Below the pieces are notes generated by a model that saw nothing but the letters and a program-made list of their open reading frames with translations, ran no database searches and was not told where the DNA came from. From contig WFZT01000051.1 of NCBI GenBank assembly GCA_015489415.1, forward strand, positions 1 to 39,907: a DNA stretch of 39,907 bases, read 5' to 3'. How positions within the stretch are numbered: position 1 is the first letter of the stretch; each line of letters begins with the position of its first letter. Source of the stretch: Caldifarciminota bacterium. Lineage in GTDB: Bacteria; Hydrothermota; Hydrothermia; B15-G9; WFZT01. Both the position numbers and the translations under genes were made by a program. This document shows, one piece after another, positions 1-39,907 of the stretch.

Positions 1-383
1 CAATCTCCGATGGTGAAATTGTGGCAGGGACATCCACAGGAGGTGTGTTTTTCAAACTATTTGGCAGAGTGGGTGATACGCCATTAATCGGAGCTGGAAC
101 CTACGCCACAAGCTTCGGCGGTGCCTCAGCAACAGGAATAGGGGAAGGAATCATCAGGGTGGTTTTATCCAAGAGTGCATGTGATTTTATGAGGATTGGC
201 GTTTCGGCACCAAAAGCTGCCGAAGCAGTGATTGACATTGTAAATTCATCTGTGAAAACGGCAACAGGTATAATCACAATTGATAACATGGGGAATATTG
301 GCTTTGCCCACAATACACCCACAATGCCGGTTGCATACATTAAGGATGGGGAAGAGTTTGTTTACATCTCACCTGATGAATAA
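1..383 (+). CDS. Isoaspartyl peptidase / plant-type L-asparaginase, C-terminal part (5' end outside window)
   Basis: The reading frame is open from base 3, before the first possible start, so the gene enters from the left and only its C-terminal ~127 residues are seen. The visible part matches the beta subunit of Ntn-hydrolase asparaginases. It has a TSTGG strand near the N-terminal side, then GRVGDTPLIGAGTYA, where the Arg and Asp bind the substrate, then GIGEGIIR. The catalytic Thr that becomes the beta-subunit N-terminus after self-cleavage lies about a dozen residues upstream in this family and is therefore outside the window. The enzyme hydrolyses beta-aspartyl dipeptides and L-asparagine. 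The tail MPVAYIKDGEEFVYISPDE fits the normal C-terminus, so this end is intact. No co-transcribed partner is visible. Confidence 0.88.
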   Translation, partial: ISDGEIVAGTSTGGVFFKLFGRVGDTPLIGAGTYATSFGGASATGIGEGIIRVVLSKSACDFMRIGVSAPKAAEAVIDIVNSSVKTATGIITIDNMGNIGFAHNTPTMPVAYIKDGEEFVYISPDE

Positions 384-409
384 AGCAAAAAAATATTGAG
401 TGTGTATGC

Positions 410-430
410 CCCACGCACGGAGTGCGTGGG
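410..430. terminator. Perfect 9-bp hairpin after the asparaginase gene
   Basis: CCCACGCAC at 410-418 pairs with GTGCGTGGG at 422-430 across a 3-base loop. It lies 27 bases after the stop codon. No U-tract follows, so it is either a non-canonical terminator or an mRNA 3'-end stabiliser. Confidence 0.55.
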
Positions 431-538
431 AACAAACGCAGGTGAGGGCCTTTTGAGAAAACAATGATTCGAATTTTGCTCTAATAGGTTCGATTGCATC
501 TGATCTTGTTCGAAAAATATTAGGGCTAAAGCTGTTTT

Positions 539-579
539 CATGAGGTGGGCCGCGCACGAAGTGCGCGGCCCACCTCATG
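539..579. repeat. Perfect 19-bp inverted repeat with 3-base loop
   Basis: The arm at 539-557 (CATGAGGTGGGCCGCGCAC) is exactly complementary to 561-579 around the loop GAA. A stem this long and GC-rich is well beyond chance. It sits in the middle of the intergenic region with no U-run, and shares its style (GAA/TTC triloop) with hairpins at 6749, 14390, 24847 and 25792. Confidence 0.7.
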
Positions 580-724
580 CCCCATCTTACCCTCAGCTTT
601 TTTAACTCCATGCCTAAAATTTCAACTCTAATTCAGTAAATCACCGCTGCAAGACACAATTTGAAACTTCGCAAGATTGTGCATTTATCACCATTTTACA
701 GGTATTTTGGCGCCCAAAAGGTTC

Positions 725-753
725 TTGACAAATTAGTCGGCCTTACTTATAGT
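725..753 (+). promoter_or_regulatory. Promoter of the liv/acyl-CoA ligase operon
   Basis: A perfect -35 TTGACA (725-730) is followed after 17 bases by -10 TATAGT (748-753, five of six consensus bases). Transcription would start near 760, about 70 bases before the livG start. No other comparable promoter is seen before the next eight genes. Confidence 0.72.
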
Positions 754-831
754 AAATTTTTGCTACATGATGAAAAAGTCATTGAGTAGAACTCATAATC
801 GGCCCACCCCACCAAACCCAGAGGAGAGATT

Positions 832-1599
832 ATGGAGGAAATTCTTAGAGTCGATAATGTGTTTTTGAGCTTCGGGGGTGTTAATGCCCTCTTTGATGTA
901 AGTCTCACCGTTTACAAAAGGGAAATTTTCTCGATCATCGGGCCGAACGGAGCAGGGAAAACTTCACTCCTCAACTCAATCAGCGGATTTTATCACCCTC
1001 AGAGAGGAAGCATATACTTCGAAGGGAAAAACATCACCAACCTCCCATCTCACAAACGGGCTGAGCTTGGAATCGCCCGCACCTTCCAGAACATTGAGCT
1101 CTTCAAAGGAATGACCGTTCTCGACAACCTCATGCTTGGAGCCCACATTCACATGAAGTCAGGAGTACTCTCAGGCGGAATCTACTGGGGATTCGCCGAA
1201 AAGGAAGAGCTTGCCTTCAGAGAAAAGATTGAAGAAATCATTGATTTCCTTGAGATCGAGCACATTCGATACGCTGTCACAGGTCAGCTATCCTACGGAC
1301 TTCAAAAAAGGGTCGAGCTCGGGAGAGCACTTGCCATGGACCCGAAAATCATTCTCATGGATGAGCCCATGGCGGGCATGACTATCGAAGAAAAAGAGGA
1401 CATGGTCCGTTTTATCATTGACATAAACGAGGAAAGGGATATCACCGTTGTGCTCATCGAGCATGACATGGGCGTTGTCATGGACATTTCAGACCGGGTT
1501 GCAGTCCTTGATTTCGGCAAAAAGATTGCTGAAGGCAAGCCCGAAGAAGTCAAGAACGATCCGAAAGTCATAAAAGCTTATATCGGCGAAGAAATTTAA
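832..1599 (+). CDS. livG: ABC transporter ATP-binding protein, LivG type
   Basis: This is one of the two cytoplasmic ATPases of a branched-chain-amino-acid-type (HAAT) importer. The 255-residue length is typical of LivG. Walker A is GPNGAGKT at residues ~37-44. The signature LSYGLQKRVELGRAL lies near residue 155, directly followed by Walker B IILMDEP, and the H-loop is VVLIEHDMGVVM. The insertion after Walker A (SISGFYHPQRGSIYFEGKNI) and the phrase GIARTFQNIELFKGMTVLDN are characteristic of LivG rather than LivF. A GGAGAG binding site lies just upstream of the ATG. It is the first gene of the operon, 26 bases ahead of the acyl-CoA synthetase start. The ligand is not identifiable from the ATPase. 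Confidence 0.93.
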   Translation: MEEILRVDNVFLSFGGVNALFDVSLTVYKREIFSIIGPNGAGKTSLLNSISGFYHPQRGSIYFEGKNITNLPSHKRAELGIARTFQNIELFKGMTVLDNLMLGAHIHMKSGVLSGGIYWGFAEKEELAFREKIEEIIDFLEIEHIRYAVTGQLSYGLQKRVELGRALAMDPKIILMDEPMAGMTIEEKEDMVRFIIDINEERDITVVLIEHDMGVVMDISDRVAVLDFGKKIAEGKPEEVKNDPKVIKAYIGEEI

Positions 1600-1625
1600 C
1601 TCTCAACCTTAAAGGGAGATTGCTT

Positions 1626-3524
1626 ATGGGTAACTATACCTTCCCGAAACTTCTCAGGGAGAAGTACCTCAAGTGGGGTGATAGCAGGATTGCCATCAGA
1701 GAAAAAGACTATGGGATATGGAATGAAGTTACATGGAAGGGGTACTATGAGATCGTAAAATACTTTGCCCTCGGTCTCAAAAAACTGGGCTTCGAAAGGG
1801 GAGAGCACGTCTCCATCATTGGCCATAACGAGCCAGAATGGGTCTACGCCGAAATCGCCACTCAGGCCCTTGGAGGCGCTGTAATTGGGATTTATCCTGA
1901 TTCAACTCCGCCTGAAATCAAGTACATAGTCGAGCTATCCGATTCTGTTTATGTCGTCACAGAAGATCAGGAGCAAACTGATAAAGTCCTCGAGATCAAA
2001 GACGAGCTTCCGCTGGTGAGAAAGATTATCTACTGGGACCCAAAGGGAATGAGAAACTACAAGGACCCCATATTAATGAGCTTCCAGCAGGTTGTCGAAC
2101 TTGGAAAGGAATTTGAAAAAGAGCACCCTGATCTTTTTGAAGAGGAGATTGATAAGGGGGATGAAGAAGATATTGCCCTCATCCTTACGACTTCCGGGAC
2201 AACTTCCATGCCAAAACTCGCCATGCTGTCCCACAAAAACATGATTAAGATGGCTGAAAACCTCCTCGTGAAAGTTGACCCCATGTATCCGGACGATGAG
2301 TTTGTCTCCTTCCTGCCTCTTGCGTGGGTAGGCGAGCAGATGATGTCAGTTTCAGGTGGACTCCTCATCGGTTTCAAGGTTAATTTCCCTGAAGAGCCCA
2401 CCACTGTTTCAGAAAATATCCGTGAAATAGGGCCACATGTTATGTTTTCCCCACCCCGTGTCTGGGAAGGTATCGTATCCACAATTCAGGTAAAAATTGA
2501 AGATACAACTCCGTTCAAGAGATTTATTTACAACACATTTATGCCTGTCGGCTACAAAATGGCCGATTTCAAATTTAACAAGCAAAAACCGCCTCTCAAG
2601 TGGAAAATTCTCTATAAGATCGGTTACTGGATGCTCTTCAGGGCCCTTAAAGACAGAATTGGAATGTCACGAATCAGGAAGGCCTACACAGGCGGTGCAG
2701 CCCTCGGGCCTGATGTCTTCAGGTTTTATCACGCAATCGGTGTAAACCTTAAGCAGATTTATGGACAAACAGAGATCGCAGGGATCTCCGTTGTCCACCG
2801 CGACGACGACATTAAATTTGAAACAGTCGGAAAACCTATCCCCGAAACCGAAATCAGAATCTCAGAAGAGGGCGAAATTCTCTCAAGGTCTCCCAGTGTA
2901 TTTAAGGGGTATTACAAGAACCCCGAGGCAACAGCCGAGGCCTTAAAAGATGGATGGCTGCACTCAGGAGATGCTGGGTACATTGACGAAGATGGACATC
3001 TTGTGGTCATTGACCGTATGAAAGATGTTATGCGGCTCTCAGATGGAAGCATTTTCTCGCCTCAATACATTGAGAACAAGCTAAAATTCAGCCCATACAT
3101 CAAAGAGGCTGTGGTCTTTGGGAAACAAAAACCCTTTGTAACGGCATTTATTAACATTGATTTTGAAAATGTGGGTAAGTGGGCAGAAAATCACCAGATA
3201 CCCTACACTTCGTACACCGACCTCTCTCAGAAACCGGAGGTATATGAGCTCATCAGAAAGGATGTAGAGAAGGTAAACAAGCAGCTTCCAGAGGCTGCGA
3301 GGATAAAGAGATTCTTGATTTTGCACAAACAGCTCGACGCAGATGACCAGGAGCTTACCCGTACAAACAAAGTCAGGAGGAGATTCATTGAGCAAAAGTA
3401 CAAGGACCTCGTTGAAGCACTATACGAAGGCAGGGAAAGAGTTGATGTTCAGGCAAAGGTCAAATACAGGGACGGTAGAGAGGCAATAGTAAAGGCTTCG
3501 GTTAAGATTGAAAACATGTTTTAA
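1626..3524 (+). CDS. AMP-binding long-chain acyl-CoA synthetase (FadD15-like)
   Basis: An adenylate-forming enzyme of ~632 residues that activates a carboxylic acid with ATP and transfers it to CoA. A TTG start at 1620 is possible, but GGGAG at 1614-1618 is correctly spaced only for ATG 1626. The core motifs are visible. The A3 phosphate loop is TTSGTTSMPKLAMLSH near residue 190, A5 is YGQTEIAG, and A7-A8 is GWLHSGDAGYID followed by DRMKDVMRLSDG. The C-terminal TNKVRRRFIEQKY contains the likely catalytic Lys. The A3 loop departs from the usual TSGTTGxPKG: both glycines are replaced (Ser and Leu) although the Lys is kept. Ligases of this type are known companions of LIV operons in several phyla. 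The substrate here is unknown, but a fatty or aromatic acid imported by the transporter is plausible. Confidence 0.85.
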   Translation: MGNYTFPKLLREKYLKWGDSRIAIREKDYGIWNEVTWKGYYEIVKYFALGLKKLGFERGEHVSIIGHNEPEWVYAEIATQALGGAVIGIYPDSTPPEIKYIVELSDSVYVVTEDQEQTDKVLEIKDELPLVRKIIYWDPKGMRNYKDPILMSFQQVVELGKEFEKEHPDLFEEEIDKGDEEDIALILTTSGTTSMPKLAMLSHKNMIKMAENLLVKVDPMYPDDEFVSFLPLAWVGEQMMSVSGGLLIGFKVNFPEEPTTVSENIREIGPHVMFSPPRVWEGIVSTIQVKIEDTTPFKRFIYNTFMPVGYKMADFKFNKQKPPLKWKILYKIGYWMLFRALKDRIGMSRIRKAYTGGAALGPDVFRFYHAIGVNLKQIYGQTEIAGISVVHRDDDIKFETVGKPIPETEIRISEEGEILSRSPSVFKGYYKNPEATAEALKDGWLHSGDAGYIDEDGHLVVIDRMKDVMRLSDGSIFSPQYIENKLKFSPYIKEAVVFGKQKPFVTAFINIDFENVGKWAENHQIPYTSYTDLSQKPEVYELIRKDVEKVNKQLPEAARIKRFLILHKQLDADDQELTRTNKVRRRFIEQKYKDLVEALYEGRERVDVQAKVKYRDGREAIVKASVKIENMF

Positions 3525-3540
3525 CAAGGGAGGTTAGACC

Positions 3541-4425
3541 TTGCAGTATTTTATCCAGCTCATAGTAACCGGGCTCGTTTTAGGAAGTGTTTATGCAATG
3601 GTGGCCCTGGGATTCGTTTTAATTTACAAATCCTCGAGTGTTATCAACTTTGCCCAGGGTGAGCTCGTATTAATTGGCGCCTATATGGCCCTCTGGCTCA
3701 CAGTATCCCTTCATATTCCATTCCTCCTGTCCTTCATCATAACGCTGATTTTCGCCGTCTTACTGGGATTTGCTATTGAGAGGCTGTTTTTAAGACCCAT
3801 GATTGGTGAGCCTATCCTTTCAGTGATTATGCTAACCATCGGACTATCCGTATTCCTCCGTGGACTTGTTATTATCCTCTGGGGAACCGAGACTCGTGTT
3901 TTTCCACCGATTTTCTCGGAAAATCCTGTTAAAATCGGCTTTGTGCGAATTTCTCAGGTTTACCTCTGGTCATTGGTCCTCTCCGTGATATTCCTCGTCA
4001 TTTTCACCCTCTTCTTTAAATATACGGACATTGGAATCGCTATGAGGGCAACGGCTGACGACCAGACAGCAGCGCTATCAATGGGAATTTCGGTAAAGAA
4101 AGTTTTTGCTATGGCCTGGGCAGTCGCCGCAGTAGTCGCTGCTGTTGGTGGGATACTGCTCGGAAATATCAATGGAATTAACATTTCTGTCGCCGAATTC
4201 GGGCTGAGGGTATTCCCCGTGGTAATTCTTGGAGGTCTTGATTCTGTGCCCGGGGCAATAATCGGCGGCTTCACTATTGGAATTATTGAAAACCTTGCAA
4301 GTGGATACCTCGACCCTTACTTCGGAGGCGGGACACGGGAAGTTACCGCATTCATCATCCTCGTCATAGTTCTCATGATAAAACCATACGGTCTTTTTGG
4401 ACTTGAAAGGATAGAGAGGGTATAG
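3541..4425 (+). CDS. livH: ABC transporter permease, LivH type
   Basis: An integral inner-membrane permease of 294 residues, the usual LivH length. It is almost entirely hydrophobic helices. The N-terminal LVLGSVYAMVALGFVLIYK and SSVINFAQGELVLIGAY are hallmarks of LivH, as is the C-terminal VVILGGLDSVPGAIIGG. The cytoplasmic coupling loop is around RATADDQTAALSMGISVKK. The start is TTG 3541, supported by GGGAGG at 3528-3533 seven bases ahead. It pairs with LivM to form the channel of the importer. The stop is two bases before the livM ATG, so the two are very probably translationally coupled. Confidence 0.94.
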   Translation: MQYFIQLIVTGLVLGSVYAMVALGFVLIYKSSSVINFAQGELVLIGAYMALWLTVSLHIPFLLSFIITLIFAVLLGFAIERLFLRPMIGEPILSVIMLTIGLSVFLRGLVIILWGTETRVFPPIFSENPVKIGFVRISQVYLWSLVLSVIFLVIFTLFFKYTDIGIAMRATADDQTAALSMGISVKKVFAMAWAVAAVVAAVGGILLGNINGINISVAEFGLRVFPVVILGGLDSVPGAIIGGFTIGIIENLASGYLDPYFGGGTREVTAFIILVIVLMIKPYGLFGLERIERV

Positions 4426-4427
4426 CC

Positions 4428-5480
4428 ATGTATAGATTACCATGCGGCACCTTTAATACAACTTATAAGCAGGATATGGCGCTCTTCAGGACGAAGTTCC
4501 TGAAGTTCTGGATGGCTGTATTTTTTATCGCTCTGATCGTATTTCCATTTGTGTCGAATTATTACTTCCTTTCACTGGCCAACCTCATAGGGATAGCCAT
4601 TATTGGCGCACTTGGACTAAACATTTTGACTGGCTTTGCCGGGCAGATTTCTCTTGGTCACGGCGCTTTTATTGGTGTAGGCGCCTACACCTCTGCTCTA
4701 CTCGTGATGAGACTGCATTTCCCTTTCTGGATAGCCATTATATTTGCCGGATTTTTTACAGCAATTGTCGGCCTCATCTTTGGGATCCCATCTTTAAGGG
4801 TGAAGGGGCTATATCTTGCCATTGCGACACTGGCGGCTCAAGTAATCATCAACTTTGTTATGATACACTGGTCAAGCCTCACCAAGGGCACATCAGGACT
4901 TCCTGTTAATCCACCGTCACTTTTCGGATTCGTATTTGATACTGACAAAAAATACTACTTCCTGACCATGTTTTTCGCAGTGCTTGCCACGACTTTTGCC
5001 AAAAATTTACAGAGAAGTCGAGTGGGACGGGCATTTATGGCAATTCGTGATAACGACCTTGCAGCGGAGATTATCGGGATAAACCTTTACAAATACAAAC
5101 TCCTTGCGTTCTTTGTCAGCTCCTTTTATGCAGGTGTGGCAGGTTCCTTGTGGGCCCATTACGTCACAATCATCACACCTGAGCACTTCACCCTTAGTGT
5201 TTCGGTAGATTACCTTGCCATGATCATCATTGGTGGCGTTGGAAGTGTACTTGGTTCCATTTACGGAGCAATCTTCATGGTCCTATTACCTGAAATTTTA
5301 AAGCTGATCGCCGGTGCTCTGTCCGGAATCTATCCTTCTATAGGTAATTTCGTTTCCGCAATGAGGGATGTGGTTTTTGGGTTGACCATTATTCTGTTTC
5401 TTATTTACGAGCCAGATGGCCTTAATCACAGATGGCAAATGATTAAGGCCTACTGGAAGTTATGGCCATTCTCTTATTAG
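4428..5480 (+). CDS. livM: ABC transporter permease, LivM type
   Basis: The second membrane permease of the importer, 350 residues. The LivM signatures GALGLNILTGFAGQISLGHGAF and IPSLRVKGLYLAIATLAAQ are present. RVGRAFMAIRDNDLAAEIIGI is the ATPase-contacting loop, and MIIIGGVGSVLGSIYGA is near the end. The cytoplasmic N-terminal stretch CGTFNTTYKQDMALFRTK is conserved in LivM proteins of ligase-associated LIV operons, which supports ATG 4428 over a later start. It follows livH by two bases and precedes the binding-protein gene by 23 bases. Confidence 0.94.
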   Translation: MYRLPCGTFNTTYKQDMALFRTKFLKFWMAVFFIALIVFPFVSNYYFLSLANLIGIAIIGALGLNILTGFAGQISLGHGAFIGVGAYTSALLVMRLHFPFWIAIIFAGFFTAIVGLIFGIPSLRVKGLYLAIATLAAQVIINFVMIHWSSLTKGTSGLPVNPPSLFGFVFDTDKKYYFLTMFFAVLATTFAKNLQRSRVGRAFMAIRDNDLAAEIIGINLYKYKLLAFFVSSFYAGVAGSLWAHYVTIITPEHFTLSVSVDYLAMIIIGGVGSVLGSIYGAIFMVLLPEILKLIAGALSGIYPSIGNFVSAMRDVVFGLTIILFLIYEPDGLNHRWQMIKAYWKLWPFSY

Positions 5481-5503
5481 GCTAATTTAAAAGGAGGTGT
5501 AAC

Positions 5504-6742
5504 ATGATGTACAAATGGCTAAAGGGGATAGCCTATCCCCTCGTGATTGTGGCCCTTGTGGCCATGGGTATGGTGTTTACACCGGGCAGAGCAGAGGCGA
5601 AAAAGGAGATCAAAATCGGTGCATTATTCGATATTACCGGACCTACCGGTGACGTCGGCGCCCCATACGCTGATGGTGTTCGCGACTACGTCCGCTACAT
5701 TAATGAAAAGGGAGGGATCGGCAACGGGGTCAAGATCAAACTCATCTGGACCGACTATCAGTACAAAGTTCCCCAGGCAATCTCAACCTACACAAAATAC
5801 GTCAAGCAGGATCATGTTGTCGCTATCATTGGTTGGGGAACCGGTGACTCTGAGGCATTGAAAGAGAAGGTTGTTAAGGACAAAATTCCTTACATCTCAG
5901 CCTCATTCTCTCAGCATCTTGTCTGGCCACCAAAATGGAACTTCCTCGCCGCTACCACTTACGCAGACCATGTAAGAGCTGTGATGAAATACATGAAAGA
6001 CCACTGGAACAAAAATAGACCTCTCAGAATGGCCCTGATTTACAACGATACAGGCTATGGTAGGGCACCAATAAAACCTGCCAAAGAGTATGCAAAAAAA
6101 CTTGGTATTGACCTCGTTGACATTGAGCAGGTAGGCCTCCGCGCCCTCGAGGCAACCTCCCAGCTTCTGAGAATCAAGCAGAAGAAGGCAGACTTTGTAT
6201 TCATTCAGGAAACATTCATGGCAACCAGCACAATTCTCAAAGATGCCAAGAAACTCGGGATGGACAATGTAATCTTCACCGGTAATTTCTGGAGTAGTGG
6301 TCAGAAACTGGCCGAGCTGGCCGGGGATGCGGCCGAGGGATATCTCGGCGCCATGCCTTTCGGCATCTGGTCTGATAATTCAGAAGGAATCAAGTTTGCC
6401 AAGATGCTCAATGCCAAGTATCATCCAAACATCAAGTACAGAGACCCTCAGTATGTTACGGGTCTGGTCAACGCAATGGTCATGATTCATGCCGTTGAGA
6501 TGGCCCTCAAAGCAAAAGGAGGAAACTACAAGAAGGTTAAAGGTGAGGACGTTTACAAGGCATTTGAGTCCATGAAGAACTTTGACACGAAGGGACTCAC
6601 CACACCTATATCCTACAGTCCTTATGATCACAGAGGAGCGAAAGGAATTAGACTTGTAACGATTAAGAATGGGAAACTGGTAGCAGCCACAGATTGGTTC
6701 AATGTCCCACCTGTACCTGAGTGGGAGAAGAAGGGAGAATAA
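5504..6742 (+). CDS. ABC transporter substrate-binding protein (LivK/HAAT family)
   Basis: The extracytoplasmic ligand-binding protein of the importer, 412 residues. A cleavable signal peptide (MMYKWLKG, then a hydrophobic core ending GRAEA at residue 32) precedes the mature start KKEIKIGALFDITGPTGDVG, the standard first strand of type I periplasmic binding proteins. The fold continues with DGVRDYVRYINEKGGIGNG, VAIIGWGTGDSEAL and MALIYNDTGYGR, plus a C-terminal domain ending in TPISYSPYDHRGAKGI. An AAGGAGGTG binding site fits the ATG. The absence of the LivJ disulphide pattern and the neighbouring acyl-CoA ligases make a carboxylic acid or other non-amino-acid ligand possible. A strong hairpin directly follows the stop and may raise its expression above that of the ATPase downstream. 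Confidence 0.92.
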   Translation: MMYKWLKGIAYPLVIVALVAMGMVFTPGRAEAKKEIKIGALFDITGPTGDVGAPYADGVRDYVRYINEKGGIGNGVKIKLIWTDYQYKVPQAISTYTKYVKQDHVVAIIGWGTGDSEALKEKVVKDKIPYISASFSQHLVWPPKWNFLAATTYADHVRAVMKYMKDHWNKNRPLRMALIYNDTGYGRAPIKPAKEYAKKLGIDLVDIEQVGLRALEATSQLLRIKQKKADFVFIQETFMATSTILKDAKKLGMDNVIFTGNFWSSGQKLAELAGDAAEGYLGAMPFGIWSDNSEGIKFAKMLNAKYHPNIKYRDPQYVTGLVNAMVMIHAVEMALKAKGGNYKKVKGEDVYKAFESMKNFDTKGLTTPISYSPYDHRGAKGIRLVTIKNGKLVAATDWFNVPPVPEWEKKGE

Positions 6743-6748
6743 AAATAA

Positions 6749-6781
6749 TTTAGGGCGGCGCCCTTCGGGCGCCGCCCTAAA
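6749..6781. terminator. Perfect 15-bp hairpin between the binding-protein gene and livF
   Basis: TTTAGGGCGGCGCCC (6749-6763) pairs exactly with GGGCGCCGCCCTAAA (6767-6781) around a TTC loop. It begins 7 bases after the binding-protein stop and ends 14 bases before the livF ATG. The 3' flank is AACACTCATAAAATT, not a U-tract. A partial terminator or a 3'-exonuclease barrier is therefore the likely role. Confidence 0.75.
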
Positions 6782-6795
6782 ACACTCATAAAATT

Positions 6796-7590
6796 ATGCT
6801 CGTACTCAACAACATTGAAGTTATATACAACCAGGTGATCCTCGTTCTGAAAGGCGTCTCGTTAGAAGTTCCTGATGGTGACATCAGGGCACTTCTCGGC
6901 GCCAATGGAGCGGGGAAAACTACTACCCTTAAGGCCATCTCCGGACTCCTCAAAGAAGAGGACGGAGAGGTAACGGACGGCTCCATCGAGTTTAACGGTG
7001 AAAGAATAGATAAAAAGAGCGCAGAAGAAATCGTTAAGATGGGCATTTTTCAGGTCATGGAAGGGAGACGTGTTTTCGAGCACCTTACAGTCGAAGAAAA
7101 TCTCCGTGCAGGTGCATACACTCGAAAGGACAAACACAATGTCAAAAGCGACATGGAAATGGTCTATTCCTACTTCCCCAGACTTAAAGAGCTCCGACAC
7201 AGAGTTGCAGGCTACCTCTCTGGTGGTGAGCAGCAGATGCTTGCTATTGGAAGAGCCCTTATGGCGCGCCCCAAACTCATGCTCCTTGACGAGCCTTCCC
7301 TTGGACTCGCGCCACTGCTTGTTAAAGAAATCTTCGATATTATCGAGAGAATCAACAAAGAAGAGGGTGTTGGAATCCTTATCGTCGAGCAGAATGCTAT
7401 GGCCGCTCTAAACATCGCCACTTATGGCTACATTATGGAAAACGGAAGAATTGTTATGGACGGACCTGCAGAAAAGCTTAAAGAGAACCCCGACGTAAAA
7501 GAATTTTACCTCGGCCTCACACAGGTCGGTAAGAAAAAGAGCTTTAGAGAGGTGAAACATTACAAGAGAAGAAAGAGATGGCTAACCTGA
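6796..7590 (+). CDS. livF: ABC transporter ATP-binding protein, LivF type
   Basis: The second ATPase of the importer, 264 residues, slightly longer than the typical LivF because of a basic C-terminal tail (KKKSFREVKHYKRRKR). Walker A is GANGAGKT at ~35-42, the signature LSGGEQQMLAIGRAL, Walker B LMLLDEPSLGL, and the H-loop equivalent is LIVEQNA with Gln rather than His, as is normal in LivF. QVMEGRRVFEHLTVEENL is a LivF hallmark. No convincing ribosome binding site precedes the ATG, because the upstream sequence is the hairpin's 3' arm plus an A/T-rich spacer. It is followed 12 bases later by the PaaK-like gene. Confidence 0.93.
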   Translation: MLVLNNIEVIYNQVILVLKGVSLEVPDGDIRALLGANGAGKTTTLKAISGLLKEEDGEVTDGSIEFNGERIDKKSAEEIVKMGIFQVMEGRRVFEHLTVEENLRAGAYTRKDKHNVKSDMEMVYSYFPRLKELRHRVAGYLSGGEQQMLAIGRALMARPKLMLLDEPSLGLAPLLVKEIFDIIERINKEEGVGILIVEQNAMAALNIATYGYIMENGRIVMDGPAEKLKENPDVKEFYLGLTQVGKKKSFREVKHYKRRKRWLT

Positions 7591-7602
7591 TGGGAGGTGA
7601 TT

Positions 7603-8808
7603 GTGGACCTAAAAGCTAAACGTGAGAAAAAATTAAGGGAAATTGTTAAATTTGCGTACCAAAACTCACCCGCGTTTAAAAAGCGCATGGATGATGCGGG
7701 ACTAAAACCCGATGATATCAAAACCATCGAAGACCTTGAGAAAATTCCTGTGATCCGGAAAGATAATCTGGTGGAAATTCAGGGCCAGAATCCACCTTTT
7801 GGCGGGCTTTTAGCTGTTCCTCCACAAAATCTTAAAAGAATTTTTCAATCGCCAGGGCCCATCTATGATCCGCAGGGAGAGGAAGAGGATTACTGGAACT
7901 GGAAAGAGCCGCTCCTTGCAGCTGGCTTCACACAGGATGACAGTGTAATCAATACCTTTTCTTACCATCTCTCACCGGCAGGAATAATGTTTGACGAGGG
8001 GCTCAGGTCCATTGGAGCCACTGTGGTTCCTACAGGTGTTGGAAATACCGAGCTACAGGTTAGAATTATAAACGACCTTGGTGTAACAGGCTTTATAGGC
8101 ACTCCGAGCTTTCTCATTACACTTTTAAAAAAGGCTGAGGAGCTCGGACTTAATTTTACGATAAACAAGGCTTTTGTAACTGCTGAGCCCTTTACACCAT
8201 CTCAGAGGAAAACCTTTGAAGAGCATGGAATAAAGGCATTTCAGGGCTATGGTACAGCCGATGTAGGGGCAATTGCCTTCGAATGTGAATACCGGGAAGG
8301 TATGCATGTTATTGAAAATCTTATTCTTGAAATTGTTGACCCATCAACCGGGAAACAACTGCCTCCAGGGGAAGTGGGAGAGGTCGTTGTCACACTGTTC
8401 AATAAAACTTATCCGCTGATCAGATTTGGAACCGGTGACCTTTCCAAACTTCTTGAAGAGCCATGTAAGTGTGGAAGGGAAACAGAAAGAATCGCTGGTT
8501 TTATGGGAAGAATTGGCGATGCCGTGAAGGTTAGAGGTATGTTTATTCATCCTGGCCAGATCGCTGGCGTGTTGAAACGATATGAAATTTTTGCTGACTT
8601 TGTCGCAGAGGTCACACGTGAAGGTGAGAGAGACTTTCTAAAACTGCAGGTGGAAGCTACGAACACCGATGAGGCTGAAAAATTGAGAGAAGAATTACTT
8701 GCGAAACTCCGGGATGTCTTAAGGGTTCGCGTGGATAAGCTTGAATTTGTTCCTTTAAATAGTGTAAAATCAGAAAAGAAAATAATTGACAAAAGGGAAT
8801 GGAAATAA
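7603..8808 (+). CDS. PaaK-like phenylacetate-CoA ligase family protein (degenerate ATP loop)
   Basis: About 401 residues, resembling phenylacetate-CoA ligases in length and order. It has the N-terminal NSPAFKKRMDDAG and EDLEKIPVIRKDNL, the A5-like YGTADVGAIAFEC near 216, RFGTGDLSKL near 274, CKCGRETERI, and the A8-like MGRIGDAVKVRGMFIHPGQI near 301. Where PaaK has the phosphate loop (SSGTTGKPT) this protein has FQSPGPIYDPQGEEEDYW (~81), which lacks the Ser/Thr/Gly-rich loop. ATP-dependent ligation is therefore uncertain. The protein could use another acyl donor, be a binding or regulatory homologue, or keep a variant catalysis. GGGAGG (7592-7597) is correctly spaced for GTG 7603, whereas GTG 7597 overlaps it. 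It sits between livF and a CBS protein in the transporter operon. Confidence 0.78.
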   Translation: MDLKAKREKKLREIVKFAYQNSPAFKKRMDDAGLKPDDIKTIEDLEKIPVIRKDNLVEIQGQNPPFGGLLAVPPQNLKRIFQSPGPIYDPQGEEEDYWNWKEPLLAAGFTQDDSVINTFSYHLSPAGIMFDEGLRSIGATVVPTGVGNTELQVRIINDLGVTGFIGTPSFLITLLKKAEELGLNFTINKAFVTAEPFTPSQRKTFEEHGIKAFQGYGTADVGAIAFECEYREGMHVIENLILEIVDPSTGKQLPPGEVGEVVVTLFNKTYPLIRFGTGDLSKLLEEPCKCGRETERIAGFMGRIGDAVKVRGMFIHPGQIAGVLKRYEIFADFVAEVTREGERDFLKLQVEATNTDEAEKLREELLAKLRDVLRVRVDKLEFVPLNSVKSEKKIIDKREWK

Positions 8809-8820
8809 GGAGGAAATGAG

Positions 8821-9462
8821 ATGTTTGTTAAAGATGTTATGACACCAAGTCCCATAACGGTAACTCCAGACACCCTCGTGATTGACGCCGAGAAGACCAT
8901 GAGGGAAAACAAAATCCGTGCTCTACCTGTGGTGAAGGGGGACAAGCTCGTCGGGATCGTTACCATAAACACCCTGAGAGAGGCAATGCCCTCGAAAGTC
9001 ACCACCCTGAGCCAGCACGAAATTCAATATCTCCTTCTTAAGCTGAAAGTTGAAGATGTGATGACCAGAAATCCCATAACGGTCAACGAGAATGCTCTGC
9101 TCGAGGAAGCCGCAATTCTGATGAACAAGTACAGAATCGGGCATTTGCCTGTTCTAAACGACAAAAAGAAGTTAGTGGGGATAATCACGGAAACAGACAT
9201 ATTCAAAACCATGATCAAAATCCTCGGACTTGAGGAAGAGGGTATAAGGCTGACCATCGAGGATGTCCCTGTGGAGGCTGGTAAGATTGCGGATATAATT
9301 TGCACTATTTCACAGTTTAACCCCTTGATCTTGAGTCTTACAACCCTGATGTCACCGGATAAGAAAAAGAGAACCATTGTAATGAGAATCAAAGTTGCAA
9401 ACCCTGATAGAGTATTCTCTACTTTAAGAGACAAAGGCTACAAACTTTTCGTAAAATATTAG
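8821..9462 (+). CDS. CBS-domain pair protein with C-terminal ACT-like domain (AcuB-like)
   Basis: 213 residues. CBS domain 1 covers ~1-57 (VKDVMTPSPITVTPDTLVIDA ... LVGIVT). CBS domain 2 covers ~74-135 (VEDVMTRNPITVNENALLEEA ... LVGIITETDIFKTM). The rest, ~140-213, has an ACT-like pattern (VPVEAGKIADIICTISQFN ... VMRIKVANPDRVFSTLRDKGY). CBS pairs bind adenine nucleotides, and ACT domains bind small ligands such as amino acids. By analogy with AcuB, this is a probable nucleotide-sensing regulator of the acyl-CoA ligases encoded just upstream. The binding site AAGGAGG lies before the ATG. It is the last gene of the operon and is followed by a terminator hairpin. Confidence 0.83.
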   Translation: MFVKDVMTPSPITVTPDTLVIDAEKTMRENKIRALPVVKGDKLVGIVTINTLREAMPSKVTTLSQHEIQYLLLKLKVEDVMTRNPITVNENALLEEAAILMNKYRIGHLPVLNDKKKLVGIITETDIFKTMIKILGLEEEGIRLTIEDVPVEAGKIADIICTISQFNPLILSLTTLMSPDKKKRTIVMRIKVANPDRVFSTLRDKGYKLFVKY

Positions 9463-9466
9463 CATT

Positions 9467-9490
9467 TGCGGGAGCTCCCCGGCTCCCGCA
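9467..9490 (+). terminator. Terminator hairpin closing the liv operon
   Basis: TGCGGGAGC (9467-9475) pairs with GCTCCCGCA (9482-9490) around a 6-base loop, five bases after the CBS gene stop. It is followed by TCTTCAATTC, a weak U-tract. Confidence 0.65.
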
Positions 9491-9638
9491 TCTTCAATTC
9501 AGCAGAATCAATTTCCTGAAGAAAAATACAGAGTTGCATTCTCCCAATCTAAAGATATCGCCTCTATACCAGTTAACCCCAAGAACGAATTCTTTGAGAG
9601 AAAATTGCATGATGGAAGAGGCTAAAATTTAGCAAGTG

Positions 9639-9731
9639 TGTTCGCATATTTCCAAACGCAAAAAATTTTTCCCCCGCATGAATACTTGCTTTGAGAATAT
9701 CAATGATGGGGTGCAACAAATCTCAAATTTC
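9639..9731. repeat. Dispersed repeat copy A (paired with 22139-22231)
   Basis: It shares TGTTCGxATATTTCCAA, then TTxCCCCGCATxAATACTTGC, and a final CAACA..TCAAATTT block with 22139-22231 in the same order and spacing. The hairpin present in copy B is decayed here. Confidence 0.5.
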
Positions 9732-9732
9732 C

Positions 9733-9762
9733 TTGACAGTTGTTTTTTAACGGATTTAAGAT
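9733..9762 (+). promoter_or_regulatory. Probable promoter of the giant repeat-protein gene
   Basis: TTGACA (9733-9738) is followed after 18 bases by TAAGAT (9757-9762), four of six consensus. The start codon lies about 70 bases downstream. The perfect -35 carries most of the weight. Confidence 0.5.
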
Positions 9763-9839
9763 AATTTTTTAATTTTTCTGCCGGAATGCGGCGATAATAA
9801 AATATTGTCTTGCTCTTTAAATTCAATAGGAGGTACGAT

Positions 9840-12800
9840 ATGGTGGGTATACTACTTGTGTTAATGGCGGTACAGCCGCTATTAACACCCAAAACACATC
9901 CTGTAAAAATGCAGGAGGGAATAAAATCTGTCCCCCACACTATAAACTATCAAGGATACCTGACAACAGCTGATAACAATCCTGTTAGCGATACGCTGAA
10001 CATGGTATTCGCCCTTTACAGAACCCAAAATGGCGGAAATGCCCTCTGGGAAAGTCCTCAAATGAATGTAGCTGTTCTTAACGGTGTGTTCAATGTGATT
10101 CTTGGAGAGAATACCCAGATACCTGACTCAGTGTTTAATGGAGGTGATGTCTGGCTTGAGATAAGGATAAATGGTACTCCATTGACTCCGAGACAAAAGG
10201 TTGTGAGTGTTGGATACAGTTACAGGGCAATAAATTCTGATTATGCGGCAGATGCAGGTCATGCTGTCAATGCTGACACTTCTGGTTACGCATTCAACAC
10301 TGATACTGCCAATTTTGCAATTAATGCGGGACACTCCACCACTTCTGACACTACAAACTACGCAGAGATTGCGGGTCACGCAATTCATGCAGACACTGCT
10401 GGTTATACCATGCACTCTGATACGGCTAACTTTGCGACCAATGCCGTACACTCCGTAACTGCTGACACGGCTAACCATGCGATAAATGCAGACCATGCTT
10501 TCATCTCTGATACGGCGGCTTATGCGGTGCATTCTGATAGTGCAGGTTATGCAGCAAATGCTGGCTATACCGCCCATTCTGACACTGCAAACTATGCAGT
10601 GAATACCGAACATGCCCTCAATGCCGATACCTCTAGTTACGCGATGCATGCGGATACTACGACTTACGCAATCAATGCCGGGCACGCTATCAATGCTGAC
10701 ACAGCTAACTACGCGATGAGTGCAGAGCATACTGTTAGCGCTGACACCGCTGATTACGCAACAAATGCCACACATGCTGTCACCTCTGACACAGCGAATT
10801 ACTCAGGAAACGCAGGGCACGCCCTAACTGCAGATACTGCTGGATATTCTCTACATTCTGATACTGCAAGTTATGCAACAAATGCAGGGCATACTGTCCA
10901 TGCCGATACAGCGAGTTATACCATGCATGCTGATACTGCGAGTTTTTCCACTCATTCCATCACAGCGGACACGGCGTTGTTTGCCCATGTTGACAGCGTG
11001 AGCTTTGCGTCATCCGCCCACCATGCGGATACAGCGACTCATGCCCTCGTTGCGGATACAACCTACCATTATATCAATCAGTTTACACATGCTGACACAG
11101 CCGATTTTGCGATGCATGCTGCTGTTGCGGACACTGTTTCTCACATGATTGGACAGACCACTCATGCTCAGACTGCGGACACTGCAGGTTATGCCACGAA
11201 TGCAGGACATTCTATTAGCTCTGACACTTCAAATTACTCGACAGAAGCAGCTCACGCTGTCACTGCTGACACTGCAGGTTATGTGATATATGCTGATACG
11301 GCTAACTATGCGACAAATACTGGGCGTGCAGTCAACTCAGACACGGCAGATTATGCGACAAATGCGGGTCATAGCAGTATTGCTGACACATCGAATTATG
11401 CGGCGAGTGCGATGCATGCTGTTCATGCTGACTCAGCTAATTATGTTGCATATGCTGATACGGCGGGTTATGCGGTGGGTGCTGGACATGCTGTGACTTC
11501 AGACACGGCAGGCTATGTGATTCGTGCGGATACTGCAGATTACTCAATAAATGCAGGGCATTCCGTAAATTCTGACACAGCTAACTTTTCAACAAATTCG
11601 GGTCATGCGGTGACTGCGGACACATCGGGTTATGCGGCGAATACAGGGCTTGCCGTTCATGCTGACACGGCGAACTATGCAACAAATGCCGGGCATGCTG
11701 TCAATGCCGACACAGCGAGCCATGCTTTAATTGCCGATTCGATTGCAGGGGCACCACCGAGTCCGTGGAAGGTGGAAGGTAACATCATCTACCCTGTATC
11801 AAGATACGGATTGGCCATGGATGAGACTGACACGCTTTTCGGAGACAGTGCGATCACGCACATAAATCTTGGTCATGGCTCGATAACTGGTTTACCTGGA
11901 GTCAACCGCAGGTACTCTGCGGTTTTGAGTGGCCTCCTCAATAGATCATGGGCTGATTTTTCGGTAGTAGCTGGAGGATATTACAATTGTGCTGATTCAG
12001 ACTTAGTCTTTGTGGGAGGTGGTGAACTCAACACAGCGTCAGGACATGAATCCATTATTGTCGGCGGTGTGGCCAACACAGCGTCAGGATTTAGGTCCTT
12101 CGTCGGTGGTGGGCACGGAAACACAGCATCTGGATATAATTCCATTATTGTCGGTGGTGAGTACAACAACGCGTCAAGATTTCTGGCCTTTGTCGGCGGA
12201 GGATATAAGGATACGGTATCAGGAGATTATTCCGCAGTCGTGGCGGGATATCACAACAGTGCTGATACTCCTTATTCCTTTATCGGGGGTGGAAAGCATA
12301 ACCATACATCAGGAGTTAATTCATTCATAGGGTGTGGTTCTGCCGACACAGTGTCAGGATTTTCTTCCTTTGTCGGAGGAGGATTTAATAATATAGCGTT
12401 AGGAGATTACTCAGTTATTGTGGGAGGATATTACAACCAAGTTGATTCAGCTTATTCTTTTATCGGAGGTGGGTATGGGAACAGGGTATCAGGTGATACA
12501 TCCTTCGTCGGGGGCGGAAAAAATAACCATGCATTGGGGGCTTTATCATTCGTTGGTGGCGGTGCTGCTCACACAGCGTCAGGATTTGGTTCATTCGTCG
12601 GAGGCGGATATCACAACCGAGCTGATACGGCTTATGCTTTTATAGGCGGCGGTGCAGAAAATACAGCGTCAGGATGGGGTTCCATTGTTGTTGGGGGATG
12701 GCGAAACAGAGCATCAGGAGCTTATTCGTTTGTCGGAAGCGGAGATCGTGACACAGCATCAGAATCTTATTCCTTTATTGGAACTGGAGAATTTAACACA

Positions 12801-13853
12801 GTGCACGGACCGTTTTCCTTTATTGGAGGAGGATTTATTAACACAGTGTCAGAATGGTATTCCTTTATCGGGTCAGGACTGAAAGACACAGCATCAGGAT
12901 ACGTCTCCATTGTGGTTGGGGGCGAGGGCAATATATCTGGCGGGGAATATTCCTTTGTCGGCGGCGGATATCATAACCGTGCCGATTCAGGCTATACCTT
13001 TGTAGGAGGTGGTTCTTCTGATACAGCCTCGGCCCGCTATTCGGTTGTTGTTGGTGGATTTGGAAATAACGCATCTGGAGATACATCGTTTGTTGGAGGA
13101 GGAAAGAATAATAATGCGTCAGGAATTCTCTCATTCGTAGGTGGCGGTTACGCTGATACAGCGTCGGGAGATTACTCAACCGTTGTCGGTGGAAAATATA
13201 ACAAAGCGTTTGGAGATTGGTCTTTAGTCGGGGGCGGGTGGGGCAACAGAGCGTCAGGTTATACTTCCTTTGTCGGCGGGGGAATCTTTAACCGGGCTGA
13301 TTCATCCTATTCCTTTGTGGGTGGTGGAGCTGTAAACACAGCGTCAGGACGGTATGCCGTTGCCGTTGGCGGATGTTGCAACACTGCTGATGGTGAATAT
13401 TCGTTTGCATTTGGCGATTCTGCCCATACAAATGGCCACGATAGTACTGCTGTGTTTTACTGGGGCGACAATACGGGACACTTCTTCATAGGAGCTAATG
13501 CCACATCAACAAGTTACCGACTCTATGTGAACGGCTCGATCTATTCCTCCAAAGGCACTTTTGTTGATGCACCCTCTGGTAAAATCCTCTCTATCTCATC
13601 ACCTTTCAGTATGATAAAGAAACTTCATGGTGTTACTTTCATCCAAGAGGGTGAGACCAGAACTGGTATTCCTGCAGATGAACTCGAAAAGGTCCTGCCG
13701 TCCGCTGTCCAGCGTGCACCTGACGGGCATGTCGAAGGTGTCGATTACGAGCAACTTGTCCCCGTGCTCCTCGAAGTGATCAAAAAACAGCAGGCAAAGA
13801 TTGAGGAACTTGAAAGAAGGGTCTCACAGCTTGAGAAAGAGAGAGGTAGATAA
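9840..13853 (+). CDS. Giant secreted repeat protein: ADT-repeat stalk, YadA-head-like repeats, S74-like C-terminus
   Basis: 1337 residues from ATG 9840, chosen because AGGAGG (9828-9833) is six bases ahead; an upstream in-frame TTG at 9810 lacks a site. A short hydrophobic leader (MVGILLVLMAVQPLL) is followed by a small beta domain (~31-128; INYQGYL, ALYRTQNGGNALWE, VFNVILG, TPLTPRQKVVSVGYSYRA) often found at the start of bacterial surface proteins. Residues ~131-640 are tandem units near ADTANYATNAGHAVN (15 residues), interspersed with 9-residue units like ADTAGYTMH. Residues ~697-1200 are about thirty units near SFVGGGYHNTASGDY, again 15 long and similar to the YadA/trimeric adhesin head. 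The end (GIPADELEKVLPSAVQ, VDYEQLVPVLLEVIKKQQAK, then a coiled coil) resembles the peptidase S74 intramolecular chaperone. A trimeric cell-surface fibre or adhesin is the likely role. The stop overlaps the next ATG by one base. Confidence 0.82.
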   Translation: MVGILLVLMAVQPLLTPKTHPVKMQEGIKSVPHTINYQGYLTTADNNPVSDTLNMVFALYRTQNGGNALWESPQMNVAVLNGVFNVILGENTQIPDSVFNGGDVWLEIRINGTPLTPRQKVVSVGYSYRAINSDYAADAGHAVNADTSGYAFNTDTANFAINAGHSTTSDTTNYAEIAGHAIHADTAGYTMHSDTANFATNAVHSVTADTANHAINADHAFISDTAAYAVHSDSAGYAANAGYTAHSDTANYAVNTEHALNADTSSYAMHADTTTYAINAGHAINADTANYAMSAEHTVSADTADYATNATHAVTSDTANYSGNAGHALTADTAGYSLHSDTASYATNAGHTVHADTASYTMHADTASFSTHSITADTALFAHVDSVSFASSAHHADTATHALVADTTYHYINQFTHADTADFAMHAAVADTVSHMIGQTTHAQTADTAGYATNAGHSISSDTSNYSTEAAHAVTADTAGYVIYADTANYATNTGRAVNSDTADYATNAGHSSIADTSNYAASAMHAVHADSANYVAYADTAGYAVGAGHAVTSDTAGYVIRADTADYSINAGHSVNSDTANFSTNSGHAVTADTSGYAANTGLAVHADTANYATNAGHAVNADTASHALIADSIAGAPPSPWKVEGNIIYPVSRYGLAMDETDTLFGDSAITHINLGHGSITGLPGVNRRYSAVLSGLLNRSWADFSVVAGGYYNCADSDLVFVGGGELNTASGHESIIVGGVANTASGFRSFVGGGHGNTASGYNSIIVGGEYNNASRFLAFVGGGYKDTVSGDYSAVVAGYHNSADTPYSFIGGGKHNHTSGVNSFIGCGSADTVSGFSSFVGGGFNNIALGDYSVIVGGYYNQVDSAYSFIGGGYGNRVSGDTSFVGGGKNNHALGALSFVGGGAAHTASGFGSFVGGGYHNRADTAYAFIGGGAENTASGWGSIVVGGWRNRASGAYSFVGSGDRDTASESYSFIGTGEFNTVHGPFSFIGGGFINTVSEWYSFIGSGLKDTASGYVSIVVGGEGNISGGEYSFVGGGYHNRADSGYTFVGGGSSDTASARYSVVVGGFGNNASGDTSFVGGGKNNNASGILSFVGGGYADTASGDYSTVVGGKYNKAFGDWSLVGGGWGNRASGYTSFVGGGIFNRADSSYSFVGGGAVNTASGRYAVAVGGCCNTADGEYSFAFGDSAHTNGHDSTAVFYWGDNTGHFFIGANATSTSYRLYVNGSIYSSKGTFVDAPSGKILSISSPFSMIKKLHGVTFIQEGETRTGIPADELEKVLPSAVQRAPDGHVEGVDYEQLVPVLLEVIKKQQAKIEELERRVSQLEKERGR
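10240..11745 (+). repeat. Tandem 45-bp (15-residue) and 27-bp (9-residue) coding repeats
   Basis: Inside the giant gene, DNA encoding the ADTxxYAxNAGHAVx and ADTxxYxMH units repeats head to tail with drift at synonymous and variable positions. There are no unique spacers and every unit stays in frame, so this is a protein repeat and not a CRISPR array. Confidence 0.85.
11930..13435 (+). repeat. Tandem 45-bp coding repeats of the head-like domain
   Basis: Recurring in-frame units encode SFVGGGxxNTASGxY or SxIVGGxxNxASGxx, about one every 45 bases. Some units have D/H/R changes at the NT/DT position and others carry an NRADxxY variant. The pattern matches left-handed solenoid heads of YadA-type adhesins, with a 15-residue instead of the usual 14-residue period. 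Confidence 0.8.
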
Positions 13854-14374
13854 TGAGAAAGCTTGTCATTCTTGCCATCTTTGCAATTCCAATGACCTTA
13901 GTAGCCCAGACGAATTATGTCCTCCGAAGTGGCACCATCTCTCAGGGCGGAGGTACCTCCACTTCCTCTCAATATCGACTTACTGGCATAACCGGTATAA
14001 CCACCGTGGGCAAGAGCCACAATTCAAACTACAACCTACAAAGTGGAATGCCTTATCAGGCTATCCTCGTCAGCATCCATGAGGGTCCTGGACAACCTCT
14101 AAAATTCCAATTCCTACCACCCTACCCAAGTCCAATGATTAACAGGGTCAATATCTCTTTTGTACTTCCTCAGAAAAGTAATGTTGAACTCAGCATCTAT
14201 GAAATAAGCGGAAGGAAAGTATGGACGCTCAGGAAATCATTCTCATCTGGACGACACGGAGTTGTCTGGCATGGAGTTGACAATTATGGCCACAGGTTAT
14301 CAAGTGGATTGTACATTCTCAAATTCAGGGCAGCGGGTCATCTTCTGACTCAGAAGTTAATTATATTGAGGTAA
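13853..14374 (+). CDS. Small secreted protein with C-terminal FlgD-like / Por-type sorting domain
   Basis: 173 residues. A signal peptide (MRKLVILAIFAIPMTLVAQ) precedes a short segment of YVLRSGTISQGGG and NYNLQSGMPYQ, a motif seen at the N-termini of other secreted proteins. The last ~85 residues form an Ig-like C-terminal domain: PYPSPMINRVNISFVLP, VELSIYEISGRKVWTL, GRHGVVWHGVDNYGHRLSSG, LYILKFRAAGHLLTQKLIIL. This is the arrangement of T9SS type A or FlgD-like sorting tails. The ATG overlaps the stop of the giant repeat gene (TAATG), so the two are translationally coupled. It may help export or anchor the fibre, since the giant protein itself lacks such a tail. That role is inferred from position only. 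Confidence 0.75.
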   Translation: MRKLVILAIFAIPMTLVAQTNYVLRSGTISQGGGTSTSSQYRLTGITGITTVGKSHNSNYNLQSGMPYQAILVSIHEGPGQPLKFQFLPPYPSPMINRVNISFVLPQKSNVELSIYEISGRKVWTLRKSFSSGRHGVVWHGVDNYGHRLSSGLYILKFRAAGHLLTQKLIILR

Positions 14375-14376
14375 GA

Positions 14377-14422
14377 GGGATGAGTGGTAGGGATGCCCCT
14401 TCGGGGCATCCCCCCTCATCCC
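14377..14422. terminator. Two-tier terminator hairpin after the repeat-protein operon
   Basis: The inner stem GGGATGCCCC (14390-14399) pairs with GGGGCATCCC (14403-14412) around a TTC loop. An outer stem GGGATGA (14377-14383) pairs with TCATCCC (14416-14422). It begins two bases after the stop and is followed by TTCAAAAATCC. It also sits at the end of the minus-strand transposase remnant and may act in both directions. Confidence 0.72.
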
Positions 14423-14423
14423 T

Positions 14424-14773
14424 TCAAAAATCCAGAAACTCATCCTCGCCAAGTCCCTGTAAAACAAATATCATTGTCAGGGTGGCATATTCAATAACTT
14501 CAATTTCCCCAACATTTTTCTGAAGATCAGAACTGAACTTTAGCCCTTTGCCTCATCTGATTGTTCATCCACCTCTATCCATTTTCTTTTTGAATACTTC
14601 ATCAGTCCCTCTATAATCCTGTCCAGATCACCTTCCTGCAGTTTTTCCAGACGTCCTAAGTTAGCAATAATCCTTTGACGCACTTTACCATTAACGCGTC
14701 TGCCGTCGACGATATAGAGGTATGTCCTTGTTGTACCATTTTTATTTTTGAATGTCTTGGTTCTCACAAACAT
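14424..14773 (-). pseudogene. IS1634-type transposase remnant (N-terminal, frameshifted)
   Basis: The N-terminus MFVRTKTFKNKNGTTRTYLY, then VDGRRVNGKVRQRIIANLGR and LEKLQEGDLDRIIEGLMKYS, is the conserved opening of IS1634-like (IS4 superfamily) transposases. The first frame stops at 14540 after DEAKG. Shifting frame there restores LKFSSDLQKNVGEIEVIEYA followed by TLTMIFVLQGLGEDEFLDF, which continues the expected family pattern up to a stop at 14424. The DDE catalytic core is entirely absent, because full-length relatives have about 500 residues or more. It is a dead fragment. Its terminal inverted repeats were not found. It lies at the edge of the AT-rich block and may mark how that block arrived. 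Confidence 0.72.
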
Positions 14774-15106
14774 AGCATGCAGATTATAGAGCTTATATTG
14801 AAACAGATCAAGAATTGTTTCCCCCACTTGTAGCACAACGAAAGAATGATAAATAAAATAAAAAAAATACTACGGATTTAAGAATTCCAGGTACAAAAAA
14901 TCTGATCCAGAGTCAAGAATTGAGAAATACTCATAATTATAGCACCCAAAACCGATTACCAATGATTAAAATTATTGTTAGAACTGGACCTACTTAAAGA
15001 AAGCAGAAATTCGAATTTTATCTTCACAAGACAAAAACTTGCCGAGATAGAGGAAAACCTTTTACGTGAAATGAACACATTACTGCAAAGGGGAACAAAT
15101 AATTTG
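14774..15106. other. AT-rich intergenic region, no feature recognised
   Basis: These 333 bases lie between the transposase remnant and the end of the GTPase-partner gene. No open frame, RNA gene or strong hairpin is supported. Confidence 0.5.
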
Positions 15107-16726
15107 TTATTCTTTATCCTTATGGAGCAATTCATCCTTTAGAAATTTTACAAGTTCATTATCGATCGGACTTGTTAAATCACTCAATAAATATGTAGGC
15201 TCAAAGAATCTTTTGTAGGCTTCTCTTAAATTTTCTATAAGAGGCCAAAATTTTGAATTTTTCAAATAGTTTGTTTGTAATTCATCCACAAGTACCTTGC
15301 ACTTTTTCGATAGCCATGACACGAAATCCGTTCTTTTAACTTTATAACCACCGATAAATTTCCTCCTCTCAAGATATTTCTCCTTTTCTATCTTAATTTC
15401 TCTTGCTACCTCATTGACCATTCTGGAAAGATTCTGATTTTGGTAATTACTGGCAAAATTAGATATCTCTCCTATCAAATTAAAAAACTCTTTCAACCGC
15501 GCCTCCCTATTATCTTTTTCAAAAGAATTGAGCTCTTTTAAAAACTCGTCCATTAACTTAAGGATTGCCTCTACATCACCTCTTAATTTTAAAATTTCCC
15601 TTCTCTCTCGTTTTATTTTGCTCCTGAGGTCTATTAAACCATTAAAATCTTCAGCAAGTTTTAACAACGAGGAAAAATATGAAAACCCCCTCTCAAGGGC
15701 AATATTTTTCATGAGCTCAAAATTACTTGGGGAAAGAGTATCTTTGAGCTCATTGAAAGCATAGGGACTCAAAAATATGAAAGCGGTGGATAGCAAATTC
15801 TCCTTATCAACTTTTTTTGTGAGGTCTGTTTCAGGTGGTTTCAGATAGGGAAAATCTTTACTATTCTCAACAAAATAGCGTGTAGATTTCATGAGCTCTT
15901 CTCCAGGAATTAAGGAGAAAAAGGACATACTATAAAGTAATTCATAAGCTGAATATTCTGACAATTTGAATTTTCTCACTAACATTTCACTTGCCTTTTT
16001 CAAATTTGAGAAAAATACATGTAAATAGTTATCTACCGGTGTTCCTACGAGATGATATGAGTATTTCCAGAAATCAAAAAGTTTAACAGAATCTTCACTT
16101 TCCTCCAAAGACAAAATGTCCATTGTTTTGATAGCTTTGTAAATTGGGTCATCCGAAATGCAATGGTCATGAGAAATTTTAATCTCTATCTTTGAAACAA
16201 GGTCCTGTCCTATTATCGATAATAAATCCTGGGGAAAATCATTTAAAATCGCATTTATTTTCTGGAAATCACCTTTAATAATCAGGGGAGGTAGCTGTTT
16301 TTTCTCGTTAATCAGGCCAACAATCTTCTGCGGCATCCATCCTGCATATTTATGAAAAATCTCAACTACTGACGTTGCCTGGTTCCTGTCTTTACCGAGT
16401 ATTTCCTCCTCTTTTGACGAATTGAAGAAAAACGATATCGAGTTTTTTCTATAATCTTTGGTTATAGAAATTCGCTCCACGTGATTTAGAACATCTTTAT
16501 AAAGCAAATCGTCCATTTTCGTGAAAACGTTTTCAATGATGGGAGCAGAAATTTTGTTTAATCCATATACAAGGGCATCAAAAATTCCGATATCAATCTC
16601 TCGGTTTATGTCTGGTATTCCCACCTTCGCGACCAATACAGAAAATGTCTTATGGTAACTGTCATCAGCTACAACATAGTTGCTCAATATCTGGTATAGA
16701 TTTTTAAATGTCTGAAAATTTTTCAT
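15107..16726 (-). CDS. Large helical protein of unknown function, partner of the dynamin-like GTPase
   Basis: 539 residues with no motif I recognise. The composition (many Lys, Glu, Leu, Ser) and long stretches free of Pro and Gly predict an almost wholly alpha-helical protein. The region around residues 365-460 (SKIKRERREILKLRGDVEA, LMDEFLKELNSFEKDNREAR, REIKIEKEKYLERRKF) has a coiled-coil pattern. There is no signal peptide and no clear membrane segment. Its start overlaps the stop of the upstream GTPase gene by four bases (ATGA), indicating translational coupling and probably a stoichiometric complex. Several bacterial dynamin-like proteins work in pairs with a second, often helical, protein. 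That it plays such a role here, as membrane-remodelling partner or effector, is inference. Confidence 0.7.
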   Translation of the reverse strand: MKNFQTFKNLYQILSNYVVADDSYHKTFSVLVAKVGIPDINREIDIGIFDALVYGLNKISAPIIENVFTKMDDLLYKDVLNHVERISITKDYRKNSISFFFNSSKEEEILGKDRNQATSVVEIFHKYAGWMPQKIVGLINEKKQLPPLIIKGDFQKINAILNDFPQDLLSIIGQDLVSKIEIKISHDHCISDDPIYKAIKTMDILSLEESEDSVKLFDFWKYSYHLVGTPVDNYLHVFFSNLKKASEMLVRKFKLSEYSAYELLYSMSFFSLIPGEELMKSTRYFVENSKDFPYLKPPETDLTKKVDKENLLSTAFIFLSPYAFNELKDTLSPSNFELMKNIALERGFSYFSSLLKLAEDFNGLIDLRSKIKRERREILKLRGDVEAILKLMDEFLKELNSFEKDNREARLKEFFNLIGEISNFASNYQNQNLSRMVNEVAREIKIEKEKYLERRKFIGGYKVKRTDFVSWLSKKCKVLVDELQTNYLKNSKFWPLIENLREAYKRFFEPTYLLSDLTSPIDNELVKFLKDELLHKDKE

Positions 16727-18708
16727 GAAATAAGCTCAATCCCTAAAGATTCTGAGAAAAGTTCAATCTCCTTTTGTAGCTTTTCTTTCTCCTTTTTTAT
16801 GTCGTTGATTATAGACTTATTCTTTTTGTAGTCTGAATAGGCAACATCTGTAAACTCGGAAATAGTTGTCAGAATTTCATCCCTGATTTCTTCAAGAGAT
16901 GATTCTATATCCTTTATGATACTGTCGTTTATCGATGTGAGTAATTCAGACACCACTTTGCGAATATCTCTGATTTTTTCTGCCTTCTCTCGCTCAAAGA
17001 ACCTTTTAGGTGGAGGGGAGATAAATGCATCATAGACAAAGAAGAGAAGAGCTCCACCCATCCCTAAAAACCCTAAATATTTCAAAAAACCCAAATTTCC
17101 AATCAAGGGTATATGAACTGAACCAGCCTTTATTAAAATTACAGAAATCAACAATGTGAGAAAAAATTTTGGATCGGACAAAGAATTTAAAATTCGTCGA
17201 ATTATATCTATTTTCGGAGACTTAAATCCACTAAAACGCATAAGATCAATGTCTTTCAAATCATCTACAAAAGATGGAGATAATACATATCCATCAATTA
17301 CGTCAAATATCTCATACAGCAACTCCTGCATTCTATCATCTGGCAAATTGATTTTTCTACTAAGAACTTTTTCTATCTGTGCTTTTAAAGAATTTTTAGT
17401 GTCTGCAAACTCAGTTTGTAAAGTCATCTCCAATCTGTTAGATAGTTGTTGTAACACTGTATCCAACTCCGAGAGGTATTGTTTAAATTGAGATTCATTG
17501 TTAGCCATCATAAGGCTTGAAATTTTACCCTCTATTTCGTTTCGATGCTCCCTTATTATATCTTTTGCTCTCAATTTGATTCCCCTTAATTCCGATTTGC
17601 CAACTTGGGATAAGTCCACTTTTATCGTCTTTTTGCCTGCAGATGGTTTATTTTTCTCGATTTCATTACTGATGTCATTGACAAATTTATTTAAGAAAGA
17701 GACAAGGTCCACGAGACTATTCCTGATCTCATATATTTTCTTTTTAAACAATTCAGGTTTCTGCTGTTGCTTTTTAGGGATAGGAGACATCCTCTCTTCC
17801 ACAAAATTTATGATAGTCTCACGCAATTGAGATATATTTGTCCCATCCTTATTTGATACAAACACACTTCTCACTGGTATCCATTTTGCAATAGAGGGCA
17901 AATGTTCCTTGGCAAGTTCCTTTGCTTTCTCTATGATTTCCTCTTCGTCCTTGCAATCGGTGTAAACAACGGATTCTTTTGCTTCATCAAAGAAGGTAAA
18001 AACTGGTATCATAGGTATATTTTTAATTCCAGCAATAACTGGCTCTACGGCTCGTCCCGCTTTATCGATCTCTGTCATTTTTATAACAACAAGTATAAAA
18101 TCCATTAGTTCTAATGTCTCTCTCGTTAACACCTTATCTTTGAAATACCGTCCACCTATACCTGGCATATCAACAATTGCAATATTATTACGGGCAAAAA
18201 GAACACTGAAACCTTTAATTGCCGGTAATTCTAAATGATAGTAGTCTATAATAGAGGTGTCTTCATCTGGCTCAATCGAGGTAGAGGGTCCTACACTTTC
18301 AACTAATTCTTTTAATGAAATCTCCTCCTTATCCTTTGTTGTTTTAACTATATATGCACGTGGAAAACTCAATCTCTCTTTAAAGTCCACACGAGTTATT
18401 TTGGACGTGACTATACCTTCTCCTTCTGGTAAGCCATAATCTTGAGGTATGGAGAATATTCTGTTTAAAAGGGCCGTTTTCCCGTGAGAGTATCTGCCTA
18501 TAAGACCAACAGATACTGGAGAGTTCAGTGCATCTATAACAATGTCAATTTTCTTAGACAATTTTGGGATATAAATATCATCGAATTTCCGTTTCAAGTC
18601 TTCGAACTCTTCTGATTCGAATGATAATCTCTGAATTAGAGCGGTAACGCCTTTTCTAAATTCCTGAATATTTTGATCAAGCTCTTTGGTTTTTTCTTTA
18701 ATATTCAT
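16723..18708 (-). CDS. Bacterial dynamin-like GTPase with membrane-inserting hairpin
   Basis: 661 residues. The GTPase domain follows an N-terminal helical region. G1 is GRYSHGKT at 71-78, a G2 candidate Thr is at 101 in GIVTSKITR, and G3 is DMPG at 180-183. G4 is degenerate (TFFD at 238-241 instead of T/NKxD), and SNKDG at 285-289 could serve G5. Helical stalk sequence follows (310-510). A hydrophobic hairpin at ~515-562 (FFLTLLISVILIKAGSV ... LGFLGMGGALLFFVYDAF) is flanked by basic residues, as in the paddle or membrane-insertion segment of bacterial dynamin-like proteins. A second coiled helix closes the protein (570-661). This order fits membrane remodelling, fusion or membrane-damage sensing. 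A ribosome binding site AAGGAGGG precedes the ATG. It is coupled to the 539-residue partner downstream, with a trypsin-like protease gene 90 bases upstream on the same strand. Confidence 0.82.
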   Translation of the reverse strand: MNIKEKTKELDQNIQEFRKGVTALIQRLSFESEEFEDLKRKFDDIYIPKLSKKIDIVIDALNSPVSVGLIGRYSHGKTALLNRIFSIPQDYGLPEGEGIVTSKITRVDFKERLSFPRAYIVKTTKDKEEISLKELVESVGPSTSIEPDEDTSIIDYYHLELPAIKGFSVLFARNNIAIVDMPGIGGRYFKDKVLTRETLELMDFILVVIKMTEIDKAGRAVEPVIAGIKNIPMIPVFTFFDEAKESVVYTDCKDEEEIIEKAKELAKEHLPSIAKWIPVRSVFVSNKDGTNISQLRETIINFVEERMSPIPKKQQQKPELFKKKIYEIRNSLVDLVSFLNKFVNDISNEIEKNKPSAGKKTIKVDLSQVGKSELRGIKLRAKDIIREHRNEIEGKISSLMMANNESQFKQYLSELDTVLQQLSNRLEMTLQTEFADTKNSLKAQIEKVLSRKINLPDDRMQELLYEIFDVIDGYVLSPSFVDDLKDIDLMRFSGFKSPKIDIIRRILNSLSDPKFFLTLLISVILIKAGSVHIPLIGNLGFLKYLGFLGMGGALLFFVYDAFISPPPKRFFEREKAEKIRDIRKVVSELLTSINDSIIKDIESSLEEIRDEILTTISEFTDVAYSDYKKNKSIINDIKKEKEKLQKEIELFSESLGIELIS

Positions 18709-18798
18709 AATCCCTCCTTATTACTGTGCTAATTTTAATACAGAAAAATTTTTAATTGCAAGGCAGGATTTTCTTTAAAAATTTTTAGTCATTTTAAT

Positions 18799-19650
18799 TC
18801 ACTTAAAAAGATTTCTTAAGAATTTACTTATTTCTTTTGGCTTAGTGGGAAGTAGTACAAAATTCCAATCATCCACTTCTTTTAAAATTTCAGGTGAGGA
18901 AATAGCAAAATTCAAACCTTCACTAATATTTTTCCGTATTCCCCAAGTATTCATCCCTACTACTCGTCCAAATTCATCCATAAGAGGCCCCCCGGAATTA
19001 CCTGGATTTATTGCTGCATCAGTTTGGATATAAGTCCCTTTAAACTCTGGTATTTTTAACACATTCGAGACAATACCTTCAGTAAAAGAAAATTCCAGAG
19101 AGTACGGATGTCCCATTGCGAAAACTTTTTCTCCCACTTTTGGGTATTCATTAGATAAAATTAACACCGGATAATCACCGATCTTTCCATCTACAATAAG
19201 AACTGCTATGTCTTTTAGAGATTTATTAATAAATATCCTAGTCACAGGTATACTATCCCTTCTATCATAAGGACTAATGAATACCTTATATTCTGAGAAT
19301 TTAGGCACAGAATGTTTTTCCGAATAAATTAGTTTCTCAAACCCCAGCACATGCATATTGGTTAAAACCACATACTGTCCATTTGCATAATTTATAAAGA
19401 ATCCAGAGCCTAATACACTGTAAGCTTTCTTGCTCAAACCAAAGAATTTTGATTCTTTGCAGTAACACTTCACAACTACAGTGGATTTTTTGACTACTTT
19501 TGCAAGCTCCTCTGGAGAAAAAGGCTTTTCTGATCGTACCTTTTCAACTTGTTTCTTCTCTTTATGTTGCTCATTTGAGCAGCTTACAGAATATGTGTAA
19601 ATAAACAACAGAGAAATTGAAATCAACACCCCTTTTTTCAACATCCTCAT
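18799..19650 (-). CDS. HtrA-like trypsin-family serine protease, probable lipoprotein, no PDZ domain
   Basis: 283 residues. The N-terminus MRMLKKGVLISISLLFIYTYSV runs to Cys24 (SVSC, an imperfect lipobox), suggesting export and lipid anchoring. The chymotrypsin-fold catalytic triad is clear: His100 in VVLTNMHVL, Asp147 in NKSLKDIAVLIV and Ser219 in AAINPGNSGGPL. FAMGHPYSLEFSFTEGIVS is the HtrA/DegP strand preceding the active serine. The protein ends soon after the protease domain, so the PDZ domains of classical HtrA are missing. GGAGGG lies just upstream, and two ATGs six bases apart are possible starts. It lies on the same strand as the dynamin-like pair (90-base gap) and diverges from the DUF1232 gene. 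Confidence 0.85.
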   Translation of the reverse strand: MRMLKKGVLISISLLFIYTYSVSCSNEQHKEKKQVEKVRSEKPFSPEELAKVVKKSTVVVKCYCKESKFFGLSKKAYSVLGSGFFINYANGQYVVLTNMHVLGFEKLIYSEKHSVPKFSEYKVFISPYDRRDSIPVTRIFINKSLKDIAVLIVDGKIGDYPVLILSNEYPKVGEKVFAMGHPYSLEFSFTEGIVSNVLKIPEFKGTYIQTDAAINPGNSGGPLMDEFGRVVGMNTWGIRKNISEGLNFAISSPEILKEVDDWNFVLLPTKPKEISKFLRNLFK

Positions 19651-19748
19651 TTTACCCTCCTTTCTTCATATTAGAAGTGTTAAACTTTATTTTATAGCAT
19701 TTTGAAAATATATGGAATAAAATATGGATAACTTAGCTTAATCTCAAG

Positions 19749-19808
19749 TTTGACATGTGCGGCGAATTTTTGTCGCAATATTGCGAATTTTTAAATTTGG
19801 ATGTCAAA
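19749..19808. promoter_or_regulatory. Nested palindromes between divergent genes, candidate operator
   Basis: The outer arms TTTGACAT (19749-19756) and ATGTCAAA (19801-19808) surround a perfect 12-bp palindrome CGCAATATTGCG (19774-19785), whose centre is within about one base of the outer centre. GCGAATTTTT also occurs twice as a direct repeat (19762-19771 and 19783-19792). On the minus strand the right arm supplies a TTGACA that could be a -35 for the protease gene. Confidence 0.5.
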
Positions 19809-19904
19809 GTAGTGGTACGCGTAAAATGATTGAATATCAATGGTTTTGGGAGATAGTGTCAAAGTTGAGTTAATATAAACTTTAGATTGAAAAGGGGGTA
19901 AATT

Positions 19905-20309
19905 ATGAGAAAGATAAACGATGAAGAGGCAAAGAAGATTCTAAATCAAGAATCAAAAAAGATAACGGAGGACGAACTAAGGAAGATATTGGAGAAGCAG
20001 AGACAAATAGAGGATAAATTCACTTCATCGGGGCCGTTGGGGAAATATGTTGAGGATGCAAAGCTACTTATCTCAATCATTAAAGATTATTTTAACGGTA
20101 GCTACAAGGATATTCCGTGGCATTCAATAACAGCAATTGCGGCAGCATTATTATACGTGCTGAATCCCTTAGATGTAATTCCAGATTTCATTCCTGTCAT
20201 AGGGCTATTAGACGATGCAACAGTTGTAGCAATCTGTCTAAAACTTATAGAGCAAGATTTACAGAAATACAAGGATTGGAAACTTAAACATATAGGGGAT
20301 TCTTTTTGA
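19905..20309 (+). CDS. DUF1232 (YkvA-like) membrane protein
   Basis: 134 residues. The first ~45 are a charged helix (KITEDELRKILEKQRQIEDK). The core, about residues 75-115, is the DUF1232 signature: AAALLYVLNPLDVIPDFIPV followed by IGLLDDATVVAICLKLIE, with the conserved N/S-P-x-D-x-x-P-D and D-D pairs. The family is small, hydrophobic and membrane-associated, and its biochemical role is not established. An AAGGGGGT binding site precedes the ATG. It is transcribed divergently from the protease/dynamin genes, sharing a 254-base regulatory region that contains a nested palindrome, so co-regulation is possible but unproven. Confidence 0.85.
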   Translation: MRKINDEEAKKILNQESKKITEDELRKILEKQRQIEDKFTSSGPLGKYVEDAKLLISIIKDYFNGSYKDIPWHSITAIAAALLYVLNPLDVIPDFIPVIGLLDDATVVAICLKLIEQDLQKYKDWKLKHIGDSF

Positions 20310-20711
20310 AAATTTCTTGATCATAGTTTCTTAAGAAAATATCGGATAATCAATAAAGGGTTAAGGATATCACCTTTTTCATACTATCTTTATAATTTGC
20401 TTTGATTTTCTCTTTAGGGTCTCTAATCTCTTAAATGCGGGCCCTTTGAATATCTAAGTCCTGTTATTGAAACCTTCCCTTGACATTCATTATGGTATCT
20501 TTTTTAAATAAATTATCCTAAGACTCTAATTTTTTCGAGTCGCCCATTGACTCAAAATTTCACTTGAGAAATACAATAATTATATTATATCTCCCATCAA
20601 ATCTTACTTCAAAATGAGACTTTAATAAAGGTCATCTAATAAAGATTATCTTTAAATTCCCCCGATCTTGGTAAATAATCATTCTACCGAATAAAGAAGG
20701 AGGAAATGAGT
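20310..20711. other. AT-rich intergenic region upstream of the propeller lipoprotein
   Basis: No gene is seen. TTGACA at 20480-20485 with TTAAAT 18 bases later (20504-20509) could be a promoter but is about 200 bases from the next start, so it is weakly supported. AGGAGG at 20698-20703 is the ribosome binding site of the next gene. Confidence 0.45.
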
Positions 20712-21809
20712 GTGAGGAAAGTTTTACTATTTGTTGTGCTTATACTCTCATCGTGCAATCGTTCTCCTGAGAATTTAACCTCAATGTTCAGGGGCAGTTT
20801 ACAGCACACTGGTGTCTATAATTCCAAACCAATCAAAGAGTTTCACAACGTTGTATGGAAAATTAATATAAATGTTCCCATGATTTTTTCTCCCATTATC
20901 AGCAGAGGGAATCTGTATCTTGGCGGATATGACAATTCTCTTTACGAAATTGATGCCAGAAAAGGTAAGATAAAATGGGAATTCAAAACGGATTCGCCTG
21001 TTTTATCTACGCCCGCAGAAACAGATAATAGAGTTTACTTTGGAACCCTTTGGGGTAGCTTTATTGCTATAGACACACATAAAGGAAAAGAAATATGGCG
21101 ATTTGAGACCAGAGGTGCTATTTTCTCCTCACCTGCTGTTTACAACTGGATCGTGTACTTTGGCAGTTACGATGGTCATCTTTATGCACTCGATGCAAAA
21201 AGCGGGAAAGAGATATGGAATGCAGCCTATGGTGGATTGATTTTCTCGTCACCTGCTGTCTATGGTGGAGTGGTTTACTATGGCGGACGAGACGGCGTCT
21301 TCTATGCCCTTGATGCTAACACTGGCAAACTCAAATGGAGCTATCAGACCCACGGTCAGATATACTCTTCTCCGGCGATCTGCGACAGTATTGTCTATTT
21401 TGGAAGTCTGGACGGGAATCTTTACGCAGTTACAACAAACGGCAAATTCAAATGGAGTTTCAAAACCGGAGGCCCGATCTTCTCTTCTCCAGCAGTTTCA
21501 AACAATTCCGTTTATTTCGGAAGCAGCGACAGCACTCTCTATGCACTTAATTCGGGAGATGGCAAGCTCGTATGGAAATTCAAAACCAGGGGCAAAATTG
21601 TATCCTCCCCCTCAATCGCCGATGGAATTGTTTATTTCGGTAGCAACGATGGATATATCTATGCTATTGATTCAAAAACTGGTAACGAGATATGGAAATT
21701 CAAAGCCGGTGCTCCTGTAACCTCTTCTCCTGCCATATATAGAGGCATCATTTATTTTGGCAGTCATAACGTTAATAAAAACATTCATTTTTTGTATGCA
21801 GTGAAGTAA
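20712..21809 (+). CDS. PQQ-type beta-propeller lipoprotein (BamB-like fold)
   Basis: About 365 residues. ATG 20706 is only two bases from AGGAGG (20698-20703), while GTG 20712 is eight bases away and is preferred. The N-terminus RKVLLFVVLILSSC ends in a good lipobox. The mature part is eight consecutive ~40-residue units near FKTxGxIxSSPAVxxxxVYFGSxDGxLYALDxxTGKxxW, the PQQ-enzyme/quinoprotein repeat, so a closed eight-bladed propeller is expected. The first and last units are the most diverged, as usual where blades close. There is no calcium/PQQ-site evidence of a dehydrogenase. A structural, binding or outer-membrane-assembly role like BamB is possible, but stand-alone lipoproteins of this kind have varied functions. 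It is monocistronic in appearance. Confidence 0.85.
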   Translation: MRKVLLFVVLILSSCNRSPENLTSMFRGSLQHTGVYNSKPIKEFHNVVWKININVPMIFSPIISRGNLYLGGYDNSLYEIDARKGKIKWEFKTDSPVLSTPAETDNRVYFGTLWGSFIAIDTHKGKEIWRFETRGAIFSSPAVYNWIVYFGSYDGHLYALDAKSGKEIWNAAYGGLIFSSPAVYGGVVYYGGRDGVFYALDANTGKLKWSYQTHGQIYSSPAICDSIVYFGSLDGNLYAVTTNGKFKWSFKTGGPIFSSPAVSNNSVYFGSSDSTLYALNSGDGKLVWKFKTRGKIVSSPSIADGIVYFGSNDGYIYAIDSKTGNEIWKFKAGAPVTSSPAIYRGIIYFGSHNVNKNIHFLYAVK

Positions 21810-22138
21810 ATCTTCCATTTTGCAGATGCAATAATTCACTATCCTGCTCTCGAATTCCCTCAAAATTTGCAAAAATGGTCCCTTAAGGTATTCGTTTTGG
21901 TACCTTGTGCCATTGTAAAAAGGCCTCTAAATTCTGAGTATGGAAAATTCGATAGAGCACAACAAATCCACCGATCCTGAAAGAAAAGAAACCATATACT
22001 TAATAAAGATCAAGTCAATATACACAGTCCAGGTTACCGAGCAAAAAGAACAAAAATCCAAAGATGATGATGTTTTTATTTCAAAACCTGAGGGGTGTGT
22101 TAAATGAAGGCATTGTCAAAGTCAATGCTGGTGGAGCT

Positions 22139-22231
22139 TGTTCGAATATTTCCAACAAAATAGCCCTTTCCCCGCATAAATACTTGCGGGGAGAGGATAA
22201 AAGGAGAGGGACAACATAATTCAAATTTTTC
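22139..22231. repeat. Dispersed repeat copy B (paired with 9639-9731), contains a hairpin
   Basis: It shares the same ordered blocks as 9639-9731. Within it, CCCCGCA (22170-22176) pairs perfectly with TGCGGGG (22185-22191) around an 8-base loop, so copy B looks like the less decayed form. Confidence 0.5.
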
Positions 22232-22327
22232 GTATAAAATGAGTAATTGAACTCACATTTGTCTACCCAGTGACAGAATGTCTTTATCTTAAATTTCAAT
22301 TTTCAAGCAGAATGCCCCCTCCCAAAA

Positions 22328-22360
22328 CCCTCCCCCACTTGCTTTGCAAGTCGGGGAGGG
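22328..22360. repeat. GC-rich hairpin, related to the one at 25792-25824
   Basis: CCCTCCCCCACTTGC (22328-22342) pairs with GCAAGTCGGGGAGGG (22346-22360) around TTT, with one mismatch. The 15-base left arm is identical to 25792-25806. Confidence 0.65.
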
Positions 22361-22387
22361 AAACTTAGATCAGTTCTTGCAGACTCA

Positions 22388-23029
22388 TTATGGTATGCAT
22401 TTACCCGTGGAGGACTATTTGCCGATGCTCAATGGGGACATTTCAACTGGAAATGGCCGTTCACAGATGCCTACTTCCTCATAGTCCTCTGTTGATTCGT
22501 TTGGAGTTGATATTAGCCCACCTGTCATAGATTCAATGACTGTCTGGAGTGACACGAGCTGCTTCTTTTGCCCCTATGAGAAACACGCATGGATAACTGA
22601 CAGTCTGAGCGGCGTGCAAAATGCTGGCTCTTTTACGCCATTGACGGATAGAACTATGATTCGACTCAGATGAATGAGTTATATAGCGGCTGGATAGGCG
22701 AAATCCCGGCATTTTCAGATTCTGCGAACCACTCGATTTCACACTTTGTCCGTGCCAATGATAGTGCACAGTCACCCAATTCCGGCCTGTCTGACACAGT
22801 CTCGTTAGAAATCATATCCATCAAAGTGGACGTTTAGCCCTCGATGTATGCAGTTGCTCACCGATCCCCAGTTGCAACGACAATCATCTTAGAGGTTAAA
22901 ACTCCTTCCTCGACGCCATACAGATTGAAGATTTACTCGCCGGATGGACGACTTGTTAATCTAAAAGGCGGCTTTCTGAGCAGGGGATACAGCAACCTCA
23001 TGGTGAATTTGGACACAAATGGTGCTTAA
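22388..23029 (+). pseudogene. Decayed secreted protein, C-terminal region with sorting-domain remnant (copy 1)
   Basis: The reading can be followed only by changing frame. LWYAFTRGGLFADAQWGHFN leads to a stop at 22493-22495. A second stretch (DISPPVIDSMTVWSDTSCFF ... ITDSLSGVQNA) then needs a frameshift near 22620, hits a TAG at 22649-22651, and continues as NYDSTQMNELYSGWIGEIPA and [20 protein letters not shown] to a TAG at 22835-22837. The end (TPSSTPYRLKIYSPDGRLVN, GGFLSRGYSNLMVNLDTNGA) is a Por/FlgD-like C-terminal sorting domain cut by a TAA at 23027. It is related to the fragment at 24465-24844. At least four lesions show the gene is dead. The catalytic or main domain, if any, is not recognisable. 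Confidence 0.75.
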
Positions 23030-23236
23030 ATGACTGTTCTGAACATGAAATTCGTGACGAAACTCGCAAGTTCGTGATTGTAAATTGAGAAAGTGGCCTG
23101 AATCGCTTCAGGCGTGAGTTTTTCGGATATTCGAGGTGGAGCAACTCCCCTTGTTCGCAATGACGAGAGGCGTGAGGTTGAAAGGGAGTGATCCAGGCCT
23201 GATAATATGCGAAATTTCAGTAAGGAGGGCGCTGAT

Positions 23237-23992
23237 ATGAATAAACTCACTTACATTTCCCTTTTATTTTCTGTAATTGCTCTTGTCACCTCAATAACAC
23301 TGTACGTAAAACTAAAAAATATGGAGAAGGTTGCTAACCTTGAGACTGTCAACACCCAGAGGATCAATATTGTCGAACCGGATGGACGAAAAAGGCTTTT
23401 AATCTTTGATAGTGCGCGCATGCCTGGACCAGTGATAGAAGGTCACCAATACTCGCCATTATTGAGAGGTGGGGGCAGTGGAAATGCAGCAGGTATGATC
23501 TTTTTGAACGATGACGAAAATGAGATGGGTGGAGTTTTATGGACAGGTAAGAAGATAGGGGATAAATACTTTCAGGAATTTTATTTCTCGATTGATCCAT
23601 ATTTACAAAATGAGCTTGTAAGTTTTGTTGTAAGTGACCAGAATGGCGAGAGGGAGGTTAGATTTACGTTGTTTGATAGACCATTTGATCCCGAAGGATT
23701 TAAGAATTTAATCAGAAGATATGACCAGTATGTCAAAGTTAAAGACGAGAATCCAGAAAAGGCAAAGGAGATAGAAAAGCAGGTCAACGAATATATTAAG
23801 AAGTTTTTAGCTAATCATACGTGGGAACCTCAAAGATTTGCTTTGGTTAAGCGTCTGGATGGGTCTACAGGTATAAAATTGTTTGATAAAGAGGGTAGAC
23901 TGAAAGTTGAAATAGGTGTGGATTCGACGGGCACACCAGTAGTGAAGTTTTACAACGAGGAGGGAAAGATTGTAAAAGAAATTCGGAAATAA
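23237..23992 (+). CDS. Membrane-anchored hypothetical protein
   Basis: 251 residues from ATG 23237, with AAGGAGG at 23222-23228 correctly placed; an earlier in-frame ATG at 23207 has no such site. An N-terminal transmembrane helix (LTYISLLFSVIALVTSITLY) is followed by a short basic linker and an extracytoplasmic domain. INIVEPDGRKRLLIFDSARM near 50, AAGMIFLNDDENEMGGVLW and the C-terminal TGIKLFDKEGRLKVEIGV are beta-rich phrases I have seen in uncharacterised anchored proteins of several phyla. A charged helix (~160-200, NPEKAKEIEKQVNEYIKKF) interrupts the strands. I cannot assign a function. It lies between two decayed relatives of secreted proteins and appears intact. Confidence 0.7.
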   Translation: MNKLTYISLLFSVIALVTSITLYVKLKNMEKVANLETVNTQRINIVEPDGRKRLLIFDSARMPGPVIEGHQYSPLLRGGGSGNAAGMIFLNDDENEMGGVLWTGKKIGDKYFQEFYFSIDPYLQNELVSFVVSDQNGEREVRFTLFDRPFDPEGFKNLIRRYDQYVKVKDENPEKAKEIEKQVNEYIKKFLANHTWEPQRFALVKRLDGSTGIKLFDKEGRLKVEIGVDSTGTPVVKFYNEEGKIVKEIRK

Positions 23993-24149
23993 ATTTCGGA
24001 TATATTTTAATTCCTCATTTATAGCTGTATGCATTCTTTTTGTTCTTTTCTAAAGAAAAGGATATCCCCAAGAAGTTATTTCTCCCTACAATCGATAGGG
24101 GAAGTCATAGATTGTGACTCCCTTCTCTCGTATAGTTTTCTTGAAAAAA

Positions 24150-24470
24150 TTACAAATTTTCACCTTTAATCCCAATCAATTTCAGTAAGGATTCAGGATC
24201 GGGGGCGCGGACAAAGAAGTTTTTGAACAGTTTCCTCGCAGGCACGCTACCGCCTTTCGTGAATACCTGTTCGTAGAAACGATCCGCAATCTATCTATTA
24301 AAAATTCCGTTCTCCGCAAAGTATAAAAATGCATCAGCAGAGAGTACTTCCGCCCATTTGTAACTGTAACCAGATGCGTAACCACCAGCAAAGATATGAT
24401 TGAAACTCCGGTAGAACCTGTCGTACTCGGACGGCTTAATCACCGCTATGTCATTCCTAACCTCCCAGAG
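24150..24470 (-). pseudogene. C-terminal fragment of M3 family oligopeptidase (PrlC/OpdA-like), broken by a stop
   Basis: Read on the minus strand, [20 protein letters not shown] then [39 protein letters not shown] is the unmistakable C-terminal helical region of M3 thimet/PrlC oligopeptidases. A TAG (24291-24293) interrupts it, after which IADRFYEQVFTKGGSVPARK, LFKNFFVRAPDPESLLKLIG continues in the same frame to a natural stop at 24150. One residue of the usual AGYYSYKW is also missing. The HExxH zinc site lies far upstream in the family and is absent, because the homology ends abruptly near 24470. At that point an unrelated plus-strand fragment begins. Confidence 0.82.
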
Positions 24471-24844
24471 GATTCTGCGAATCACTCGGTTTCCTACTTT
24501 GTCCGCGCCAACGACAGCGCACAGTCACCGAACTCAGCCTTTTCTGACACTGTTTACTTCAATGTGACATCCATTGAAGAGTCGAAAATCCGGATATTTA
24601 TACTGTAAAAGTCCAATCCACAGTTGGGCCAGATATAAATTTTGAAATTACAACCCCATCTCTAACACCATACAGGATTAAAATTTATTCTGTCGCTGGG
24701 AGGCTTTTGAGAGTCAAAAAGGGACTCCTTCAGAGGGGTTATCACAGGGTGAAGTTAGATGTTCCGGTAAGTGGAGTATTTTTCGTAATTTTCAGCAGTG
24801 ATTTTGGGACCAGAGTTTTTAGAGTTATAGTGATTGGGAAGTGA
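24465..24844 (+). pseudogene. Decayed secreted protein, C-terminal region with sorting-domain (copy 2)
   Basis: It begins abruptly at [20 protein letters not shown], matching copy 1 (22388-23029) from the DSANHS point onward. The first frame runs to a stop soon after SIEESKIRIFIL. A one-base shift restores TVKVQSTVGPDINFEITTPS, LTPYRIKIYSVAGRLLRVKK, GLLQRGYHRVKLDVPVSGVF and FVIFSSDFGTRVFRVIVIGK to a stop at 24842-24844. This is a complete FlgD/Por-type sorting tail, better preserved than copy 1. The upstream part of the gene has been replaced by the oppositely oriented M3 peptidase fragment. It is most likely the stub of a deleted gene. Confidence 0.75.
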
Positions 24845-24846
24845 AT

Positions 24847-24893
24847 TGTTTGGGTGGGGGGCACTCGCTTCGCGAGTGCCCCCCACCCAAACA
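24847..24893. terminator. Perfect 22-bp hairpin between convergent genes
   Basis: The arm 24847-24868 (TGTTTGGGTGGGGGGCACTC plus GC) is exactly complementary to 24872-24893 around TTC. It lies two bases after the sorting-domain remnant and ~50 bases past the end of the convergent phosphatase gene. It could terminate transcription from both sides. Confidence 0.75.
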
Positions 24894-24940
24894 TCAATAA
24901 TAAAAATCAATTGAACTTCATTTAATGCCTCAAAAGAAAG

Positions 24941-25714
24941 CTAATCCCCTTCAACTAACTTCTTCAACGATTCAAAAATTGCAGGTGTGGCGGCTATTAT
25001 GTTGCCAGAAAGCTCATCTTCTCCAGCAATGGGCTCTGCAATTCCACCTGCTTCTCTCACGATAACAATCCCTGCAGCAATATCCCAGGGAGAGAGGTAA
25101 TATTCGAAGAAACCGTCGAACATACCACATGCTACATATGCGAGGTCAAGCGCCGCCGCTCCTACCCTCCTCACCGCAGAAACATTTAAAAATACCTTTC
25201 TAAAAAGCCTCAAATAATCATCTAAAAACTCCTTATGCCTGAATGGGAAACCCGTTGCCACCATCGTCCGTGAAAGCTCTCTCTCACCGGATACGTGAAT
25301 ACGTTTATCATTTCTGTAAGCCCCCATCCCCTTTGCCGCGAAATACAGGTCATCCCTTGAAACATCAAGAATTGCACCCACTACAAGCTCACCTTTCACC
25401 TGCAAGCCGACAGAAACCGCAACGTACGGGAAGCCGTGAATAAAATTTTTCGTTCCATCAAGGGGGTCAACAATCCAGCGGAAATCCGACTTACCCCACT
25501 CCCCTGCCTCCTCGCTCAGGATTTCATGCTCCGGGAATGCTTCGAGTATCACTTTTCTTATCGCTTCTTCGGCCCTGATATCCACATCGGTTACAAAATC
25601 ATTTTCGCCCTTTTCTCTATAACGGTGCACCTTACCTAATTCAGGCTTGATAACTTCTCCAGCGGCAAGCGCGGCCTTCTTTGCAACCTCAACAAACGGT
25701 TTCAAATCTAACAT
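24941..25714 (-). CDS. suhB: Inositol monophosphatase family protein (SuhB-like)
   Basis: 257 residues, the standard size. The metal-binding motifs of the Li-sensitive phosphatase superfamily are all present. EILSEEAGEWG holds the first metal-binding Glu. WIVDPLDGTKNFIHG is the DPLDGT motif, and SPWDIAAGIVIVREAGG is the C-terminal WDxAAG motif. It should hydrolyse inositol-1-phosphate or related sugar phosphates (or fructose-1,6-bisphosphate, as some thermophile members do) in the cytoplasm. FATGFPFRHKE-type residues (ATGFPFRH) line the active site. No partner is evident, and it is flanked on both sides by intergenic hairpins. The specific substrate cannot be told from sequence. Confidence 0.9.
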   Translation of the reverse strand: MLDLKPFVEVAKKAALAAGEVIKPELGKVHRYREKGENDFVTDVDIRAEEAIRKVILEAFPEHEILSEEAGEWGKSDFRWIVDPLDGTKNFIHGFPYVAVSVGLQVKGELVVGAILDVSRDDLYFAAKGMGAYRNDKRIHVSGERELSRTMVATGFPFRHKEFLDDYLRLFRKVFLNVSAVRRVGAAALDLAYVACGMFDGFFEYYLSPWDIAAGIVIVREAGGIAEPIAGEDELSGNIIAATPAIFESLKKLVEGD

Positions 25715-25791
25715 AGTTCACTCTCCATTAAAATCATTTCCTCGTTCACTTTGTGCGAGGGCCTTAAAAATTGGGAGGCCCCCACCCTTCG

Positions 25792-25824
25792 CCCTCCCCC
25801 ACTTGCTTCGCAAGTGGGGGAGGG
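25792..25824. repeat. Perfect 15-bp hairpin, same family as 22328-22360
   Basis: CCCTCCCCCACTTGC (25792-25806) pairs exactly with GCAAGTGGGGGAGGG (25810-25824) around TTC. The left arm is identical to the 22328 hairpin. Confidence 0.75.
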
Positions 25825-26017
25825 AATGCTTTCTATTCCATAAGAGAAACTTGACTATACCCTTGCACCGCAGATTTCACACGAGCAAAATCGGCCCTTA
25901 CCTTAAGAGTATTAGAAAAATCCTCAAATACGTAAATTCGCATCATTCCCTCGGGGAAGAATTGGAAAATGGATAAGTCTGGAATTTCGTAGACCACAAT
26001 TCCCCATTCCACCCCGG

Positions 26018-26044
26018 CCCTCCCTTCCCTGAGGGAAGGGAGGG
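26018..26044. terminator. Perfect 12-bp hairpin after the YchF-like gene
   Basis: CCCTCCCTTCCC (26018-26029) pairs with GGGAAGGGAGGG (26033-26044) around TGA. It is about 150 bases past the YchF-like stop on the minus strand. Confidence 0.55.
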
Positions 26045-26191
26045 TGATAAATCCTCTCGACTTCTTGAAACTCCACCTCTCCCTCGGCCACGTGCACTCT
26101 GGGCGTAATGAACAGGAATGACGCTTCTGATCATACTCGCTCTCACCATTGATGCTATTTCTAATCCAATCAATTTTGCCATCAAATTTTT

Positions 26192-27232
26192 TTATTTTGA
26201 GAATCTAATGAGCATTATGTCGCCGTCCTGAACAATGTAATCCCGGCCTTCGAGCCGAACAGCACCCTTCTCTTTTGCCTTTTTCATGTCTCCGCCGAGT
26301 TCCATAAATTCTTTAAAATTTATGACCTCGGCCCTGATGAAGCCTTTTGCAAGGTCTGTATGAATTTTTCCTGCGGCTTCACGAGCGGTTGACCCCTTCT
26401 TGATAGGCCAGGCGCGGACTTCTTTCTCTCCAGCCGTTAAAAACACAATATAGCCAAGAATCTCAAAAATCTTCTGGATCAAAAGGTCAGTGGTTGGTCT
26501 CTCAAATCCATAAGCCTGAAACATCTCTCGTCTGTCAGCCTCGTCAAGGTCTACTATCTCTCTTTCAAGCGGCAGACAGGTTCTCAAAAATTCAAGTTTG
26601 CTCTCTCTCAACTTCTCAACAAATTCCTCATCGACCTCACCTGAAGTGAACTTTTCTTCAGATTGATTAAGCAGAATAAGTCTTGGTCTGTTTGTCGCAA
26701 AAGTGTACCCCTTTATGAGGTCTTTCTCTCGCTCACTCAACTCTACACGCCAGAGGGGAATCTCATTCGAGAGGGCATCCTCGAGTTTCTTCAAGACAGT
26801 GATCAACTCATCAGAAACCTTTCTTACTTTCCTCTCTTTCTCGAGTCTCTTGAGCTGTGAACTCACAAGTGAAAGGTCACTTAAAATCAACCTCAAATTT
26901 ATTTCTTCAAAGTCCTCTATTGCCGAGAATGGCTCAAAATCAGGCACCACGTGAATAAAGGCATCAAACCCGCTCATGGCATTGATTATCTCACCTGCGT
27001 TCTGCTCCTTCCACATCCTGCCAAACCCGTTGAAATCAAAGAGCTCGAAGCTGGCATAAGTGACCTTCTGTGGTTTATAAATTTCCGCCAATTTCTCGAT
27101 TCTGTCATCTGGGATAAAAACCTGCCCAATGTGGTCTACATAACCCTTTCCACGAGAGGACTTGCCCTTTGTCATCACCTCAAAAAGCGTTGTTTTCCCA
27201 ACGCCCTGTGTTCCAATTATTGCTATTTCCAT
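26192..27232 (-). CDS. YchF/Obg-related P-loop NTPase with TGS-like C-terminal domain, divergent
   Basis: 346 residues. The P-loop is GTQGVGKT at 7-14. The C-terminal ~85 residues (FLTAGEKEVRAWPIKKGSTA, AREAAGKIHTDLAKGFIRAE, the end EGRDYIVQDGDIMLIRFS) match the TGS domain of YchF/OLA1 closely. A coiled helical insertion (SLVSSQLKRLEKERKVRKV and ALSNEIPLWRVELSEREKD) is also typical of YchF. It departs from the norm in G1 (TQGVGKTT for PNVGKST), in the switch region (DFNGFGRMWKEQ for DIAGLV), and in the base-recognition motif, which reads NQSE. YchF itself uses a non-canonical NxxE and prefers ATP, so NQSE is compatible with ATP. It is probably a ribosome-associated NTPase or a paralogue of YchF. 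It begins one base after the stop of the upstream membrane-protein gene and is probably co-transcribed with it. Confidence 0.78.
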   Translation of the reverse strand: MEIAIIGTQGVGKTTLFEVMTKGKSSRGKGYVDHIGQVFIPDDRIEKLAEIYKPQKVTYASFELFDFNGFGRMWKEQNAGEIINAMSGFDAFIHVVPDFEPFSAIEDFEEINLRLILSDLSLVSSQLKRLEKERKVRKVSDELITVLKKLEDALSNEIPLWRVELSEREKDLIKGYTFATNRPRLILLNQSEEKFTSGEVDEEFVEKLRESKLEFLRTCLPLEREIVDLDEADRREMFQAYGFERPTTDLLIQKIFEILGYIVFLTAGEKEVRAWPIKKGSTAREAAGKIHTDLAKGFIRAEVINFKEFMELGGDMKKAKEKGAVRLEGRDYIVQDGDIMLIRFSK

Positions 27233-27233
27233 T

Positions 27234-28148
27234 TTAATACACCTTCCCGATTAAAAGAATTATCCCACCTGCAAGACTTGTGATCAGGGAGCTAAAATAA
27301 TAAAGCAAAGAGGTCAAAATGGCTCCCTCCCGTGTCAATCCCGTGCTGAATAGTGCCACAAATCCACCTTCTCGAAGGCCAAGACCGCTTATGGTAACTG
27401 GAATCATGGCAATCATATTGATAAGGGGGACAAAAAAGAGGAATTTGTAAAATGGATAGGAAAGTCCAATGGATTTCATCGCAAAGTAGGCCGAAATCGC
27501 ATAAGAAAACTGCACTCCAAAGGAAATGAGGATTCCTATCGCAACCCGGTCGGGGGATGAGCGAAACTCGTAGTATGAATCGTAAAAACGAGCGAATCTT
27601 TCCCCAATGTCAAAGGTCTTAATGAGGAGCATCACGTCCCTGACGAGCTTGTAAAAGTATTTGTTAAACGAGAGCACAAGAATGAGAATCAGTAGCAGAG
27701 CAGCGCCCAAGATGACCATTCTGAGTTTGTGAGTAAGATTAAATCCTATAGCCACTGCGAGTATGGAAAGCAGGGAAACTGCCACAAATCCCGTGAGCCT
27801 GTCCATTACCACTACAGCGAAATTCCCCTCATAATTTTTTAACTCCTTCCCAAGATAATAGCCTCTCACCACATCGAGTCCCCCGGAAGGCAGGAAATTA
27901 CCCAGGAAAAAACTAACAAGATAGACCTTTAGGAGTTTCAGGAACGGACTTTCATTATTGAGAAAATACTTCCACCTCCATGTCTGAAAAAGCACGGCAA
28001 GAAAGTTAAAAACGATGGCGACTAAATAAATCCAGGGATTAATGTGTTTAACAAGTCCAAACAGTCTATCTATGTGAGCCTTTCGAAGGATGAAATAAAA
28101 GGCGATGACTGTGAGAGCTATTCTGATGAGGGTGGAGAGTTTTTTCAT
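27234..28148 (-). CDS. YbhN/AglD-type integral membrane protein (LPG-synthase TM region family)
   Basis: 304 residues from the ATG at 28148 (KKLSTLIRIALTVIAFYFIL); a longer upstream frame would run through the adjacent tRNA gene and is rejected. It has seven or eight hydrophobic segments. The family hallmarks are INPWIYLVAIVFNFLAVLFQ, TWRWKYFL, YLVSFFLGNFLPSGGLDVVR, the phrase GNFAVVVMDRLTGFVAVSLL, and IPVTISGLGLREGGFVALF near the end. Members are related to the flippase part of lysylphosphatidylglycerol synthase and include proteins used in lipid or glycolipid handling. The soluble aminoacyl-transfer domain is absent, so this is not a full MprF. It starts 11 bases after the tRNA-Ser 3' end and is followed by the YchF-like gene. 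Confidence 0.82.
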   Translation of the reverse strand: MKKLSTLIRIALTVIAFYFILRKAHIDRLFGLVKHINPWIYLVAIVFNFLAVLFQTWRWKYFLNNESPFLKLLKVYLVSFFLGNFLPSGGLDVVRGYYLGKELKNYEGNFAVVVMDRLTGFVAVSLLSILAVAIGFNLTHKLRMVILGAALLLILILVLSFNKYFYKLVRDVMLLIKTFDIGERFARFYDSYYEFRSSPDRVAIGILISFGVQFSYAISAYFAMKSIGLSYPFYKFLFFVPLINMIAMIPVTISGLGLREGGFVALFSTGLTREGAILTSLLYYFSSLITSLAGGIILLIGKVY

Positions 28149-28158
28149 TGAAGTAGAG

Positions 28159-28248
28159 CGGAGAGGGTGGGATTCGAACCCACGGTAGGGGAGCAACCCC
28201 TACAACGGCTTAGCAAGCCGCCGCCTTCAACCACTCGGCCACCTCTCC
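28159..28248 (-). tRNA. tRNA-Ser (anticodon GCT)
   Basis: The 90-base cloverleaf closes. The acceptor GGAGAGG pairs with CCTCTCC, with discriminator G. The D-arm is GGCCGAGTGGTTGAAGGC. The anticodon stem GCGGC/GCCGT (one G-T pair) carries the loop TTGCTAA, giving GCT. A long variable arm (TAGGGGTTGCTCCCCTA) identifies class II serine tRNA. The T-arm contains GGTTCGAATCCC. CCA is not encoded. It reads AGC/AGT codons. The gene lies directly upstream of the YbhN-type gene on the same strand. Confidence 0.95.
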
Positions 28249-28256
28249 AGATATGG

Positions 28257-28339
28257 CGGAGGGTGAGGGACTCGAACCCCCAAGGGCAAACGCCCAGCGG
28301 ATTTCAAATCCGCCGCCTTACCAATTAGGCTAACCCTCC
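28257..28339 (-). tRNA. tRNA-Ser (anticodon TGA)
   Basis: The 83-base cloverleaf closes. The acceptor GGAGGGT pairs with ACCCTCC, discriminator G. The D-arm is GCCTAATTGGTAAGGC. The anticodon stem GCGGA/TCCGC carries the loop TTTGAAA, giving TGA. The long variable arm (TGGGCGTTTGCCCTT) marks a serine tRNA. The T-arm is GGGTTCGAGTCCC. CCA is not encoded. It lies 8 bases from the second serine tRNA and 46 bases after rplQ, so the tRNAs may be processed from the tail of the ribosomal transcript. Confidence 0.95.
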
Positions 28340-28385
28340 GCGAGCAAAATTATTTTAAATAGCTGATTCTGGCCTTTCAATCCCC

Positions 28386-28751
28386 CTACTTTTCGGGGAA
28401 CTTTACAAGCTCAAGGACTGCGACTTCTGCTCCGTCACCCTTCCTGAAACCAAGCCTGTAGATTCGTGTATAACCACCAGGCCTGTCTTTGAAAAGCGGA
28501 GCAATCTCGTCAAAGAGATAGTTTGTAATCTGCCTGTCAATTAAATACTTCCTGACAAGCCTTCTGGAATTAAAATCGTCTTTCTTGCCTATAGAAATGA
28601 GTTTTTCAACAAAACTGCGAGTAGCCTTTGCCTTTGGTAGTGTGGTTTTAATGCGACCGTGACGCAAAAGGGAAATTGCCTGATTTCTCAGCAAAGCCAG
28701 CCTGTGTTCTCTGTCTCTTCCAAGTTTCTTTACCCTTTTTCTGTGTCTCAT
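28386..28751 (-). CDS. rplQ: 50S ribosomal protein L17
   Basis: 121 residues. MRHRKRVKKLGRDREHRLAL followed by LRNQAISLLRHGRIKTTLPK is the diagnostic L17 N-terminus, and GGYTRIYRLGFRKGDGAEVA the C-terminal signature. It sits at the exit of the large-subunit tunnel. The start overlaps the rpoA stop by four bases. A small stem around the stop (CCCC GAAAAGTA GGGG) is the only terminator-like element before the tRNA genes. It is the last gene of the ribosomal cluster. Confidence 0.97.
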   Translation of the reverse strand: MRHRKRVKKLGRDREHRLALLRNQAISLLRHGRIKTTLPKAKATRSFVEKLISIGKKDDFNSRRLVRKYLIDRQITNYLFDEIAPLFKDRPGGYTRIYRLGFRKGDGAEVAVLELVKFPEK

Positions 28752-29746
28752 TTAGAAACCTCCTTGGTTTCTTCCTGCCCGAGGTATTTACTGACATCCA
28801 TACCAAATGTGAGTCCAAACTGCTCAAGCTTCTCTTTGATCTCCTCGAGGGACTTTTCGCCAAAGTTTTTCACCTGAAGAATCTCTTCCTCGGTTTTGGA
28901 GACCAGCTGAGCAATTGTCTCGATTCCTGCTTCCTTCAAGCAGTTGGCAGTTCTCTTGGACGGCTCGAGGAAATCAATGCTCTTGTTCAAAATCTGGTGG
29001 ATCTTCTCTTTCTCCTCAAACTTCAGCTCTTCTTTTCCGTATGGTGCTCCAATCTTCTTTAAAACAGGTTCAATGGACTTAAGTAGTGTTTTAGTTGCCA
29101 TCTCCAGTGCAACATCAGGCCTGATTGTGCCGTCGGTCCATATCTCAAGAATTAGCTTCTCGTAGTCGGTTCTGGCTTTTACACGAACATTTTCCACCGT
29201 ATAGTTCACCTTTACAATGGGAGAGAAGACGCCGTCAATGAAGATGGTCCCTGCGGGGAATCCTTCTTTAGACATCTCGGTGGAAGGGACGTACCCCCTA
29301 CCCTTGGCGGCAATGAGCTCAGCATAAAATTTTGCGTCATCCCTTGTCAGTGTCGCTATATGGTGCTCCGGATTGATAATCTCCACGTACTCTGGCACAT
29401 CAATATCTCCAGCCTTGACCTCTCTTGCACCCTCTGCTCTGATGTACAGGGTAGCGCGAGTGTCCACGGCATCATCCATCTTTAATCTCACACCCTTGAG
29501 ATTCAGCACAATCTGCGGAACCTCTTCCATAACCCCAGGGATTGTGGAGAACTCGTGGGAAACACCATCTATCCTCATTGCGACAATGGAGTATCCGGGA
29601 ATTGATGAGAGCAGCACACGCCTCAAGGCGTTGCCAACAGTAATCCCATAACCTCTTTCAAGGGGGACATACACGAACCTTCCATAGGTGTCGTTAACCT
29701 CTTCGACAAAAATCCCTTCCGGTAAAACAAACTGTGTATCAAACAT
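28748..29746 (-). CDS. rpoA: DNA-directed RNA polymerase alpha subunit
   Basis: 332 residues, the full length. The N-terminal dimerisation and assembly domain is clear (GRFVYVPLERGYGITVGNAL, RRVLLSSIPGYSIVAMRIDG, HEFSTIPGVMEEV). After an acidic linker (~235-250) comes the C-terminal helix-hairpin-helix domain that contacts UP elements and activators (FLEPSKRTANCLKEAGIETI, QLVSKTEEEILQVKNFGEKS, LEEIKEKLEQFGL). The gene is placed between rpsD and rplQ as in most bacteria, 11 bases after rpsD. All expected domains are present. Confidence 0.98.
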   Translation of the reverse strand: MFDTQFVLPEGIFVEEVNDTYGRFVYVPLERGYGITVGNALRRVLLSSIPGYSIVAMRIDGVSHEFSTIPGVMEEVPQIVLNLKGVRLKMDDAVDTRATLYIRAEGAREVKAGDIDVPEYVEIINPEHHIATLTRDDAKFYAELIAAKGRGYVPSTEMSKEGFPAGTIFIDGVFSPIVKVNYTVENVRVKARTDYEKLILEIWTDGTIRPDVALEMATKTLLKSIEPVLKKIGAPYGKEELKFEEKEKIHQILNKSIDFLEPSKRTANCLKEAGIETIAQLVSKTEEEILQVKNFGEKSLEEIKEKLEQFGLTFGMDVSKYLGQEETKEVSK

Positions 29747-29757
29747 ATAGAATCACC

Positions 29758-30387
29758 TCACTTAGAATACAGCTCAATGATGAGCCTTTCTGTTATCGGA
29801 TGGGTAATATCACTTCTAACCGGGTATCTAAGGACCTTTCCAAGGAATTTGTCCTTATCAAGGCTAAGCCATGCAGGAAGCTGCTCGAGATTTGTGTCTT
29901 CGAGTGACTCTTTCACAAATGGGATGTTTCTGGATTTTTCTTTGATTGTAATTTCATCGCCCGGTTTTACGAGGTATGAAGGAATATCCACTTTGTGTCC
30001 ATTCACTATCACGTGTCCATGGGTAACGAGCTGACGTGCCTGCGCACGGGATTTAGCAAATCCGAGATGGTAAACCACGTTGTCCAGTCTTCTTTCGAGT
30101 AGCGAAAGCAGGTTTTCACCGATATTTCCACCCATTCTTCTCGCTTTTTCGTAGTAGCCACGGAACTGCTTCTCAAGTACACCGTAAATTCTCTTAACCT
30201 TCTGTTTCTCTCTGAGCTGCAGGCTATAAATACTGTGCTTAATCCTCCTTGTGGGTCCGTGAATACCCGGAGGGTAACGTCTTCTTTCAAATGGACATTT
30301 TGAAGTAAAACATTTCTCGCCTTTGAGGAAAAGTTTTTCTCCTTCTCTTCTACACAATCTGCATTTGGGACCTGTATATCTTGCCAT
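29758..30387 (-). CDS. rpsD: 30S ribosomal protein S4
   Basis: 209 residues. [20 protein letters not shown] followed by [10 protein letters not shown] places cysteines at 9, 12, 26 and 31, the zinc-binding (C+) form. The S4 RNA-binding domain is [40 protein letters not shown]. It nucleates assembly of the 16S 5' domain and in many bacteria represses the alpha operon. It begins three bases after the rpsK stop. Confidence 0.98.
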
Positions 30388-30390
30388 TTG

Positions 30391-30792
30391 TTATACTCTC
30401 CTCCTCTTGGGTGGTCTGCAACCGTTGTGTGGTATAGGTGTTACGTCTCTAATGGCGAACACCTGCAAGCCAGCAGCCTGAATTGCGCGGATTGCCGCTT
30501 CTCTTCCAGGTCCGGGACCTTTGACCCAGACCTCAACTCTCTGGACACCGAGGTCTTTTGCCTCTTTTGCCGCTGCTTCAGCGGCTTTCGAAGCGGCAAA
30601 CGGGGTCCCCTTCCTTGTACCTGAAAAACCAACTGAACCTGAACTTGCCCAGGCTATTGTATTCCCTTTTAAATCGGTAATTGTCACAATTGTGTTATTA
30701 AAAGTGCTTTGAATATGAGCGATGCCAACCGGCTCTACACCTTTAGCCTTTTTCTTCTTTCTCCTCGTGGCTTCACTTCTTCTTCTCGCCAT
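30391..30792 (-). CDS. rpsK: 30S ribosomal protein S11
   Basis: 133 residues. The basic N-terminus ([16 protein letters not shown]) leads into [40 protein letters not shown], and ends with [17 protein letters not shown], all diagnostic of S11. It forms part of the platform near the mRNA exit. It is 11 bases after rpsM. Confidence 0.98.
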
Positions 30793-30803
30793 AAAAATCC
30801 TCC

Positions 30804-31172
30804 TTATTTCTTCCTCTTCTTGAAGATGTTACCGCGCGGTCCCTTCCTTGTCCTGGCATTTGAACGGGTTCTCTGGCCTCTCACAGGCAAGCCCATTTTA
30901 TGCCTTAAACCACGATAACATCCGATATCAATAAGCCTCTTAATATTTCTCTGAATCTCCGCTCTCAAAGCACCTTCCACCTTATACTTATCCACCTCAG
31001 CCCTGAGCTTCGCTATCTCTTCCTCGGTCAGGTCCTTTACCCTCTTGTCCGGATCAACGCCAGAATCACGGATGATTTTCCAGGCTGTTGAACGGCCAAT
31101 ACCAAAAATGTATGTAAGTCCTACCCACACCTTTTTATTTCTCGGTAAATCTACACCTGCAATTCTTGCCAT
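30804..31172 (-). CDS. rpsM: 30S ribosomal protein S13
   Basis: 122 residues. [33 protein letters not shown] (helix-hairpin region) and the basic tail [20 protein letters not shown] followed by [15 protein letters not shown] are typical. It is a head protein contacting tRNA and S19. It follows rpmJ by 12 bases. Confidence 0.98.
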
Positions 31173-31184
31173 TAACTATACCTC

Positions 31185-31298
31185 CTAACCCTGCCTCTGC
31201 TTGTGCTTGGGATTCTCACAAATAACCATCAATTTTCCTCTTCTTCTCACAATTTTGCACTTAGGGCACATTTTTTTGACAGAAGACCTTACTTTCAT
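31185..31298 (-). CDS. rpmJ: 50S ribosomal protein L36 (zinc type)
   Basis: A 37-residue gene: [20 protein letters not shown] then [17 protein letters not shown]. Cys11, Cys14, Cys27 and His32 form the zinc knuckle of the standard L36. A GGAGGAGAT binding site precedes the ATG at 31298. It is the first gene behind the internal promoter at 31338-31366, so it heads a sub-operon leading to rpoA and rplQ. Confidence 0.97.
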
Positions 31299-31316
31299 TG
31301 TATATCTCCTCCATTC

Positions 31317-31359
31317 AGGGAATTCAAAAGGTATATAATGATACCAACTTGAATTCCCT
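31317..31359. promoter_or_regulatory. 11-bp inverted repeat straddling the internal promoter
   Basis: AGGGAATTCAA (31317-31327) is exactly complementary to TTGAATTCCCT (31349-31359) with a 21-base spacer that contains the -10 element. It could be an operator for a dimeric regulator. The transcription start would fall inside the repeat, so an intact mRNA hairpin is less likely. Confidence 0.5.
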
Positions 31360-31366
31360 ATGTCAA
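31338..31366 (-). promoter_or_regulatory. Internal promoter between infA and rpmJ
   Basis: On the minus strand TTGACA (31361-31366) is followed after 17 bases by TATCAT (31338-31343, five of six consensus). Transcription would begin about 30 bases before the rpmJ ATG. The 110-base infA-rpmJ gap is the longest in the cluster. Confidence 0.7.
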
Positions 31367-31408
31367 TGACTGTTTTTAAGTCTGTCCACCAGACGCAAAT
31401 AAAACCTT

Positions 31409-31630
31409 TTACTTATACCTGTAAACTATTCTGCCGCGGGTGAGGTCGTATGGGGATAACTCCACTGTCACTCTATCACCTGGCAAAATTCTGATAAAGT
31501 GCATCCGCATCTTACCGGAGACATGGGCAAGAATTACGTGCCCGTTCTCCAGCTCAACCCTGAACATTGCATTTGGAAGTACTTCTTTTACCGTGCCTTC
31601 TACCCTTATTACGTTCTTTTTCTTCGCCAT
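31409..31630 (-). CDS. infA: Translation initiation factor IF-1
   Basis: 73 residues. [73 protein letters not shown] is the full S1/OB-fold IF-1. It binds the 30S A site during initiation. It is nine bases after map and followed by a 110-base gap with the internal promoter. Confidence 0.98.
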
Positions 31631-31639
31631 AGCCTTCCC

Positions 31640-32389
31640 TTATGGTATTTTTGTAAGGATTTCGGGCCCGTTGTCAAGTATGGCTATCGTATGCTCAAAA
31701 TGAGCCGAAAGTGAGCCATCTTTTGTGACCACGGTCCAGCCATCCTTTTTTGTTTTCACATGCGGTCGACCCATGTTGACCATGGGCTCAAGCGCAAGTG
31801 TCATACCTCTCTTCAAAATTGGCCCTCTACCTGGCGGGCCATAGTTAGGGACAAAAGGCTCCTCGTGGAGCTTTAATCCAACTCCATGACCTCCAAGGTC
31901 CCTGACCACTGAAAATCCTTCTTTTTCCGCATTCTCCTGAATCGCATGTGAAATGTCAGATAATCTGTTACCGGGCTTTGCCTGATCAATACCCCGGTAA
32001 AGCGCCCTCTCTGTAGTTTCTACAAGTTTTCTCACCTTTTCGGGCACATCGCCAACAATTATAGTGATTGCGGCATCACCGATGTACCCATTTAAAGTAA
32101 CCCCCACATCCACCTTTACAAGGTCTCCCTCCTTAATCTTCCTGTTGCCCGGAATGCCATGAACAACCTCATCGTTTAAAGAAATACAACTTGCCGCGGG
32201 GAATCCTCTGTAACCAAGGAAAGTTGGATACCCGCCACGATCCTCTATAAACCTGTGTATCTTTTCGTCCACCTCTTTGGTCATCACTCCGGGCTTTACA
32301 ATTTCTCTTGAGTACTCGAGGACCTCGGCAACAACAATTCCCGCTTTTCTAATGCCCTCGATTTCCTCATCGGTTTTGATAATTATCAT
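31640..32389 (-). CDS. map: Methionine aminopeptidase type I
   Basis: 249 residues. The di-metal site is complete: Asp in KVDVGVTLNGYIGDAA (two Asp), His in GGHGVGLKLHEEP, Glu in LALEPMV and Glu in AHFEHTIAIL, with the substrate His in NDEVVHGIPG. It removes the N-terminal Met of new proteins in the cytoplasm. It lacks the N-terminal zinc-finger extension of some type I enzymes. The start overlaps the adk stop by four bases. Confidence 0.97.
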   Translation of the reverse strand: MIIIKTDEEIEGIRKAGIVVAEVLEYSREIVKPGVMTKEVDEKIHRFIEDRGGYPTFLGYRGFPAASCISLNDEVVHGIPGNRKIKEGDLVKVDVGVTLNGYIGDAAITIIVGDVPEKVRKLVETTERALYRGIDQAKPGNRLSDISHAIQENAEKEGFSVVRDLGGHGVGLKLHEEPFVPNYGPPGRGPILKRGMTLALEPMVNMGRPHVKTKKDGWTVVTKDGSLSAHFEHTIAILDNGPEILTKIP

Positions 32390-33033
32390 TTAAAAATCAC
32401 TTCCTCGATTGCGCGTGTAATTTTCTCAGGCTCACCGGTACCATCAATTCTTACAAGTAACCCTTTTTCTTTGTAATAGTCAATAAGGGGAGCCGTCTGC
32501 TCGTGATATACGGCGAGTCTGCGCTTTATCGTCTCGGGATTGTCATCTTTTCTCTGAACCAGCTTAGTCCCGCAAACATCACAGATTTCATCATTCTTCG
32601 GCGGATTGTAAATCATGTTGTAAACAGCGCCACAGTTGGGGCAAACGCGTCTGGCACTCAATCTTTTTACAATCTCCTCATCAGGTACATCAAGGAGAAT
32701 GACTGCCTTTAATGGCATGTTCTTCTTTTTCAGCAACTCATCCAGCCCTTCAGCCTGCTTAACAGTTCTCGGGAAACCATCGAGGATGAACCCCTTATCA
32801 ATTTTCTCAAGTTGCTCTTCGATGAGTCCAAGCATTATCTCATCAGGGACAAGCTCACCAGCTTTCATATATCCATCGGCAAGCTTTCCAAGCTCAGTTC
32901 CATTCTTCACGGCCTCCCTCAGGATATCTCCTGTGGATATTTTCACGAGGCCATGCTTCTTCGCTATGATTTCTGCCTGGGTCCCCTTTCCAGCACCTGG
33001 AGGCCCGAGAAAAATGAAATTTAGAACCGCCAT
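32386..33033 (-). CDS. adk: Adenylate kinase
   Basis: 215 residues. The P-loop is GPPGAGKGTQ near residue 10, then STGDILREAVKNGTELG and LDGFPRTVKQAEGLD. The LID domain is the long form with two CxxC pairs (CPNCGAVYNMIYNPP ... CDVCGTKL), so it should bind zinc, as in many Gram-positive and thermophilic enzymes. It interconverts ATP+AMP and 2 ADP. It overlaps the end of secY by 13 bases and map by four. Confidence 0.98.
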   Translation of the reverse strand: MAVLNFIFLGPPGAGKGTQAEIIAKKHGLVKISTGDILREAVKNGTELGKLADGYMKAGELVPDEIMLGLIEEQLEKIDKGFILDGFPRTVKQAEGLDELLKKKNMPLKAVILLDVPDEEIVKRLSARRVCPNCGAVYNMIYNPPKNDEICDVCGTKLVQRKDDNPETIKRRLAVYHEQTAPLIDYYKEKGLLVRIDGTGEPEKITRAIEEVIFK

Positions 33034-34331
33034 CCTCTCAATCTCCCTTTCTTCAAAAGCCCCTCATACTGCCTCATAATGAGCTGAGCTTCAATCTTCT
33101 GCATAATCTCAAGGGCCACTCCCACAATAATCAGGAGCCTCGTGCCACCGAAGTAAAATGGGATATTTGTCCACTTGATGAGATACCACGGCAGGATTGC
33201 AATCAGAGCGAAGAATACAGCGCCTGGCAAAAGAATCCTCGTCATAATCGTGTCAATGTATTCAGCCGTCTTTGGACCGGGTCGCACTCCGGGTATAAAA
33301 CCAGAGTACCTCTGAAGGTTATCAGCGAGGTCTTTCGGATTCATGACAACTGCGGTGTAATAGTAGGCAAAGAAGATGATTAATGCAGCGTAAAGCAGGT
33401 CATAAACTAAATTTCCAGGTTTAAACCATTGAGTGAAGCTTTGAGCCCAGGGCGCAGTAACAAAAGTCGTAATAGTATTGGGAAACATCAATAAAGCCTG
33501 TGCAAAGATAATCGGAATAACGCCAGCTGTGTTAACCGTTAGTGGCAAATAAGACGATTGTCCACCATAGACCCTTCTCCCGACCACTCTCTTGGCGTAC
33601 TGGATTGGTATTCTTCTCTGGGCCTCGGTCACAGCCACAACAGCGGCAGTCACAAGGAGCATCACAACAGCGACAAAAAGGAGCGTGATAGGGGAAATTC
33701 CTCCACTCTTCAAAAGCCTTATGGTGTTCATGAATTCGTTTGGCACCGAGTCAAGGGTTCCAGCGAAGATGATGATGGAGATTCCATTTCCAATCCCAAA
33801 ATCGGTTATCTGCTCACCAAGCCACATGAGGAAAATTGAGCCTGCCGAAAGTGCAACCACTGTGAGAAAGATGAATCCCAGTCCTGGATGGGGCACAACC
33901 GGTGCACCTGAGGGGCTCGTCAGTCTCTGAAGGAAAATAGAAACACCAAAGGCCTGAATAGCAGCAATAACGATGGTCAGATACCTTGTGTATTGGTTTA
34001 TCTTTCTCCTTCCGTGCTCACCTTCTTTCTGTAGTCTCTCAAGATATGGCCAGGCAGTAGTTAACAACTGGATGACGATTGACGCAGAAATGTAGGGCAT
34101 AATTCCCACGCCGAAGACCGCAGCCCTCGAGAGAGCACCACCGACGAAGATGTCGTAGAGTCCGAAGACTGTGCCTCTCAGCTGGTTGAAGAACTCACCG
34201 AGTGCTCTCGCGTCAACTCCTGGAAGTGGAATATGTGTACCGATCCTGTAGACGAAGATGATGAGAAGGGTCCAAAGAATCTTTTTCCTCAGGTCACTTA
34301 TCTTTACTATGTTACCGACGCTCTGGAGCAT
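33021..34331 (-). CDS. secY: Preprotein translocase subunit SecY
   Basis: 436 residues with ten hydrophobic helices. Hallmarks are LLIIFVYRIGTHIPLPGVDA, the plug/helix-2 GVGIMPYISASIVIQLLT, YTRYLTIVIAAIQAFGVSI, GEQITDFGIGNGISIIIFAG, and RIPIQYAKRVVGRRVYGGQS. The cytoplasmic loop with PKDLADNLQRYSGFIPGVRP is the SecA/ribosome contact. It is three bases after rplO. With SecE/SecG encoded elsewhere it forms the protein-conducting channel used by the secreted proteins seen in this window. Confidence 0.98.
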   Translation of the reverse strand: MLQSVGNIVKISDLRKKILWTLLIIFVYRIGTHIPLPGVDARALGEFFNQLRGTVFGLYDIFVGGALSRAAVFGVGIMPYISASIVIQLLTTAWPYLERLQKEGEHGRRKINQYTRYLTIVIAAIQAFGVSIFLQRLTSPSGAPVVPHPGLGFIFLTVVALSAGSIFLMWLGEQITDFGIGNGISIIIFAGTLDSVPNEFMNTIRLLKSGGISPITLLFVAVVMLLVTAAVVAVTEAQRRIPIQYAKRVVGRRVYGGQSSYLPLTVNTAGVIPIIFAQALLMFPNTITTFVTAPWAQSFTQWFKPGNLVYDLLYAALIIFFAYYYTAVVMNPKDLADNLQRYSGFIPGVRPGPKTAEYIDTIMTRILLPGAVFFALIAILPWYLIKWTNIPFYFGGTRLLIIVGVALEIMQKIEAQLIMRQYEGLLKKGRLRGWRF

Positions 34332-34334
34332 CCT

Positions 34335-34814
34335 TTATTCCTCTTTTGCTTCTTCTTTTTTAGCACCGAGTAAAATTACTTTACCACCTGCCTTCTCAAT
34401 CTTCTCCTTTGCTTTTGCACTTATGGCATCAACGTGAACTTCAATAGCCTTTGTAATCTCGCCGTTTGCAAGAACCTTAACTGGCGCATCTGCAGAGCGT
34501 ATGAGTCTCCTCTTCTCCATCTCCTCTTTCGTTGCAATCTCACCAGCCTTAAACTTTGCATCAAGCCGGTTGAGATTCACAACCTGATATACAATCTTAA
34601 AGGGATAGTTGGAAAATCCGCGCTTTGGTAGCCTTCTGTAAAGTGGCATCTGGCCACCTTCAAACCATCTTGGTTTTGCACCACCAGAGCGGGATTTCTG
34701 TCCCTTGTGTCCATAGCCGGCCGTCTTTCCAAGACCCGAACCGGGACCTCTTCCCTTTCTCTTCTTCTCTTTAACCGCACCGTTTGCAGGTGCCAGATTC
34801 GAAAGATCAAACAT
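34335..34814 (-). CDS. rplO: 50S ribosomal protein L15
   Basis: 159 residues from the ATG at 34814 (MFDLSNLAPANGAVKEKKRK); the AGGAGG nine bases ahead supports this start over an earlier in-frame ATG at 34844, which would lie inside rpmD. The Gly-rich GRGPGSGLGKTAGYGHKGQK, SRSGGAKPRWFEGGQMPLYR, RLPKRGF region is diagnostic. It ends with an acidic Lys/Glu tail. Confidence 0.96.
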   Translation of the reverse strand: MFDLSNLAPANGAVKEKKRKGRGPGSGLGKTAGYGHKGQKSRSGGAKPRWFEGGQMPLYRRLPKRGFSNYPFKIVYQVVNLNRLDAKFKAGEIATKEEMEKRRLIRSADAPVKVLANGEITKAIEVHVDAISAKAKEKIEKAGGKVILLGAKKEEAKEE

Positions 34815-34818
34815 CGTC

Positions 34819-35016
34819 CTATTCCTCCTTTTCGAATTCTTCAACCCTAACGAGATGCTTCACAACCTCAATCATACCCCTGATCTGGGGCGTATCTCTC
34901 TTCACAACTTCCCTGTTAAGCTTTCTCAAACCGAGAGCATCAAGCGTTCTCTTGGCTTTCTTGTTCTGGTCTATTCTGCTCCTCACTAACTTGATCTTCA
35001 AGTACTTTTCTTTCAC
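34819..35016 (-). CDS. rpmD: 50S ribosomal protein L30
   Basis: 65 residues from GTG 35016 ([20 protein letters not shown]); an ATG at 35022 is one base from the AAGGAGGT site, whereas the GTG is seven away. [40 protein letters not shown] is the L30 core. Its first ~77 bases overlap the 3' end of rpsE in another frame, so its ribosome binding site lies within the rpsE coding sequence. Confidence 0.93.
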
Positions 35017-35518
35017 GACCATACCTCCTTAAAATGGTTTTGAGAGGTACACCTCTAACCTTAGCAACCTTATCTGGATTTTTCAGCTTGAGCAGTCCAT
35101 TCAAAGTAGCCTTGAGCATGTTGATTGAATTGTTGGAACCAAGGGACTTGGTCAGTGCATCTGTATAACCTGCAGCCTCAAGGATTGCACGAACTGGCTG
35201 GGAAGCAATAATTCCGGTACCCGGTGCAGCAGGTTTCAGAAGAATCTTACTCGCACCTTCACGACCAATAACCTCGTGGGGAAGTGTTCCATTCAAAATT
35301 GGCACACTAACAAGATTCTTCCTCGCCTTTCTTGTCGCCTTCTGTATGGCCTCAGGGGTCTCCTGTGCTTTTCCGTGACCGATTCCTACTCTACCCTGTC
35401 CATCGCCTACTACAACCCAGGCTGAAATTTTGAAGTTCCTTCCACCCTTGGTAACCTTCGTAACCCTTTTTAAAACAACGACGTTTTCATTAAGCTCTGT
35501 AACGCCTCTTTCTGCCAT
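34940..35518 (-). CDS. rpsE: 30S ribosomal protein S5 with C-terminal extension overlapping rpmD
   Basis: 192 residues, about 25 longer than the common form. The double-stranded RNA-binding part is [40 protein letters not shown], and the C-terminal domain [60 protein letters not shown]. After [11 protein letters not shown] it continues as [32 protein letters not shown], an extension encoded by the same DNA as the start of L30. The protein helps decoding fidelity and the mRNA entry channel. Confidence 0.95.
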
Positions 35519-35530
35519 ATTCTAACTCCT

Positions 35531-35908
35531 TTAAAATTTCAGGCCGCCTTCTCTGGCGCCATCGGCAAGGGCCTTGACCCTGCCGTGGTACTTGTAGCCA
35601 GCGCGGTCAAACGCCACCTGTGTAATTCCCTTTTCCATCGCGCGCTTTGCAATGAGCTTTCCAACCTCTTTGGCCTTCGCAATCTTTCCTTTGACTTCCT
35701 TAAGCTGCTCGCGAATCTCCGGTGAGAGTGATGATGCTCCGGTAATCACACGTGAAGGACCGATTGGAGGATCAACTACTATCTGAGCCCAGATGTGCTT
35801 ATTGCTCTTATACACTACCAATCTGGGCCTCTCCTCGGTCCCTTTAACCTTTTTTCTAACCCTTAAATGTCTTCTCTTCCTTTTCCAAACCTTAATCTCT
35901 GGTCTCAT
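35531..35908 (-). CDS. rplR: 50S ribosomal protein L18
   Basis: 125 residues. The basic N-terminus [20 protein letters not shown] then [20 protein letters not shown], and the C-terminal [30 protein letters not shown] are diagnostic. It binds 5S rRNA with L5. It is 13 bases after rplF and 12 before rpsE. Confidence 0.98.
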
Positions 35909-35921
35909 ATTCTCACCTCAA

Positions 35922-36464
35922 TCAGGCTTTTACGCCAGCCTTACCAGCTTTTCGCCTAATGTGCTCACCAACGTATTTAATTCCTTTACCCTTGTAAGGT
36001 TCAGGTGGCCTCACGGCTCTAATATTGGCGGCAAACTGGCCTACTTTTTGCTTGTCAATTCCTTCAACAATTATCTTATTCTGCCCTTCAACTTTAACGG
36101 TAATCCCTTCGGGGGGTGTCATAACGACGTCATGAGAAAATCCGACCTGGAGAACGAGATTCTTGCCTTCCATTTTTGCCCTGTAACCGGTTCCATTTAC
36201 CTCAAGTTCCTTCTTAAATCCGTCTTTAACACCAATAATCATGTTGTTAATAATCTGCCTTGTGGTCCCATGAAGAGCCCTGTGGAATTTTTTATCAGAA
36301 GGTCTCTTAACAACAATTTCTTTGTCCTTGATTTCCACAATCATATCCGGGTGATGCCTGAACTGGAGCTCCCCTTTGGGACCTTTAACCTTAATGAGGC
36401 CATCCTTATATTCAACAGTAACCCCATCTGGAATGGTTATTGGTAACTTTCCTATCCTCGACAT
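35922..36464 (-). CDS. rplF: 50S ribosomal protein L6
   Basis: 180 residues with the two duplicated L6 domains. MSRIGKLPITIPDGVTVEYK, LIKVKGPKGELQFRHHPDMI opens the first. The second carries VEGIDKQKVGQFAANIRAVR, PPEPYKGKGIKYVGEHIRRK, the conserved signature. It sits near the factor-binding site. It is 12 bases from rpsH. Confidence 0.98.
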   Translation of the reverse strand: MSRIGKLPITIPDGVTVEYKDGLIKVKGPKGELQFRHHPDMIVEIKDKEIVVKRPSDKKFHRALHGTTRQIINNMIIGVKDGFKKELEVNGTGYRAKMEGKNLVLQVGFSHDVVMTPPEGITVKVEGQNKIIVEGIDKQKVGQFAANIRAVRPPEPYKGKGIKYVGEHIRRKAGKAGVKA

Positions 36465-36476
36465 AGTATCTCCTCC

Positions 36477-36875
36477 CTACCAGACATAGAGCATAAGCTC
36501 GCCGCCGACCTTCTTCCTTCTCGCCTCGCGGTCGGTCATCAGTCCCTGTGAAGTAGAAATTATCGCAATTCCCATTCCGTTTTTCACCCATGGAATCTTA
36601 TCGGAGCTAACATATATCCGCCTTGAAGGTTTAGAAACTCTCTGCAGGTCCTCAATCACAGGCTCACCAGTCTCGTCATACTTGAGCACGACCTTAATCT
36701 TACCGCCTCTTTCTTCGGAAATAACCTGATAATCCTGAATGAAACCTTCGCGCTTCATAATCTTCAGAATTTCCAGCTTGAGATTGGATTTCGGCTCTAT
36801 GATAACCTCTTCTTTCCTGTTTCTAACCGCATTCCTGATCCTTGTCAGCATATCAGCAATTGGATCTGTATTCAT
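36477..36875 (-). CDS. rpsH: 30S ribosomal protein S8
   Basis: 132 residues. NTDPIADMLTRIRNAVRNRK at the start and the C-terminal MGIAIISTSQGLMTDREARR, KKVGGELMLYVW are diagnostic. It binds the central domain of 16S rRNA and often autoregulates the spc operon. It is 12 bases after rpsZ. Confidence 0.98.
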   Translation of the reverse strand: MNTDPIADMLTRIRNAVRNRKEEVIIEPKSNLKLEILKIMKREGFIQDYQVISEERGGKIKVVLKYDETGEPVIEDLQRVSKPSRRIYVSSDKIPWVKNGMGIAIISTSQGLMTDREARRKKVGGELMLYVW

Positions 36876-36887
36876 AGTTCGACCTCC

Positions 36888-37076
36888 TCACCAGCTTGCC
36901 TTCTTAACCCCGGGGATCTCCCCGCGCAGGGCAAGCTCTCTAAAACAGATGCGACACAGACCAAACTTACGAATGTAACCGTGTGGTCTTCCACACCTCT
37001 TACACCTGTTTCTGTGTCTCACCTTAAACTTGGGCTCTTTCATAAATGTCTTAACGACTTTAGCTTTCCTTGCCAA
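36888..37076 (-). CDS. rpsZ: 30S ribosomal protein S14, zinc-binding type Z
   Basis: 62 residues, the short form. [20 protein letters not shown], then [20 protein letters not shown] gives the two CxxC pairs that bind zinc, followed by [18 protein letters not shown]. It is in the 30S head near the A site. The short zinc form is usual for Gram-positive and thermophilic bacteria and for several FCB-related candidate phyla. Confidence 0.97.
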
Positions 37077-37082
37077 TTCTCA

Positions 37083-37628
37083 TTACCTCCTCTCAAACGG
37101 AAAACCAAATTCCTCAAGAAGCTTCATTGCCTCTTCGTCGGTCTCCGCAGTGGTAACAATCGCTATATCCATTCCAAAAACCTTTTTAACTTTATCGATG
37201 TCGATTTCGGGAAAAACTGTGTGCTCATTCAACCCAAAGTTATAATTGCCTCTTCCATCAAAGGAATCTCTTGGCAATCCTCGGAAATCTCTCACACGTG
37301 GCAGTGCAAAATTGATCAATCTATCAAGAAAATCGTGAGCCATTCTTCCACGAAGGGTAACTTTAAGACCAATGGGCATTCCTTTTCTAAGATGGAATGC
37401 AGCAACTGCCTTTCTTGCTCTTCTAATCACCGGCCACTGTCCGGTAATCATTGCAAGGTCCTGAGCAATCACATCCAGAATCTTCGGGTCCTGAACAGCC
37501 TCACCAACACCCACATTAACCACGATTTTCTCGATCCTCGGCACCTGGTGGATATTTTTATATCCAAGCTCTTTCATCAATTTCGGTCTGATTTTCTCTT
37601 TGTATTCCTTGAGATATCTCGACATCAC
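37083..37628 (-). CDS. rplE: 50S ribosomal protein L5
   Basis: 181 residues. Diagnostic stretches are [60 protein letters not shown] and [20 protein letters not shown]. It contacts 5S rRNA and P-site tRNA. The start overlaps rplX by four bases. Confidence 0.98.
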
Positions 37629-37951
37629 TCAATCACCTCACCGCATTTTTTGCAGTACCTGACCTTTCTTCCATCCTCGAGAAACTTGAATCCCACGCGT
37701 GTCGGATTTCCACAGTTCGGGCAGATAAGTCTAACGTTAGAAACGTGAATTGGAGCTTCCATTTCGATAATTCCGTGCGGCTCTTCAGGAGAAGTCCTTC
37801 TCTGGTGCTTCTTAACCTTATTAACGTCTTCAACGATAATTCTGTTTGTCTCAGGAAAAACCTTAATGACTTTCCCGATTTTTCCGCGAGTCCTGTTGTG
37901 GTCACCCTTCACCACCAGCACGGTATCGCCTTTCTTAATCTTCGCCGCCAT
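37625..37951 (-). CDS. rplX: 50S ribosomal protein L24
   Basis: 108 residues. The KOW motif is [40 protein letters not shown]. The C-terminal part has two CxxC pairs ([15 protein letters not shown] ... CKKCGEVIE), a zinc-ribbon-like ending common in L24. It is an early assembly protein. Its ATG begins one base after the rplN stop. Confidence 0.97.
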
Positions 37952-38320
37952 TTATACCACCTCCGGTGCAAGTGAGACAATCTTCATAAATCTCTTCTCT
38001 CTCAGCTCTCTTGCTACTGGGCCGAAGACACGAGTTCCCTTTGGATCGTTGTACTGGTCAATGAGTACAGCAGCGTTGTCGTCAAATTTAATATAGGTGC
38101 CATCCTTTCTACGCATCTCTTTTCTCGTTCTCACAATCACAGCCTTCATCACATCACCTTTTTTAACTGAAGAACCGGGGACAGCCTCTTTGATAGTCAC
38201 AACTACAACATCGCCCACATAAGCATATTTTCTTCTCGAGCCACCTAAAACCTTAATGACCATTGCTTCCTGAGCACCAGTGTTATCGGCAATCTTTAAT
38301 CTTGTGAAATCCTGAATCAT
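37952..38320 (-). CDS. rplN: 50S ribosomal protein L14
   Basis: 122 residues, the invariant length. [40 protein letters not shown] and the end [31 protein letters not shown] are diagnostic. It forms an intersubunit bridge and contacts L19. It overlaps rpsQ by four bases. Confidence 0.98.
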
Positions 38321-38613
38321 TTTTCTTCCTCCTTATTTAGAAGGTCTTCGGGACGCTCAGCCTTTCTCAAGATTTCCACAAGTCTCCATCTCTTTAACTT
38401 AGAAAGGGGCCTGGTCTCCATGATTCTCACAATGTCACCCTCTCTGGATTCATTGTGCTCATCATGAACGTAGTACTTTTTCCTGACCTTGATATACTTC
38501 TTGTAGAGAGGGTGTTTAACAATCCTCTCGACGACCACGACCCGCGTTTTATTCATCTTATCGGAGACAACTTTGCCGACTCTTTCTTTTCTAAAACCAC
38601 GTCTCTCTTTCAT
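38317..38613 (-). CDS. rpsQ: 30S ribosomal protein S17
   Basis: 98 residues. [79 protein letters not shown] is the complete OB-fold S17. It binds 16S rRNA early in assembly. Four-base overlaps with both neighbours (rpmC and rplN) indicate tight coupling. Confidence 0.98.
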
Positions 38614-38825
38614 TTTGCTCCACTCCCGGATTTCTGAAGCTCTCTTTCCCTCAGGATTGTGAGAATCCTCGCAATGTCCTTCTTAAGAAGCTTGAACATG
38701 TGGGACTTCACCTCCGCCTTCTGGGCGTGCTGGAATCTGAGGTTAAAGAGCTCTTCTTTCAAATCACTCAGTTTCTGGCGCAGCTCGTCGTCGGTGAGCT
38801 CTCTCAGCTCTCTCGCCTTCATCAT
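38610..38825 (-). CDS. rpmC: 50S ribosomal protein L29
   Basis: 71 residues of two antiparallel helices. [40 protein letters not shown], and [17 protein letters not shown] are diagnostic. It sits at the tunnel exit near the SRP/trigger-factor site. It overlaps rplP and rpsQ by four bases each. Confidence 0.97.
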
Positions 38826-39241
38826 ACTCCTCCTTCCTTAAGAGACACAAACCTCGTCTTTATGGGGAGTTTAAAGGAAGCCTTCCTGAAAGCCTCTCTT
38901 GCCTGCTCTTCGGTCACACCGGCAAGCTCAAAGAGTATCCTTCCAGGCTTGACCACTGCTACCCAGTGATCAACATTTCCCTTTCCCTTCCCCATACGTG
39001 TCTCGGCAGGTTTTTTCGTCACTGGCTTATCCGGGAAAATTCTTATCCAGAGTTTTCCACCTTTTTTAAGATATCTTGTAATGGCAAGACGTGCCGCCTC
39101 AATCTGGTTTCCAGTAATCCAGTGGGCCTCAAGGGCCTTTAATCCATATTCTCCAAAAGCAATGTAGTTTCCTGAAGTTGCTTTACCCTTTCTGCGTCCT
39201 CTGTGCTGTTTTCTATATTTTGTCCTCTTTGGCATCAACAT
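38822..39241 (-). CDS. rplP: 50S ribosomal protein L16
   Basis: 139 residues. [20 protein letters not shown], the motif [40 protein letters not shown] and [20 protein letters not shown] are diagnostic. The first ATG (39241) is nine bases from GGAGG; a second ATG two codons later is the start used by many homologues. It contacts the A-site tRNA and the peptidyl-transferase region. Confidence 0.98.
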
Positions 39242-39242
39242 C

Positions 39243-39905
39243 TCAGTAAACCTCCTCCTCTTCTGTATGCTTCTTTGTAAGAATCTCGCCCTTGTAAATC
39301 CATACCTTCACGCCAATTGTCCCATACTTGGTGTAAGCTGTAGCTTCGGCGTAATCAATGTCCGCTCTCAGGGTTTGAAGAGGCACTCTGCCCTTTCTGT
39401 ACCATTCTTTACGGGCAATCTCGGCTCCGCCGAGTCTTCCCTTGGTCTGCACCTTGATTCCCTTAGCACCCATCCTCATTGCCATATCAACTGCACGCTT
39501 CATCGCCCTTCTGTGTGAAACACGCTGTTCTATCTTCTGGGCAATGGACTGGGCTACAAGCTCTGCCTGAATCTCAGGAATCCTTACCTCGTGGACGTTG
39601 ATGTTAATATCCCTTTTTCCGGTAAGTTCCATGAGCTCGCGTCTCAGAACCTCTACCTCGGAACCTCGTCTACCAATCACAACACCCGGTCTCGATGTGT
39701 AAATATTGATACTCAACTTCTCAGCGGCTCTATCAATGATAATGTCAGCAACCTGTGCATCCTTGAGTCTCGTTCTCAGATACTGCCTAATCTTAAGGTC
39801 CTCTTGAAGGTTTGCCTCAAGGTCTTTACCCTCGGCAAACCAGTGGGCTTTCCAGTCCTTTGTAACTCCCAATCTAAATCCTATCGGATGAACTTTCTGT
39901 CCCAT
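39243..39905 (-). CDS. rpsC: 30S ribosomal protein S3
   Basis: 220 residues. The start [20 protein letters not shown] is two bases inside the right edge, so the protein is complete although its ribosome binding site is outside. The KH domain has [13 protein letters not shown]-like residues ([20 protein letters not shown]), and the C-terminal domain [40 protein letters not shown] is conserved. It forms the mRNA entry site. rplV and rpsS are expected next beyond the window. Confidence 0.98.
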
Positions 39906-39907
39906 AC

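Follow-up and report, generated by a model that had tools for sequence, protein, structure and literature searches.

A rare island-borne locus of a dynamin-like GTPase, a coupled partner and an anchored protease that looks like an apparently unnamed membrane-protection or phage-defence module

Three consecutive genes in a Caldifarciminota bacterium raise the question of whether a trypsin-like protease, a dynamin-like GTPase and a large helical protein can belong to a single system. The stretch of DNA analysed here (the window, 39,907 nucleotides) is an entire contig of a 2.57-Mb MAG. An original prediction, made from the letters of the window, proposed that GTPase and partner make up a single machine, for which the exported protease may sense or process envelope stress. 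It omitted both a gene of the DUF1232 family lying next to the trio and the island that carries all four genes. We sought to establish what the genes encode, whether they keep company in other genomes, and which known system, if any, they resemble. Coordinates are collected in Table 1.

Table 1. Features of the window and of the loci compared with it (coordinates as numbered within each locus).
Locus	Feature	Coordinates	Strand	Remarks
Window	Protein of long repeats	9810-13853		1347 aa
Window	Protein following the repeat protein	13853-14374		
Window	Low-GC island	14421-20647		6.2 kb, about 34% against 45% GC; 386 bp in the congener
Window	Fragment at island edge	14540-14836	minus	No family match; another genome copy at 41% identity
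Window	P0001, partner	15107-16726	minus	539 aa; third gene of trio
Window	P0002, dynamin-like GTPase	16723-18708	minus	661 aa; second gene of trio
Window	P0003, trypsin/HtrA-like serine protease	18799-19650	minus	283 aa; first gene of trio; Trypsin_2 and triad motifs, no PDZ
Window	MITE-like repeat	19743-19869		127 bp; between protease and DUF1232 genes
Window	P0004, free-standing DUF1232 (YkvA-type) gene	19905-20309	plus	134 aa; divergent to trio, same island
Window	Dispersed palindromic repeat	22134-22378		
L073	Genuine LeoA/LeoBC pair	3595-7256		Same phylum
L074	Genuine LeoA/LeoBC pair	3733-7231		Same phylum
L075 (G032:C22)	Dynamin-like genes and DUF1232 gene	370-8791		Same phylum
L118 (G059:C1:123000-139000)	GTPase gene (GRSGHGKS) overlapping DUF1232 gene	7914-10027		
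L123	P0002 relative			Omnitrophota MAG
L124	P0002 relative			Desulfoprunum (Desulfobulbales); locus ends at contig end
L125	P0002 relative			Thiocapsa imhoffii
L126	P0002 relative			Thiocapsa marina
L126	NERD + UvrD-like helicase gene	7186-9516		Directly upstream of dynamin pair
L127	P0002 relative			Hydrogenedentes MAG
L128	P0002 relative			Thiocapsa roseopersicina
L128	Gene matching that of L126	7428-9515		Same place, same Walker motif; NERD and UvrD domains tested in L126 alone

The gene trio and its island

All three predicted reading frames were found where they had been placed, on the minus strand and in the order protease, GTPase, partner. The last two share the four bases ATGA (16723-16726), as had been claimed, and through this overlap P0001 is translationally coupled to P0002. 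The protease gene precedes P0002 by 90 bp, an interval devoid of any terminator-like site, and a GGAGGG motif, a good ribosome-binding site, stands ahead of the start codon in both P0003 and P0002.

P0003 matched the Pfam family Trypsin_2 with 83.5 bits (E 3e-23). Its top NCBIfam matches were proteases of the HtrA/DegS types, covered over the protease domain alone, and no PDZ domain was found by Pfam or NCBIfam search. The residues H100, D147 and S219, embedded in the motifs TNMH, DIAVL and GNSGGP, make up an intact catalytic triad; the description of the protein as an HtrA-like protease lacking PDZ was thus borne out. Like the anchored serine proteases DegS and HtrA, P0003 combines a trypsin-like domain and a triad with an N-terminal membrane anchor; unlike them, it has the Trypsin_2 domain without PDZ and is encoded alongside a dynamin pair. 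The N-terminus is hydrophobic and continues into SVSC, with a serine at position -3 instead of L, V or I. The label "lipoprotein", given in the original prediction, is insecure because the lipobox is atypical. P0003 is more safely described as membrane-anchored, and possibly a lipoprotein.

P0002 matched Dynamin_N with 41 bits (Pfam cut-off, 27) and contains the G1 and G3 motifs that had been reported for it, GRYSHGKT and DMPG. This combination places the protein in the dynamin superfamily. At the G4 position it reads TFFD rather than the canonical [NT]KxD, which the Pfam dynamin model does not demand. The claimed hydrophobic hairpin was recovered as two stretches, at residues 513-537 and 539-563, whose position is conserved in the six relatives described below; this C-terminal hairpin (residues 513-563) is the predicted membrane-interacting tip. 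P0002 is, on these motifs, a bacterial dynamin.

Between about 14.6 and 20.7 kb the GC content falls from about 45% to 34%, and third-position GC drops too. In the congener G003, the sequences corresponding to window positions 14420 and 20648 lie 386 bp apart on one contig (C272). Because both flanks sit together there, the jump in GC cannot be put down to a chimeric contig. P0001, P0002 and P0004 were not encoded in any of the three congeners searched. The low GC, the empty site and the absence from the three congeners together mark the trio and P0004 as a foreign island, acquired horizontally. Within the island, the MITE-like repeat has terminal inverted repeats, CTCAACTTTGACA, and target duplications of about 5 bp; the window genome has five or more further copies, 88-96% identical. 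The fragment at the island edge presumably resembles the N-terminus of an IS1634-type transposase.

Relatives of the GTPase and recurrence of the trio

Direct searches with P0002 detected no relatives in 147 genomes, plasmids, viral contigs and phages, and a first alignment of P0002 with distant dynamins was unproductive in finding any. Relatives were sought by scanning 84,980 species with a bait alignment of P0002 and typed P-loop variants. The bait served only to pick places to search; each match was then verified in a tblastn search using the unaltered P0002 sequence. Six full-length relatives were identified (E 5e-26 to 2e-29; 24-28% identity to P0002 by tblastn), a lower bound since the scan was limited to sequences with one P-loop pattern. 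The three Thiocapsa members are named strains (DSM 217, DSM 21303, 5811) and not MAGs, and material may be obtainable. The patterns G-x-Y-S-H-G-K-[ST], D-x-P-G and T-F-x-D are invariant in all seven proteins, the G4 position reading TF[FW]D throughout. In a profile search of 390 genomes around G000, covering the phylum and beyond, the GTPase appeared at full strength in the window's own genome alone, and the new profiles disclosed no further case in 390 + 14 genomes, nor in viral or plasmid sequence.

Only GTPase similarity was used to retrieve the related loci, and in all five with intact flanks a gene of partner size (612-662 aa) overlaps or abuts the GTPase gene. The junction is ATGA in the Omnitrophota locus, as in the window, TAATG in T. 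imhoffii, TGATG in both T. marina and T. roseopersicina, and TAG|ATG in the Hydrogenedentes locus. Thus, an adjacent, coupled partner gene, a feature of tandem dynamin pairs, is found in the window and at 5/5 intact relatives. These results uphold the proposal that the GTPase belongs with its neighbour in a single unit, and by its genetics P0002 is a dynamin of the tandem-pair kind.

The protease showed a different distribution. It adjoins the pair at two of the six loci with both flanks, namely in the window and in Omnitrophota. In the latter, a 308-aa frame starts at 13781, 1 bp beyond the partner stop; its product is likewise trypsin-like with an N-terminal membrane anchor, and is 28% identical to P0003 over nearly the full length, tail included (blastp E 4e-21). 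The window and Omnitrophota genomes contain three and six Trypsin_2 genes, respectively. Since these genes are so few, the chance of one adjoining a given pair is about 0.3%. At the other four of the five related pairs no protease is adjacent, which makes it an optional accessory. The idea of a three-gene system was therefore sustained in part: the trio recurs in another phylum, so that adjacency of the protease is not peculiar to this genome, but most related pairs do without it. Its absence there favours a reading in which the unit is the GTPase-partner pair alone: a tandem dynamin that reshapes membranes in general (fusion, fission, vesicles), accompanied on the island by protease and DUF1232 genes that are unrelated cargo. 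The 1-bp spacing in a second phylum, where trypsin-like genes are rare, argues in the opposite sense. The DUF1232 evidence, given below, bears on the same choice.

The partner proteins and the DUF1232 gene

P0001 had no sequence match in Pfam, NCBIfam, PADLOC or PDB, and no homologue was found in the contigs of the window genome, in 150 genomes from inside and outside the phylum, or in plasmids. Its comparison with the relatives' partners was equally negative by hhalign (score 20.9, against 22.3 for the best shuffle), by hmmsearch with their profile (rank 73 of 659) and by global alignment with shuffles (z -1.4 to 0.3). Between the Omnitrophota and T. marina loci, the GTPases are 43% identical and the partners 25%, showing that the partner evolves faster than the GTPase. 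Since the window GTPase is itself only 22-24% identical to the others and the partner faster-evolving, any similarity of P0001 is expected to lie below detection. We propose P0001 to be the positional equivalent of the relatives' partners, a correspondence drawn from position, coupling and size rather than from sequence. Pairwise scoring of P0001 as a degenerate dynamin was rejected: it gave z values of 5-7 with P0002, but reversed P0001 and coiled-coils also scored high against GTPases.

Structural modelling was informative for the relatives. The AlphaFold model of P0001, with a pLDDT of 37.6, was too poor to use and had no match in Foldseek (as a control, no dynamin was matched). The model of the T. 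marina partner, built from a five-sequence alignment, reached a pLDDT of 66, with values mostly of 78-92 at residues 90-220. Dynamins made up all of its top PDB matches, with the Campylobacter jejuni pair Cj-DLP1/Cj-DLP2 first (E 1.7e-5, probability 1.00), SynDLP next (3e-5), then IniA and mitofusins; in a viral library, named dynamins accounted for six of the top seven matches. TM-scores of about 0.2 are low because the domain arrangement of this protein is poorly modelled. Homology between partner and GTPase was not visible by profile comparison, and a motif scan found neither Walker A nor DxPG in any of the six partners (window and relatives), unlike the GTP-binding partners of Cj-DLP and LeoBC. 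The model thus lends good support, as regards the relatives' partners, to a dynamin-type fold that would have lost GTP binding. The original statement that the partner shows no recognisable domain holds for P0001; it fails for the relatives' partners, which have the look of a dynamin without P-loop and end in a DUF1232-like domain.

The latter domain links the partners to P0004, which matched DUF1232 with 51.4 bits (gathering score 23). The C-terminus of the relatives' partners gives a weak Pfam match to the same family. When aligned to the partner profile by hhalign, P0004 scored 38.7, the best of 60 shuffles scoring 22.8; by hmmsearch it ranked first of 1186 sequences (E 1.4e-4). P0001 is shorter than the relatives' partners and has no DUF1232-like region. 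The domain is thus fused in the relatives and split off in the window, and this arrangement links P0004 to the system: P0004 is probably the equivalent of the domain fused to the relatives' partner. Two further arrangements were noted. In the G032 genome of the same phylum, three consecutive dynamin-like genes and two unknown genes are followed by a DUF1232 gene whose product is 48% identical to P0004; and in L118 the overlapping GTPase and DUF1232 genes are on a contig that also carries, about 10 kb away, a true LeoA/LeoBC pair. Most other DUF1232 genes, in genomes of the phylum and in plasmids, are not near GTPases. A DUF1232-dynamin link on plasmids was considered and discarded, the neighbouring genes being unrelated.

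For the pair-alone reading, it counts that DUF1232 genes elsewhere mostly do not lie beside dynamins and that P0004 is on the opposite strand, with the MITE-like repeat in between. Against it stand the DUF1232-like domain of the relatives' partner, best matched by the island's own DUF1232 gene, and the G032 homologue near three dynamins. With the protease evidence added, we consider it unlikely that the pair is the whole unit.

Known systems, proposed function and mobile setting

Heterotypic pairing is thought to be usual among bacterial dynamins; tandem dynamins act as hetero-oligomers, both members being needed for activity (PMC6104087). In Bacillus subtilis, DynA delays phage-induced lysis, linking a dynamin to membrane protection (PMC8844932). 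The C. jejuni pair (PDB 5OWV), to which the relatives' partner is structurally closest, is encoded by two adjacent genes, as here. It differs in having GTP-binding motifs in both members; the present module also has a DUF1232-like domain, either fused to the partner or encoded on its own, and at some loci a protease. DynA, a bacterial dynamin for membrane protection as we propose for this module, is one protein made of two fused active dynamins, with neither protease nor DUF1232.

The LeoA/LeoBC systems (Leo/Eleos in PADLOC and DefenseFinder) are dynamin-like pairs on mobile islands, like the present one, and P0002 resembles them weakly by profile, raising the prospect of a divergent member. 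The PADLOC LeoA/LeoBC models matched P0002 at 35-36 bits and the relatives at up to 68 bits, the partner giving no match; the genuine pairs of L073 and L074, with two intact GTPases each, scored 229-336 bits. The partner here has no P-loop and is not a GTPase. The LeoBC match of P0002 was also rejected as a sign of membership, as this model fires at the same level in 14/14 control genomes. Assignment to Leo therefore appears very improbable. A literature search of partial coverage returned no paper naming a dynamin together with DUF1232, nor any describing a pair of bacterial dynamins in which one member is a pseudo-GTPase.

We favour, with a probability of roughly 55%, the reading that the locus is a mobile accessory module with a tandem dynamin pair at its core, and with protection from envelope damage or phage attack as its most likely use. 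The module would probably consist of one dynamin that is active, a second that has lost GTP binding and serves as its partner, DUF1232 and, optionally, an anchored protease. We infer that the two dynamins would assemble into a hetero-oligomer on the inner membrane, like Campylobacter DLP1/2, with the partner controlling assembly and hydrolysing no GTP of its own. DUF1232, whether fused or separate, may tie the complex to the membrane, and in a subset of lineages the outward-facing protease might sense damaged envelope proteins or clean them up. The envelope would be kept intact when the membrane is damaged or phages attack, in a manner comparable to DynA. The stronger version, a new system for membrane surveillance or phage defence in which, in some lineages, dynamin remodelling and envelope proteolysis would work as a single machine, is put forward tentatively, as clearly less likely than not.

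Why bacterial dynamins are usually paired is an open question on which the module bears: a GTP-binding-dead partner under strict coupling would separate the partner's structural role from catalysis and make that role testable. The link would also give a first functional lead for DUF1232, a widespread domain whose function is not known. Association of a protease with a dynamin pair in two phyla would join the remodelling of membranes to proteolysis in the envelope.

The related loci also have the look of mobile accessory DNA, possibly of defence DNA, in a small sample with few defence neighbours. In Thiocapsa the pair has a GC content of 41-47%, against 60-66% for the host. Transposase genes lie beside the pair in the Omnitrophota and T. 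imhoffii loci, the latter also having type I restriction-modification genes, and the NERD + UvrD-like helicase gene of T. marina has its counterpart in the same place in T. roseopersicina (Table 1). Such mobility and neighbours would suit an abortive conflict system, in which an infection detected by the GTPase and its partner would lead them to free or switch on the protease as a toxic effector; trypsin-like peptidases are indeed effectors in GTPase-centred conflict systems (PMC7159879). The N-terminal anchor of both proteases, which should place the catalytic domain outside the cytoplasm, is at odds with this scheme. Moreover, Pfam detected no GAP1, GASH or EAD domain in P0001 or the relatives' partners, so that the locus does not belong to the GAP1/GASH GTPase systems, and the protease is missing from most relatives. 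We regard an abortive system as improbable.

Three other features of the window were recorded. The dispersed palindromic repeat has tens of copies, both in this genome and in the congener G003. The 1347-aa protein consists of long degenerate repeats, first of the HADTANYA type and then of the SFIGGG..N.ASG type. Right after it is encoded a protein with a secretion-tail-like C-terminus.

Follow-up and report, generated by a model that had tools for sequence, protein, structure and literature searches.

In Escherichia coli, the genes rpsM-rpsK-rpsD-rpoA-rplQ are started by a separate promoter, and rpmJ is part of the spc operon ahead of them, with the alpha promoter placed after it. The locus studied here is comparable to this spc/alpha boundary in that the same five genes very probably have a promoter of their own, and it differs in that the promoter lies ahead of rpmJ, with infA upstream. 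Another known arrangement is that of the Zur boxes, which are palindromes standing upstream of zinc-free rpmJ paralogues. Here too a palindrome is found at the promoter of an L36 gene, but this rpmJ keeps its cysteines, it is the sole copy found in the genome, and the palindrome is not enriched; with no second rpmJ found and no such enrichment, Zur-type control was rejected.

The leaders of the T4 gene e (lysozyme) and of I-TevI are closer in layout. In these leaders the promoter is encoded in the region of the hairpin's 5' strand, own-promoter transcripts lack that strand and upstream-started ones fold, and in T4 the ribosome binding site lies inside the hairpin, which lowers translation about 100-fold (PMC3014915). 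Our locus is similar in that the promoter is placed so that its own transcripts are predicted to miss the 5' strand, and dissimilar in that the Shine-Dalgarno sequence lies 4 nt past the stem with slight predicted sequestration, the gene being a housekeeping ribosomal gene with a standard type of promoter. A lineage-specific 43-bp hairpin between two operons has also been described at PI-2b of Streptococcus agalactiae, where it terminates transcription at a distance of 184-191 bp from the downstream gene and alters read-through into the downstream operon (PMC5249243). The present hairpin is likewise lineage-specific, 43 nt long and located between transcription units, but it overlies a promoter and carries no U-run.

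The window of this study, that is, the whole 39,907-nucleotide stretch of DNA analysed, carries rpmJ, rpsM, rpsK, rpsD, rpoA and rplQ co-directionally and in that order on the minus strand, the last five names having been assigned from the translations (Table 1). The infA-rpmJ spacer displays TTGACA-17-TATCAT at 31366..31338 of the minus strand, and its -10 is flanked by two perfect 11-bp arms that are separated by a gap of 21 bp. The initial annotation had reported this promoter and repeat together with the gene order downstream, and the sequences, the coordinates and the order were all found to be right. The inner GGTAT/ATACC pair, which is nested within the same hairpin as the 11-bp arms, was absent from it.

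Table 1. Features of the infA-rpmJ spacer and the neighbouring genes (window coordinates)
Feature	Position	Strand	Remark
-35 hexamer TTGACA	31361..31366	(-)	same hexamer in 20/38 class genomes
-10 hexamer TATCAT	31338..31343	(-)	TAAAAT in most other TTGACA-type relatives
Predicted transcription start region	31331..31332	(-)	predicted from the -10 position, 6-7 nt past the -10
Left (5') arm AGGGAATTCAA, inside promoter spacer	31349..31359	(-)	missing in G001
Right (3') arm TTGAATTCCCT, in leader of own-promoter transcripts	31317..31327	(-)	retained in G001
Inner imperfect palindrome GGTAT-N6-ATACC, overlaps -10	31330..31345 (31345-31341 / 31334-31330)	(-)	4/4 genus genomes
43-nt hairpin	31317..31359	(-)	-19.8 kcal/mol as RNA, 37 C
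Shine-Dalgarno-like GGAGGAG	31306..31312	(-)	read directly; 4 nt past hairpin base
rpmJ (L36; 37 aa, stop included), first gene past promoter	31185..31298	(-)	
rpsM-rpsK-rpsD-rpoA-rplQ	28386..31172	(-)	ORFs; homologues in order
infA, last gene ahead of promoter, after secY-adk-map	31409..31630	(-)	

The promoter motif on its own is weak evidence, because the 16 promoter-like sites counted in 25000-39907 compare with an average of 16.3 over 50 shuffles; the infA-rpmJ promoter was the sole 11/12 match among them. A search for rpmJ in 40 genomes of the class returned matches in 39, one of which (G013) was cut by a contig end, so that 38 were examined. TTGACA-17-TANNAT, with 11/12 matches, was observed ahead of rpmJ in 20 of these 38 genomes, and 10/12 matches were recorded in four f5 genomes. 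Twelve others (eight f9, four f4) had a -10-like hexamer 8-11 nt ahead of the rpmJ ATG without a good -35, while the promoter was weak in G021 and, among the 38, not found in G018. Within the 20 TTGACA-type genomes, infA was located 66-114 nt upstream in 13 and was not found within 1.5 kb upstream in six, and the remaining one (G014) offered only 65 nt of upstream sequence for this purpose.

With hexamers matching at 11 of 12 positions, a spacing of 17 bp and the same place in relatives, the rpmJ promoter is of the sigma-70 type and is ordinary in type. Judged from its conservation, a class-conserved promoter of this kind between infA and rpmJ very probably drives rpmJ-rpsM-rpsK-rpsD-rpoA-rplQ, as had been proposed, since it is conserved before rpmJ even in genomes where infA was not found nearby, and G001, a relative of the same genus, keeps it where rpmJ cannot be read from infA. 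Because it is kept in the six genomes with no infA found within 1.5 kb, the rpmJ cluster can uncouple from the genes that precede it, which agrees with the earlier suggestion that RNA polymerase alpha could be decoupled from the upstream ribosomal genes. The promoter would thus mark where one transcription unit of the main ribosomal cluster gives way to the next in this class of WOR-3 bacteria, and would account for the rpmJ-rplQ part standing apart from infA in some members of the class. We recognised no description of a promoter between infA and rpmJ in the openly accessible papers that were searched.

A different arrangement was noticed in two other groups of the class. TATAAT or TAAAAT stands 8 nt before the rpmJ ATG in all eight f9 genomes (G026, G029, G031, G033, G035, G037, G038 and G020) and 10-11 nt before it in all four f4 genomes (G010, G015, G023 and G039), with no clear -35 upstream of rpmJ in either. 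As the -10-like hexamer lies just 8-11 nt from the ATG, this suggests that the rpmJ mRNA is leaderless or near-leaderless in f9 and f4.

Dinucleotide shuffling of the 111-bp infA-rpmJ spacer produced an inverted repeat with perfect arms of at least 11 and a gap of 3-40 in 3 of 5000 trials. The whole window, though, holds nine repeats with perfect arms of at least 11 and a gap of 3-40 (mean 0.7 in 20 shuffles), five of which have a 3-base gap, and 18 of 11,380 random 17/6/40 placements in it equalled or exceeded the score of the infA-rpmJ repeat; place and conservation therefore outweigh the repeat alone. The range of the repeat was found to be narrow. Its conservation in relatives held for three of the four genus genomes, namely the window's genome (G000), G002 and G003, and was limited to these, since G001 retains the -35, the -10, the inner palindrome and the right arm and lacks the left arm. 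Ten further TTGACA-type genomes of the class also have infA upstream, and in these the best bracketing arms reached just 3-7 bp.

In G001 the ribosomal genes are broken apart between infA and rpmJ, which occupy separate contigs (G001:C26 near 6614 and G001:C241 near 17454), and the closest ORF upstream of rpmJ is divergent, head to head with it; transcription from infA therefore cannot reach the operon there. The left arm is therefore present in the three genus genomes with infA upstream and absent from the one without, a link that amounts to about one event, because there are only four genus genomes and G000 and G003 are near-identical. A five-gene tree placed G001 outside the other three with a support of 78, so that the left arm may have been gained once G001 had branched off or may have been lost in G001. 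The right arm, kept in all four, has a 3' part, TCCCTGAATGGAGGA, that also precedes rpmJ in family f2; the right arm thus appears to predate the left arm or to be independent of it, and the occurrence in f2 suggests that the right side has its own role as a leader.

Beyond the genus, the best arms on either side of the -10 had p values against shuffles of 0.0175 (G028), 0.0255 (G032), 0.03 (G039), 0.06 (G034), 0.09 (G015) and 0.10 (G006), with others above 0.10 and the sister genome G030 at 0.956. Lineage permutation returned 0.031 when run on 8 lineages of the TTGACA type and 0.0015 when run on 13, and a class-wide bracketing inverted repeat is a hint only, because the permutation ignores base composition and families are not alike in it. 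In G006, G004, G028 and G032, inverted repeats that are short (5-7 bp) and unrelated were also seen to bracket the -10 before rpmJ, with nominal p values of 0.02-0.25 and inconsistently among sister genomes.

What, then, might the hairpin do in the part of one genus where it overlays the promoter? As RNA, the 43-nt element folds at z -5.5 (window), its G002 counterpart is predicted at -22.5 kcal/mol, and the fold is still predicted at 65 C; a hairpin in RNA is an alternative that the initial annotation had not raised. The reading we favour, tentatively and with a probability of roughly 0.45, is that the hairpin works in RNA and forms a boundary within mRNA that reads through. Folding would be confined to such RNA, because the predicted start at 31331-31332 lies between the arms: transcripts from the promoter itself would, by this geometry, carry the right arm only and form no hairpin, while presumed read-through RNA from secY-adk-map-infA would hold both arms and form it. 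There the hairpin may serve in processing, in protection of the infA 3' end or in dampening the use of the read-through copy. A fold confined to read-through RNA fits the absence of the left arm in G001, and if the hairpin does act in this way, it would be a simple means of separating two overlapping messages of a housekeeping cluster.

The stem does not cover the ribosome binding site. The Shine-Dalgarno sequence (31312-31306) lies outside the stem, whose base is at 31317, and it is predicted to pair with rpmJ codons and not with the left arm. Its predicted openness at 37 C, in read-through versus own-promoter RNA, was 0.25/0.41 in G000, 0.20/0.41 in G003 and 0.13/0.47 in G002, with the reverse in G001 (0.41 versus 0.32), and the start codon in read-through RNA was predicted to be equally or more open in G000 and G003. 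At 65 C these differences became smaller, the fall from own-promoter to read-through RNA in G000 being from 0.46 to 0.39, compared with 0.41 to 0.25 at 37 C. Direct sequestration of the Shine-Dalgarno by the hairpin thus appears slight in these predictions. It is improbable, in our estimate, that transcript origin acts as a switch by which read-through rpmJ-rplQ copies are folded and handled differently from promoter-started ones; were it true, the cell could adjust RNA polymerase alpha and S4/S11/S13 independently of the secY-infA part of the cluster, and the T4 gene e layout would be used by a bacterium for housekeeping genes.

Two other RNA identities were rejected. The hairpin is not an intrinsic terminator, because the stem is followed by GAATGGAGGAG and no U-run, and it was not among the terminator-like sites of our scan. 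A known RNA family was likewise discarded, as the Rfam 15 scan of the window at the gathering threshold returned two tRNAs only, with no ribosomal leader and no match at the gathering score for the hairpin.

Among the explanations that compete with an RNA-level boundary, a DNA operator with this single site survives best, though we regard it as rather unlikely. With a dimeric repressor or cooperating dimers bound to the repeat, RNA polymerase would be kept from the -10, which the arms bracket; since they are 32 bp apart centre to centre, about three helical turns, they would lie on one face of the DNA, each holds GAATTC, and the inner GGTAT-N6-ATACC is retained in all four genus genomes. A loose half-site allowing 2 mismatches was also commoner than its reversed control (241+228 versus 143+130, or 469 versus 273), in a match list that also contains a repeated element. 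The genome search proposed in the initial annotation nevertheless brought no second site: the full repeat is single-copy in the window's genome even at 3 mismatches, and unique in each of the three genus genomes with gaps of 15-30. The inner palindrome occurred 5 times against 5 in the reversed control in the window's genome, and 14 against 13 over the four genomes. With one copy of the repeat and no enrichment of the inner palindrome, an operator shared with other genes is unsupported, and the regulon version was rejected. G002, moreover, has one arm base changed and a spacing 1 bp longer, and G001 carries the promoter core and the right arm without the left arm; a repressible promoter, as first proposed, was therefore not supported.

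Two further recurrences were noted in the window's genome. The leader motif ATTCCCTGAATGGAGGA, considered as an element common to r-protein genes and allowing 3 mismatches, was found in 14 places against 5 for the reversed control, with an exact match only at rpmJ. An identical 33-base stretch is present at C138:9410, C162:60, C217:5510 and C268:11172, with near copies in C25 and C36, suggesting a dispersed repeat. The 121-bp spacer itself has one match in its own genome, and its origin as a dispersed repeat or MITE was rejected.

The left arm may alternatively be a functionless by-product, in which a template switch seeded by the inner palindrome copied a constrained right arm; we consider this rather unlikely too. 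The right arm in all four genus genomes, its TCCCTGAATGGAGGA part in f2, and an inner palindrome able to seed the switch in all four would accord with such an origin, but the identity kept on the left side suggests constraint. Between G000 and G002 the promoter spacer, with the left arm in it, agrees at 15 of 17 positions, compared with 10 of 46 fourfold rpsM sites, so that neutral divergence is saturated; G000 and G001 share 6 of 17 and 11 of 44, respectively. The probability of 15/17 identity is 7e-8, 1e-6 or 6e-5 at a neutral identity of 0.25, 0.3 or 0.4, and the left arm of G000 and G002 is therefore likely to be under selection. Two of the three left-side bases between the arms (GTT/GTA) are shared as well, and the right arm could not have templated them.

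The changes in the hairpin speak for the RNA-level reading. G000 and G002 differ by two substitutions and one insertion, which cut the perfect DNA arms to 10 and widen the spacing by 1 bp, with the RNA fold kept or strengthened. Of 4000 random sets of two substitutions plus one insertion, 26 attained -22.5 and 212 attained -19.8; when changes were allowed only in the left arm and the right T-run, the counts were 112/4000 and 452/4000, and because restricted changes reach the thresholds more often, the fold-preserving bias is milder. The overlay, with the promoter inside the hairpin, is real, limited in range and probably selected.

That the hairpin acts as a cruciform in supercoiled DNA at the promoter is very improbable: as single-stranded DNA the repeat is predicted to fold at -11.4 and -11.3 kcal/mol on the two strands, but a cruciform would require a long unpaired -10 region.

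Elsewhere in the window, five inverted repeats (539-579, 6749-6781, 24847-24893, 25792-25824 and 26018-26044), whose perfect arms of 12-22 bp are separated by 3 bases, far exceed the shuffled expectation, and these may be terminators or repeated hairpins.
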